64,000 bases of DNA, taken from the NCBI RefSeq assembly GCF_002994745.2, contig NC_037093.1:42388384-42452383 (forward strand). Direction: 5' to 3'. Position 1 is the first letter of the stretch; each line of letters starts with the position of its first letter. Position numbers and translations under genes: made by a program. Below are positions 1-64,000 of the stretch, in pieces. Source of the stretch: Rosa chinensis. Its lineage: Eukaryota > Streptophyta > Magnoliopsida > Rosales > Rosaceae. The notes beneath the pieces are model-generated. The model did no database searches. It was not told the origin of the DNA and worked only from the letters and a program-made list of their open reading frames with translations.

Positions 1-324
1 CTCCTCTCTATGGGGCATGACTGAATGTTTTTCACATTGTGAATAGGGACTTCAAGCACCTATATATACAAGCTAGATAGGTCTTCCCATAAAAGAATCC
101 TTGATTCTAGCCAATGAGTTATTTCTGAAAGATGCTATAATTATCATATCAACTAATTAGATATTTATCTTTATGAAAATGGATTCCTAACCATATGAGC
201 GACATACCAAAGCTGATTAGGTGTGTAGGTAGATAATTCATGTATTTCCCATTTATTGTAATAAGTTTAATCAGTTTGTTATTTACTTAATGTAGATAAT
301 ATTAGGTCCAAATAATATTTTACA
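1..324 (-). repeat. 3' LTR of Copia 1 (partial)
   Basis: It is a near-identical direct repeat of 11565-11888. It ends in TTTTACA at 324, so on the minus strand the LTR begins TGTAAAATATT. About 236 bases of its far end lie before the window. Only a few substitutions separate the two copies, which suggests a fairly recent insertion. Confidence 0.95.
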
Positions 325-925
325 ATCTCCCTTTTGGACCAATATTGTCTACATAACAACTGAACCAAAACTCATTCCAGAAAATAGCCAAAGTGTGCAC
401 TGAAATATATTGTTTCTCAAGATCCATTCAGTTCTGTCAAGAACGCAGCAGCTAAAATAGAACTTGGAAATAAACATGCTTATGTAAACATATTTGTTCC
501 AAATTACCAATAATAACCTCTGCATCTCGCATGAACTACAAAACTGATATGATGAAATCAAGTGGTAAAGTATGTCATTCTGCAGTAAACACTTGATTAT
601 AGTCCAACTAAAAATTTGAATATCAAAATCATAATGCAAACATTATTTACTTAAGCACCAGTGGATTGCATGTTTGCCTCTTACTGAATATATGCATATT
701 TCCATCCACCTGATAATCAACAAAACTAAAATAGCAGCAATCAAATATTTTCAAAATAAGATCAAGCTGTGAAACAATATATCTGGAAATATCTCAAGCT
801 TTATTCATTTGACCAAAATATGAATACATATTGTTTCTGACATGAACTGCAAACTGAAATAAAATTGAAACTTTCAAACTAAGAAACTGAAAACATAATT
901 TTTATGACTTTTGTTCTTTATGAAC
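325..925 (-). other. Polypurine tract and 3' non-coding part of Copia 1
   Basis: Immediately inside the 3' LTR, the minus strand reads AAAAGGGAGAT (325-335), the purine tract that primes plus-strand synthesis. The rest, between the tract and the RNase H stop at 926, is AT-rich and has no coding signal that I recognise. Confidence 0.8.
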
Positions 926-1839
926 TCAGGAATCTAAACTAGAGAGAATTCCAATGTCTTCAACATGCTTCTTGAAAACTGAAACTGGTAATGCCTTGGT
1001 AAAAGGGTCTGCAAGCTGTGCATCTGTGCTAATGGCAGCTATTTCAATCTCTCCATCTTTTACCCTCTTTCTCACACTGTAGAACTTCAAGTCTATATGT
1101 TTTGAATTATTGGACCTTTTGCTATTCTTACTGAAGAACACAGCAGCTTCATTATCACAATAAACTTTCAGCTTTCCATCAACAAGATTACTTAAAATCT
1201 TTGTTTCCAAAAGAAAGTTTCTGATCCATAGGCCTTCACATACACCTTCATATATGGCTATAATTTCTACTTGCATGGTGGATGTGGCTATCAATGATTG
1301 TTTCATTGTTTTCCAAGCCACTGCACCACCTGCCAACATATATACATAGCCACAAGTAGACTTCATTGATGCAGGATAATTGCCTGAAAAATCTGAGTCT
1401 GTAAAGCCTACAAGTTCAAGTTTCTTCACATGTTTATACACAAGCATGTGACTCTTAGTCCTCTATAGGTATCTCAATACCTTTTTGCCAGCAGTCCAAT
1501 GCTTGGATTTAGGATCAGATTGAAATCTAGACAACATGCCAACTGCAAAGGATAAATCTGGCCTAATGCACACTTGTGCATACATGAGACTGCCAACTAA
1601 TCTAGCATATGGTACATACTCCATTTCCCTTTTCTCAACACTTGTTTTAGGGCATTGATCCTTATTTAATTTATCTCCCTTAGATATTGGAACCTCCCCA
1701 TGAGCACAAGTAGCCATATCAAATCTCTGAAGTATTTTTGAAATGTAGGCTTGTTGAGATAATCCCAATAAACCTTGTGCTCTGTCTCTCTTTATCTCAA
1801 TTCCTAATACATAAGAAGCCTCTCCTAGATCCTTCATAT
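926..1839 (-). pseudogene. Copia 1 reverse transcriptase C-terminal part and RNase H
   Basis: This is the part of pol downstream of the CACTA insertion. The first frame (1463-1837) starts with KDLGEASYVLGIEI, the conserved stretch after the YVDD box, and ends at the thumb region. A second frame (926-1447) is RNase H: GFTDSDFSG with its first catalytic Asp, then YCDNEAAV, and near the C-terminus the Copia hallmark QLADPFTKAL. A stop and frame change at about 1447-1463 separate them. It joins to 6987-7807 across the transposon, where the target duplication is tat. Confidence 0.92.
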
Positions 1840-2189
1840 CACTACTAAAAAAAACTTCAATTGCTTCGAAAATTTGCGACGGAAAACTTTTCCGTCGCGA
1901 AAAGTCAACTTTTGCGACGACATGTGCTACGGTTATTTTACCGTCGCATGTTAAAGAGTTTTTGCGACGGACATAACATTACCGTCGCATAATTATACAT
2001 CAATTGCGACGATATAGTCCCGCCGTCGCTTGTATAATTAAAAAAAAATGAAACAAATACGACTATTCCTTCAGATCTAGATCAATTTCTTTCACGCGAC
2101 ACTTCCTCCTCTTTCTCTCACGCTTCATTCACCGAGCTCAAAACCCTGACCTAGTGATCCTCGGTCGCCATTGAAGAGAGAGATTTGGT

Positions 2190-2375
2190 GAGAAGTGGAG
2201 GAGATCGAGCTTCATTGACGACGTGGCCGAGGAGGAGGAGGACGATGAATACGCCCTATCGTGGTGGCGGCGGTGGGAGTGTAAGCGGAGCAAAAAGAGG
2301 CTCTATGATATGGGTTTTCTTGATCTTGAAGCGGTGGTCGATTCAGATAAGGAGGATAAGGAGGATGAGGGTTGA
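2190..2375 (+). pseudogene. Captured SPT5-like acidic N-terminal exon
   Basis: In the frame containing 2202-2375 the translation reads SSFIDDVAEEEEDDEY, then a basic KRSKKR stretch, then FLDLEAVVDSDKED, and stops at TGA 2373-2375. This order (FIDD, acidic run, basic linker, DLEA-VDSDEE) matches my recollection of the N-terminal region of plant transcription elongation factor SPT5. Only this part is present and the conserved NGN and KOW domains are absent. Its upstream bases look like a 5' UTR (pyrimidine-rich, 2090-2180). I infer capture by the CACTA element. The family assignment rests on low-complexity sequence and is tentative. Confidence 0.5.
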
Positions 2376-3359
2376 AGCTTGCTGGTGACTAGACCTCCGG
2401 TTAGTTTGCAACCACTCTCTCTCTCTCTCTCTCTCTCTATCTTCTCTCTCTATAAACTTCCAATTTTTGACAAGATTTATATATGATTCTAAATCTGATG
2501 CAGGGTGATGGTAAAACCACTCTAATAGTGATTAGGATAGTTGACAAGATTTACTATCGATATCGCGAAACCCACCGGTACGGTGGCGCCAGGGGCGGAT
2601 CCAAGTACACCCTTGGGAGGACTCAAGCCCACCCGAAACTTTTGGACTGAAAAAAAAAAAAAAAAATCTATATGTATGCTTCTTTTTTCTTCCGGTAATT
2701 GAGTGCTGGCTTTGTCAAGCCCATCCGAAGTCCCAACCAGCCAAACTTGATTGCCTAACGAAGACTCTCACTCCCTCTCAGTCTCTCGTTCTCTATACTT
2801 CTCTCAAAGATCAAACCTTAGATCCATTGTCTGTCGGCTCTGTCCATCTCTTCGTCTTCTACTCATATTCTTCAATTTGCGGCAATCAATTCAATGTAAG
2901 TATAATTTCAATTTTCTTCAATTTAATCAATTCAATTTGGGGCAAATTTTAGGGTTAATGATTGATGTCGAATTCAATTTCGTGGATTTTGACTTAGCAG
3001 TGGATCGAGGATTGTTTTGTGTGCCATCGATATCAGAGGAATGATGAGGGCAGAGTTATTTGCGGTGGAACTTGCCAACGAAAATGGTATGGATTGTTTG
3101 ATGAATTTGGGTTATTTGTTATTTGTTTGTGATTCCTTAGTTTAATGAATTTGGGTTATTTGTTGGATTGGGTTAGTTACTTGGTTTAGTACTTTAGTTG
3201 GACTAGTTGCCGACTTGCCGCCGTAATTGGAATGATCTGGATATGCATGTACTGATGTAGGATTGGATACATGTCTTCATGATTACTCTTTTCTGTAGCA
3301 ATTTTCTTTATTGCATAGATACAGAGGAAACATGATGCTTAACCTCCAAGAGTATTAGC

Positions 3360-3480
3360 ATGTTTCATAGTACTCAGAGTGATATATATCCTAATACAAT
3401 TAAAATGATGTGTATGGTTTTGGCATTGTTATTCTCGAATTCATGTCTGGAAAACCAATTCTTACGAATTATCAACTTGT
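3360..3480 (+). pseudogene. Possible captured protein-kinase fragment
   Basis: The frame from 3410 reads MYGFGIVILEFMSGKPI, which resembles kinase subdomain IX of plant receptor-like kinases (usually DVYSFGVVLLE-x-SGK). The preceding residues SDIYP lie in another frame, so the piece is frameshifted. No catalytic loop or ATP site is nearby. It may be a second gene piece carried by the CACTA element; chance similarity cannot be excluded. Confidence 0.35.
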
Positions 3481-6400
3481 TTCAATCATGCTATACTTAT
3501 GGAGTTCCAGCCAATTTGAGAGACTCGAGCTTAAATATGACATTTCATTCTTCATGGCGTGTCTCTGCTTACCAATTTTTACAATTATTTTGCAGATACG
3601 AATCAAACATATGAACGTCTTCACAGGCTCTTTACTTAGGTGGGTATATTTGATAAATAGCAACTGACAATAATTCAAGTCGTCCTCAGCCCCCAAGTCC
3701 ATGAAGGTGAATGGCTCTCTCAATCTTTTGGCTCATACCCAGATCGTTTTCTTGCATTTAATTGTGTAAAGTTGAAGCCTTTGCCTTTTTTGAGCCAATT
3801 TGATGTTTTCAATTGGTGGTGTTAATTGGATTTTCTTTTTTGGTACTTATTGTATCTGCCTTGATGTGGGTTACTTTTATGGAACTGCCTCTGAGTGGCT
3901 GGTTAAAAAATTGTCACTGATGTTGCTTTTGTTCGTAATCTCCTCATCTAAAAGTCATATTGAGCCCGTGCTGATTCTATTAAGCTACAATATTGTTGTG
4001 AGCTTCATCACTTCCAGCATGAAAAAAACAAATAACAAAAGAAGAAGAGGACAAAAGGCTTGAGCTCGTTATAATTTTACTTACCTTTGTTTGTACCGCA
4101 ATAGTTAGTGCAGTTGACAAACTGCGTTCTGGAAATGTCTTTACTTCATATACTGTACCTTTTTTTTTTCTAACGAAAAGTAGTTCATTGTGTGAAGAAT
4201 CTGAGCCCAGATTTGGAGTATGGGTTTGATTCTCTAAAAGTGATTGAAGGAAATAGAGATCCGAAAATATCATCAGGTATATATTAGATTTGCATTTTTA
4301 GTAATCAAATTTTAATCTTGATTTGCAGGTTCCCTATGGTTTGTCCTGAGCAGATCCTTTCTGAAATTTTGCATTCTTGGTTGGGATAATCTTCCCCGAA
4401 CATTTAAGGACATTTCATTCAATGCAGTAGCAAGCTCAAGATCTCAAGCCATGGTTTGTCCCATTTTCTTATCTGTTTTTTTGTTAAGTTGTTGACTTGA
4501 AATTATGGCTTGTCCATTTCAGCTATGAAGCCCATCTGTTCTTATCCTAGGCACTGGAGTCTAGCTAGTACTATTTCTCTTTTGCTTGAATGAAATTTCC
4601 TGGAGCCAAAAAAAAAAAAAAAGGTCTTCAGAAAGGCATGTAATGCTGGTGTCATTTATGTCCTTCTGGACATTTCATTTGAAAATGCATCAATCTAACA
4701 TCTCTGTTATTGCTTTTTCCGTAATCTTCATTAAGATCATACAAAATAACACTGTATTCTAGTGACAGCTAACCATGGTGTGGAACGTAAACAAGATAGT
4801 TCTTTTTTATAAGAGTCAAATTAGGAGGCAGTTCATTACCAATTGATGAATCAAACTGTAAAATTAATTCTACCAATGTATATGAGAAGTATTCTTGTCT
4901 GCATGCATTATCATATGGCGTGCGTCCTGTAACTTAGCTATTTTAGGTAATGTAGAGAACATGCATGGGAGTCACACTGATGAGGCCGGTTGAAAAACAG
5001 AAAATTGAAGGACAATCACGCTTGGTTTGTCCACACAGTGTTCCTCTTCAAGTCACCCAGTGGGTGGGAAATCATGGGTGGCTTTGAATTCACAGCTAGT
5101 CAAAATCGGCTCTCACCAGTTGGATATTAAGCCTAAATTGAAAGATAAGGCTCAGACTATCAGCTCCTATTTGGTGAGTTCAACATTAGTTTGTCTGTAT
5201 ATTTGCGTATATACATGGGCATAATTGAATTTTGTTCATTGTGTTCGAAAATTGTTGGCAATTATACTTATTTTCTGCTTAAAGCATATGCTTGGAATTG
5301 TATTATCAATTTTTGAGTTGTTGTAAAAGTTAATTGTTGTTTGCTTCAGTGTTTGGATGGGATTTTGAAGCATAAGCCAATTTTATCATTACTGGTCTTT
5401 GAAGCTGGGATTTTGTAAACATGTCAAGGAAAACTAAAATTTGGGGTCTTCAATTTTGTTTAAATTGGTACATGATAATAAAAGTTTTCTGTGATTATGT
5501 TCTGGGGAGATGTAGATATGAACTTGAAAATAATGAGCTTGGTTCTTCTTTGTTGGTTTCTCTTATTGATTAAATCAATTGCTACACTTTTTGATGAACC
5601 TAGCTGTGATGATATTGATAAAAACAAATCATCATATTATACTTTTTATCATGTCTATGTCAATGTATACACTGATTATACGTATGAATCAAGTTGTAGA
5701 CTTCATGATTTTCTTCTGTCAATAGGTAATTATAGTGTAATAATCAGTGAATCAAGTTAATGTTACCCTAAGTTGTATTGGCCTAGCTTAAATTGCAGCA
5801 TAAGCAGGGTGGCTTCCTTATACAGTTTTTGCATTTCCTTTTTTTATTTTCCTATGGCTAACAAAGGGAAATGAAAGGTAAATCATCTGTCTTGTTTTTT
5901 ATAAATGAAAATGTGAATTGATTAGACCACAATGCAGTACTAGACTAACTTGAACTGATCAGATACTATAGCCCTGTTGCAAAGTTAACCTCTTTTGTCT
6001 AATTCATGTCTCAAGTTTTGTTTATCCTGATTCCTGTGTATGACTTTTAGAGTAAAGAAGGTGGGGGTGTTGCTTTCTCCATTAGGCTATTTCTTCTTTG
6101 TTCTTACTCCTTAATTGGTTTTGACATCAGAAGATATGTATCCTTTTTTAGCACTTGCCTTTTCTCATTAAAATGTCATGTACTGAACTGAATCTGACAT
6201 GTCTCTCACAACTTCTCGTCTTCTCGTCTTGTATACATGCTCTTGACATCATTTATAAATCAAACTGAGGTTATCTTCCTTTTATTTTTGTTAGCATTCC
6301 TTGATGCAAGTAGATTTCATGCTCTCGACTTGTGACTATATTGTTGACTAGAGTTAATTGTCAATTTCAGGAGGAGATGGGGCAGATGCAGACAACGATT

Positions 6401-6986
6401 CAACTACCTTTTGTAACTTTAAGTATGCTAAAGAACAGCTTGAGTAATTCATAGTTTGTTCGATTCAACATAGTATAAATATTTAATGTGATTTGGTGTA
6501 GTTTATGTATACCAGACTAGAATGTTTATGAGTGGCATTTTGTATGTTTATGACATTTTGTATTGCACCATTTCATTAGTTTTATTGTAAGTTTACAATG
6601 TTAATATATCTTAATAACTTTTGCATGTTTTTAATTCACACCATTTTTTTTTTTTTTTATAAATGAAATATTCTTTTGCGACGGCAAAGCATCCGTCGCA
6701 ACCAATTCACCCTACTTTTTTTTTAAAATAAAATATCTTTTTGCGACGGCAAAGTATCCGTGGCAAATAATTTAACCATTGCGACGGCAACAGTTTTCCG
6801 TCGCAAATACTTTTTGCGACGGCATTTTACCGTCGCAAATGGATTTTGTGACGCCACTTATTGCAACGCCAATATTTCCGTCGCAAAAGGCTCATTTTTC
6901 CGTCGCAAAAAGTATTTTCCGTCGCAAAAGCCCAAATTGCCGTCGCAAAATAGGCGTCGCAAAAGCAATTATTTTTAGTAGTGTAT

Positions 6987-7807
6987 CTAAATTTTTCGAC
7001 AATGTTACTGCTAGCAAGGAGAATGTCATCTACATATAGGATAAGAAAGACAAACTGGTTTCCAACAATTTTAAGATAAACACATTCATCAACAAGGTTT
7101 TCAGTAAAACCAAAAGATGCAATCACAGAATCAAATTTTCTATACCATTGCCTAGATGCCTGTTTAAGTCCATATATAGATTTCTTAAGTATACAGACTA
7201 AGTTTTCTTTTCCAGTTTCAATGTAGCCCTCTGGTTGTGACATGTATATCACTTCTTCTAGTTCACCATTCAAGAAGGCTGTTTTTACATCCATTTGATG
7301 TAACTCCATATCATAGTGAGCTACAAGAGCCATTATGATTCTAAAAGAGTCCTTAGTTGAAATTGGTGAAAATGTTTCTGTAAAATCTATACCCTCCTTT
7401 TGTGTGAACCCTTTAGCTACAAGTCTTGCTTTGTGTCTCTCAATGTTTCCCTTGGCATCTCTCTTAGTTTTGAACACCCACTTGCTGCCTATAGGCTTGT
7501 GATTTGGATCTGGCTTCACAATCTCCCACACTTCATTATTACACATGGATTCAATCTCTGCATCCATGGCCTTCTTCCATTGTTTTGACTCATTACTTTC
7601 TGCAGCTTGCTTAAAATTTACAGGGTTATTATCATCTACTAAAGTGCTCTCAACTTCTTGCAGATAAACCTCATAAATATCATTTTGACCACCAAAAGTT
7701 GGCTTCCTAGTTCTTTGTGATCTTCTAGGTTCAGCTACATTTTGTTGAGGTTCAGGAATATTTTGATTTGGTATAGGTTCAGCCACTTCAACATTTTGGT
7801 TTTTCAA
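6987..7807 (-). pseudogene. Copia 1 reverse transcriptase N-terminal part
   Basis: It begins in a Glu/Pro/Asn-rich linker and then shows the Copia reverse transcriptase start (WKKAMDAEIESM, WVFKTKRDAKGN, ARLVAKGFTQKEGIDF), the first catalytic Asp in QMDVKTAFLNG, the YGLKQASRQWY motif, and LYVDDILLA with the catalytic Asp pair. Shortly after YVDD the frame runs into the CACTA terminus at 6983. The C-terminal part resumes at 1837. Confidence 0.93.
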
Positions 7808-8374
7808 GTTCTAAGTCAACACCTACTGCATTGTGAACTTCACTTTCAGTTTCTGCATTATTTTTAAAGTTTGGCATTTCTATTTCTGTATCCTCACTTT
7901 CTGCAATTTCCTCAAAATCATCAGTTAAATCTTCAAATTTTGTATTGCAAATACTCTCTCCCATAAATTTAACTTGATGAGTTTCAAAAATTCTAGGTGA
8001 GTAGTGAGGTGCATAGATTTTATAACCTTTAGATTTTTCACAATAGCCTCTAAAATGACAAGTTATAGATTTAGGGTCAAGTTTTCCTAAATTGGGATTA
8101 TAAATTCTTGCCTCAGCTTTACAACCTCATACATGGCAATGATGCAGACTAGGTTGCCTACCACACCAAGACTCAAATGGTGTTTTATCCACAGACTTGC
8201 TTGGGGACCTATTGCAAAGATAGTTTGCAGTTCTTAAAGCTTCTCCCCAAAACATTTTTGGCAACCCAGGAGTACACATCATACTTCTTACCATATTCAA
8301 CAGAGTTCTATTCTTTCTCTCTGCAACACCATTCTGTTGGGGATTATATGGTGTTGTATATTGAGCTTTTATAC

Positions 8375-9330
8375 CTACATCCTGCAGATATAAAGCAAAT
8401 GGACCCTTTTGTTGTCCTTGTTCAGTATATTTACCATAAAATTCATCCCCCTATCAGACCTCACAGTCTTAATTTTCATTTCTAGTTGATGTTCAACTTC
8501 AGTTTTGAAAATTTTAAATGCCTCAAGTGACTGTGATTTTCTGACAAATAGGTAGATGTAACAGTACCTTGAATAGTCATCTATGAATGTAATGAAATAA
8601 ACATTTTCACATATTGTTCTATACCTGAAGGGACCACATATATCTGTATGAATTAACTCTAGCAGTTTTTCACTTCTGCTAGCAATCTTTTTTCTTAAGT
8701 TTGTCATTTTACCCTTAAAACATTCAATGCAGTCTGCTAGGTCTGAAAAGTCTAGTTCTGGAAGTGTTTTGTTCTTTACTAATATTTGCAGTCTTTCTTT
8801 TGAAATGTGGCCTAGTCTCCTATGCCACAAGTAAGCTGATTTATCATTGAACAAGGTCCTTTTAACACTTGTGATGGTGTTGTTACTTAATGTGTTATTT
8901 CTGTCTTCAACAAATGAGATTACTTGTTGAGCTATTGAACAATTCAATTTCATATAATTATCCAAAATAACACCAGAACCATATAACAAGGAACCTTTAG
9001 AAATTTTTATTCCATTCAAATCAATGTAAAAACAGCAACCAGTCTTAACCAAAAGAGACATAGAAAGCAAATTCCTCTTAATCGAGGGAATGTAATAAAC
9101 ATCATCCAAAACTAAAAAATTTCCAAAACCTAGATCTAGTCTTAAGGTTCCTATAGCCTTCACTGCAACCCTCATGCCATTTCCCACACAGATATTGGTT
9201 TCCTCACTTCTTAGTGCCCTCTTCTTTGTGAATCCCTGTAAAGAATTCGTAATATGCAAGGGTAAGCCAGAATCTAACCAATAAGTGTGAGGTTCAATAT
9301 TGACAAAATTAATTTCTAAAGAAAAAGTTT
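8375..9330 (-). pseudogene. Copia 1 protease and integrase
   Basis: Just upstream of 9259 the frame reads YWLDSG, the aspartic protease active site (D-S/T-G), followed by HITN. Then comes the pre-integrase zinc region (LWHRRLGHIS, CIECFKGK) and the integrase core with the first Asp in HTDICGPF and the second in VRSDRG. The residues after SDRG (MNF) differ from the usual GGEF/Y and the catalytic Glu region is lost where the frame decays. The stretch 7808-8374 still resembles the integrase C-terminal part and linker on the minus strand but is broken in all frames. Confidence 0.88.
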
Positions 9331-10060
9331 ATGTAGTACTTAAGAAATTCTTACCCTTCTTCACCAACCAAGCCTTAAAACCTGAGCAGTCCTTCTTCAT
9401 ATGGCCTACTTTCTTACAAAAGTAGCACTTGAACTTAAAAGCTTTGGTGGTGTTAGGTGTTGCAGTGTTTCCAGATGCCTTAGTGATGGTTTTGGTGACT
9501 TTAAGCTTGTTCTTCTTTTTCTTTGGCTTTTCCACCAGGTTCACAGAGGTTGCAGGCTCTCTCTCTTTCTTAATTTTATCTTCTTCATCAGCACAGATAG
9601 ATATGAGCTCATCTATGGTCCAGGTACCCTTTAAAGCATTGTAGCTAGTTCTAAGCCCACTGAAGGTATTTGGCAAAGAATGCAGTGCAACATGCACCAC
9701 TTAGCTATCATTCACTCCCATCAGTAACTCCCTGAGCCTAGCATTAATGTGGATTAGCTTCATTATGTGCTCTCTAACTCCCCCAGATCCTTCATACTTC
9801 AGCTCATGGAAAGCCTTAGGCAATCTTGCAGCCTCTGCTTTCTCACTCTCTTTAAATTTTCTCTCAATAGCCTCCATATAGTCAGTAGCCAAGTCAGGTT
9901 CTTCTACACTACCTCTTATAATGTCAGACATAGTGTTCCTAATAGTGTTCTTGGCCATTCTATTTGACCTGTGCCAGGTTTTAAATACCTTAACCTCCTC
10001 AGTTGAACTATCTTTAGTTAATGCCTCAGGTTCATCCTCATGAAAGACTAGGTCTATATT
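9329..10060 (-). pseudogene. Copia 1 gag
   Basis: The frame contains a gag domain (LATDYMEAIERKF, LPKAFHEL) and near its C-terminus the zinc knuckle CYFCKKVGHMKKDC (C-x2-C-x4-H-x4-C), which binds RNA in the capsid. One in-frame TAA at 9701-9703 splits it, and the N-terminal residues before about 9960 are in poor frame. Downstream (lower coordinates) it leads into protease. Confidence 0.9.
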
Positions 10061-11313
10061 CTCATCCTCATCATATAACGCTCTACCGAATCTCTCCAGG
10101 CTCTAAAGTTTGTTCTAGTGAGCATCAAAACATTATTAAGGTTCATGTAAATACTTCCTAATGAGCAAAGTCAAAAAGAAAAATTCTGTAAGTTTCAGTT
10201 TCAAAACTCAAAAAATACAAAGTTTCAATTTAACAATATTTCTGCAAATTTATGTGTTAAAAGCAGTTCAAAAACACATAAAACACCAAAACAAAATATC
10301 AACCATAATGACAACAAGTACCACAAAATATTATGTCAATGAAAATACCCCAAATCTGAATTTCACATTAGGCAACACTTTTGTAGCAGTAGACATAATG
10401 TACTTAAGTTTCTGAATCTTCACCCCATAATTAGAGAACTCAAGTTATCCAAAAAGACAATCAACATCTTATGACAGTAGAAGAGTCTTTAAGTATCAAA
10501 ATATGAATTCAAAATCATGTGTGAAGCTGTTTGTCACCAAACTATGCTATATTAACACTTCTTTGGAAGACACGAGCAAGTATAGTTTGAAAACAATTAA
10601 CACAAGTTTCCAAGTCATTTTTATCTTAATGATCAAATGCAAATAATAACAGAAATTGCTTTGTGCAACTTGCCTATTTTTATTTGCAACAACCTGTGAC
10701 CTAAATAAGTTTAACTAAATTCAATTCAAGACATCAAGGCACTTGAAAAGAAACTTTACTCAATTTGCAATTTTCTCAATGAAAATATGACAACATTTAC
10801 AGGGAGATAGTGAACTTCTTAACTCAAACATTCATCAATTTATCATATAATCATTGTTCAATCACAGATATATATTAGCAGAATGAAAAATATTAAGCAC
10901 AACCATCCATAAGCAATCACAGAGAAAGCACAAAATCGTTTCAATTTAACTCAATTCAATTCATAGACACAAGCACAGCAAGACTTAAATTTCATCCGGT
11001 CACCATCTACTCTAGCCTAGGTGCACGCCGGGAATGCTTCTAGTGTTTTTGTATTCAACAAAAAACGAATTAAAGCTTTGAATCGAAACATGGTTCTCAG
11101 AAGGCATAACCTTTGTGCCTGCAATTCTGCAACAATTTTAGCGGAAGCAATAATTCCCAAAAGCGATCTTAATCCGAATTTTTTTTTTTTTTTCTTGGCC
11201 TGTTAACCAAAACCCAAATTCCCAAAACGTTTTGCAATTCAACATAACACAAAACTCTAGTTCAAAATACAATAACTTGATCTTCTAAAAATGATTTATG
11301 AATTGTGAAATTT
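10061..11313 (-). other. Copia 1 leader between primer site and gag
   Basis: This long AT-rich untranslated leader is typical of large Copia elements. No ORF in it has recognisable similarity. I see no nested insertion here. Confidence 0.6.
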
Positions 11314-11326
11314 GGCTCTGATACCA
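11314..11326 (-). other. Primer binding site of Copia 1
   Basis: The minus strand reads TGGTATCAGAGCC, complementary to the 3' end of initiator methionine tRNA, two bases inside the 5' LTR. It sets the LTR boundary at 11329. Confidence 0.93.
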
Positions 11327-11328
11327 TT

Positions 11329-11888
11329 TGTTAACTTAATGAGCAAACCAAGATCGTTTCAAAAAATGCATAAACACAACCAAATGATCAATACAATATG
11401 AACTAGAATACAAAAAGAGGAGATGCATCACCTGCTTCATGCACAACAACCATTCCTTCAAAAGCAGTAGCAGCAACACAGCTATTAATTCAACACAAAT
11501 AATCCGAGCTCCAAAACTTCAAGCAGCCACATGCAAGAAATCTTCTACTCAACTATGTGTTTAACTCCTCTTTATGGGGCATGACTGAATGTTTTTCACA
11601 TTGTGAATAGGGATTTCAAACACCTATATATACAAGTTAGATAGGTCTTCCCATAAAAGAATCCTTGATTCTAGCCAATGAGTTATTTCTGAAAGATGCT
11701 ATAATTATCATATCAACTAATTAGATATTTATCTTTATCAAAATGGATTCCTAACCATATGAGTGACATACCAAAGCTGATTAGGTGTCTAGGTAGATAA
11801 TTCATATATTTTCCATTTATTGTAATAAGTTTAATCAGTTTGTTATTTACTTAATGTAGATAATATTAGGTCCAAATAATATTTTACA
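11329..11888 (-). repeat. 5' LTR of Copia 1 (560 bp)
   Basis: It begins TGTTAAC on the plus strand and ends TTTTACA, so it is bounded by TG and CA on either reading. It matches 1-324 in its right-hand part, and its inner edge is fixed by the primer binding site. Confidence 0.95.
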
Positions 11889-12650
11889 CCATTGGCATTG
11901 GGTATCGGTACATAGGACACACATGGTTGATGTTAAGACACTTGACAATGCAATCTCCATGATAAAGATGCGAGCAGGGCAGGCGATTAATTGTCTTGTC
12001 CCAACCCTCTTCTTCTCCACAAGAAGCAGTGGCAACATCAATGGGATTCAGACAAATAACACAAGACTGCCTACTTCTTTTCTTGGGTCTGCTACCTTCT
12101 TCTTCTTCTTCTTCTTCCCCTTGAAAACTATCAACTCTCACTTTCTCCAAACCATCAATTGATGATTTAGTTGCAGGAATAAGCTTGGCCCTATATCTCC
12201 ACTTATAACCCTATCTTCAATTGTCCTAGCATAATCGCGATATATGAGCATCGTTCTGTCGCCTATGGTAACATCAATAACGATATCGGGGACGACCACA
12301 TCCACTGCCCGGAATATCTCTTGGATAGATGGCTGTACACATTGTGGCACACCCATGCCGAAAAGATGATCTGCAATCAACTCTGTATAGTAAGACGTCT
12401 CAGAAAATAGCTTGATGATACTAGATGAAAAGACCGACATAGATCTCGTAGCTAAGAGCGTCTATGGTCCGTGAAGATAGACGTCATTATTAACCCGTGA
12501 CCGGATTTCAGTCACCTTGTAGAACCCTAATATGATGGGAAGCAAGCCATTGATGAGAAGCGAGTCGTTCCGTACAAGTTGGGGCGACAAGGGTGAGTCT
12601 TCTTGTTTCGCCATGCAAAAAAAGTCACGAGTTGACTCAGGCATCTCCAT
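11889..12650 (-). pseudogene. RING-H2 finger E3 ubiquitin ligase relic, cut by Copia 1
   Basis: A minus-strand coding region starts at ATG 12650 and leads through a variable N-terminal region to a C-terminal RING: CVIC, then LPCSHLYHGDC, then CP-M-Y-R. RING fingers position an E2 enzyme for ubiquitin transfer. Damage: an in-frame stop at about 12462, a frameshift near 12190 (the correct frame resumes at AKLIPATKSS), and in the RING the last zinc-ligand Cys of the CPxC pair is Tyr. The copy is truncated by Copia 1 just after the RING. The Glu run and basic stretch before the RING (PKKRSR) suggest a nuclear or soluble protein. The exact subfamily is not clear. Confidence 0.8.
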
Positions 12651-13076
12651 GGGGTCTTTGCTTTTTCACCAGTAGTTAGGGTTTTGTAGTAACTAGGTTT
12701 TATTGAAGAGAAATTTTGGTAACGTGCGGTGGGGAAAATAAACGCGGATCTTGTTCTATTAAATGCTGTTGCTATGGATTTCCTAATCCATGCCCATGAG
12801 GACCCCTTTTTATAAAAATGAGCCTAGCAAGCTTATGAGGCTTCGATGTGAGACTTAATCTCGGAATTGAAATCGCTATACTTGATCAAATCCCGCGAGT
12901 CTTGTTCTTGGTTGAAGATACCATCTCATACCCGATCGAGGAGAAATAAATATCAGCTGCAAAGTTGGATAAAATTTTTCTTATAATCCAACTTTGTCAT
13001 TATTTACACATTATTAAGTTTGTGTTGTGTCATTCATTGAAGATTGGTTCGACTCTTGTTACATGAACCAATCAAG
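12651..13076. other. Upstream flank of the RING relic
   Basis: AT-rich sequence with no recognisable gene. It contains a TTTTTATAAAAATG stretch near 12806 that may be an old TATA box. Confidence 0.4.
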
Positions 13077-13653
13077 TGTTAGGATTTAAATTCTCATCAA
13101 TTAGGAAAGGTAAGTCCTAGTTGGACTTGGTTGTCTTCCTAATTGGACATGGTTTATGTCGAAGTTTATTTCTATCAGGAATATAATTTTTTCTCCTGTA
13201 CAAGAAGGTTTGGTTTTTCCTATGACCAATTGGGTTATAATTGGAGTGCCTATATATAGAGAGTATGGGTAGGAAGCCAAGGTATATATGGTTGATACTA
13301 TCATTGGAAAGAGACTGTATATCTCTTGGTAAGGGAGCAGAAATGTCAAGAGTGAGTATAGATCTTGGGTGAGGGATTGAGTTTTTAGAAAATTCTATGA
13401 GTGAGGGTTTACGAGTTTGGGTTATGGTGATTTAGCTCAACTGTATCTTGTACTGTAATTATTCTCATAATGAAGAACTGTGTATCTCTCGGGATGACGT
13501 AGACATGGATTATGTTGAATCTCATTAAATCTCGATGTTTCCTTGTTACTTGTCTTGTGAATGGTTTGTTTACTTTTCCATCGGGATATATGTGAGCCTT
13601 GACAAATGACAGGAGAGATTGTAATTCCCCAGGAGGGATTGCATTCCCTAACA
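13077..13653 (+). mobile_element. Solo LTR (577 bp)
   Basis: It starts TGTTAGGA and ends TCCCTAACA, a perfect TG..CA terminal inverted repeat, and is flanked by the 5 bp duplication tcaag (13072-13076 and 13654-13658). A TATA box (CCTATATATAGAG) lies near 13249, oriented plus. No internal region or second LTR is present, so the element was lost by recombination between its LTRs. Confidence 0.9.
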
Positions 13654-13672
13654 TCAAGAACTTGGCATATTG

Positions 13673-13830
13673 ATCCCTTACAACCAAATGTTCATCTAGT
13701 AATATTTGGTCTTTCTATTCTTAATCCCTTACAACCAAATGTTCATCTAGTAATACTTGGTCTTTCGATTCTTAATCCCTTACAACCAAATGTTCATCTA
13801 GTAATATTTGGTCTTTTGATTCTTAACAAG
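13673..13830. repeat. 51 bp tandem repeat, three copies
   Basis: Three successive units begin atcccttacaaccaaatg at 13673, 13724 and 13775, nearly identical. A single diverged copy of its right part, with its flank, is found near 59141-59240. Confidence 0.9.
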
Positions 13831-15133
13831 CAAGAATCGTATGCCACTTTTTTCTTTACACGCCTGCAGAAAGTGATTAAGGTCAGAACTAAAACATTTA
13901 GCTGACGAAGATTCACTAAAGTGCACACCCCAGCTAGCTGTCGCCACTACTACAAATTTCCCCAAACCCCACTAATTTGAATTAGTCCCTATTGGGACAA
14001 AGCACACTGATAACAGTGGCTAATGGCATCAGCCACTATGCAACCACTAATGAGGAATTAGTCCCCTCTATAGTAGGTGCTATTGGGGCAATAGGCACTG
14101 AAAAAACATCAGTGGAATAACTTCATCCAAAGCAAGACATAATCTAAATCCACACTGATATTAGTAGCTTTGGAATGCCACTCATATCAGTGGCAAATTT
14201 ATGAGGTTGGATTAAAAAAAATAAGGTGCCAATTGGCACCTCTACATTCTGTACTGTACTTTATATGGTATTTTAAAATGTATCATATAATAAATATACT
14301 AACTAAAAATTTACAAGTGTAAATATCAAAATATAAACATAAAAATTCTTCATCCTACAGCTGCAACTCTTCTTTGATACAGACAACCTGCACATTACAC
14401 CAGGTAGTTAGTTCTTATTCTAAAAATTACACAGACCGCCATCTTAACATATAAGACTCACACTTCACATATGGGTAGACCACCATTGAACAAAAACAAT
14501 TATATTACCCAATACAGAAAATTTTAACAAGTTATAGCTTATACATGAAACAATTAGCACCAGACATTCACCTTATTCTAGATAGAGAAATTGATACAGT
14601 TGGTATCCACCAAAACTCAGTAAAGCTTCTAATCTCTTCCTCAGGCTTCTCAGAACTCAATAACTAACTTCATTTCATCAAACTAAGGTTAGACATCTTC
14701 TAATCTAATAAATCAAACTATAATCAATTAATCAAAGTATCAAACCAACTAACTAAGCTCGGAGCCTCACTCATCTTCTAATAATAAAAAAACAACACAG
14801 TGGTACACAAAATTAACTTTTCGTTTCTGATAGATGAACAATCACCCACCAAAAAAAAAAATCACGACTATATGAAGAATTAAGGAAGAAAAAGGAAAAG
14901 CCTTATATTGAACAATCCAAATCTCAATACCAACTCTAATGCAGTTTCTTATCAATTATTCAGAGTATCTAAGTGTCAAACCAAGTAACACAAGAAAAAA
15001 CGTAGCAGAACTGCAGAACCCAAGTAACGAAAGAAAATTCCACAGAAAAAGAGGAGTTTACTTCTTTAGCATGAATCACGACTGTATGAAGGCAAATGAT
15101 ATGCGATTGAAGAAACGATTATGATATGTCTAT

Positions 15134-17398
15134 TGTTAGGTCCATAATTACCTAGTAATTATTCCCCTAATCTTGCACTTTTGCTTAACCTTTGTGTTCA
15201 TTTATATCTATTTATTATGTTTTTTCTTATCATGCTAGGAAATAATGGAAAAACTTGGAAATGCACTAAAAAGTCAATCTTAGGACATTTTCCTGCTACG
15301 GCTAGGAGAAACTGAGCTAGGCAAGGAAGGAGGAGCGGTAGACTGACCAAATGAACTCCAAATGAGTTGAAAATTTCCAGATCTATTTTAGACATCCTAA
15401 GGATCATTTATTATGAATAGTGAAAGAGATAATTCTGAGTGTAAGGTTGTCAAAAGATCGATCCAACTTTCTGACTAAAAGATGAAAACTACAAAACCGG
15501 ACCAGTACGGATTCCGACAGCATTTCCGGCTACACTACGGTGAAATAAGCTCTGAAATTTTACTTGGATGATCTAAACTCATGGAGGAACATTTGGTAGG
15601 AAGAAACCAAAGGCCAATTCCGAAGTCTCGGTGGAGATTCAATTGAAGGAAGAAAAGAGAAGAAAGTACGCAAACAGACAAAAAAATGGGTCAATGGAGG
15701 TCAATGCCGAATTTCCAACCATTTCCAGCCAAGGACATGTGTGGAGGCGATGGAACAGCTATTGACTAGGGTTAAAGAGTTTAGATGGAAAGACTTTAGG
15801 TGTAGGTTATTTTGAAATTCAAAATTTGAAGGATGACAAATGGTCCTCCTCTTACATCTTACACATTTGTCTCCCAATGACCCTTCTACCCTTCATCTTC
15901 TCCACCAAAATATCTATGGGCTTCCTAAGTCATTTTCATGTGTAGTTAAAGATTAGATCCACATTTTGTGCTTACACATTTGTTCTTTACATCTAGCCCT
16001 TCATTCCTTTGATCTCCACACTCCATTCATCACTCTTGGCCTATAAAAACACCCTCCCCTCATGGTGGACGTTTTTCATGTTCTCCTCTCACTTTCTCAC
16101 ACATCTCTTCACACATTTCTCTTAGTTTCATAGCTTTAGTTCATAGTTTCTTAGTTTTGTGTAGAGATAGGTGTATAGCTTCTTGAGTTCTTGGTTTTTC
16201 CTTACCAAGACCGAAGTATCTATACACTTTTGATCAATCACAAATCTAGTTTCACATATTCGAGTCTTGCTCATCATACTTCTAAGAGACTTTGCGGAGT
16301 TGCATGGTGTTTTTGAATCCTTTATCTTATTAGAAACCAAAAATACCATGCTAGGAAACATTTCTCACCTTATTTTGCATCTTGGAGGGTAGAAAGTGTT
16401 CTTAGAGGTACGGTTTGGTTTTTTTTTGGAACCAAACCCGTGGTTATTCCTTCCTTTATCTACTATTTTCTCTCTTAACTTGATACTTTACAAGTTTATG
16501 ACTTTAATTTATGGAACTATGAGTTGTGAGTAGAATAAATTTGGGGCTAGGGTTTAGCCCTAGACGAATTTGTGTACAAACTATGTAGTTAAATTTAATA
16601 TGGATCATGCCATGAATTTTTACTTTGCTAGTTTAATTGTTCATCATTTATGCTTCTTAGATTCATCACCTAAGGTTGGTAAATGTTGATAATTTCATGG
16701 AAGTATGCTAGGCTTGACAAACTTAGTAAACTAAAGCATGTTGCAAATGTAGAAATGGTAATCTTGTGAAATCAAATAAGGTTGCTTGGGTCCTTACAAT
16801 TGAGCTTATCATGTGGATGTGACTTAGGTGTCCGATAATCAAGGGATCTTAGCTTGCATCTACATAGGTCTACTTGTGTCCAATAATCAAGGGGTAGCTT
16901 CAATACATTCTCTAGTATAATTGTTTCTTGGTTACTCGATAATCAAGAGAACCGAGGGGGATTCCATCTTGGCATGAGCATGTTAGATTTGGTTATTTAG
17001 AATTTGCACAAAGGAGGTTAGGTGTGATGCCTTATAACCCCTTTTATCTCATTTGATCAAACCTCTTACACTTTGTTAGTTTATTTTGCTTTTTTGGCAC
17101 TTTAATTTTAATATAGTTAAAATTAATTCAAAAGCCGATTCACTACTATCCATTGTTAATATCACTTTTGGTAGTTAGGCTTCCAAAGGGCCAAAACTAT
17201 TGAACTTGTAAAAAGGTAGACTTTGCATGTTCTTTCTAGGTTTCTTTTCACGGTGATCTAGTTAGGGTAGAGTTACTCAATCCCTTGGGTACGATACTCT
17301 CACTTTACCTTTACTAAAACTTGACCTCCTGTACTTGGGAGTAGGGCACATCATACACAAATTTGCACATATTTTCACACTCAATGATGTCTCCAACA
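15134..17398. mobile_element. Solo LTR or LTR-like element (2265 bp) inside CACTA 2
   Basis: It is bounded by TGTTAGG at 15134 and CCAACA ending at 17398, with 5 bp flanks tctat on both sides (15129-15133 and 17399-17403). There is no second LTR and no coding domain. Near 16840-16945 the phrase TCCGATAATCAAGGG recurs three times in variant form. The length would suit a large Gypsy LTR, but the family is not proven. Confidence 0.72.
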
Positions 17399-17768
17399 TC
17401 TATGCCCAAGGCTTGGCTCATATGTCTGAGATTTGCCCCAAATTGAATTCGACATCAGTCCTTAATCCTAAAATTTGTCCTTATGCAACCTGACACAACA
17501 TTGAAATTCAATCACCGTTAAAAAAGTGGACTGACTATAGTAAGTTATCAGTGAGAAAGTTAAAAGAAGCGGATATACCATATATCCCTACATATACAGA
17601 GAAATCAAAAATTAAACATAATTCTCCACTGACATCACAGCTACCAAATCAAGAGCAGCTTCCTGCCAAAAAGAAAAAATGTAGATTAAATCACATATCA
17701 GTTCCTAATAAAAGGACTTAAAATTAAACGAGATGACATCCTATATCTGGAGAAATTAAGCAATATAT

Positions 17769-18554
17769 CTATAATCTCAATACAGAAGCCAACTTCTCCC
17801 TTCCAGAGGCAATAAGCTTTGTTATGTTCTTACCCTGAACTTCCTTGAGAAGAAACTGAAGCCTGTCATCATCTGCTTCAGCACCAACTATGAAAAAGAT
17901 GAATGTGTTAACACTATGAACATTAAAACCCGACCGTCTACATACACATAACAATCAACTTATCAAAATACACATAACAATCCCGATTTACAATATTAAT
18001 TGCTCTAAGATTCATTGCAGATAGATAATGCAAATACTAGAAACACTTGGGAAAAAGAAGAACTACAAGGTTCAATATGTTGTAATAACAATGGCAAATG
18101 AGTGAAAAATGTATACAAACAAAAGTGCTTCTAAATACAAGTCATGTTAATGCTAAAACAGATTTCAGCGACTCAAAAAGCATAGCATTTAAACCTAATT
18201 CCTCAAGCCCCAATCCATTGTAGTCAGTAATAAATAATAAATCGTTTTCATTGGATTGAGTCTTAAGTAATAACAAACAAAATGCTACGGTAGAGTTACA
18301 AAATAGAAAACGCTATAGCTAAGTCTCAAAATTGAAAACCCACATGGTAAGATAGGAATACATAACATGAATTTTGAAATCAACAACACTAATCGATCAG
18401 AAAGACACAAATTTTGGGCATATGATTAACAACACAATGCGTAAATGAAGCAAAGAGAGCAAAAAGAGGTACCGGCGCCAAGAATGCTCTTGATGTCTTC
18501 TGTTCTGGTCTTGCCCCCCAACACAGCGAGCAAATAAGTAGCGATCACCTTCAT
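17769..18554 (-). pseudogene. RPP2: Captured 60S acidic ribosomal protein P2 gene fragment
   Basis: Exon 1 is 18473-18554: ATG, then MKVIATYLLAVLGGKTRTED (first 20 residues), the conserved P2 N-terminus that forms the dimer of the ribosomal stalk. It ends at a GT donor (18472-18471). Exon 2 begins after an AG at 17887 and reads VGAEADDDRLQFLLKEV and ITKLIASGREKLAS, joining in frame across the intron. The Ala-rich hinge and the acidic GFGLFD tail expected of P2 (about 112 aa) are missing; the frame ends LRL-stop at 17769. The gene lies wholly inside CACTA 2, so this is a transduplicated fragment and not the functional locus. Introns are retained, so capture was at the DNA level. Confidence 0.92.
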
Positions 18555-19060
18555 CTCTGTTTTCACGAGTTACAAAACAGTTAATATCAATCAGAACTGA
18601 ACAGGGAGAGAGAGACAAATCTAACGCCTTATACAGACACAGAGAGATAGAGAAAAAGAGAGAGTACTTAAGAGAGAGAGAGAGAGAGGCTGTGGATCTG
18701 CAGAGTATGAAGAAGGGTGAATTACCACAAGCACCCCAAGCTCTAGGCTCAGGCCCCCCACTGCCCTACCCCATCGAACGCCTTTGAGACCTTGTAGATC
18801 CAAATCGTCGTCGTTGTCGGAGAATGTAACTACAAATCCGCCAATCTACCTAACCCAACCTCGAATCACCAAAGCCTTGAGGTTGCTGTAGGCCTAAAAA
18901 TAACATGGCTTTTGAAACTCTTATCCAGAAAATCAAGCAATTCTGGAGTAACATTCACAAAATTGCATGATAGCGAGAGAGAGACCGGAGAGAGAAAAAG
19001 AGAGAGAGGCAGAGAGCAGGCTAGGGTTTTTAGTCGAAGCAAGTGAATATATACCAAAGA
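18555..19060 (-). other. 5' flank captured with the P2 fragment
   Basis: Contains GA-rich microsatellite runs (18640-18690 and 18970-19015) and no coding similarity that I recognise. It probably represents the P2 5' UTR and promoter or another captured piece. Confidence 0.45.
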
Positions 19061-19334
19061 GGAGAAGTTTGCTGTCTCGACACTACACCATAAGAGTTCT
19101 CAAGAACTCAGCCCAAACATAGGAACCCCGGAGCCCACTTATATTATAATTATAATGCATTGGCACTGTTTCAGTACCAGCATAACCTCTATTCACCCGT
19201 TAGGCACTGATAACAGTGGAAGGAAAAAAAGTCTCACTGATTTTTTAAATTAGTGTGATACTGTTCTCTTTCACACTTATGAGTTTTTAGTGGCTACAAA
19301 AGAGGTGCTATTGGAGAAATTTGTAGTAGTGCGC

Positions 19335-20022
19335 CAGTGTGTCCTGGTCTGCGTGACAGTAAAATTTTAGTATAAATTGATAAGCGCCGCACAAGCACAA
19401 GGCATGCATGAGTGCAGTAGTTAAAAGGGTCCAGGTCACATTGCTATACAAATTAGAGCATGTCTTACCATTTCAATAACCAAAGGCACCTAGAAAAATA
19501 AATCAAAGCATCTATGGAATTCGGAAACATTATCATTTCAAAATTCATAGGTTCTGCCTCAAGCCTAATGGTATCAAAATGTAGGAAGACAGATAACGCA
19601 ATTCAAAGAGAATGAAGTTTAGGAGTTATGAGATGAAATGCAGTCAGGAACATTGAAGAAGCAAATAGTGCAACCAACATTTCTGATCATATTTCAATTT
19701 AAAAGGCGTTTAGACTTGCAAACTACTAGCTTTCCATCATTCTTCTCCTCTTCGTTGCCAACTTTATTGGTAGCTAATGCCCCCCCCCCCCCCTGATGAC
19801 ATCCCAACCTCCAAATATATGAAAGATACACGTGTGAAATAATAATGTACAGTGAAAATTTCCTAGAACTACCATAACAGGAAGTGATTAACTTCTTTCA
19901 GGGTAAGCAGCTTAGCAGTGAGTAAACTCAACAGCTTAACTAGCACTCGATACATGCACTAACAAATATCAAATAACATATACTTCCATGTAATCGGCAT
20001 GGAGGTTGTTACATTTCACACA
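19335..20022. other. Intergenic DNA
   Basis: No gene seen. There is a 15-base run of C near 19784. The part around 19332-19450 (GACAGTAAAATTTT and flanks) resembles 59335-59420, part of a diverged duplication. Confidence 0.5.
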
Positions 20023-20023
20023 A

Positions 20024-20069
20024 GAAAATGCATGGTAGGGACAATTTTCTTGATGTTATAGTAAATCCA
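20024..20069 (+). repeat. 46 bp flanking direct repeat, left copy
   Basis: Identical to 25439-25484. It directly abuts the left LTR of Copia 2, so it occupies the place of a target site duplication, which is normally 5 bp for this class. Confidence 0.9.
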
Positions 20070-20281
20070 ATAGCACAAGGTTGAGTGAATGAATTTTCTA
20101 ATATTAGATTCATCTCACAGTGGAGGTCTATAAAGAAGATTACAGGAATACAATAGGTAAGTGCTGACTACGCAATAATTACAATATATTCTATTCCTAA
20201 CGTTAAGCCATGACTCACGCTAACTACTTAATAATTACAATATATTCTATTCCTAACGTTAAGCCATGACCCACGCTAACA
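20070..20281 (-). repeat. 3' LTR of Copia 2, with a 56 bp tandem duplication
   Basis: Matches the right LTR (25282-25438), but the segment starting actac at 20167 is repeated at 20223. Its inner edge is fixed by the purine tract: the minus strand reads TTGAGGGGGAG directly before TGTTAGCGTG. Confidence 0.93.
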
Positions 20282-20288
20282 CTCCCCC

Positions 20289-21983
20289 TCAAGTTGGCGC
20301 ATACACATCAACCATGCCCAACTTGCTTAGTGAGTCATAAAACACCTTCCTGGAAACTCCTTTGGTAAGTATATCTGCAAGTTGCTCTTCAGTCGGAACA
20401 AAAGGAAAGCTAATAATTTTGGCATCTAGCTTCTCCTTTATAAAGTGACGATCAACCTCCACATGCTTAGTACGATCATGTTGTACTGGATTCTGTGACA
20501 TGTCAATGGCTGCCTTATTGTCACAATACAACTGCATAGTACTTTTGAGTTTGAAACCCAAATCACGTAACAGATTTCTTAGCCACAGCAATTCACACAC
20601 TCTGTGAGCCATACCTCTATACTCGGCCTCAGCACTAGACTGTGCCACAACTTTCTGTTTCTTACTCTTCCACTTAATCAAATTACCTCCCACAAAAGTA
20701 AAGTAACCTGATGTTGACCTCCTGTCTGTAATATTTCCTGCCCAATCTGCATCTGTAAAGCCACAAACCTCAAGGATGTTGTTGTGTTTAGAAAACAATA
20801 CTCCCCTTCCTGGAGCTGACTTCAGGTACTTTAGAATTCTCATAACAACATCCATATGACTTTCACTCGGGTTATGCATGAACTGACTCACCACACTCAC
20901 TGCATATGCAACATCTGGTCTAGTATGAGCCAAATAAATCAAGCGCCCAACTAACCTCTGATAGCGAGCTCGATCAATAAGCACCTGATCTGGATACTCA
21001 GCTAAACAATGATTCTGCTCAATAGGAGTATCAATAGGTCTGCAATCCAACAAACCTGTCTCTGTTAGCAAGTCAAGAACGTACTTCCTCTGGCACAAGT
21101 AGACCCCTTCTCTCCCCCTGGCGAACTCAATTCCTAAGAAGTACTTAAGTTCACCCAAATATTTCATCTCGAACTCAGAGGCTAGCTGTCTCTGCAGTCT
21201 ATCCATCTCAACAGTATCATTGCCAGTGATTACCATATCATCCACATAAATAATTAGAGCTGTTACATTCCCTTGTTGATGCTTGAGAAACAAGGTATGA
21301 TCTAAGTTGCTCTGTTTGTAACCAACCTTCCGCATAAACTGTGAAAATCTCCCAAACCAAGCACGAGGCGACTGTTTGAGACCATACAGAGACATTCTCA
21401 ATTTGCATATAAAATCACCAGGAGAAGCAACTACATACCCAGGTGGAAGGCTCATGTACACTTCCTCGGCTAACTCTCCATGAAGAAATGCATTCTTGAC
21501 ATCAAACTGTCGGAATGGCCAGTTTAAACTAGCAGCAAAAGAGAGCAGAACCCGAATAGTGTTCATCTTGGCAACATGAGCAAATGTTTCATCGTAATCT
21601 ATACCATACATCTGAGTGAACCCCTTTGCTACAAGGCATGCTTTGTACTGATTCACTGATCCATCTACATTATGTTTCACAGTAAACACCCAACGACAAC
21701 CTACAACCTTCTTGCCTTGTGGTGGAGGCACAAGTTGCCAAGTATTGTTCTTCTGCAACGCCTCCATCTCTTCCTCCATTGCCTTCCTCCACTTTGGATC
21801 CCCCAATGCATCCTGCACTCTATTAGGTACTGATACAACAGATATTTGATTCACAAATGATTCATATGACTTAGACAACCTCCTAGTGGACATATAATTG
21901 GCTACTGGGTATTTTGATTTGGCAATAAGAGTAGGTTCATATCTTTTGGCTGATTGACCTCCAGTGGTCCTATTTTGTAACAC
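20289..21983 (-). pseudogene. Copia 2 reverse transcriptase and RNase H
   Basis: A 564-codon open frame. It shows WRKAMEEEMEAL, WVFTVKHNVDGS, FDVKNAFLHG with the first catalytic Asp, YGLKQSPRAWF, IIYVDDMVITG with the Asp pair, then FLGIEFARG, RLVGRLIYL, and the RNase H region GFTDADWAGN, AEAEYRGM, YCDNKAAID and TKHVEVDRHFIKEKL, ending near QLADILTKG. All catalytic residues are present. It is called a pseudogene only because upstream parts of the polyprotein carry stops. Confidence 0.93.
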
Positions 21984-23225
21984 ATATTGCTCAACATTAG
22001 ACTCACTATTGCCAAAACCAGTAGGGGGACATACCTCAAATTAATGATCTTCAGTACCAGGAAGTTGTGGGTCAGGGGTAGAAGTGATGGCAGGAGGGGC
22101 AATTGTGTCTTCAACTGCATGTTCAATGATTGAAACTGGTGCCTGGATGTCTGGAGCTTCCGCTTCTGGAGGTGATGAGCCAATGCTCTCAACTGGATCA
22201 GTCAAAATATCTCATGCCTGTGCAACTTCTTCTCCGCTTTCTGATTCCTCCCTCTCTCCATGATACAGCTCTTCAAAATATGAATTCTCCCCCTGCAGAG
22301 CTGTATCTGATGAGGAAAAATAACTCATGTCCTCAAAGAAAGTAACATCCATAGTGACATAGTACTTTCTGGTTGGTAGATGAAAGCACTTGTACCCTTT
22401 CTGAGAACCTCCGTAGCCCACAAACACACACTTAAGCGCTCGGGCATCCAACTTAGACCGCTAGTTTTTAGGAATATGGACAAAAACAACACAACCAAAG
22501 ACACGAGCTGGAAGATTATGAAATGAAGGTAAGGAAACATGACATGCAAGAACCTCAAATGGAATTTTTCCCCGAAGGACACTAGATGGAAGACGATTGA
22601 TAAGATGGGAGGAAGCATGAATAGCATCGCCCCTAAGATACTTAGGCATATGAGCACTAAAGAGAAGGGCACGAGCCATATCAAGTAAATGACGGTTTTT
22701 TCTTTCAGACACTCCATTTTTCTCTGGTGTTTGTGGACATGTGGTTTGGTGAACAATCCCATGGGTTTTGAAAAACTCTTGGAAAACATGATTAACATAT
22801 TCTCCTCCATTGTCAGAACGAAGGACTTTAATGGTGCTATGGTATTGTGTTTGAACAAGAGAACGAAAAGTTTGAAAAGCTGGAAAGACTTCATCTTTGG
22901 TTTTAAGTAGAGCAACCCATGACAATCTCGTACAATCATCAATAAACAACACAAAATATCTCATACCAAACATAGTAGGGTCTCTAGAAGGTCTCCAAAC
23001 ATCAGAGTGAATCAACTCAAAAGGAATTACACTTTTATTAGAAATACTAGGAGAATAAGTAGCACGATGACTTTTGGCCAAGACACATGTTTCACAATGT
23101 AAAGCAGACTCATCCACACCAATAAACAGAGTAGGCATGGTTTTTCTCATAAGACTAAAAGATGGATGCCCTAAACGACGATGCCACAACCAAATTTCAC
23201 TTAACTTATCAGAATTCGAAGTCAA
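21984..23225 (-). pseudogene. Copia 2 integrase and linker
   Basis: The frame from 23225 begins near the zinc-binding H-H-C-C region (HRRLGHPS, CETCVLAK) and carries the integrase triad: Asp in ELIHSDVW, Asp in VLRSDNGGEY and Glu in EKNGVSERKN. A stop at about 22461 precedes a short frame (22212-22451) with the C-terminal KCVFVGYGGSQKGYKC motif. Further stops at about 22211 and 22040 break the linker to reverse transcriptase. Confidence 0.92.
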
Positions 23226-23267
23226 AGCGGCGCGAGACTGGGCTCCTGGTTTGTCCCCTGCGTATGT

Positions 23268-23880
23268 CTAATCCAGATGGAACAACCTGCCCCTCAGATA
23301 CCCCTGACCAATTAACTCCCTGGTGAGAAGATCCTGAAAAATCACATACATAGGATAAAAGGTTACGGAGCATTTAGACTCAGTATTCAACTGTGGAACA
23401 TATATCAAGTGATGAGACAAGTCAGACACATATAACACATTATGAAGTTCTAAAGTGGGAGTAATACGCACTGACCCTGACCCTAACACAGGAAAAGCCT
23501 CACCATTGGCATTGGTGACATAGGACACTGGTGGGGAAGACAATTTGATAAAATATGATTTATCATAAGTCATATGGTCAGAGGCACCAGAATCAATAAT
23601 CCATGTATCAGAACTAACAAAGTGAGAAACCTTTAAAGCCATAACAATCTTACCACGACCAGCTATAGAGGCTGTAGGAATAGCCCCACCTGCGGTATGA
23701 TGATCCTGTCCAACCACTCCATAGAAATCTGGTTCTTGAACCAATTGAACAGCAGTTGCTTTCGCCTTAGGATGATAACCTTGTTTTTTAGGCTTAAGAT
23801 GCGGGTGCAGTTTCCAACAAGTCTCTCGAACATGCCAATATCATTACAATAAGAACACTGAGGGCGAGGGCAGTGGGTAA
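23268..23880 (-). pseudogene. Copia 2 protease and zinc knuckle
   Basis: The protease active site reads WIIDSGASDHMT. Upstream, at about 23840-23870, a CCHC knuckle begins CSYCNDIG and its His and last Cys lie in the neighbouring frame, so one frameshift crosses the knuckle. A stop at 23268 separates protease from integrase. Confidence 0.88.
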
Positions 23881-23998
23881 ACCCTGGCGGAGGTCCTTGT
23901 TGATGAAGTGGGACCGAATGCTGCTGCTGGAGTAAAGGTGCTGGTGCTTGAATGGCTAGGCTAGGAACTTCAACTTGTGCCTGTTTGAGACTTTCCTG

Positions 23999-24673
23999 CT
24001 AAGATTCATCCTTACGAATATATGTAAAAGCTGTGGTCAAGATAGGAGGGTCTGGCATTCTGAGCAACTCTCCCTTGGCACTATTATGTTTCGCATCAAG
24101 TCCTCTCAAGAATGCATGAACCCGCTCAAGTTCCTTCTCTTTCTGGTACCATGTAATATCCTCCTGATTCTTGATCTTGCAAGGATGCTTCTGATCAATC
24201 TCAGCCCATACATTCTTCAGTTTGGTAAAAAATACTGACACTGGTTGCCCATTCTGTTGCATTCCTGTAGCTTTGCACATCAGTTCATGAACCTGTATAA
24301 AATCAGACTCATTTGTATAGAGATCTCCCAACGTCTTCCATATTGTCTCAGCAGTTTCACATTCCTCTACCATCTGTAGCACATCATCAGTCATGGCTCT
24401 AAATAAAATGGACATTACAAACCACCCATCATCTTCCTACTTAGCATAAGCCTCCACGTCATCTTCACTAGGAACCTTGATTGTTCCAGTCACATGTCCG
24501 ATCTTGTGTATCCCACGAAGATAAACAGACATAATCTTCTTCCATGTTCGGAAATTGGTACCAGTGAGTTTGGTACCTCCAAAAGAACCACCTTCTGAGC
24601 TCTTGACAGAGACCTTAACTTTCTGAACCTCATTGGCCGTAGAACCCTGACCTTCACTTTTATCACCACCCAT
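23999..24673 (-). pseudogene. Copia 2 gag
   Basis: Start chosen at ATG 24673 (MGGDKSEG). The N-terminal GTNFRTWKKIMSVYL motif is the usual Copia gag start, followed by the capsid-like helical region (ETIWKTLGDLY, VSVFFTKLKNVW). In-frame stops at 24437-24439 and near 23999 interrupt it. Confidence 0.9.
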
Positions 24674-25264
24674 CACAACAATACAGTAGCAAAAATCACA
24701 GAGTATGCAGCGGAAAAAGAGGAAATTCCAACAATTGCAGGTTGTTTTTTTTTTTTTTTTTTTTTTTGTAACCTGTTGGGATTGACCGAGTGAGGTGGGT
24801 TGACTAGACTGACCGAGTTGGCCGAGTTGACCGAGTTGCTCGACTTTGGCTGGTCTGATCGAGTGAGAGGAGCACCGGAAGCGGGGCGACCCCGGACTGA
24901 ATCGAGGGCACAGTCGTGGACGACGACTGAAGAGGTCTGGCGATCTGAGGCAGACCAAGGCAGAGGGAGTGATCGATCTCTGGTGTCGGAGGCAGACGAA
25001 GGCGGTCTTGGAGAGACGAGGCCGGTCTAGACTACAAGTCTAGGAGAAGAGCGTCGGCGATCTGAGGACGGACGATCTGGGATTCGGTGATCTAGGACAG
25101 ACTGATCGGCCTGTAGCTGAAGACGAAGCCGAGCGAAGAAGGAAGAAGAGGACGTCTGAACGACGTCGTTTGAGAACCTGACCAAAAATTGGGTTTTAAC
25201 CCAATTGTCTTCCTCGGATTGAGAAAAAACTGAAAGAAAGAGACAAAGTCTTTTTCGGATCTTT

Positions 25265-25438
25265 GCTCTGATACCAAGTCAAATAGCACAAGGTTGAGTG
25301 AATGAATTTTCTGATATTAGATTCATCTCACAGTGGAGGTCTATAAAGAAGATTACAGGAATACAATAGGTAAGTACTAACTACGCAATAATTACAATAT
25401 ATTATTTTCCTAACGTTAAGCCATGACTCACGCTAACA
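25265..25438 (-). repeat. Primer binding site and 5' LTR of Copia 2
   Basis: The minus strand reads TTGGTATCAGAGC at 25265-25277 (tRNA-Met primer site). The LTR itself is about 25282-25438 and starts TGTTAGCGTG on the minus strand. The outer end of the LTR lacks a clear CA terminus, so that boundary is uncertain by a few bases. Confidence 0.9.
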
Positions 25439-25484
25439 GAAAATGCATGGTAGGGACAATTTTCTTGATGTTATAGTAAATCCA
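25439..25484 (+). repeat. 46 bp flanking direct repeat, right copy
   Basis: Identical to 20024-20069 on the other side of Copia 2; see that entry. Confidence 0.9.
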
Positions 25485-26983
25485 TGTAAGCAACTGCTTT
25501 AGAAACTGCCTTACAATCTCCAAGGAAATATGAAAAACAATCTTTGTCTCAACTACAATACATACTGGAGATAGTCCACTCTAGAGCGTTCGGTATATAT
25601 TAATGAAACCATGTCCATTTGTGACTATATTTTGCTCAACGATAAGTTGTTTGAGAATCTGGTTCAACTAATGAAAACACAAAGTAGATCAGCTTACACT
25701 ACAATCACCAGACATGTCTAACATGTTCTTGCAAAAACCAGGAACATTTCATTCTCAAAATACTGGATGTTTGAGAAATGCTAATACCATGACTCGCATC
25801 TAAAATTTGTTGATGAACTTAGTGTTAATAAACATAAAACTGACGAGCTCAGGAATGAGATGACAAAGAATGCTAACTAGATCAATGTAATTTTGTTTCT
25901 AGAAATTTTCACTGATAAAATGAAAGAAAATGTAATAAAGAGTTAAGAGAAGCAGATAACTTCAAATGTAGAAACAAATTGAACTGCATAAGAAATCATT
26001 CTTGAGGTTTATTAGACTAGAGCCCTTAGCAAGATTATTGATGAACAGCTGAGCTCCAAAATCGCATCACAATTCTTATTTAACTCACTATAGATCAGGC
26101 CCTGCAGCAATATGCCAATCCAATGGGACACCACGTGCAGGCTCAACAGTTTAAGAGTACCAGTTTTCAATGACAAGTAATTATGTGTATATATTGAGAA
26201 CCAATCAAGGGAAGTAAAGTTGGTTGAAACTTGAAACAATCCACATTTTATATGACATAAAGAAGAAATGAATTACACAGTTCTGAAGTTGAAATCCTTG
26301 TATTTAGAATACCTAGATACCTAATAGGAGACAACAAATTAACGCTGTCATTAATTAAACAGAGCTATAGGGTTCACTTGCCCGTAATAAAACTATATAA
26401 CCTGCAAATAGTTTAATAGAAAGAGTTTCTGAATCCTAGCACAGAACAGGCTTAAGATTATGCATGGCTCAAGGCGGAGGCTTCTTATGAACCTTGAGAT
26501 TAATTATTTTCGGAATGCAATTTTGCAGGAAGATGTTGATTACTAAGTGTTTCAATTAGGTTGATTGTTGTTCAAGCCAATTAAGGATGAAACATTTCTG
26601 GATCCTAGTCTTAATTTGGTTATGTTCCCTAGTTTAATGTTCTTACATAGTTTGGCTCATTACGTCTTCTGACTCTTCCCTATGCATACCAAGGAAGAGA
26701 GTAGAGATCTGAAGTGAGATTACTTTTTCCCTTACATACTGTATTTTGTAAAGTATGAAACGATAGTTCCTAGAATTAGGTTATTTTTTGGGATTTAGAC
26801 AAACCTTCTTTCTCATGGGAGAAGAACTACGATGTTCCGAACTAGAATGGAATTTTTATTTTTTCAAGTAGTCTAATTTTTTCACATGCACATAATTCCC
26901 GTCCACTTAATTTTGCCAAGTCTTTGTCCTGTGAGATCGGGAAGAATATACTATTCTGGACAAGAATATTGTGAACTATGCAT
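25485..26983. other. Intergenic DNA with diverged similarity to 59860-60140
   Basis: No gene recognised. The stretch about 26040-26240 (GAGCTCCAAAA, ACTCACTA, a CTCAACA core, AAACCATCCACA-like end) follows the same order as 59875-60110, suggesting an old duplication of this non-coding region. Confidence 0.45.
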
Positions 26984-27001
26984 TTTCCTTGTTCTATATA
27001 T

Positions 27002-27934
27002 TTTGAGAAATAGATAATTTCATTACTTATCCATGGCCAGAAGGCACGTACATCATAGGTTGTCTCATACCAACAGAATTCGAATGGCACAAGCCGCCAA
27101 ACATATGACAGGTAACCCTCATTGTAAACAGATGCGCACACTTATTAAAGTGCCTAGCTAAATGCTCAAAACCCAAACTATCCAAGTTCTTGCTATAGCA
27201 ACCCTACTCGCCTAGAGACCTCAATTGGTGTACGACTAGAGAAGCTAACTTACATAGCACTAGACTCTAAAACAAATGCTAGGCAACTAGAGAAAGATAC
27301 TAGAATAGGCAAAAGCCCCTAGGTCCACTAGAAAATGCGAGACAAGAAAAGAAGGTCCAGCCCACATGACCATATGACTTAGCCCAAGGACAAAGCCCAA
27401 ACACCAAACCCATCCAACATGATCAGCTCGGAACCTTGACGACGAGCCAAGCACCAGCACCATGAGCCAAAACGCCTTCGAAGCCGCCCCTGATATCCAC
27501 TGAAGTCATCGTCTCCGTAGCATACCGGATGACCGCTCCACCAGCACACCTCGACCCAGCCGAACCAGACGCATCCCGTCGCCATAACCAGTCCACACAT
27601 CCATCCCCTACAGTTGAGCCTATCCTTATCCAAATCAAGATCACACCAAATTGCATCCCTTAAGCTTCCTGCCATCGCCAAAATTTTCAGATCCCCTCAC
27701 CAGCCCAGTAACCAAATCGAAACGATCTGATCACCAATTCGGATTCAGGGCTCGATCACTCCTCCAGAGACATTCTAGAAGAAAAACTAGTCCCGTCCGA
27801 CCACACAACACATACCTGCAAGCCAAAGTCTCGCTCGGCATGGCGGCACAATCGGACGAGCTACAAGGCTGAGTGAAGAATAGGGTAGCTTGCGGAGGCA
27901 CACTAGAGTTTGCGGCTAGGGTTAACTTGTTATA
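27002..27934 (-). mobile_element. LINE-derived non-autonomous insertion (933 bp)
   Basis: It is flanked by an exact 18 bp duplication (26984-27001 and 27935-27952, TTTCCTTGTTCTATATAT), the length expected of target-primed reverse transcription. On the minus strand the 3' end has a short A tail (CTCAAAA). Its 3' segment (27002-27250) is shared with the insertion at 35851-41722. The GC-rich 5' part (27380-27860) has no recognised protein. Confidence 0.82.
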
Positions 27935-28077
27935 TTTCCTTGTTCTATATATAGTTGGTGAAACTGTGAAAATACTCTATCTTGGAGCTTTGATAAGGAG
28001 ACTCTCTCCCTCTCACCCTAGCAACCCTAGGCCGATGATGGCTTCCATTCTGATTCTAGATCCTCATGCAAGCTTTT

Positions 28078-28836
28078 AAGATTATAAAGTGGAATTGTCG
28101 AGGCTTGAATAACACAGAGACTCAGGATGCCCTCGTTAGCATTGTTCGTGAACAAAACTCTAGCCTTATTTTTCTTTCAGAAACCCTAGCTTCACCGGAT
28201 CTATTGACCTCTGTTCAATGACGGATGGGGTTCGATGGTGTTGTCTGTGCACCAAAAGAAGATAACTGTCGTGGTTTGGTGCTCTTTTGGCATAATGAGG
28301 TTCTTGTCCAGCTCAGACACTACTCTGCTAATCATATTGATGCAGACGTTGGGGTTGTAGGATCGGCTAGAGTTTTTCGATTCACTGGAATCTACAGTGT
28401 TGCCACAACAGCCAACCACATTACTACGTGGAATCTATTGCGTACTCTGGCGATACAGCGTCGTCTGCCATGACTTGTTTCCGGCGACTTCAATGAGATC
28501 CTTAGCCAGGTTGACAAGTTCGGGGGTCCTCTGCGTTGTATAGCACAGATGGCTCATTTTCGTCAAGCTCTTGTGGATTGCGAGTTGCTGGATAAGAGTT
28601 TTGTAGGCCCCCGATTCACGTGGTCTAATCGTTTTACGAAGGAGTGTCTTGATAGAGCCTGCCAGACGATGCAATGGCGAGAGTTATACCCTTTCTCTTG
28701 TTGTATCATGCTCCAGCTTAGCAGGTCGGACCACTGCCTCTTCTCATCAAAGTTCACCCTCAACCGGTGGCTAGAAATTGAACTCCGAAACAATTTTGTT
28801 TTGAGGAAATGTGGCTTCATCACTCCGATTGTGTGA
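28078..28836 (+). pseudogene. LINE AP-endonuclease domain
   Basis: The frame opens with KIIKWNCRGLNN, the N-terminal motif with the metal-binding Asn, and continues to VSGDFNEIL (catalytic Asp/Asn), FTWSN and RSDHC (catalytic Asp-His). It nicks target DNA for reverse transcription. In-frame stops are at about 28218 and 28471, and the frame is lost after 28836. Confidence 0.88.
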
Positions 28837-28973
28837 ATGTTGTTCAGTAGGGATGGATGCTCCCAACCATTGGGGAACCAATGGCTTAAGTTAGGAGGAA
28901 AATCAAACAGACAGGTCACTTGCTCATGCACTGGCATTCTGGTGTCTTCTAGCAATGACAGATTGAGATAAAG

Positions 28974-30636
28974 TTGATTCAGAGTAAGTTAGATACACTG
29001 ATAAAACAGAGTTTTGAACCTAATCACTTTGAAGTACAGAAAGACCTACAGTTTCGACTGAATGAATTGCTCACTGTTAATGAGACTTATTGGACGCAAC
29101 AATCAAGGATTCAGTGGTTAAAAGATAGTGATTTCCATAGACTTGCTTCTAATCAGAGGTGTAGGAATTGTGTCAAAGGCTTACTTAATGATGCAGGGCA
29201 GTGCACTTCCAATCTGGCAGAGGTGAATGACCAGATCAGTAGGTATTATGATTCTATTTTTAGAGCTGGTAGTATTGATTTGGTGGCTCTCGAGTCGGTT
29301 ATAACTTATTTGCAGCCCAAGGTTTCTATTGCAATGAATGCAGAACTCACTGCACCCTATTCTGACGATGAGATTAAGAAAGCCCTGTTTCAAATGCACC
29401 CGTCCAAATCCCTGAGTCCATATGGAATATCTCCTTCTTCTTTTTTCAGAAATTTTGGAGCGTTGTGGAGAAGGATGTATGCATGGCTGTCAGGGAGATT
29501 CTTTGTACATGGCAGATTACTCAAGAGTCTAACTTCACTCATCTCGATCCCGAAGATTAAAGAGCCTAAACTTGTCTCTGATTTGAGACCAATTGCGTTA
29601 TGTAATGTTGTCTACAAAATTGCTTCAAAGGTCTTGGCAAATAGGTTGAAGTCGATTCTTCCTCAAATCATCTCACCTCTACATAGTGCCTCTGTCCCTG
29701 GAAGGCTGATCTCTGACAACACTTTGGTGACAACTGAAATAGCTCATTTTATGAAGAAGCTTCGTAGAAAGGTTGATGGTTTTTTCTCCCTAAAACTTGA
29801 TATTTCTAAAGCATTTGATCGCTTGGAATGGCAGTATTTGGAAGCAGTCCTATTGAGGTTGGGATTTTGTCTGGATTGGGTTGGATTGTGATGGCTACAG
29901 TGAAGTCAGTTAGCTACTCTATTCTAATTAATGGGACTCCCACAGGGTTTATCTTGCCTACTAGGGGCATTAGACAGAGGGATCCTCTCTTCCCATATCT
30001 TTTTATTTTATGTGCAGAGGGTTTCTCAGCTTTAATTTCTTATTTAGTCCAGCAGGAGTTGATCAAAGGCCTGAAAATGTCTCTTACTGCACCTACTATT
30101 CATCATCTGCAAATATAGTTTTTTATTTGGAGAGGCCTCAATGGCAGAATGTCTAGCTTTCAAGCACATCTTAGCTGTGTATGCAAAAGCCTTTGGCCAA
30201 CACATCAATCTACAGAAATCAAGTGTGGTTTTTAGTGGTAATGTCAGCCTCCACAAGAGAAATCAATTGGAGGCAATCTTGGGTGTTGAATGTGTTAAGG
30301 AGCATGGGTTGTACCTGGGGCTCCCTATACATGTAGGGCGCGCATTAGAAGACAACCAACTTTGCCTATTTGAAGGAGAGACTCACAAAAAAGCTCATTA
30401 GCTGGCGAGCTAAAATTCTTAGTGTTGGAGGTAAGGAGCTGCTCATCAAGGTAGTTGCTCAAACTTTACCAAACTATGTTATGAACTATTATGCTTTACC
30501 TAGGTCTCTCTGTGACGATCTCCAGCAACTCTGCTGTCAATTCTTTTGGGGCAGTACTGATGATAAGCATAAGATCCATTGGAGGTCTTGGGAGAGAATG
30601 TGTCTTCCCAAAGCGCAAGGATCTCCACGCCCATAA
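28974..30636 (+). pseudogene. LINE reverse transcriptase
   Basis: The frame 28974-29891 holds the conserved FRPIALCNV-type motif (SDLRPIALCNV), SVPGRLISDN and LKLDISKAFDRLEW with the first catalytic Asp. A frameshift near 29885 moves to RQRDPLFPYLFIL. The expected FADD box with the catalytic Asp pair should follow near 30105; there the sequence goes from HHL straight to a stop with several residues missing, so the active site is deleted. The frame resumes at about 30141 with NLQKS and YLGLPI. Confidence 0.9.
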
Positions 30637-31045
30637 TCTTGCCATGTTAGCTAAAAAAAGATGGCGATTACTTACATATCCTAGTTCTCTTGTGGCCCAA
30701 GTTTTCAAGGCGGTATATTATTAGCATGGAACGTTTCTCACAGCTAACATGGGCTAACATGGGTGAGGGACCATCTTACTCTTGGAGGAGTATTATGGAG
30801 GCTAGGCGAGTCTTGCAAGCTGGATTATCTTGGAGGATTGGTAATGGTGCTTCTGTTGGCATTTGGGACTTGGATTGGATACCTTATGTTTCTCATCATA
30901 CTTTAATCTGGCCTCCGGATACTGTTTTCAGGAGAGTTGAGGATTTGATTAATTTGGATACTTGGTCGTGGGATGAAGCTACTGTTCACTTATGTTTTGA
31001 TCCATAGGTGGCAACTCAGGTCCTATCTTTCCCTCAATAGACATC

Positions 31046-32077
31046 ATGGGAAAAGTGGCTTGGAAACTAGATAAGAGAGGTTTCTTCTCAATGACATCTG
31101 CTTATACCGTAGCTCGGGATCTTGTCATGGGCAATCAGTTTGCCTCATTTTCTGTTGGGGATCCATATGGTCTAGTTTGGAGGGCCTTGTGGAAAGCCAA
31201 AATTCCTAGCAAGGTGGCCATATTTGGGTGGACAGCAGTACAAAATCTCCTCCCTACTCGTGCCGCTCTGTCAACCAAAGGTTACTCATGTGATCTACAC
31301 TATGTTATTTGCTCCAATGCAATAGAAACTATGGAACACTTGTTCTGTCATTGTAACTTGACCACAGAAATCTTAGGTTCTCCTCCTTTCTCCATTCAGC
31401 CTTCAACCTTGTCCTAGAAGGACTGGTTCCTAGAGAAAGCCACTTCTATGATAGTTGAGTGTTTTGATAAGCTACTGGTTTTGATGTGGAGCATCTGAAG
31501 GAATAGGAATGATAAGCTATGGAGGGATCGATCTCAAATAGCGCCGGGAATTGTGGCATCTACTATGGCCTGATTTGAGGAGTGTTCCTAAGTTCATCCA
31601 GATTTTGATGGTATAAATTGAAATAGTCCTCCTCGCCGGAGGACATGAGCTGCACCGTTGGAAGATGCCCTCAAATTGAACGTCGATGGAGCTTTCCTCC
31701 CCTCTATTCAGTATGGAGATACAGTTGGTGTTATAAGGAATGCTTCTGGACATTTCATTGCTGCCTTTTCTTGCATATCAGATTATGTAACCTCTTCATT
31801 GCAAACTGAATTGTTGGCTGTAAAGTATGGATTGGAGTTGTTGCAGGCCTTGAATGTTACAAAGGCTGTGATTGAGAGCGATTGCCTACATGCAATTCAA
31901 GCCATCAACTCTTTGGTTGGGGATCTGTCTGAATTTGTAGCTTTGATTTCAAAAATCAAAGACCTGGTGAATGCTTTAGGGGAGGTTACAGTTTGTTTCA
32001 CTCCTCGACAAGCAAACATGGTTGCTCATCACCCAGCTAGTCATAGTTTTGATTCAAATTTTAAATGTTCATCTTGA
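31046..32077 (+). pseudogene. LINE zf-RVT region and C-terminal RNase H
   Basis: 31046-31417 reads WRALWKAKIPSKVAIFGW and ends with C and H ligands (TMEHLFCHC), the plant L1 zinc-binding region. 31658-32077 is an RNase H fold: LNVDGAF (first Asp), QTELLAVKYGLEL (Glu), ESDCLHAI (Asp), and a late KIKDL...ANMVAHH with its His region. A frame break and stops lie between the two. Confidence 0.9.
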
Positions 32078-32186
32078 ATGGTTTACTAATGCTCCAGAGA
32101 TTATACTAGATGCCCTCATGTACGATTTTATCATATCTAGTTAAGAAAGTCTGTTTCTCTTTCAAAAATAAAAAATAAAAAAAAAC

Positions 32187-33676
32187 CAATGTTTTAAAAA
32201 GTGCGCGTCAGGCGCGCCTTCAAGCTCAAAAGGCGTGAAGCGTGAAGAAAAGTGAGTCTGTTTTGCAGATGAGGCACAGAGGCACAGGAGGTGGAGATGG
32301 AGGCGTGGAAGGCGGAGAAATCGCGACTTGAGGCGTGCTGGGCGTACGCCTGGAATTTTATTTATTTATTTTTTTTTAACACACCAAAACGACGTCGTTT
32401 TGGTGTTTTGAGAGGGTTTTCATTCATTTGGTCGTGTATTATACCCGAGCGAAGCCCCAAATCCCTCAACAGCCTCCTCCCCGACTCTTCACTCTCAAGA
32501 GCACCCAATCCCTTACTCGAAAAGTTGATAAAATCATGAAGAGCCCATATGTTTTTTGAAGAATTGGAACAAGAAGGATGTATGATCTTGCTTTTGTCTC
32601 AACTTTCCTTGCTTTGTTTGGATGTTTCGTGTTTATTTGGCTCTCATTCAAATTCAGTCTCATTCTCTCCCATTCATATTGCTTTCCTTCATTTCTCTGT
32701 CTGTCTCTGATTCTCAGTTTCTCACACACGTACAGATCGATCGAGAGAGGCGAATCGGAGCTCCGGTTATAGAATCCGATCAGTGAGTTTAGTGTCGAAT
32801 TCGAATCGGCCACTACTGCGTCTGTGCGATTGAAGGTTCGTTGTTCTTTTAAGAGTTCGTATTGTTCTTTAATTTGATTACTGAATTAGCTTTAGTGTTT
32901 TTGCTTGATTGTTCATACTGTAGGTGAGTTGTTTGTTTGTGTGAATTGTGTGTGTTGATTTGATTTACATATCCTAGATTTTGTTCTGAACTTCTGATAG
33001 TGCATTGCGTGTACGGCTATGGATGTGATCTGCTAGGTAGTCGGAAGGATGGTGTTTCGGAAGGATGGTGTTTCGGAAGGATGGTGTATCATGGATGTGA
33101 ACATCGCTGTTTCATGACTTCACACATGGTTATTTGATAAATGGCATCCCTTAGTAGACCCGGATCCACAACCTGGTCGCTTTGATGTTTATAATTGAAC
33201 ATTCAATTTCAAAGGTTTTATAGGCTGAATTTTTGCTAAGAGAGTAAACAAGTTAAGATGAATATCCTGCCTCTGCTGAAGCCTCTACTTGTCTTGCTTG
33301 TAATTTTGTTCCCCAGTATTGTTAAACCAATTAGCAAAGCAGCTGATGATCACGACTGCCTAGTTTGTGACTATGAATGAACATTACCTTTGATTCCTTT
33401 GTAATATTCTCTCCTTTATATCTTTGGATTTATTATAGGTTTGGTGATTTTGTTGAATCATATGGTTTTAGTACTTGCTTATTATGAATGGATGACAATT
33501 TATAATGTTTTTTTTTGTTACAATACATGTTCTATATATAAGACTAGTTTTATACATAAATACAGGAAATTTATACGTAAGGCTTACGCCTTACGCCTCA
33601 AGGCGAACGCCTTACGCCTCAAGGCAAACGCCTTGCTGAGGCTCTCCCAGCTACGCCTCAGCGTTTTAAAACATTG
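32187..33676. mobile_element. hAT-type transposon, non-autonomous (1490 bp)
   Basis: The ends are CAATGTTTTAAAA and TTTTAAAACATTG, with the 8 bp duplication aaaaaaac at 32179-32186 and 33677-33684; an 8 bp duplication and CA-TG ends fit hAT. Subterminal GGCGT/ACGCC units cluster at both sides (32210-32350 and 33580-33660). Inside are a 26 bp perfect palindrome (32381-32406, centre GACGTC), a 17 bp minisatellite (GGAAGGATGGTGTTTC, about 33041-33090) and no transposase. Confidence 0.9.
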
Positions 33677-33684
33677 AAAAAAAC

Positions 33685-34005
33685 TCCTTCTTGGATTAGT
33701 CAGTTTTTAGATACTAAAGAATGTGGAAGTTTCCATATAGATGAAAAAGAAAATAATGTATAGAAATTAGAAGCTGGTAAATCAGAGATGACTATTAATA
33801 ATCCTCGGGGCAGAACAGAATACAAGTATACAACCATAGATTGAAAATATGACTAAATGAAGAATAACAATCCGGCCAACAGGCTAGGTATATAGTAACA
33901 AGCACTGATGTAATACTGGTAGCTAGGTACATGATTAAACATATATATGCCAAATGTATAGGTTCTGCCGACTGCCGAGACATCATGAGGAACTGTGCAT
34001 GCACA
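33685..34005. other. 3' flank of the PELPK gene
   Basis: AT-rich, no gene seen; it probably includes the 3' UTR of the minus-strand gene that ends at 34006. Confidence 0.4.
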
Positions 34006-34605
34006 TCAAGGAAGGACGGTTTTGTCTTTCGGGAGGGTGGGCAATCCGGTCTTAGGGAGCTCGGGGAGATGAGGCAGTGGTGGTAAAGTTGGCAATTCAG
34101 GCTTAGGTAGTGTTGGTAACTCAGGCTTTGGCAAACTAGGGAAATTCGGAAGTGATGGGAGTTCGGGCTTCGGCAATGATGGCAGCTCCTCCTGCTTTGG
34201 CAATGGTGGAAGCTCGGGCAATGTTGGGAGATGGGGTTGTTCAGCTAACTTGAGGCCTTCAGGCTTTGGCAAAGTTGGTACATGGGGCAATGGTGGCAAC
34301 TCGGGCTTAGGCAATGATGGCAATTCAGGCTTGGGCAAATGTGGCAGCTCTGGCTTTGGCAGTTGTGGAAGCTCCGGCTTTGGCAATGGTGGCAGCTCGG
34401 GCTTCGGCAGCTGTGGCAGTTCAGGCTTTGGCAAGGTTGGAAGACTTGGAAGATGGGGCAATTCAGGCTTTGGAAGCTCAGGCACCTCAGGCAAGTGAGT
34501 CTCGAGAAGACAGCGAGCTCCTTGGACCAGTGTTTTGGAGCTCATAAGCGATAAGGTGAAAAGAAAAAGTGGGAAGACAAAGGCTGGGAAGCGACGAGAG
34601 GCCAT
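34006..34605 (-). CDS. PELPK-repeat secreted cell wall protein (PELPK1-like)
   Basis: A complete single-exon protein of 199 aa. Residues 1-29 form a signal peptide (basic start MASRR, then a Phe/Leu-rich core, cleavage near VQG-A), so it is likely secreted to the wall. The rest is built from variants of the pentapeptide PELPK alternating with LPxLP units, more than twenty in total; a short non-repeat spacer (EGLKLAEQ) lies near residue 115. PELPK proteins are known in plants as hydroxyproline-poor, proline-rich wall proteins that influence germination and seedling growth. The start is the only Met in front of the signal peptide. The TATA box lies at about 34681-34690, some 80 bp upstream, within a triplicated promoter block. 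I see no damage. Confidence 0.9.
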   Translation of the reverse strand: MASRRFPAFVFPLFLFTLSLMSSKTLVQGARCLLETHLPEVPELPKPELPHLPSLPTLPKPELPQLPKPELPPLPKPELPQLPKPELPHLPKPELPSLPKPELPPLPHVPTLPKPEGLKLAEQPHLPTLPELPPLPKQEELPSLPKPELPSLPNFPSLPKPELPTLPKPELPTLPPLPHLPELPKTGLPTLPKDKTVLP

Positions 34606-34675
34606 GTTCGGAGCTAAAGGTCAGTAAAGGATAAATGTAGGATGAATGAAAGTTGATTTTTCTTGGGAATCAAAA

Positions 34676-35290
34676 CCAAGTATATATAGATGGAGGAATT
34701 ACGGATAAGGTACGTGAAAAACTTTTGAGGTCTTAAAGTTTGGTCAACCAATCTTTTCAAAAAAAAAGAAAAAAAGGTTGGGTTAGCCAATACGAAAATT
34801 GGTGTTGTTAGTTCAACTATAGTACTGTACATGTACGTACTTAATTTTCAAGTTATCCCCCCCCACACCAAGTATATATAGATGGAGGAATTACGGATAA
34901 GGTACGTGAAAAACTTTTGAGGTCTTAAAGTTTGGTCAACAATCTTTTCAAAAAAAAGAAAAAAAGGTTGGGTTAGCCAATACGAAAATTGGTGTTGTTA
35001 GTTCAACTTCTGCAACTATACTACTGTACATGTACGTACTTAATTTTCAAGTTATTCCCCCCCCCCCTAACACACACACCAAGTATATATTGATGGAGGA
35101 ATTACGGATAAGGTACGTGAAAAACTTTTGAGGTCTTAAAGTTTGGTCAACCAATCTTTTCAAAAAAAAAAAAAAGGTTGGGTTAGCCAATTCGAAAATT
35201 GATGTTGTTACTTGTTAGTTCAGCTTCTGCAACTATAGTACTGTACATGTACGTACTTAATTTTCAAGTTATCCCCCCCCCCCCCCCCCC
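34676..35290 (-). promoter_or_regulatory. Promoter block of the PELPK gene, three tandem copies
   Basis: Units begin CCAAGTATATA at 34676, 34868 and 35089 (192, 221 and about 200 bp), differing by small indels and C-run length. On the minus strand each unit carries the order CCAAT/ATTGG, TTGACC (a W-box), CACGTA, CTTATCC (a GATAAG box) and then CTATATATAC (TATA). The unit nearest the gene supplies the working TATA; in the farthest unit the TATA reads AATATATAC. Motif functions are inferred from consensus only. Confidence 0.85.
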
Positions 35291-35831
35291 AAACAAATAC
35301 CCTCTCGTGCAATGGAGGTTAGGCCACCAACCTACTCCATAAGCATCTTATCTCTTCTCTTCTCTTCTTATCAAAAAAACCTAAGCCATAAGCATTCTTG
35401 ATCACCCATTGGAATTCGTCCAGATAAGTTTGTTCAATGCATTCACCATCTTTACCTACATACACTTTTACACACACCAGCCCCCTTTCAAAAAAAAAAA
35501 AAAAAACATACACTTCAATACACATTCATAATCGGAAAAAAATTTATGCACTGGCACTGCAAGTGACCCAGCACCTATTAGATGATCTCAACCTATTATA
35601 TTTGTAGTCAATTTTTTTTAATAACAAAAAAACATCCAACCATCCATTCCTGTTTATTTTTTATAATTTTCTGATGCAGTAACTATTTTAGTAAAATATT
35701 TTACATACTAAGTTTTTGTATTATTGACAAACTAAAAGCCATACACATGACATCATTTCAAACTATATAAAATTATGAACAACATAAATTGATGATAGAA
35801 TTCAATGATAACTTTTCTTTGAATGATATTG
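35291..35831. other. Upstream intergenic DNA
   Basis: AT-rich, no gene seen. It includes homopolymer A and C runs. Confidence 0.4.
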
Positions 35832-36384
35832 AAGAGAATACAACTCAATTTTTTTTTTTAAGAATAGATAATTTCATTACTTATCTATGGCCAAAAGACA
35901 CGTACATCAAATGCTGTCTCATACTAAAATTATAAGACAGGTGACCCTCACTGTTAACACATATGCTCACTTATTGAGCTAGGCCTCATTAAAAAGCCCG
36001 CGGATCAAGTGGGCCGATGGAGGCCCGTCGACCCGAAGGGCCAAAAGCCCGGCCCGGCCAGTCAAAAAGCCCTCCTTGGTGGGCCGAGGGTGGGCCCGTC
36101 AAAAAGCCGGGCCAGGCCCACCAAAAGCCCACTAGGCCCGGCCCGTAAAAGCCCTTAAACTATTATACATTTTATATATATATATATATATATATGTATG
36201 TTGATGTGCTCATATTTTCTTAATTCTTATATTTCTATGCCTCTTTCTCTTGGTATATATGTTTAGTTCTCCTTATTTATGGTTCATTTACGTTAGTTTA
36301 GTGTCTTTGTGTGTGTGTTTCAAAGAAAGAAGAAAAGAAGCTAAGCTAAGCTAACTAACACAGAAACTATTGTGCAGAACACCT

Positions 36385-36985
36385 AACTTCGCTGAATTAC
36401 TGAGAACTGCTCGGATGGAATTAGGAGATGTACGCTATATGCACGGAAAACCCCATGTGTCTAATTTCTGAGGAATATTACGGTTTGCGATTCTGACTTA
36501 GAAGGAGTTATGGTAATTTAAGTGAAGGCAGTTCAGCTTGGACTGGAATCTGCAACATCTTTTACAAGTTCATGTCTAGAACCTAACTTTGCTGAATTAA
36601 TGGGAACTGCTCGGATGGAATTAGGAGCTGTATCTATATGCACGGAAATCCCCATGTATCTAGTTTCTGAGGAATTTTACGGTTTGCAATTCAGACTTTT
36701 CTAGAAGGAGTTATGGCAATTTAAGTTAAGGCAGTTCAGCTTAGACGGGAATCTGTAACATCTTTTATAAGTTCATGTCAAGAACCTAACTTCTCTGAAT
36801 TACTGGGAACTGCTCGGATGGAATTAGGAGCTGCACCCTATATGCACGGAAAGCTCCATGTGTCTAGTTTCTGAAGAACTTTACGATTTGCGATTCCGAC
36901 TTTCCTAGAAGGAGTTATGGCAATTTAAGTGAAGAAAGTTCAGCTTGGACGGGAATCTACAACATCTTTTACAATATGCACGGAA
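36385..36985. repeat. About 200 bp tandem repeat, three copies
   Basis: The phrase CTGAATTA-TG-GAACTGCTCGG recurs at 36392, 36592 and 36795, with matching downstream sequence to GGAATCTGCAACATCTTTTA; the third unit ends in a partial fourth. It lies inside the hAT element. Confidence 0.88.
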
Positions 36986-37083
36986 AGCCCCATCTAGAAG
37001 GCCCAGCACATATATTTGGAAATCTTCAGTATGCCACATCATCATTATTGAAGATCCAGGACTTTTAGACATGTTTATATATG

Positions 37084-37571
37084 TGTGTGTGTTTATATAT
37101 ATATATATATATATATATGTTATATGTGTGTGTGTGTGTGTGTTTATATATATATATATATATATATATAATCTTTGCTCAGGTGCGGATATCCGCAAAA
37201 AACGTACGGATTTTATGTTTTTCCCCACTTTTCGATCACACATTCACATCTTAACTGTTCAGTTTTTAGGTCCTAATGTATAGATCACCTCTGTAAAATT
37301 TCAGCCAATTTGGTGATCGTTAAGGCATCCAAAACTGCAATTTACACGAACGAACCAAATCTGTCGAACCGGAACTGTTCGTATATATTGTTGTAATTTG
37401 CAGTTTTGAATGCCTTAATGATCACCACATTGGCTGAAATTTTGCAGAGGTGATCTATACATTAGGATCTAAAAACTGAACGGTTAAGATGTGAATGTGT
37501 GATCGAAAAGTGGGGAAAAACACAAAATCCGTACGGATCGAAAAACTGCGGATGCCCGCAGTGGAGAACCG

Positions 37572-37616
<45 letters not shown>
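37084..37616. mobile_element. Foldback MITE between TA/TG microsatellites
   Basis: Sequence 37185-37355 is an inverted repeat of about 37385-37572 (each arm about 170 bp: GTGCGGAT, TACGGATTTT, GATCACACATTCACATCTTAAC, TATAGATCACCTC in one arm and their inverse in the other). (TA)n and (TG)n runs border it at 37084-37170 and 37575-37616, suggesting insertion into a TA repeat. The superfamily is not certain. Confidence 0.75.
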
Positions 37617-37620
<4 letters not shown>

Positions 37621-37736
37621 GTGTGTGTGTGAGTGTGAATTTGTTGTAATTTGGTTTATGGTGAAATCGGAAGTTCTCATACTTCTATATAGAATATGTG
37701 CATATATATTCTAGTATTCTACATGTCATGACTACA

Positions 37737-40700
37737 GTTGACCGATTCGATTGGATTCGAAAATATAGTGAAATTAGATAAATTTTTTACCACACTCATA
37801 ATTTATTATAATAATCTCATCCAACGGTCGGTTTTTCCATTTTATTTGAATTGATAGAGGTTGCCCTTTGGAGTGTATGATATATAAATATAGGTTTATA
37901 AGAGTAACTAAGTTTGACCTAGTTGATCGAATTCGAAACGAGAACCAAATTGGCTGAATTTTCTACAACCACCATAAAATTACAATCTCTCCATCGAGCG
38001 GTTGGTTTCTCCGAATTCATTTTCCACTTCATGGTTGCTTTAGAATGAACCTCAACAATTTAAATGCAATGTATAAGTCGTACAACTTTAGAAGGAAAAT
38101 TGGTATAGGTCAATGTGTTTGTAATTTATTTTTTTTTTTTTATCTTATGTCCATGCACATCTATCGATGGAATATTTACAAATGTGATGTGAAAAAATAA
38201 GCACGTTTCGCGGTCGTCATGCCATCGGTCAACTAAGAAGACATACAAGTGACGACGGTTGACCAATTCGATCAGATTCGAAAATATGGTGAAATTGGCT
38301 AAATTTTTTACCACACTCATAATTTATTGTAATAATCTCATCCAACGGTCCATTTTTCTATTTTCTTTGAATTGATAGGGGTTGCTCTTTGGAGTGTATG
38401 ATATATAGATATATATTTATAAGAGTAGTAACTAAAATTGACCTTGTTGATCAAATTAGAAACGAGAATCAAATTAACTGAATTTTTTACAATCACCATA
38501 AAACATTACAATCTCTCAATCGAGCGGTTGATTTCTCTAAATTCATTTTCCACTTCATGGTTGCTTTAGAATGAACCTCAACAATTTAAATGCAATATAC
38601 AAGTCGTACAACTTTAGGAGGCAAATTAATATAGGCCAACATCCTTGTAATTAAAATTGAAATTTTTATCTTATGTCCACGCACATCCATCGATGAAATA
38701 TTTACAGATGTGTTGTGAAAAAAAAGCACGTTTCGCGGTCGTCATGCCATCGGTCAACCAAGAAAACATACAAGTGACGACGGTTGACCAATTCGATCAG
38801 ATTCGAAAATATGGTATTGGCTAAATTTTTTTACCACACTCATAATTTATTGTAATAATGTCATCCAACGGTCCATTTTTCCATTTTCTTTGAATTGGTA
38901 GGGGTTGCTCTTTGGAGTGTATGATATATAGATGGATTAATTTCAGTTTACCCCCCTGAGGTTTGGGGGTGAAATTTCACCCCCTCTACTTTCAATTTTG
39001 AATTTTTACCCCCTAAACTTTTCAATTTCAATCAGTCTTGTCCAATTTTTACTGTTCCGTCCAAATTGACCGTTAAGTTTGACTTTTGAGGGCTAAAATG
39101 GTCATTTCAACATAAAAAATAAAAAATAAAAAAATAAAAAAATAAATTTTTTTTTTTCTGGTTTTTAGTTTTTTATTTTTTATTTATTTATTTATTTATT
39201 TTTTTGTCTTCAACCTATACACCACAAATTATAATAGGTTTATAAAAACAAAAAAATATTTTAGGTGGTTGAAAGCCGCTAACTGGTCTACGATATTTGT
39301 AATATATCTCCGATAAAGTGAAGAATTTTAGAATATATCCCCAATAAAGTGAAGAAATATCTGTAAAAAATAATTTTACACTTATCTGTAAATAAATATC
39401 TATATATTCCCAATAAAGTGAAGAAATATCTGTGTAAAATCATTTTTGGTCTGCGATATTTGTGATATATATCCAATATTTATCTGTAAATAAATATCTG
39501 TAAAAATGATTTTATACAGATATTTCTTCACTTTATTGGGGATATACAGATATTTACTGGATAAAGTGTAAAATCATTTTTTACAGATATTTCTTCACTT
39601 TATTGGGGATATATCCTAAAATTCTTCAATTTATTGGATATATATCACAAATATCGTAAACCAAAAATGATTTTACACAGATATTTCTTCACTTTATTGG
39701 GGATATACAGATATTTATTTACAGATAAAGTGTAAAATTACTTTTTACAAATATTTCTTCACTTTATTTGGGATATATCCTAAATTCTTCACTTTATCGG
39801 AGATATGTCACAAATATCGTAGACCAGTGAGCGACTTTCAACTACCTAGAGTATTTTTTTGTTTTTATAAACCTATTATAACTTGTGATGTATAGGTTGG
39901 AAATAAAATTTTAAAAAAAAGAAGAAACAGAACAAAAAAAAAAAAAAAACAAAGAAAAAGGAAAAAAAAACTAAGAAACAGAAAAAAAAAAAAAAAAAAA
40001 AAAAAAAAACTTAAAAACAGAAGAAAAAAAATAAAAAAATTAATTTTTTTTAATTTTTTATGTTGAAATGACCATTTTAGCCCTTCAAAGTCAAACTTAA
40101 CGTCCAATTTGGACGGAACAGTAAAAATTGGACAAGACTGATTGAAATTGAAAAGTTTAGGGGGTAAAAATTCAAAATTGAAAGTAGAGGGGGTGAAATT
40201 TCACCCCCAAACCTCAGGGGGGTAAACTGAAATTAATCCTATATAGATATAGGTTTATAAGAGTAACTAAATTTGATCTAATTGATCGAATTCGAAACGA
40301 GAATCAAATTAGATGAATTTTTTTAATTCACCATAAAACATTACAATCTCTCAATCAAGCAGTTGATTTCTCTAAATTCATTTTCCACTTCATGGTTGCT
40401 TTAGAATGAACCTCAACAATTTAAATGCAATATACAAGTCATACGACTTTAGGAGGCAAATTGATATAGGCCAACATCTTTGCAATTAAAATTGATATTT
40501 TTATCTTATGTCCACGCACATCCATCGATGGAATATTTATAGACATGATGTGAAAAATTAAGCACGTTTCGCAATCGTCATGCCATCGGTCAACCAAGAA
40601 AACATACAAGTGACGACGGTTGACCAATTCGATCGGATTCGAAAATATGGTGAAATTGGCTAAATTTTTTACCACACTCATAATTTATTATAATAATCTC

Positions 40701-40800
40701 ATCCAAACGTCGGTTTTGCCATTTTATTTAAGTTGATAGAGGTTTCTCTTTGGAGTGTACGATATATAAATATAAGTTTATAAAAATATTATCTTTAAAG
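37737..40800. repeat. 521 bp tandem repeat, three and a part copies
   Basis: Units begin GTTGACC-ATTCGAT at 37737, 38258, 38783 and 40619. Spacings are 521, 525 and 1836 bp; the last becomes 521 after removing the 1315 bp MULE plus duplication. The fourth unit is cut at about 40800. The unit has no ORF that I recognise. Confidence 0.92.
38934..40239. mobile_element. Palindromic MULE-type element (1306 bp)
   Basis: It begins GGATTAATTTCAGTTTACCC and ends with the inverse; the 9 bp duplication tatatagat lies at 38925-38933 and 40240-40248, which fits Mutator-like elements. The two halves are inverted copies over nearly their whole length (terminal about 190 bp plus an inner block around 39240-39530 and 39540-39895), so a transcript would fold into a long hairpin. 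There are no coding domains; the T and A runs around 39130-39200 and 39905-40060 are also complementary. Confidence 0.88.
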
Positions 40801-41155
40801 ATTTATTTGTAAATAAAGCCCGCAAGGCCCGCTCCGAAAAAGCCCTCAAGGCTTAGCCCGGCCCGCCACGAAAAAGCCCGCGAGGCCCACATTAAATGGA
40901 TGGGCTTGGATCCTTCAATTTACAATAAATCCCGGCCCGGCCCGCTACTATTTAAAAATAGAGTAAGGTCCGGCCCGGCCTGTTGATGAGGCCTATATTG
41001 AGCCTAACAACAAGGGAACAAAATTCTCACTACTAACCTCCCTTTGAACAGTAACCTAGTCACCTAGAGACCTCAATTGGTGTACAACTTGAGAAACTAA
41101 GATGAAAGTAGTAGAAGACCATACTTCTAGTATTAGGCAAGAAGACCAGGAAAGT

Positions 41156-41539
41156 TTAAAACTTTCTTTTGCCCTTGTCTCTAGGGCTAGAAACAATACC
41201 AATAGCTGTAAGATCCTCATGAAGAGGTTTGACGCCGTCATACTCTTCAAACAAAACCAGGGCTCGATCAAAACACCAACCCCCACCTCGGAGTACCTTG
41301 TTGCGATCACACACTAATTCAAAGGAGAACAAGAATAAATATCCAACCCATTCATCATGAACCCTAAATTCTTCCTTAGGATCAACCGACATGGGGGTCA
41401 GAGGTTTTCCAATCAGAAAATGTTGGGAGGACCTGCGAACGAGGCCACCATCAATCTTTCCTAGGTCAGGAGCGCTGCCTCCCTCAGCAAGGGCAAGGGA
41501 AGCAGCAAAGCTTGCTGTGATAGCATCAATGGAAGTCAT
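41156..41539 (-). pseudogene. LINE ORF1 fragment (DUF4283-like)
   Basis: 127 codons. VLRGGGWCFDRALVLFEEYDG matches the end of the plant LINE gag-like DUF4283 domain (usual form RVL-x-GGPW-F-x-x-x-LLVLEEW). The N-terminal part (LTPMSVDPKEEFRV) is shorter than usual and no zinc knuckle follows. It lies at the 5' end of the LINE-derived insertion. Confidence 0.65.
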
Positions 41540-41741
41540 TGGATGGAGAGAAGTTGAGAAGAGAGTGATAGCTGGAAACTAGGGAAGGAAGCTAGGGCAC
41601 CGTTGAAGCCTAGGTTGAGAGGAAAACTCTCCTAGGGTTTTTTTTGTATTGATTTTTGTCAGTAAACCTATTTTAAAATATGCTTTGTCCCACTATTCTC
41701 TATCACTTGATCTGAATCCAATAAGAGATTACAACTCAATT

Positions 41742-41911
41742 AGGACAAAAGATTTGAACTTTATTTCACAACTAATATGACTAATCCTTTGTTCACATTC
41801 AAAAAACTCGTTCAAATATATTGTAATTTTTTTTTTGTAGAAACGTCAATAAACTAATAATATTACAACTAAAATGAAAAATATGTATTTTATGAGTCAA
41901 ACTCAAGACTT
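41742..41911. other. Short intergenic stretch
   Basis: AT-rich, nothing recognised. Confidence 0.4.
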
Positions 41912-42808
41912 TTGTATGGATTTTTGTCAGTAACTCTCGAGCTCCAAAAAACTAGGCCGGCTTGGTCTAGGGTTTGCGTCATCCTCTTCATTTGGCAGCA
42001 CTCATGGTCGGCATCAGTCCGCCACGTCGTTAATGGGTTGCTGCCTGACTGGTGTTTGATCACTATTTGCCTGAGTCTTGTGGGATGTGGTTTGGCTTGA
42101 GGTCTGGCTTGATAGTCTGACGATGAGCATCAGACGAAATCTCAAGTGCGGTGGGCGGCGGCATGGAGTGGGTCGGCTTTGTCTGGGCATCTCCAGGATC
42201 AGCTACATCTTGGGAGGCTAGGTTCGAAGCGGCCTAGCTCCGTCGGCGCGGTGGTGAGTCCGGCAGGGAATTGAGGGGACGAGGTCTGGCTCTAGATCGG
42301 TGGTGAGGTCCAGCATTGGATTGAGGCGGCAAAGTTCGGCGTTGGTTTGCAACTGCGAAGTCTAGCGCTGGGTAGCAGTAGTCGACGAACAGTATGGCTG
42401 GAGATTGAATTTGGGCTCGGGTTAGGCTTTCTTGTTGGGCCTGAGTCGGGCCTTCTCTTGGGCTGTGGGGGCTGTTAGTTTAGGGCTGGGTTTTTTATCT
42501 AGGTCCTCTATTTTAGTTTAATCATTTTGATTAAAATAATTTCGTACTTTATCAGGGAGCTAGGCTTCTAGTTTTTAGTGAGCGTCATTAAGTTTAGTTT
42601 ACTGGCCTATTTACTATGTAGTAGTTAATAGTCTATAGGTTTCCTTTCGGAGCATGGAACCGTAAAATGATTTGACATAATCTATGTATCACTGTGCTAC
42701 GACCACAAACTCTTTATCTACCCCTTGATAGTAGAGGGAGGATATGTAATGGTCATTTATGGCTTTCGATGAATGATAGTCACCCTATTTGGGTTTGTTC
42801 AAAAAAAA
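41912..42808 (+). mobile_element. LINE-derived 3' fragment with poly-A tail
   Basis: A GC-rich front (41930-42420), then a 3' UTR-like region ending in GGGTTTGTTC and a run of ten A at about 42799-42808. No complete protein domain remains and I could not find the target duplication. It shares a 15 base phrase (GATTTTTGTCAGTAA) with the neighbouring insertion at about 41651. Confidence 0.6.
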
Positions 42809-42948
42809 AATAACACTTAGACTAAATGATACTACCGATGAATAATTCATTTAATAAAGAAGAAATCACTCTTTTCAACACTAAGGATAATATTCTATAA
42901 TAATGAGTTTGTAATCAATAGTCACACTTCAATAATCGTGTGCCAGAG

Positions 42949-44297
42949 GGAAGCGGATCCTCTCCTGACCTCTTTTCTTTCCTGAGCTTCCTGAGCTTTT
43001 AATCTGATGATGACACGTGGCTATTTCAAATCTAATAGTCTACAATTCCTCAATCTTATTTCCCTACCCTTTTCCTTCACAACCAGTCCCCACGTTCTTT
43101 CTTCCCTTTCTTTGTATTGTGTTGTGTTCTTTTTCTTCACTCTCTCGTCTCTTATGTTATTTTTTCCCTTCTTCTTCACTCTCACAACCCAAAATTGCAT
43201 AGAACAAATCTAATTGTAACTTCAAATTGCAAATGTTTAGTATGACTTGACTCTGGTTAGATCGGAAGAGAATTTGAAGTGATGTGTGTCTATAAAGTCA
43301 TTGAGTTATCTGGGTATTGGTTTGATCGATCTGGTAATGGGTGTTGTGTTAGTTTCTTAAATAAATCCAGGATAAGGAAGAACAACTATATTCAGATTTT
43401 AACGAATAAAGGAAGAGGGTTGGGGAGAGAAAGAAGAAAAACCAAGAAATCAAAGATTAAGACATCAAATTAAGACGAAAATCTTGTAGCAGATCCAACA
43501 CAACCCGGATATGAACAACAAGACCATTTAATAAAACGTGAACACAGATAGATTTCAGTCTAAATGAGAGCTAAAACAAAATGATCCATCAGTCAAAAAT
43601 CACTGTTTTTTGTTCAAAGATTTCATTTGAGTGCACGAACAACTCTCCACAGATCTAGATGAAAGCCCAAAAGATCCAGTTGCTAACTGAGGAAATGAGG
43701 TAAAGACAGAATCAAGCTTTGAATTGATCATTTTAAATCATGAAAAATAAACCCCAAAAGCAAAGAGATAGCCATTGAAGTACTAGTGAGCTTCTCTGAT
43801 TTGCAAACAAATTCAACCCTCGTTCATTTGCTACAAAAATTCGCGGTCTTCTTTCATCTTCCTCTGTTTCGTAAACGAAATCAAGTGGACATTTTCGACT
43901 TGCCCAATATGTAATTGTTGGGTATTCAACAATGGCAGAGGATTTTAAAGAGACCCATGATGGAATTTGAGCAAAGCTTCCAGATTTTATAGGTGGAGCT
44001 TTGTCAAGATTGTAGCTTTATCTTTAGCACCGCTATTTTTTTCTATAAACAACTTGCTCCCTTTAGAAGTAGGTTGTTCTAGATTTCAGGATTTAGAATT
44101 TCAAGTAAAATCTTATAAGAGAAGGGAGAGTGGCAATGGGACTGATGAGGCAGAACGAAGAAGAAGAGTAGAGGAAACTTGGGAATGCGAATCCAAGCAA
44201 TTTCAGCCGTTAGATCTGGATCTTTTCACGTAGTGTGTTGTGGTTAAAAGCTCAAGAAGCTCAGGAAAGAAAACAGGTCAGGAGAGAATCCGCGTCC
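42949..44297. mobile_element. Terminal-inverted-repeat element, probably MULE-type (1349 bp)
   Basis: The left end GGAAGCGGATCCTCTCCTGA and right end (inverse of GGACGCGGATTCTCTCCTGA) pair over about 50 bp, including the TTTCTTTCCTGAGCTTC blocks. The 9 bp flanks gtgccagag and gtggcggaa match at only 6 of 9, so the duplication is decayed or the edges are off by some bases. No transposase seen. Confidence 0.7.
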
Positions 44298-44848
44298 GTG
44301 GCGGAAACCCATATATGCCATATACAAAAATTATCTTTAGCTAAATTCAATTTACTATGTAGAACGAAAATCATTTTTTAAATTCACCAAAGACACCTTT
44401 ATACTCTTCAATTTAATCAATGTAATTCAAATCGTCATTTTTCATTGTTAAGTGACATGATCCATTTTGTTAAGAATAATCTTTTGAGTTTTGACTAATG
44501 ATGTAAGAAATGTGGAATTGAGAATTATTTTTTTGTGCAAGTGTTAAAAGTTAGGGGAATAATATTCACACTCTATTGTTTCTTTTTTTAATATCTTAAC
44601 ATCATTTTACAACTATATTTCATTTTTTGATATTTAAAAAAAAAAAGCATCAATACTAAAGAAAACTATAGATTGTGGAAATTTTTTTTTTTTTTGTCAA
44701 CTTATAGATTGTGGATTGAGAATTGTAAATTAAAGAGTAAATTTCACAATTCAAAATAGCAGAAAAAATATGGATTTACTGTTAATATTGTACGAGAAAC
44801 AAATATAATTACGGTTTTGAACTAAAAAAGTTTAGACAAAGAATTGTA
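44298..44848. other. Intergenic DNA
   Basis: AT-rich, no gene or repeat recognised. Confidence 0.4.
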
Positions 44849-44932
44849 GGGCTTTACTCCGTAGGGAGCCCTTCCAGAAATTCTCGAGGGCTTTAGGGAG
44901 TGGTGGCCATGACTCAATCAAGGCCTTTTTTC
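44849..44932 (-). pseudogene. U4 snRNA relic (3' part)
   Basis: The minus strand carries GGCCTTGATTGAGTCATGGCC, then CCCTCGAGAATTTCTGGAAG (Sm-site region), then GGGCTCCCTACGGAGTAAAG, matching the last third of the U4 gene at 48735-48887 with a few changes. The 5' two thirds are missing. It lies 0.4 kb beyond the 3' end of the intact O-methyltransferase gene. Confidence 0.75.
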
Positions 44933-44986
44933 TTTTGGTCTGAGGCTCAATCGAGGTCTAAGTTTAGCATCTTTGACAACGAAGCA

Positions 44987-45045
44987 CACTACAAGAAAAA
45001 TAGGGGCATTGCTTAATCAGGGGCATGCTTAATCAGGGCCGTACA
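44987..45045 (+). mobile_element. CACTA-like terminus, fragment
   Basis: It reads CACTACAAGAAAAATAGGGG followed by the doubled subterminal phrase GCTTAATCAGGG. The opposite end is not in the neighbourhood, so this is a remnant. Confidence 0.5.
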
Positions 45046-45331
45046 CTCTCCTGCCTGCTTCATATCGTAACTGCAAGATTAGCCGACTAGCTAGCTATTT
45101 TTTCAATCCAAGATATGTTGGACTCATAGTTTTAGTTGAAGGCTCAAATTAATCTCACAGTATATACATCCCTCACTTAACAATTCACTTCCCATCAGAA
45201 TTGGGATTGAAAGAGATCAGCACAAATTGTATTATTGTCCACACAAAAACTACAAAGAGAAACCAGCAAGTACAACTTGAACAATACAATACATGAAATT
45301 TAGGACTTCAAACCCCACAAGTTTTCAAACA
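45046..45331. other. 3' flank of the O-methyltransferase gene
   Basis: Non-coding. The stretch 45045-45290 follows the same order as 56450-56730 (CCTGCCTGCTTC, AAAGAGATCAGCACA, AACTTGAACAAT), so it belongs to the duplicated snRNA and O-methyltransferase unit. Confidence 0.6.
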
Positions 45332-46678
45332 TTATGGAAAAGCCTGGATAACAGATTGGACAGCATTAATAGGTGTGACCGTGTGTCGGCTAAAGCCAGC
45401 TTCCCCAATAACATATCCCCATTCCTTCAAGGTCCTCTCTTTGCCAGTGCTAGTATGGGCCATCATCACCATGTCTAGCATCAATCTCACATCGGTTAGC
45501 TCGTCTTTGATCTCATCTTCTTCAATAACAGCTTCCAGAATTATCACCTTCCCTTTGTCCTCAGGAATTGCTTCCTTACATTTCTTCAGTATACGGATGC
45601 ACTCCTCATCTCCCCAGTCATGAAGAACGGACTAAATACACATAAGAATAATCAAAATTTATACAAATAATTAATGCTAGATGCCAACGATATTTTCTAA
45701 ACCGCATTACCAGATCACATAGATGATGTAGCATAGGCATTTATGTTATAAGCAGCTTAAGTATCTTTAATTTAAAGAATCACACAAACAGTAAGTTAAT
45801 GACGGATTAAAAAAAAAATGAAAAAATGAAGTTACAAACATATATAAGGAAAGGTAGCTTGACTACTAAGCAAGATTGAGGACAGTATATTTACTAACTT
45901 TGATAATTGCAGCATCGGCCTTTGGAATACAATCAAACATGTCTCCTCCAACATTCTCCACTCGATCACTCTCCTCAGCAACAGATACAACATGAGGAAG
46001 ATCAAAATTGATCCCTCGAGTAATCCAAGCACAGGCCTTAACCAAGAAGCCTAAAGTAGTTCCATTACCACCACCCACATCCACTATGGTCTCAATCCCA
46101 TTGAAAACCTCTAAAGAACTGTCAATCAGTGCAGGCAGTGCCAAGCATGCATCACAAGCCATTGCTTCATTGATAAGCTCGCTGTGACCGGGATTAGCCG
46201 CTGCAAAGCTCCATATATCCTCACCATGTACTGCCTCAAATGCGGGAGTACTGGTGCCATTGCCTAGAATACGGGCACTAAGGCAATGCCATGGTGCTAG
46301 CATTACCGGACTACTCTCCAGCAAAATCATTGCAGCCATGCTATTTTCACCGAATTTTAGTAGGCAGCGGGACAAAGGTGACTGTGCATAACTTTTGGGG
46401 TCTGATGGGATTTTGGGTTGGACTTCTTTGAATATTTTCTGGTGAACTAGGAACCTCATGATGCGGTAAAGGGAAGAAGGATCGCACTTAAGAGTTTTGG
46501 ATAGCTCTAAGAGTGTCATGGGGCTTCCATGGCTTTCGATAGCATCAGCTATTCCAAGCTCAATGGCACATTTTACCACTGCAATTTTTGAAAACCCAAG
46601 CACATAATTCCACACTTCCACTTTGGCACGTTCCTCTCCTTTCTCTTCCAAAGTTGGCTTTCTTTGTGTATGTTCCAT
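45332..46678 (-). CDS. Class II plant O-methyltransferase (two exons)
   Basis: Exon 1 is 45899-46678 and exon 2 is 45332-45631; the intron has GT at 45898-45897 and AG at 45633-45632, phase 0, giving 359 aa, normal for the family. The N-terminal half is the dimerisation domain (AIELGIADAIESHG, LYRIMRFLVHQKIF). The methyltransferase fold follows: the SAM-binding glycine loop IVDVGGGNGTT, FDLPHVVSVA, GGDMFDCIPKADA, then across the splice LHDWGDEECIRIL, where His is the catalytic base, and the C-terminal LMLDMVMMAHTSTGKERT and VQSVIQAFP. It transfers methyl from SAM to a small phenolic, alkaloid or indole hydroxyl in the cytosol; the substrate cannot be read from sequence, though the end resembles acetylserotonin/reticuline 7-type enzymes. 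An upstream ATG at 46753 is in frame, but 46678 gives the usual length. Confidence 0.88.
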
Positions 46679-46713
46679 CTTTTTCTTGGCAAGTCCCAAG
46701 CTCCTAGCATGTG

Positions 46714-46722
46714 ATATATACA
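46714..46722 (-). promoter_or_regulatory. TATA box of the O-methyltransferase gene
   Basis: The minus strand reads GTATATATC about 36-44 bases before the chosen ATG. If used, transcription would start just upstream of 46678, which favours that start over 46753. Confidence 0.5.
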
Positions 46723-46753
46723 ACTGGAGTGAACATTTTGGGTAATCCATCAT

Positions 46754-47162
46754 TTTTAATGGTTTTTAATTTATCCAACTGCTCCTTTCTTTAGGAATTG
46801 TTTCCAATCATGGATGCGACCCACTGGTCATTTTGTAATTTGAGCACATTTTTATCACGTATAACACAGGCCCCCTTATTCTAAATATACTAAAGCTCCT
46901 GGCCTCCTTCCACTGTTTATCACTGTTCAAAAAATGAAGTACCGGTTTTGCTCTTGCTACTTTCTTTTTTTACAGGGTGCCATCCGTCTATAATTCATCA
47001 ATTATTGTCGGCACAATCTTATACATATTAACATATATTAAAGCTGCTAGAGCACTGTAGACTGTTCATTGAAAATACTGTTTTGCCCTTGTTTTAATTA
47101 GGCACAACAGACAAACCCCATCACATCTTGGATTGAAGATCTGAAATAACCAGCACTACTGA
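46754..47162. other. Upstream flank of the O-methyltransferase gene
   Basis: AT-rich, no gene recognised. Confidence 0.4.
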
Positions 47163-48114
47163 CAAGGACTAAAAAATCGAAATTTTCAGCGATATTTCGC
47201 CGAAATTTTCGGTATTTTCATTTGTCGAAATTTCCGTAACCTTCCGTGTAGATTTCGATAGATATTTTAGAAATTTCCCGAAATTTCAGGAAATATCCTG
47301 ATTTTGGCGATATTTTGGATATTTTTTTGGAACCTTCAAAGGATATTTTGGAAATTTCCCGAAATTTCCGGAAATATCTCTATTTTGGCGATATTTTGCT
47401 AAATTTTGGGTTTTTTTTTTTGGGAACCTTCCATCTCTTCCCAGTTCCCACTCTACCACTCATTCTCCACAAGGTCACCAAGGCTCAAACTTTGGTCACT
47501 CCATTGCCCTTTGAGAGCCTTGGCCAATTCTGCTGCACATACACTCATGTTATCTTTGCACCATTCTAATATATATTCATTTAGCTTACAAATCTGAAAA
47601 CTTAGGTACATGTCCAATCAATAACTAACATAGAACAATCTATTACATTTTGAATTTTATTTACCAAATTTTCAAAAAATTTACAACAACATTTCAATTT
47701 TGAACTTGTATAAATAGGGTTTAGGGTTCCACTCATTCCTTGCACCGAAAGAACAAAGTTTCTTTCTTCTTTCTTCTTTCTTTTACTACTTCTTCACTCT
47801 ATAATTATGGTAAGTAATAAGTTAATATTATTAACCATTTAGTTTTTATTGTTATTCAGTATTTACCGTTTCATCTTAAATTATTACAAATTACTATATA
47901 ACAATGTTTATTCAAGGTTTTCTTTTCATATATAGTAGACAACTGATAAAACAAACATATCCAAAAGTTTCACTTAAAATTTCCATATTTTTCTTCAAAT
48001 TTCCATCATTTTTCTTTATTTTTTATCGAAATTGATATATCCTCGATATTTCAGTCGAAATTTCTGTTTTCAGGACCATCGATATTTCATCGAAACTCGA
48101 TATTTTAGTCCTTG
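47163..48114. mobile_element. TIR element with CAAGGACTAAAA ends (952 bp)
   Basis: The left end CAAGGACTAAAAAATCGA pairs with the right end (inverse CAAGGACTAAAATATCGA), and both sides contain repeated GAAATTTC/GATATTTC units (47170-47400 and 47990-48100). I could not find a clear target duplication. Inside, 47711-47813 looks like a core promoter and leader (TATAAATAGGG, pyrimidine-rich leader, ATG directly followed by GTAAGT), possibly a captured gene start. Confidence 0.65.
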
Positions 48115-48470
48115 ATATGAACAATAATATCAGCTAACAATACTTGGCAGAATGGCCTACAATTAATAATAATAATACAATAAACTGTTTATCTAACTAA
48201 AATCGAAGCAAAAACAAAGCATCATCTGATGTGGATCGCACTTGTTTGAATACTACCCTACAAATCTAGCATGGGAAGAAGTAATTAGTTGTTAGTCTAA
48301 AATGAACTATAAATCATATTTACCAAGATTTGAATCGGATTTGACAAGGGGCAAATTGTGGTGTAAAAATGTTTAGAAATCATACGACCAAGATTCGAAC
48401 CAGATTTGGTTTTGGTAGGGCATGCCTAGTGCGCACACACATAACTCGACAGCGGCACACAAAACTCGAC
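48115..48470. other. Intergenic DNA
   Basis: No gene seen; the last 60 bases hold a partial copy of the adjacent 165 bp repeat. Confidence 0.4.
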
Positions 48471-48800
48471 AGGCATCTTGGTAGGGCATGCCTAGTGCGC
48501 ACACACAAAACTCGACAGGCAAAAGCTATCGCAGAGATAATATCAAAAACGTTTAAAATAAGAATTGTAGGGCTTTACCCCGAAGGGAGCCCTTCCAGAA
48601 ATTCTCGAGGGCACTGGGCTCACACATAACTCGACAGGCATCTTGGCAGGGCATGCCTAGTGCGCACACACAAAACTCGACAGGCAAAAGCTATCGCAGA
48701 GATAATATCAAAAACGTTTAAAATAAGAATTGTAGGGCTTTACCCCGAAGGGAGCCCTTCCAGAAATTCTCGAGGGCACTGGGCTGAACCCAGGCCCAGG
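48471..48800. repeat. 165 bp tandem duplication containing the U4 3' end
   Basis: 48471-48635 and 48636-48800 are almost identical. Each contains the last about 50 bases of U4 (3' stem-loop with Sm-site region) and its downstream flank. The distal copy (48570-48620) is therefore an orphan U4 tail downstream of the real gene. Confidence 0.92.
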
Positions 48801-48887
48801 AGGGGGTTTGGAAATAGTTTTCAACCAGCAATAGACGCGCCTCGGTTAGAACCTCATTAGCTGCGTCATTGCCCCAAGCGCAAAGAT
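48735..48887 (-). ncRNA. U4 spliceosomal snRNA
   Basis: The minus strand begins ATCTTTGCGCTTGGGGCAAT and continues with GCTAATGAGGTTCTAACCGA and GGTTGAAAACTATTTCCAAA, which are stem II, the 5' stem-loop and stem I partner that pair with U6 in plants. The 3' part has an Sm-type site (GAATTTCTGG) and a terminal hairpin (GGGCTCCC...GGGGTAAAGCCC). The length of about 153 nt is normal for plant U4. U4 keeps U6 inactive until spliceosome activation. USE and TATA lie upstream (next entry), so it is probably expressed. The 3' end is estimated to within a few bases. Confidence 0.93.
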
Positions 48888-48910
48888 GCTCCAAATTGTA
48901 TCTTAGCTCC

Positions 48911-48962
48911 TCTTTTATTTGTTCTAGAGGACTTAGAACTGGTGCGTTTACCGATGTGGGAT
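48911..48962 (-). promoter_or_regulatory. U4 promoter: USE and TATA
   Basis: The USE reads ATCCCACATCGG on the minus strand (48951-48962), a perfect fit to the plant snRNA element RTCCCACATCG, at about -64 to -75. The TATA-like AAATAAAAGA is at 48911-48920, about -24 to -33. Plant RNA polymerase II snRNA genes use this spacing. Confidence 0.9.
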
Positions 48963-48984
48963 TGGAATTGGAAAGGAGCCACAC

Positions 48985-49620
48985 GTCTGTTCGGCTAATG
49001 CCAGCCTCCCTAAAAACGTAACCCTGTTCCTTTATCGAGGGCCTCCCATTCCTGGGCTAGAATGAACCATCGACTTTCACCATGCTGGCATCAATTTCGC
49101 ATCTGTTAGCTCCTTACAATTCTAAAGAGTACGTAATGTCATTGCTTTCACTTTGTCCTCAGGAATAGCTTCCCTACAATTCTAAAGAGTACGTGATGCA
49201 CTCATCAATCGTCTCCCCAGTCATGAATCACCTACCTTTTAGTATTTACTTGATTTAAAACGTATTCCAAGGTTGTATATAATATGCTATGTTAGCTAGA
49301 GAGATACATGGCAGTTGATGCGTTATTTAACAGGTGGTTATAAGAAAAGCGCACATTAACCATTATTCATGATTATGATCTGAAATTCCTTGACTACTCT
49401 GAAAAAGAACGATAACAACTTGTTGGCATTGCAGCAACAGCCTTGGAAGCAGAATCAAGATTTAGCCTTTGGATCACAGTACACTCCTTGGCTGCACTAG
49501 AGTCTGATGAGGATGAAGTTGATGCCTCTAATACTACAAGGACAGGGCTTTACCACAAAGCTTTAAGTAGCTAGTTCTATCACCACCACCGACATCAACA
49601 ATGGGATTGTGATGGTCACT
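48985..49620 (-). pseudogene. O-methyltransferase relic 2
   Basis: 48985-49240 aligns with exon 2 of the intact gene (the TCGGCTAA-GCCAGC end, then GGTTAGC-like, TTTGTCCTCAGGAAT, TCTCCCCAGTCATGA), and 49385-49620 retains exon 1 bits including the plus-strand complement of the VDVGGG loop (ACCACCACCGACATCAACA). Many indels are present, and a local repeat (ACAATTCTAAAGAGTACGT) occurs twice near 49117 and 49172. It sits directly upstream of the U4 promoter. Confidence 0.8.
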
Positions 49621-49792
49621 TACCTGAGAGAAATGCTTTCTACATTAGGTGATGGCCACTAGAGGGGCTACTCAACTATACAACTTCCTTTACCATAGTT
49701 CCCTCCCTTAACTCCCTCCACTTACAAATCACAGGCCTGTTGGTGGAGGAGACCAGCCGCACAAAATATGAATATGTTGGAAAATTTAATAT

Positions 49793-51444
49793 GGGCAAAC
49801 TACTGTTTAGTCCCTGAAGTATGGCCTCGTCCTCGTTTCAGTCCCTGCCTTTCTAATTTAATCCCAAAAGTCCCTGAACTCACAATTTTTAGTCCAACCG
49901 GTCCATCTCCTCCATTCTCTCCGGTTGCTGGCTGACGTGTCAGTTATCTACTTGCCAGCTCAGCGCCACATAAGACCCCGATTTTATAAAGTGACGAGAA
50001 TGCCCCTACTTCAGTTTCTTCCAAAATCTTCTCTATCTTCTTTCTTATCTTCTTTCTCCCTCTATCCAAGTCTTCGATACAAGGAGAAGGGTGATGGTAC
50101 AGAGGTGGACAGAGGTGGGTTGACCGGTGCTAGTGCCGGTGCTAGTAGGTGGGTGCGCCGACGATTATGATGGTGACAGTGGTGAGCCGCAGCAATTGTT
50201 GAAGTTTGTCGACCATAGAGAGAGAATATGAGATTCAGTTTCTCTCTCATCCATCCCTCTCGTAAAAAAACCCAGAATCATAAAGCGTCCAGAGACCAAA
50301 ATGTGTGATGATGATGATGATTACTCAGAGAAGAGAGGATGGGAGGATGGGGTGAAGGAGGAGGAGGTCGTGGGTGCCCAGAGAAAATTTGTGGGTGTTG
50401 ACCGCAATGGCGCGTGGGCTACTTCTGGGCATCGCCAGACAACAGAGAGGCTGCTGGTGGATCGACGGAGGTCGCTGAGCACGATAGTGGTGCAGGTGAG
50501 GCACGTACGGCAACATTGATTTCCAGGTTGTGTCACACCATGGCATGCCGCCTGGCCTCGACGGCGCTGTGGGAATGCCCGGACTGCTCCTTAATCTCCG
50601 ATGATGCTACGGCGACATTCAAGCTTGCTTTTTCTTCTTTTGTTGTCTTGGTCATTCTTTGTTCTGCAGCAATAGTAGTGAAGAAATGGTTCTTATTTTT
50701 GTTGAAAAAGCCCAAGTTCTTGATCAAGGTTATGCAAGAATTGAGGGATTTTGATTCAAGAAATTGGTTTTTTGTTGCAAAAGGTGAAGTGGTTTCTTGT
50801 GGGTTTTGTTTTTTGTATCAGAAAAAAACTTCAGATTTGACATATTCAACATGGCACTTTGAATGATCTGGGTCTTCGTCTTTCTTGCTTTCTGTTTGGT
50901 TTTTGAACGATCTGGATATTCAACATGGCACAAATCACCGTTGCTCTTATTTGATTGAGTCCCCCATTTGATTTCATCTTCTTGTTCCGATTGTTCAATT
51001 TTTCACACATTTTACTCCATTTGTTTCATAAACACTCAAATTTGTTTCTGCTTTGTTCTTTTGAAATCTGATTTGGATCCATCTTTGGTGTGAAATCGTT
51101 GTTCTGACCATCAACCCCAAATCACCATATCCAAACAAGACCTTAGGGTTTTGGGCAAATTTGAGGATGTTTTTGGATGGTGAGCTTGGTAGTGGTGGAT
51201 TTTGGGTGTAAAGAGAAAGAAGGAAGAACAGGGGCATTCTCGTCACTTTACAAAATCGGGGTCTTACGTGGCGCTGAGCTGGCAAGTAGATAACTGACAC
51301 GTCAGCCACCAACCGGAGAGAATAGAGGAGATGGACCGGTTGGACTGAAAATTGTGAGTTCAGGGACTTTTGGGATTAAATTAGAAAGGCAGAGACTGAA
51401 ACGAGGACGAGGTCATACTTCAGGGACTAAATAGTAGTTTGCCC
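49793..51444. mobile_element. MULE-type element inside the 5' LTR (1652 bp)
   Basis: The terminal inverted repeats of about 215 bp begin GGGCAAACTACT. The 9 bp duplication atttaatat is at 49784-49792 and 51445-51453. The interior has GC-rich, gene-like sequence (about 50060-50880); the longest plus frame is 50414-50866 (150 codons) with one hydrophobic segment, which I do not recognise. It could be a captured gene piece. Confidence 0.92.
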
Positions 51445-54214
51445 ATTTAATATTAAGTATTTTATTTTCCATAATTTGTGGATAAATAATTAGTGAAAAG
51501 GTGTGAAGTTGAATATTTGTAAATGACTACGTTATGAGAAATCATGGCTGATCACAAAAGATAACTTTTGGTGAAAAGTCATCTCTCCTTCAAAAGTCAC
51601 TTTACATCTATAAAACACTTGCTAAACCATATTCTGGAAATAACTTCTTGAATTCATTTTTCCTCCTCTCCTTTTACATATGAGTTTTCCTAGTGTCATG
51701 AAAACTAATTGTGTCTTTTCAAGAGAGAGTTCATACACAATCTAAGTTCGCTGTTCTTAAGGTTTGGAGTGCTACTACCGCAAGAAGAAGGTCGTTGTAT
51801 CTTGGGAGACGTTTGCCATTAAAACCTTGAAGCACCGATGAGGAGGCAATTTCGTCTTAAGGACGTAGAATCAAGTTCTAGACTCGACCATATTATTTAA
51901 GGTTTTTCTAACTTTTATCGGTTTTATTTTGGTTAGATTTATCTGCATAAATGTTTCTTGATTTTCTTATAAATATAGCAATTAGACCAACATATTTACC
52001 AACAATCTTAAGACGAAAACTTGTTGTTATTTTGGTTTAATTGCAATGTTTAAAGTTTGTTCTAACTTTTCTTATGAGTTTGATTGTAGTAGATCTCCTG
52101 ATCATGTTCGTCTAAAACGTCAGAACATATAGCTATGCACGAGACTGAGTATATATGATCTGTGCTAAATTAGATCTAGCTATAATACATGTGTTTAATT
52201 AAGTAGAAATTGATTCAATGTTTCATGCATGGTTGCATGACCTGATACTTGATTGCTTGAATATTTAATAATTAATTAGAAACCAAATGTATGATCGAGT
52301 TGCTGCAATCCTTGATCAATTATAGTACATGAATGCGTGCATCTGTCTGAACATAGAAGAGAATGGATGCCACCTCTAGTCTTTGACTGGGTAATCCAAA
52401 AGTCGCAGCTAGCGTTTAGATTTTAAATTGAAACCATATATATCTTTCATAACCGCAGATTTGAAGTTTCAAGGTAGATATCTGCAATATCGTTCTGGGA
52501 GTGTATATTTATGTCTACATGCATATTAAAGGAATCTGTTATTGGCTGATTCTATAACAGAAGAATGAGATTAAGAATTCTGGTTGGCAAAAGTGTAAAT
52601 CCGTAAATGCACATAAATGAATACTATGAGAAAGTGGTTATCATGCATAGTTTAAAATGTCATCAAATATATCATTTTGATCTGACAAAGAAACCACCAT
52701 TGCCAGCCATGTGTTCTCGTTCTCATAACCGCTATGTTGAAGTATACATGTTTTTATATGACTATGCCAATTAGTCACACATACCCACTGCGGCAACTAC
52801 ATTGCCTGTTGCAATGTGAAGTGATCTGTTAAACTGGATTACGATAATGTGAGCAGTAAAACGTCAACAGTACGTTATGAGTTTGTTCTTAACTGAAAAT
52901 GTTCTTCTATGAAATGTTCATAAGATTTCTAGACCCAAGAGGTGAAAGATAGAAAACGGGTATATCGATTGCCATTGTATTTCAAATAGAATGGATTAAT
53001 CGCAGCAACTTAAAAGATTATTGAATCCATCCATGATTGCATGAAATTCATGCACATGTACAGAATATCATGACATGGAAAATGATTAATAGTACTTCCT
53101 AAGACAGGAAGTAACTAGATAACCATGTGAGTATGCCATGAAGCAATGTCGACCGGCATGTTGATCTATCATGGTGCTGACATGCAAATTCAGATTCCTA
53201 CTTCTTGTATAAAGAAGTTAACACCAATAATAATGCAAAAATTGTGGGGGTCGTTTGTCACCCAATCTATACAAGTAAATGTACACTTGAAGATAAGGAA
53301 TACATTCTTTCTCTAGAGAAGAATAGAAGAGAATGGAGAAATGAGACACCTTGTAAGGTATAAAAAGATTTTAAGCGTATACCTTAAAATGTGGGGGTGT
53401 GTGGAAAAATGAATTTTAGTCAACACAAGTAGTAAGTCTCGACCAATTGGTGAATCGAAGACTTGACTTTATAACAACTACTCTCCAATGAAATGAGTTC
53501 ATATATTGAGTTTGATTTGCAATATAGTTATAGTCAAACAAATGGGCCCAAATTACTTGTATCGAAGTTTGACTAGAGAGGAAGTTTATCATCAAAAGGA
53601 ATGGGATGTAAGCCTAAAACATAAAGTCACCACTATGGATACCCAACCTAGTTGATTGGAGATCCCAAGATCTAGGTTCAAAGGGACAACTAAATGGTGG
53701 ATGATTTTGAAGTAGCATTGTGGAGATAAATCTCCTTCCCATGTCCTATGATGAAGAAACAATGCATAATGAGTTAGGGTAAGCTTTGCTTTTAATGGTT
53801 CCTATAGCTTGAATTTTCAAGTGGGGTATAGAAGGATACTCTTCATAGGAAGCCATCTATATGAGTGTGAAATGAGGCCGTTTCTATGAGAATTTTTGAA
53901 GGCTGAATTCTCTAAAACACTCATGAATACTGGGTGTTGTCCATGGCTGGAAGGACACAACCGTAGAACTAGATGTGTATGAAAAGATATTGTGTGAATA
54001 CTATTGTCTTGGTTTACATAAATGGCTGAATAGTTCAAGACATCACGTTCACTAATTAGCTAGTAAATCCGATGGTATTTCACTAAGGAAAGTTCAAAGC
54101 CAAAAGCTACTTATCCCAATGCGATATCATTTCAACCGAACTCTCTCATATGTCCGCGCGCGTCGTCTTTTGAAATTTTCCTTTCTAACTAATTATTTCA
54201 TCCATGTGGGGGAT

Positions 54215-54783
54215 TGTTGGAAAATTTAATATTAAGTATTTTATTTTCCATAATTTGTGGATAAATAATTAGTGAAAAGGTGTGAAGTTGAATATTTATA
54301 AATGACTACGTTATGAGAAATCATGGCTGATCACAAAAGATAACTTTTGGTGAAAAGTCATCTCTCCTTCAAAAGTCACTTTACATCTATAAAACACTTG
54401 CTACACCATATTCTGGAAATAACTTCTTGAATTCATTTTTCCTCCTCTCCTTTTACATATGAGTTTTCCTAGTGTCATGAAAACCAATTGAGTCTTTTCA
54501 AGAGAGAGTTCATACACAATCTAAGTTCACTGTTTTTGAGGTTTGGAGTGCTACTACCGCAAGAAGAAGGTCATTATATCCTGGGAGACGTTTGCCATTA
54601 AAACCTTGAAGCACTGATGAGGAGGCAATTTCGTCTTAAGGACATAGAACCAAGTTCTAGACTCGACCATATTATTTAAGGTTTTTCTAACTTTTATCGG
54701 TTTTATTTTGGTTAGATTTATCTGCATAAATGTTTCTTGATTTTCTTATAAATATAGCAATTAGACCAACATATTTACCAACA
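54215..54783 (+). repeat. 3' LTR of the non-autonomous element
   Basis: Direct repeat of 49775-52004 minus the MULE. It contains an uninterrupted copy of the target site used by the MULE. Confidence 0.95.
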
Positions 54784-54879
54784 GAATAAACCTTCCCTAA
54801 GCTATAAATTAAAGGTACGTAAGTTAACAGTCAGCTGTGTCTTTGATGTAACTTGAACAATAACAGCTTTGATGCATGA

Positions 54880-54965
54880 TTTGATCTGCTTCTTCAATAA
54901 CAGCGTCTACAATTATTGCATTACCTTTGTTCGTGGTAATAGCTTCCCTCCAATTATCTAGAAAG
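54880..54965 (-). pseudogene. O-methyltransferase relic 3 (exon 2 fragment)
   Basis: The minus strand translates to REAITTNKGNAIIVDAVIEE, matching KEAIPEDKGKVIILEAVIEE of exon 2 in the intact gene. No other part of the gene is next to it. Confidence 0.7.
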
Positions 54966-55149
54966 CAGTTGAGCAGCAAGTAAGAGGTAGAGTTGGAGAG
55001 ATCACACTAGCATAGTGAAATAATAGCTGAGTATGTAATAAGTACACTTCGATCAAGCGATGAGGTTATCAAACATTAATCAATAATTATACATATATGA
55101 CATAAATTTCTTGATTAATATTTAAAATAAAAGGGCCATAAATTAAAAC
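54966..55149. other. Intergenic stretch
   Basis: AT-rich, nothing recognised. Confidence 0.4.
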
Positions 55150-55766
55150 ATAAATGAACTCTGATGGTGCTTGGAAGCATGGTTCTAATGTGGGGGGATA
55201 TGGTGCGGTTTTTCGAGATTACAGGGGTCATGTTCTTGGTGCTTTTTTTTTTTTTTTAGAACATGTTTTTGGTGCTTTCTCTGCTAATCTTGAAATTCCT
55301 AGCTCAGTTGCAACAGAAGTGATGGCGGTCATCAAGGCCATTGAACTAGCTTGGGTTAGAGACTAGAAGTATATTTGGTTGGAAGTGGATTCCTCTCTTA
55401 TCCTTGACTTTCTTCGCAGTCCTCATTTAGTTCCTTGGATGTTTCGCATCAAATGGCGCAATTGTTTGTATCGTATTTCTCAAATGAATTTCCGCTCATC
55501 TCACATATTTCGAGAAGGTAATCAAGTTGTTGATGCGTTAGCAAATTTTGGTGCTGATTCTACAAGCCAAGCTCTACCCTTTATACTTGCACATTGTAAT
55601 AGAGACCACTTGGGTCTTCCGAACTTTCGTTTTCTTTAGTTTCATGTTTCTTTTTTCTGATTTATGTTGGAGGTTTTGGTTTTGGTCCCCCTCTTTTGTA
55701 CTCTGTTTTCCTTTTCTTAATTTAAGAGGATAGGAAGGATCTCTTCCTCACCTAAAAAAAAAAAAC
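55150..55766 (+). pseudogene. LINE 3' fragment with RNase H and poly-A
   Basis: The frames 55154-55366 and 55379-55639 carry the plant LINE RNase H: NSDGAWKHG (first Asp), GGYGAVFRDYRGH, VATEVMAVIKAIELAW (Glu), EVDSSLIL (Asp) and a late FREGNQVVDALAN. A stop at 55364 splits it. A T-rich insertion disrupts the first frame, and the A run at about 55755-55766 is the tail. The element is 5' truncated. Confidence 0.82.
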
Positions 55767-56084
55767 CAGTCCACCATCCACCTCAACTATTGTCTCAGCG
55801 TCACACTAAAGCTCACCTCTAAACAACATTCAATCACTGCAATCCTTGTATCATAGGTTGCCGGTTCATTAGTTGGTAAGCATTCTGTGTGAAGAATTAG
55901 CCCAAAATAACCGAACATGAACCAAACGAAGCATTAACAATGGATAAATCAAGGTTTGTCGTATTGCAGTGTTTATTGTTCTCCTCCATCACTTTTAGCG
56001 GTTCTTATCCTTCAATTATTTGTATTAAAGTTTGCTCGGTTCAGGCCAAACAATATTGTCCCTAAGGGATCCCATCAAAGGCAG

Positions 56085-56140
56085 CCATGACTGAAACGAC
56101 GAGGCCTAAGAGGGGGTTTAGAAATAGTATCCCTTCTTTG
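56085..56140 (-). pseudogene. U4 snRNA relic (central part)
   Basis: The minus strand reads ACTATTTCTAAACCCCCTCT then TAGGCCT, resembling the central single-stranded region of U4 (ACTATTTCCAAACCCCCTCC). It lies downstream of U5, in the same relative place as the other U4 copies. Confidence 0.5.
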
Positions 56141-56311
56141 GTTGCAGTTCTATGTAAGAGAGTATAATTTCTTCACTTAAATTACATTTGTTTCTTAATT
56201 TCAGATTTCATTAGGACAATTTGTATGCAATTGTAGTGCAGCACTGCAGCTAGCTAGATGTAAACATATTCGCCTCAACAGAAGGATCAAACATTGCACT
56301 GACCATTGTAT

Positions 56312-56431
56312 GGGCACCCAGAGAGGTGCACCCTTCCAAAAAAATTGGCGTATGCCATTTGAAGCGCCGCGCACACGGTATTCTTTAGTAAAAGGCGAAA
56401 GAATAGTTCGCGATGTGCTCAACGCATGGCT
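56312..56431 (-). ncRNA. U5 spliceosomal snRNA, copy 1
   Basis: The minus strand starts AGCCATGCG and contains the invariant loop I in CTATTCTTTCGCCTTTTACT, followed by AAAGAATACCGTG (the other side of stem I). The Sm site is AATTTTTTTGG, and the 3' hairpin GGGTGCACC...GGGTGCCC closes the RNA at about 120 nt. U5 loop I holds the exon ends during splicing. A 3' box matching CA-N(3-10)-AGTNNAA follows at 56294-56308 (CAATGGTCAGTGCAA on the minus strand). Promoter elements are present. All the expected parts are intact. Confidence 0.93.
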
Positions 56432-56457
56432 CCGTGCTTTTGCTCTTACCTGCCTGC

Positions 56458-56520
56458 TTCTTTATAGATGTGACTCTCTGATACTAGCAAGCTGACCGTG
56501 ACCTTTTAAATGTGGGATTG
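56458..56520 (-). promoter_or_regulatory. U5 copy 1 promoter: USE and TATA
   Basis: TATA (CTATAAAGAAG) lies at about 56458-56468, near -30. The USE (AATCCCACATTT) lies at 56509-56520, one or two changes from RTCCCACATCG. The spacing of about four helix turns fits RNA polymerase II snRNA genes. Confidence 0.82.
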
Positions 56521-56744
56521 GTCATGTGTACCATTTAACTTACTAACCTAATAAGCTATGATTCTTGTGCAATTTTCTGCCTGCTTAATTCGCTTCCAGT
56601 CAGGACTGGGTTAGAAAGAGATCAGCACAGCTATCCTTGTTGTTAACCATACGAGAAAAAAAACACAAAGAAAGACCAGTAGGTTTTTTTTTTTTGGCAT
56701 AAACCAGTAGGTAACTTGAACAATTGAGACAAACCACAAGTTTT
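56521..56744. other. Shared flank between U5 and O-methyltransferase relic
   Basis: Collinear with 45150-45290 beside the intact O-methyltransferase gene. No gene seen. Confidence 0.6.
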
Positions 56745-57470
56745 CAAGTTTTCATACATTATGGAAAACCCTGAATAACAGATTGGACAGCATTCCTTCA
56801 ATCTCCTTTCTCTGCTAGTTAGTATGGGCCATCAACCTCACATCTATTAGCTAGCTTGTCTAGTTTGATCTCATCGTCATCAATAATAGCATCCACAATT
56901 ATCAGCTTCACTTTATCCCCAGGAATTACTTCCCTGAAATGTTTCAGTATACGAATGCACACTCCTCGTCTCTCCAATGATGCAGAACCCACTACAATTC
57001 ACATAAGCAAAAATCAAACACTACCCTTTACTATACACGAGCGTTACATGTCCGTTTGAGCATCAAGAAAAAAACTACAAGCCTGGGGGAACATATTTTC
57101 TGGACTTATTAGCAGCATACGATATTACGATGCATGTAGAGTTCCCGGCCAAGCTAATAATTGATCATATTCTGCTAATGATGCTAATGAAAACTGGTTG
57201 AAAAACATCTATTAACAGCATCATCAACTAAATGATCATAATTAGAATATACGTGAGGTTCCTAGCTTTGATTATTAACCAAAGATCAGGACAGCAAATG
57301 AAACTAAAAAATTGCATATACGGTGATCATATCCAAGCCAAACTATATACTGATCATTATTATTGCAGCATCAGCCACCAACATTCTCAACTCGATCATT
57401 CTACTTAGCAACAGACACAACAGGAGGAAGATCGAAGTTAATTCCTCGATTATTCCAAGGACAAGCCTTA
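56745..57470 (-). pseudogene. O-methyltransferase relic 4
   Basis: 56745-57000 matches exon 2 (CATTATGGAAAA-CC-TGAATAACAGATTGG at the 3' end, through to the splice region), with a deletion of the middle. 57360-57470 matches exon 1: the minus frame reads RGINFDLPPVVSVA, as RGINFDLPHVVSVA in the intact gene. Indels and stops make it non-functional. Confidence 0.85.
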
Positions 57471-57631
57471 TAACCACGATGTAACTTCGCATCATCATTT
57501 CCTAGTGGAATTAATTTAAAGATAAACCGCCAATAATATTTTAAGTCCTGCGGTTCCATATTTTTTGGTTCATTTAGCAGGATACAGACCGCTTCATTAA
57601 ACCAATAGCGAGAAAAAACTGAACTGAACTT

Positions 57632-57826
57632 GGTAGGGTGCGCCAAACCTTGCTGTAGTGCAACGCAAGGATGACTCGCGTGAGCATTGCAGCAAGCTAC
57701 AGTAATAAACCCACCCCTTTAAAAAATAAAATTAATATCGTGTGAACCATTGGTTCACGTATCAGATATTAAACTGATAAGAACAGATACTACACTTGAT
57801 CTTAGCCAAAAAGCTGAGAAAGGTAT
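57632..57826 (-). ncRNA. U2 spliceosomal snRNA
   Basis: The minus strand begins ATACCTTTCTCAGC and holds GGCTAAGATCAAGTGTAGTA, including the branch-point recognition sequence GTAGTA, then TCTTATCAGTTTAATATCTG. Stem IIb reads GTGAACCAATGGTTCAC, a perfect hairpin. The Sm region is ATTTTATTTTTTAAAGG and the 3' end is a hairpin region closing at CACCCTACC, about 195 nt, normal for plants. U2 pairs with the intron branch site. Compared with the usual plant form, stem I has two changes (CAGCTT for CGGCCT) that still allow pairing. It is probably functional. Confidence 0.95.
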
Positions 57827-57850
57827 GCTTACTCCACTTGTGGGAATTGT

Positions 57851-57902
57851 CTTTTATATTCTCATTCACCTCCTTGAGTTTCACTTCTATTGATGTGGGA
57901 CT
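57851..57902 (-). promoter_or_regulatory. U2 promoter: USE and TATA
   Basis: TATA (GAATATAAAAG, 57851-57861) lies at about -25 to -35. The USE (AGTCCCACATCA, 57891-57902) lies at -65 to -76, one base from the consensus. The layout matches the U4 gene at 48.9 kb. Confidence 0.92.
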
Positions 57903-57953
57903 CAACAGCTGCTGACAGAGAATAGCTGGCTAACCATTAGACACAAAGACAAT

Positions 57954-58446
57954 GGCTGTGTTGGACGGCATCAATTCTGCTTTGGAGCACAATTTCACAA
58001 AGGTTATTGTGGAATCGGACTCACTAGGAGTGATCACAGACATCAAATCAAAGAAAAAGAGTACAGTTTGGGAGACTTACCCTTGAATTGAAGAGATTAG
58101 AAGAAGAAGCCTCCAGTTCTCTGAAATATGCTGGGATTCGATTCCCCGAGAAGCGAATTCAGTCGTTCACACTGCGGCTTCGCTTGCCAAAGGGATGGTG
58201 GGTCTAAACAGATGGGCAAATACGCCACCACCATCCTTACTTCGAGTACTGAAGACTGATGGCCTTCCATGCCCTCCGCTAGAAGGCAATTAATCAGCTG
58301 CTTTCAATCTTGCTTTTGTCCGGGTAACTCTCTGGTACCTGGTTCAGTTTGAATTAGGTGGAGACGTTAACTCTTTTCTAATTTGTTTGTAAAACTGTTT
58401 TGGGCCTTTTCTTGGCTCTCCGGAACCATCTGTTCAACCAAAAAAA
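57954..58446 (+). mobile_element. 5'-truncated LINE fragment with RNase H end
   Basis: It is flanked by a 22 bp exact duplication (57932-57953 and 58447-58468, core CCATTAGACACAAAGAC). It encodes the end of a LINE RNase H (LEHNFTKVIVESDSLGVI, REANSVVHTAASLAKG) with one stop, then a 3' UTR and an A run at about 58439-58446. It is inserted just upstream of the U2 USE. Confidence 0.9.
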
Positions 58447-58468
58447 AACCATTAGACACAAAGACAAT

Positions 58469-61339
58469 ATATAACACCCATGTCTCTCAGGGTTAACACC
58501 TCCGGCATTAAAAAACTAGGCCAAGAATGACACAACAACTGACTATCTAAGTTCTTATCCCACATATTAGCCTTTTGGTAATCAAGAGAGAATCCATGGC
58601 TTTAACCATCTTCTTTCATCTGCAAATAATCAAACCGAAGGAAGGAACAGCTGAGCAACTGTGTTTAGCTGTTTAGATTTTAGATTTATTTCAACGGTAA
58701 GAATGTCAACTTTCTCCGAGCTATGCTTGTGTTATAGTATATAATCCATTTTCCTGCATATAGTCATCATGACAGTCAACTACAATAGTCATGAGGGCAA
58801 AGTTCAATGTCCCTTAGAGATAGTACGGAATTGAAGCTGGACAAATTTAGGTGCCTTGTTCATATATTTGCAAAAGCAGCACACACCTGACAAGCCCTTT
58901 TTTGTTTCTTAGTTCCTATATAGAGCAGAGGAATCTTTTTATGCAGTTCTGTTTTAGGTGCTCAACTACTCATTGAGGAAGAGTTAATTCTGTGGTGCTC
59001 CAATTTTGTTACAGCAGCTGCACGTTCCTATAAAAGTGAGAGCCTGCTCGCTACTGCACATACATTTTATTTTCTTGTGACTTGAAGCAGTTAATAACTC
59101 GATCTACATATTGATACTTGAATAACCGTGTCCTCATCTAGAATTATTTGGTCTTTCTATTCTGACCAGCAAAAGTCGTACGCATTCCATTCTTTTCTCT
59201 TTACAGACCTATGAAAAGTGATCGATAGAAAAACTATATGAGCTAACTGAGCCAGAATGACAAACTGGTCTCAGCTCGTTTAGATTTTAGAACTCTTACA
59301 TGTCCATGTAAAAATGGAAAGAGGGGAACCAAAACTGCATGACAGTAAAATTTTGATACAGAATAGAAAGGGGATTCCTGAATTCACGCATAAGTACAGA
59401 CGTACAGTTAAAAGGGGACAGTATCATGACGTTTCTGATAGGTTGAGATACTAAAGCATATTTTCAGGTTTCTGGAAGATATGGAACAGCTACGATCTCT
59501 TGAGCTGACTCGCTTTCAGTGTTTGAATCAACCTAGTTATATAGGATAAAATTAGACTTAAGATGACGAGCTCCCAAATTAGATGCCAAATAATGCTAGA
59601 TCAATATGCTTCAGTTTCTAAATGAATGTTTAGCATTCAGAGTATCCCTATTTCCAGATATGCTTCAGTTGCTAGGAAGCAATTTCATGTCCCATTGTCC
59701 AGATATGCATCAGTCGAATATAGTTATCTAGGTGGACAACGACTCAGACGCAGTGGAATAGCGATTTCATGCAAATGTTGAAGTGTATAACCATTAATTA
59801 GGTGTTTCACTTAATAGCTCCTCAACCTTAGAAAAGAACTACCTTAAAACTTTGCCAGGATCTGTATGAACACTCGAGCTCCAAAACTCGGAGCGCAGCT
59901 CTTCTTTTAGGACTCACTAGAGATGGCATGCTTAGTTAAGCTTGTAGCGCCCTTGCGGAAATGAATTCCAATGCAGTAACAGTGTGCCATTAGAAGGCTC
60001 AACAAGAACAGTTCTAGTGCAATAATTATGCAAATCAAGACCAAAGTAGTTGCTCATACATGTGAAGTTAGGTTTGGTTGCAACTTTAAACCATCCACAA
60101 GCAAAACTTACATATCTAAACTAGATATCCTTAGAAGACCAGAACTGCATATTAAACTAAACAAATATCGCAAATATAATGTCATAATAGAATGAGTAAT
60201 GACTGTAATGCTAGGTGAAATAGATACGTTGTCTCTTGCTTATCACATAAAATAATGAATAACCAAGCCCTGGAGTCTTCCATAAGTGAATAACCTGAAG
60301 GATGTGAACTTGCACAGTGTGATACATAACCTTTAGAAGCAGAGTCAAATGTTCATCACTCTTGCAAAGCGACCAACATTCAAAACAAAATCAATGAAAG
60401 TTGATTTTCCACCTAATACAGAAAAGACTTTGGATCTTATAACAAATGGCCAAAAACTCAACCGCAGCATACTTATCTTGAATAGATAAAGTGGTCAAAT
60501 AACCAATAACAGTTATCCAGTGTTGAAGGTAAGTGCTTGCCAACCAAACTTTACCACAGAAAGCTGAAAAGTTAAAAGTTTTCTTTATTAATCATTAGTA
60601 AATTGAAAACTAATAGAAGGTGAACATTTTTATACATATACCTTTAAAAGAAATACAGAAAGGAGTAGTCTGTTGAGTTTTCATTTCTATTCCTAAGTTG
60701 AACAGCCCCAAGTGCAAAGATTGTTTTAATCCAAGTCTTTGCTCTCTCTGTGGATTGTATCTAACCACTAATTTCATTATTTATCTTTCTGCAGGAAACA
60801 AACATAGCCAACCAACTTCGAACCTTGATTTGACACTCCAATTTCATGTGAGGGCTACACAAGGACCGAAAATCAGTGAACTTGTATATCTGGTTGCATT
60901 AATAAATGAGTACTCCCTTGAAGGTCCAATTAATTTTTAGAATTGGACGACCGTTAGTGTCTGTTCTGCATGACTCTGGAATGTTATAGCTAAGGAGCGG
61001 ATTTCAGGGTACCTCCATAGCGGAGCTGGTCACTGGCTACAGGTTTCTTTCCTACCGGACCGGAGGAGGCCGAGAATGTTATGTCAAAAGGACCAACGAC
61101 GATGAAAAAGGAGGAGTAGGAGCGCTATGCTCAAAATAGAATGAGAATGATTACGAGATAGAATGGATCTCTGTTATGAACAACAATGACTAGCCATATG
61201 TTAATATCTGTAATCAAGAACAATATATCTCATCTCTTCACATATTCAGAACAAAAATATACTAAACATAATGCAACAAGAGCAAGGGAAAATCAACTTT
61301 GTGGTAAGCAGCCCCACTGTAGTAACTTGAACTGGACTT
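58469..61339. other. Intergenic DNA with old duplicated segments
   Basis: No gene recognised. 59130-59240 and 59335-59420 resemble 13795-13905 and 19350-19445, and 59875-60110 resembles 26040-26240, in the same order, so this region is a diverged copy of the sequence that hosts CACTA 2 and Copia 2. A TATA-like CCTATAAAAGTG occurs near 59029 without a gene behind it. The frame at 60698-60940 (80 codons) has no recognised domain. Confidence 0.5.
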
Positions 61340-61432
61340 GGTAGGGTGAGCCAAGCCTTGCGGTAGTGAAAGGCAAGGATCACATGCGTAAGCCCCATTG
61401 CGCCCCAATAGCAGGCCACTGTGGTAACCACT
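61340..61432 (-). pseudogene. U2 snRNA relic (3' half)
   Basis: The minus strand reads GATCCTTGCCTTTCACTACC then GCAAGGCTTGGCTCACCCTACC, matching the 3' hairpins of the U2 at 57632-57826. A good 3' box (CAAGTCCAGTTCAA) follows. The 5' half with the branch-point sequence and Sm site is missing, so it cannot work. A USE-like ATCCCATATCGG is at 61636-61647, where a full-length gene would need it. Confidence 0.8.
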
Positions 61433-61762
61433 CTCCCATCTTCAAACATATGCTCATGTTTATCTGGTATGGAGGACTATTTGTATAGGCTTCTTGGTTT
61501 CATTTAACATCACATAGGTGATAGGTGACACCAACAGTTACTAAATTCTTGTTGAACTTTGTACATTCATTCCAATCCAGTATTGCTTATGCAACAGAAC
61601 TCAGTACGTCATAATTGGACTGCTGATTGTCTTCGCCGATATGGGATCTGATGTGGTTTTAACATCAAGCATTATACTGTTCAAACAACAAACGAACCTT
61701 CGAAGGGATTATAGATTTTACTTCAATTTAGTAACACACAAGCATTGATAACTTCAATCTGA

Positions 61763-61884
61763 GGGGCACCCACAGAGGTGCACCCTTCCAAAAAAAATAG
61801 GCATACGCCATTTAAAGCGCCTCACACACGGTATTCTTTAGTAAAAGGTGAAAGAATAGTTCGCTCTATGCTCAACGCATGGCT
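61763..61884 (-). ncRNA. U5 snRNA, copy 2 (loop I variant)
   Basis: Same layout as copy 1: 5' AGCCATGCG, stem I, Sm site ATTTTTTTTGG, 3' hairpin GGGTGCACC...GGGTGCCCC. Loop I reads CTTTCACCTTTTACT, so the first base of the invariant GCCUUUUAC is A (complement of base 61849). It keeps a USE and TATA, so it may still be transcribed. Whether it works or is a decaying copy cannot be told from sequence. The 3' box is weak. Confidence 0.85.
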
Positions 61885-61914
61885 TCGTGAGCATTGTAAC
61901 AGTTATGCTGCTTC

Positions 61915-61966
61915 AACTTATACCTCTCGTACTTGATAGTTTCTCTTCTACAGGCAATGTGGGATA
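61915..61966 (-). promoter_or_regulatory. U5 copy 2 promoter: USE and TATA
   Basis: TATA (GGTATAAGTTG) lies at about 61913-61923. The USE (ATCCCACATT) lies within 61955-61966. The same 16 bases (CAATGTGGGATAAGTA) occur again at 62021-62036, a second USE-like copy 66 bp further upstream. Confidence 0.78.
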
Positions 61967-62050
61967 AGTAGACCCCAAACTTATTACTCCTGCTTTCAGT
62001 TCTTCACAGACTACAATTACCAATGTGGGATAAGTAATGGTCTTAATTAT

Positions 62051-62876
62051 TGATGTAGTTGTTTGGCTCCAAAACCAGTTGGCGTGCAAACTGTCTCTTT
62101 TGAGCGTGTGTGCGGGCGTGCCAGCACCGTGGGGTGCAGTCGTCGGGGGAGTCCCTTGATCTGACTTCTTCTTCAAGTGTTGTGGACGAGGAGAGCACCA
62201 ACCTCGCCACAAGGTTCTTTTCTAGCCTTCTGAGAAAGGACCTCTTGCCTTACGGATAAGGACTTTGGATGTGATCTCTTCGCGTCACCGAATCGATACT
62301 CAACGTTGTAGGCTGAGCAGAGCAATCACTGGGAAGTTTGGAGAAAGCACGGGTTTCGCTAAAGAGTGACTTTAGCTTCGCTGGGTCGCGAGGGCGTTAC
62401 CCTTGCTTCGCTGGTTGAGAGAGTCTCGGTGGCAATGGTACTAGCAGTCGGCTCTTGGAGAGACTAGGACTGGAAGTACGGTCGCCGGGTTGATCTGGTG
62501 ATGCTGACAGTCGGCTCTTGGAGAGACTAGGACTGGCGCGCGGTCACCGGGTTTCAACGAGGTTGAAGGTTTGCTCCGGGGAGGCTTTGTAATCGCTGGG
62601 ATTGATTGATTTGAGAGAGGTCATTTTCTGTCCTTGAAACCTGGTATTTATACTTAGGGTTTCGACTGTTCCTTGCTATAGAAAGATTATTGATTGAAGT
62701 TTCCTATTCAATCTCTGCTACTTGACTCCAATAAGGTTTCGTTTTCCTTATGGATTACAGAATGGGCGAAGCTGTAACCCAAACCCAAGTAGGCTTATTT
62801 TTGGGCCGCAGGAAACGGCCCGTTGTGCTAAATCCACTAAAGGATCTTGCCAAAATTACTTTTGGGCTCAAACATT
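62051..62876 (-). repeat. 3' LTR of a Gypsy-type retrotransposon (826 bp)
   Basis: On the minus strand it runs from TGTTTGAGCCC to ACTACATCA. The next inner bases (62877-62891) are the purine tract GGGGCCGGGGGGCAA. A TATA box on the minus strand (GTATAAATACC, near 62644-62652) supports the orientation. A 63 bp tandem repeat (CAGTCGGCTCTTGGAGAGAC at 62445 and 62508) lies inside. The interior and the other LTR continue past the window. The Gypsy class is inferred from the GC-rich tract and the antisense ORF, since no pol domain is visible. Confidence 0.75.
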
Positions 62877-62891
62877 GCCCCCCGGCCCCAA
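62877..62891 (-). other. Polypurine tract
   Basis: The minus strand reads GGGGCCGGGGGGCAA directly before the LTR start TGTTTGAG, the expected plus-strand primer position. Confidence 0.75.
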
Positions 62892-63137
62892 AAACAGGCC
62901 CGCGAAGATGTAACTGATTGAAGGGACTAAAACGACACGCCGATTGCTTGAAACGATATCATTAATGAGGGTTGCGTCCCTTCGCTTGCGAAAATGCCTT
63001 TCTGTCGTATCGTTTCCCTCACAAAATTTCTTATTTAAAACCCGCAGCCACTTCAGACCTGTCACATCAGAAACTCTTTTAGTTCCTAAACCCAGAAACC
63101 CTCTTACTGCCAACACCTTCCTCACAGAAACCCAGAA

Positions 63138-64000
63138 ATGGCTCCCCCAAAGAAGATGGTCATCGATCAAGAAGAAGAACTGAATGAATAGGCTGCCCGC
63201 TCTTGGGGAACCAGCATCGGTGCCCGCATTCGCCTCCACACCACTATCCAGAGACCCTTACTCCTCCGGTTCCCGAACCACCATGTCAGACTGGGCCCAG
63301 CGCCGCGAGACTCTATTCCGGCCGACGCCATCGCCTTCTATGGCATGCCCGTTCGTCGGCCCATCCCAGTCCTCCGAAGGACTCCTGGGGATTTCAACAG
63401 TTGGGGTGCACAGAATCATCGAGCAAAAATAGGGCACTGGCCATCCTCTATCAACGCGGGGGAGCTTTCCTGGTATCGCGAAGCACGAACACGAGATCTG
63501 GCCAGCTGGAACGCCGTAGGTATCACTCACACTATTGATGTATGTTTTCGTCTTCCGCAAGGTGGCAATCGTTCACCGCTCGCTGCCTTTCTCTGTTTTT
63601 GGAACACCGCCACAAACACCTTTGATTTTCGATTTGGCCAAATGAGTATCACTTTACTGGATATTCTCACTATTACTGGCCTACCCATTGATGGCGAGCC
63701 TTATCTACATGGCCAATTCGACTCTGTCACTTTCACTTCAACCATGGCCCAAAACGGTCGCAGCACTCACAACGGCTCCTATCCACGGTGGCTGTCTTAT
63801 TACCGCCGGGAGCACAATGCGACTGGCAGAATTGCTTTCTTAGACTACTGGCTCTGTAAGTTCATCTTCTGTACTTCCTCCTGTAAGCCCACTGGTGCTT
63901 GGACTCTTCTGGCTACGGCCCTCTACAACGGCCGCCGTGTTGGGCTCAGGCAACCTGTGTTGGGCGCCCTCTATCGCACTCTGTACCAGGCCACTATGCA
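63138..64000 (+). pseudogene. Plant mobile domain protein, antisense in a retroelement, with early stop (partial)
   Basis: ATG at 63138 gives 17 codons (MAPPKKMVIDQEEELNE) and then TAG at 63189-63191. The same frame stays open from 63192 to the window end, 269 codons. It holds plant mobile domain features: an N-terminal WYREARTRDLASWNAVGI stretch, then FRFGQMSITLLDILTITGLP, and PRWLSYYRREH further on. This domain is found in MAIL1/MAIN-type nuclear proteins and in plant transposons and retrotransposons. A TATA-like TTATTTAAAA is near 63030. It lies inside the minus-strand retroelement but is read on the plus strand. The stop makes it non-functional unless translation starts later or reads through. 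Confidence 0.8.

What the first reader, a model, noticed from the sequence alone, without database searches (positions are those of the whole stretch)
44849..61966. Cluster of U4, U5 and U2 spliceosomal snRNA genes on one strand
Within 17 kb on the minus strand I find a full U4 (48735-48887), U5 (56312-56431), U2 (57632-57826), a second U5 (61763-61884), plus U4 relics (44849, 48570, 56085) and a U2 relic (61340). Directly seen: loop I of U5, branch-point sequence of U2, U4 5' domain, and USE/TATA pairs in front of the full copies. Plant snRNA genes are often dispersed; a mixed cluster of three different species is notable, and protein-only annotation would miss it entirely.
Basis: partly seen in the sequence, partly recalled or inferred. 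Interest (0 to 1): 0.85.

Follow-up and report, generated by a model that had tools for sequence, protein, structure and literature searches.

The report
Mixed spliceosomal RNA cluster in rose
A stretch of rose chromosome holds several different genes for the small RNAs of the splicing machinery, mixed with copies of an enzyme gene that was duplicated along with them; such mixed clusters are common in this genome, so the find is real but is one case of a wider pattern.

Summary
Rfam models find one U4, one U2 and two U5 snRNA genes on the minus strand at the stated places, all above gathering cut-offs, and three relics beat every shuffle. The plant is a Rosa, most likely R. chinensis. The U4 looks intact: 152/152 identical to a U4 70 kb away whose flanks have diverged. 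U2 is a near-intact variant, U5a has an odd promoter and Sm site, U5b is decaying.

First, the snRNA genes alternate with copies of an O-methyltransferase (OMT) gene on the same strand, and non-coding flanks are shared with the next 60 kb: the array grew by tandem duplication of mixed OMT-snRNA blocks, then transposon insertion and decay. Second, it is not exceptional here: of 95 U1/U2/U4/U5 hits above cut-off, 68 lie in 20 clusters (gaps up to 10 kb), 18 mixed, 19 on one strand. Arabidopsis has U1-U4 and U2-U5 clusters (PMC545797), so the kind is known; three- and four-species clusters and the interleaved enzyme gene are variants. Expression is untested.

The parts
48736..48887 (-). U4 snRNA gene, intact; USE 48952-48962, TATA-like box at -32, 3' box with 1 mismatch
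   Evidence: Rfam 107.5 bits; promoter and 3' box; body 152/152 identical to U4 at C6:42507456
56313..56431 (-). U5a snRNA gene; loop I kept, 3' box exact, USE 2 mismatches, USE-TATA gap 41 nt, U run of 7 at the Sm site
   Evidence: Rfam 86.8 bits
57633..57826 (-). U2 snRNA gene, near-intact variant; USE 1 mismatch, TATAAAA at -32, 3' box 1 mismatch
   Evidence: Rfam 173 bits
61765..61885 (-). U5b snRNA copy, probably a pseudogene: loop I G to A, U run of 8 at the Sm site; USE at 61955-61965 and a second USE at 62021-62031
   Evidence: Rfam 69.7 bits
48456..48620 (-). Second copy of a 165-bp tandem duplication holding the U4 3' end (48571-48620) plus 3' flank
   Evidence: 98.8% to 48621-48785
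44824..44891 (-). U4 relic: 3' end plus 3' flank, 91% identical
   Evidence: 0 of 500 shuffles
56060..56128 (-). U4 relic (middle and 3' part, with gaps)
   Evidence: 27 nt at 88.9%; 0 of 500 shuffles
61324..61551 (-). U2 relic, degraded; USE-like element at 61637-61647
   Evidence: 0 of 500 shuffles
60705..60721 (-). Possible U4 5' end (17 nt), weak
   Evidence: E 0.089; 2 of 500 shuffles
45335..46678 (-). O-methyltransferase gene, two open exons (46678-45896 and 45631-45335)
   Evidence: Pfam PF08100 and PF00891; exon 1 100% to P0001
56587..57479 (-). OMT relic between U2 and U5a, with stop codons
   Evidence: 60.6% over 974 columns to 45182-46047
48984..49604 (-). OMT relic directly before the U4 promoter
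   Evidence: 70.8% (48984-49227) and 66.5% (49428-49604)
54880..55841 (-). OMT relic, two short pieces (54880-54955, 55771-55841)
   Evidence: 75.6% and 74.6% over 78 and 71 columns
49775..54783 (-). LTR retroelement between two OMT relics, target duplication TATTC; nested inverted-repeat element at 49793-51444
   Evidence: LTR pair 97.7% over 560 bp; ends
58875..60614 (-). Non-coding block shared with the next array unit (93172-94891 in continued coordinates)
   Evidence: 92.4% over 1753 columns
62060..64000 (.). Start of a second LTR retroelement (to 79003 beyond the window), target duplication GTAGT
   Evidence: LTR pair 89.3%; ends

Best explanation
This is a cluster of Pol II-type plant snRNA genes (U4, U2, U5). 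Each working member is read on its own from a USE plus TATA promoter and cut at its own 3' box. The cluster arose by DNA-level tandem duplication of mixed blocks that carry snRNA genes of different kinds together with an O-methyltransferase gene, all on one strand; transposon insertions and decay of surplus copies followed. It is one of about 20 mixed or plain snRNA clusters in this Rosa genome. The RNAs act in trans as ordinary spliceosomal RNAs and the OMT gene is a passenger or carrier. Shown: genes, promoters, relics, shared flanks, genome-wide pattern. Inferred: transcription, unequal crossing-over as the duplication step, and that U4 (probably also U2 and U5a) is used.
For: Covariance hits; promoters at the standard places; U4 body 152/152 identical to the U4 at C6:42507456 while the 75-nt upstream flank matches at 53 of 79 columns; U5a body 112 matches in 119 columns against 50 of 97 in its 5' flank. 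OMT copies alternate with snRNA genes on the same strand, and one array unit beyond the window repeats OMT then U5. Non-coding flanks are shared at 80-92%. 68 of 95 U1/U2/U4/U5 hits above cut-off are clustered; 47 of 48 adjacent pairs are on one strand; at most 3 pairs in 5000 random placements.
Against: No RNA data. Identity of the two U4 bodies could come from gene conversion rather than selection. U2 (7 changes at columns invariant in 11 others; one hairpin pair lost) and U5a carry unusual changes. In the neighbouring unit the U2 relic itself is not found by blastn with the U2 query; only sequence overlapping its window counterpart is shared. The three weakest traces (U4 5' end 2 of 500, U5 promoter near 45065 9 of 500; short OMT pieces) are not firm. 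OMT was found by tblastn in the loci of this array only, not beside the other snRNA loci tested, so OMT-snRNA blocks explain this cluster, not the other 19.
Confidence: 0.85

Rival explanations
1. All snRNA copies in the window are dead or dying: a pseudogene graveyard at the edge of an array whose working members (U5 at C6:42483611, U4 at C6:42507456) lie outside.
For: U5b decays; U5a has a 41-nt USE-TATA gap and a U run of 7; U2 has changes beside its Sm run; U4 has one mismatch in the 3' box; the U5 and U4 outside have standard promoters and the U4 an exact 3' box.
Against: The window U4 body is identical to the outside copy over 152 nt and has an exact USE. Long gaps of 40-42 nt also occur in 3 of 10 U2 genes tested, and an exact 3' box in only 2 of 25 U5 genes, one of them U5a.
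Confidence: 0.12
2. The mixing is selected: one-strand mixed clusters hold the four Pol II snRNA kinds together for coordinated supply or a shared nuclear site such as a Cajal body.
For: 18 of 20 clusters are mixed, and neighbours differ in kind more often than when kinds are shuffled over the same places (42 against a mean of 34.4; 27 of 5000 shuffles reach it).
Against: Duplication of mixed blocks gives the same pattern and breaks the independence that the shuffle assumes; one block of about 28.15 kb on C5 occurs twice; every tested cluster gene type has its own promoter; no expression or position data.
Confidence: 0.15
3. The copies were scattered by retroposition of snRNAs and met here by chance.
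For: Retroposed copies exist in this genome: three U5 (L062, L063, L066) and one U4 (L008) lack a USE and are followed by A-rich runs.
Against: The window's full copies keep promoters, and relics keep 3' flanks; those retroposed copies are single, outside the clusters; flanks are shared within the array.
Confidence: 0.02
4. The repeats are an assembly artefact.
For: A second cluster on C5 contains a near-exact repeat of about 28.15 kb.
Against: Array copies in the window differ by 5-40%, and inserted elements have clean target duplications.
Confidence: 0.03

Closest known systems
Arabidopsis snRNA gene clusters (Wang and Brendel 2004, PMC545797; section 10 read)
   Same: Different snRNA kinds side by side, each with USE and TATA; explained there by duplication of an ancestral cluster.
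   Different: Arabidopsis: seven U1-U4 and one U2-U5 clusters, intergenic 180-300 nt or under 200 nt. Here three kinds (four elsewhere in the genome), no U1 directly before U4, gaps of 1.2 to 7.4 kb in the window, and OMT copies in between.
Plant Pol II snRNA genes (USE, TATA, 3' box CA(N)3-10AGTNNAA; passages of PMC5079582)
   Same: Promoter parts and spacing as in the other copies tested; 3' box present or one or two letters off.
   Different: U5a has a long USE-TATA gap; U5b and U5a have long Sm-site U runs.
Tandem arrays of plant O-methyltransferase genes (recalled as common; not tested)
   Same: Open copy plus decayed copies in direct repeat on one strand.
   Different: The repeat blocks also carry snRNA genes.

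Membership tests
U2, U4 and U5 spliceosomal snRNA (Rfam RF00004, RF00015, RF00020) | Covariance model match above gathering score over the whole model | tested here: met
   4 of 4 genes, full model length
U2, U4 and U5 spliceosomal snRNA (Rfam RF00004, RF00015, RF00020) | Conserved U5 loop I | tested here: inconclusive
   Met in U5a; in U5b the G shared by all 16 reference copies is A
U2, U4 and U5 spliceosomal snRNA (Rfam RF00004, RF00015, RF00020) | Sm site as in the other copies (rule of 4-6 U recalled) | tested here: inconclusive
   U4 identical to other U4; U5a run of 7 and U5b of 8 against 5 in all 16 reference copies; U2 changed just before its U run
U2, U4 and U5 spliceosomal snRNA (Rfam RF00004, RF00015, RF00020) | RNA is made and assembled with Sm proteins | not testable with these tools
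   No RNA data at hand
Plant Pol II snRNA gene | USE and TATA about 32 nt apart | tested here: inconclusive
   Met for U4, U2, U5b (32 nt each); U5a 41 nt with 2 USE mismatches
Plant Pol II snRNA gene | 3' box AGTNNAA downstream | tested here: inconclusive
   U5a exact; U4 and U2 one mismatch; U5b two
Mixed plant snRNA cluster of the Arabidopsis type | Two or more snRNA kinds close together | tested here: met
   Three kinds within 13 kb; one strand
Mixed plant snRNA cluster of the Arabidopsis type | U1-U4 or U2-U5 pair with an intergenic gap of 300 nt or less | tested here: not met
   No U1 in the window; U2-U5a gap 1201 nt with an OMT relic in it

The most novel reading that the evidence does not exclude
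In Rosa, and perhaps more widely in its family, the genes of all four Pol II major spliceosomal RNAs (U1, U2, U4, U5) have been gathered genome-wide into mixed, single-strand clusters that multiply as units, so that the copy numbers of the four RNAs rise and fall together. The window shows one such unit caught in the tandem expansion of an enzyme gene, which couples snRNA gene number to the growth of a metabolic gene family.
Probability: 0.3. Interest if true: 0.62.

Novelty: new variant of a known kind. Interest (0 to 1): 0.42.

Why it matters
snRNA gene organisation has been surveyed in few plants (the one detailed survey I read is of Arabidopsis). Here mixed one-strand clusters are the main form found in a rose genome. 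That gives a direct way to follow how snRNA copy number and variants change (block duplication, decay, retroposition), and tells which copies need care when snRNA reads are mapped. It also shows an essential RNA gene family duplicated in the same blocks as an enzyme gene.

Tried and rejected
Retroposition as the source of the window copies: rejected (promoters, 3' flanks and shared flanks). Chance relics: rejected for three relics; kept as weak for the U4 5' end at 60721 (2 of 500) and for a U5 promoter trace near 45065 (9 of 500). Short U2 hits elsewhere first looked like truncated genes; most are copies whose conserved 5' part reads N in this tool, so they were compared over the visible part only. 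U2 hairpin as sign of compensatory change: 3 of 4 tested pairs form in the window copy against 4 of 4 in the other 17 copies with the core sequence (4 of 22 copies lacked it), so no support. Decay of U5b at the neutral rate: its body (6 mismatches in 117 aligned positions) matches the 1.7-kb shared block (84 in 1706), but the nearer 5' flank diverged more (22 in 170) and the U2-relic block 14 in 196, so 'neutral' is only roughly borne out. U6 could not be searched genome-wide, nor the OMT protein. Other plant genomes could not be searched with these tools (no relatives held). Hit counts are lower bounds.

Rows dropped: searches used only hits above the gathering score (75 of 79; 95 of 102); one search repeats the pair count without the 7 hits of one copy of the 28.15-kb repeat on C5 (42 pairs, 41 same strand, 36 different kinds). 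One search tested 24 promoters. One search used 25 of 27 U5, 7 of 13 U4 and 10 of 39 U2 hits. One search aligned all 27 U5, 16 of them as reference (identical copies among them). One search used 22 of 39 U2 hits, 11 as reference.

Full report
What is there. Rfam's covariance models find four snRNA genes on the minus strand of the window: U4 48736-48887 (107.5 bits), U5a 56313-56431 (86.8), U2 57633-57826 (173) and U5b 61765-61885 (69.7), the only matches above gathering cut-offs; ARAGORN finds no tRNA. Three relics beat all of 500 dinucleotide-preserving shuffles: U4 at 44824-44891, U4 at 56060-56128, and a degraded U2 at about 61324-61551. The relic at 48570 is the second copy of a 165-bp tandem duplication of the U4 3' end. 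A 17-nt U4 5' end at 60721 is weak (2 of 500).

Where it is. The window is G000:C6:42388384-42452383 of a 515-Mb assembly in 53 contigs. Exon 1 of an O-methyltransferase gene is 100% identical to P0001, whose printed name is cut at '[Ro'; P0003, 89% identical and on a contig of the same length (69,643,165), is named Rosa chinensis. Contig C6 here is 69,635,509 long. I take the species to be Rosa chinensis or very close.

Are the copies intact? U4 is strongest: exact USE, TATA-like AATAAAA at -32, and a body identical at 152 of 152 positions to the U4 at C6:42507456, although the 75-nt upstream flank matches at only 53 of 79 columns. Gene conversion could do this as well as selection. Its 3' box has one mismatch. 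U2 has a good promoter; over the visible 3' part it has 7 changes at columns invariant in 11 other U2s, two of them near the Sm-site U run; the nine other full-length U2s aligned have 7 to 27, L032 (5' part replaced) 5. U5a keeps loop I and has an exact 3' box, but its USE has two mismatches, its USE-TATA gap is 41 nt against 29-33 in the 20 other U5 with a recognisable USE (of 25 tested), and its U run is 7 instead of 5; of its 4 differences at invariant columns 2 are the added U. Gaps of 40-42 nt do occur in 3 of 10 U2 genes. U5b has an A for the G of loop I and a U run of 8; of its 9 differences at invariant columns 3 are added U and 1 is only an extra first base of the match. Its sister U5 at C6:42483611 has no private change at otherwise invariant columns, so the differences between the two lie on the U5b side; U5b differs from it at 6 of 117 aligned positions, near the rate of the 1.7-kb shared block (84 of 1706) and below that of its 5' flank (22 of 170). 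So U4 looks used, U2 and U5a are probable but unproven, U5b is most likely a pseudogene.

Surroundings. Between the snRNA genes lie copies of one O-methyltransferase gene on the same strand: an open two-exon copy (46678-45335; Pfam PF08100 and PF00891) and relics at 57479-56587, 55841-54880 (two short pieces) and 49604-48984. The last ends just before the U4 promoter. A 5.0-kb LTR retroelement (49775-54783, target duplication TATTC, LTRs 97.7% alike over 560 bp) with a nested inverted-repeat element separates two OMT relics.

How it grew. The next 60 kb continue the array on the same strand: U5 at C6:42483611 and U4 at C6:42507456, and no other Rfam match up to E 0.05. In window coordinates continued past 64000, an OMT copy (105305-96211, split by an insertion of about 7.75 kb with CACTACTAG ends) is followed by U5 (95344-95228). 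Shared sequence: 58875-60614 with 93172-94891, 92.4%; 61172-61367 with 94876-95072, 92.4%; 61730-62059 with 95193-95522, 85%; 44899-45431 with 95790-96307, 87.5%; 45429-46866 with 104055-105503, 90%; 48115-48435 with 109134-109420, 80%. The U2 relic is not itself detected in that neighbouring unit by blastn with U2; only sequence overlapping the window relic's 3' end is shared. The window's unit is cut at 62060 by an LTR element reaching 79003 (target duplication GTAGT), after which homology resumes (79004-79208 with 95518-95718, 93%). This is what tandem duplication of mixed OMT-snRNA blocks, then transposon insertion, leaves behind. Unequal crossing-over as the step is inference. OMT was not found by tblastn beside the snRNA loci of other clusters held, so this carrier belongs to this array.

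Genome-wide. Above gathering score there are at least 37 U2, 27 U5, 20 U1 and 11 U4 hits. With gaps up to 10 kb, 68 of 95 fall into 20 clusters: 18 mixed, 7 with three or more kinds, 3 with all four, 19 on one strand. Of 48 adjacent pairs 47 are on the same strand and 42 join different kinds; 5000 random placements never gave more than 3 pairs. Without one copy of a repeat of about 28.15 kb on C5 the figures are 42, 41 and 36. Kinds alternate more than in label shuffles (27 of 5000 reach 42), but duplicated blocks are not independent, so this is suggestive only. Commonest orders: U2>U5 11, U5>U2 10, U5>U4 5. Three U5 and one U4 without a USE and followed by A-runs are retroposed copies, each outside the clusters.

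Comparison. The Arabidopsis survey PMC545797 (passages, section 10) lists ten clusters: seven U1-U4, one U2-U5, and tandem duplications of U2 and of U5. Mixed plant clusters are thus known. Different here: make-up (U2 with U5, U5 before U4, no U1 directly before U4), three or four kinds per cluster, prevalence, and the interleaved enzyme gene. Ten library searches listed no paper whose title or abstract start describes such clusters in Rosa, or of three or four kinds in a plant. Several listings were cut (15 of 991, 20 of 35, 12 of 19, 25 of 26); I opened passages of PMC545797, PMC5079582 and PMC11709435 only; subscription journals are not held, so older cases may exist.

Verdict. It is a partly decayed member of a set of mixed snRNA clusters, tied to an O-methyltransferase array.

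Noticed in passing
L041 and C5:74210782-74289918: Dense plus-strand cluster U1, U5, U2, U5, U4, U2, U1 within about 9 kb, present twice at a distance of about 28.15 kb; 3152 bp compared are identical, but U1 scores differ between the copies, so not identical throughout. Recent duplication or assembly artefact.
   Followed up: partly
window 48785 and 44891; L007 1607; continued coordinate 110070: Truncated U4 copies start at U4 positions 103, 111, 107 and 94, all in or near the central hairpin: a possible recurrent breakpoint. L007 carries its own tandem duplication of a U4 3' part, parallel to the one in the window.
   Followed up: no
L062, L063, L066 (U5), L008 (U4): snRNA copies without USE and followed by A-rich runs: retroposed pseudogenes.
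   Followed up: partly
continued coordinates 96308-104054 (C6:42484691-42492437): Insertion of about 7.75 kb with CACTACTAG inverted ends and a 3-bp duplication inside exon 2 of the neighbouring O-methyltransferase copy; CACTA-type by recall.
   Followed up: no
window 926-9328 and 20289-25039: Copia-type retroelement reading frames, several broken, on the minus strand (by eye).
   Followed up: no
window 34006-34620: Minus-strand open frame with a signal-like start and many PxLPxLPKPELP repeats, no Pfam match.
   Followed up: no
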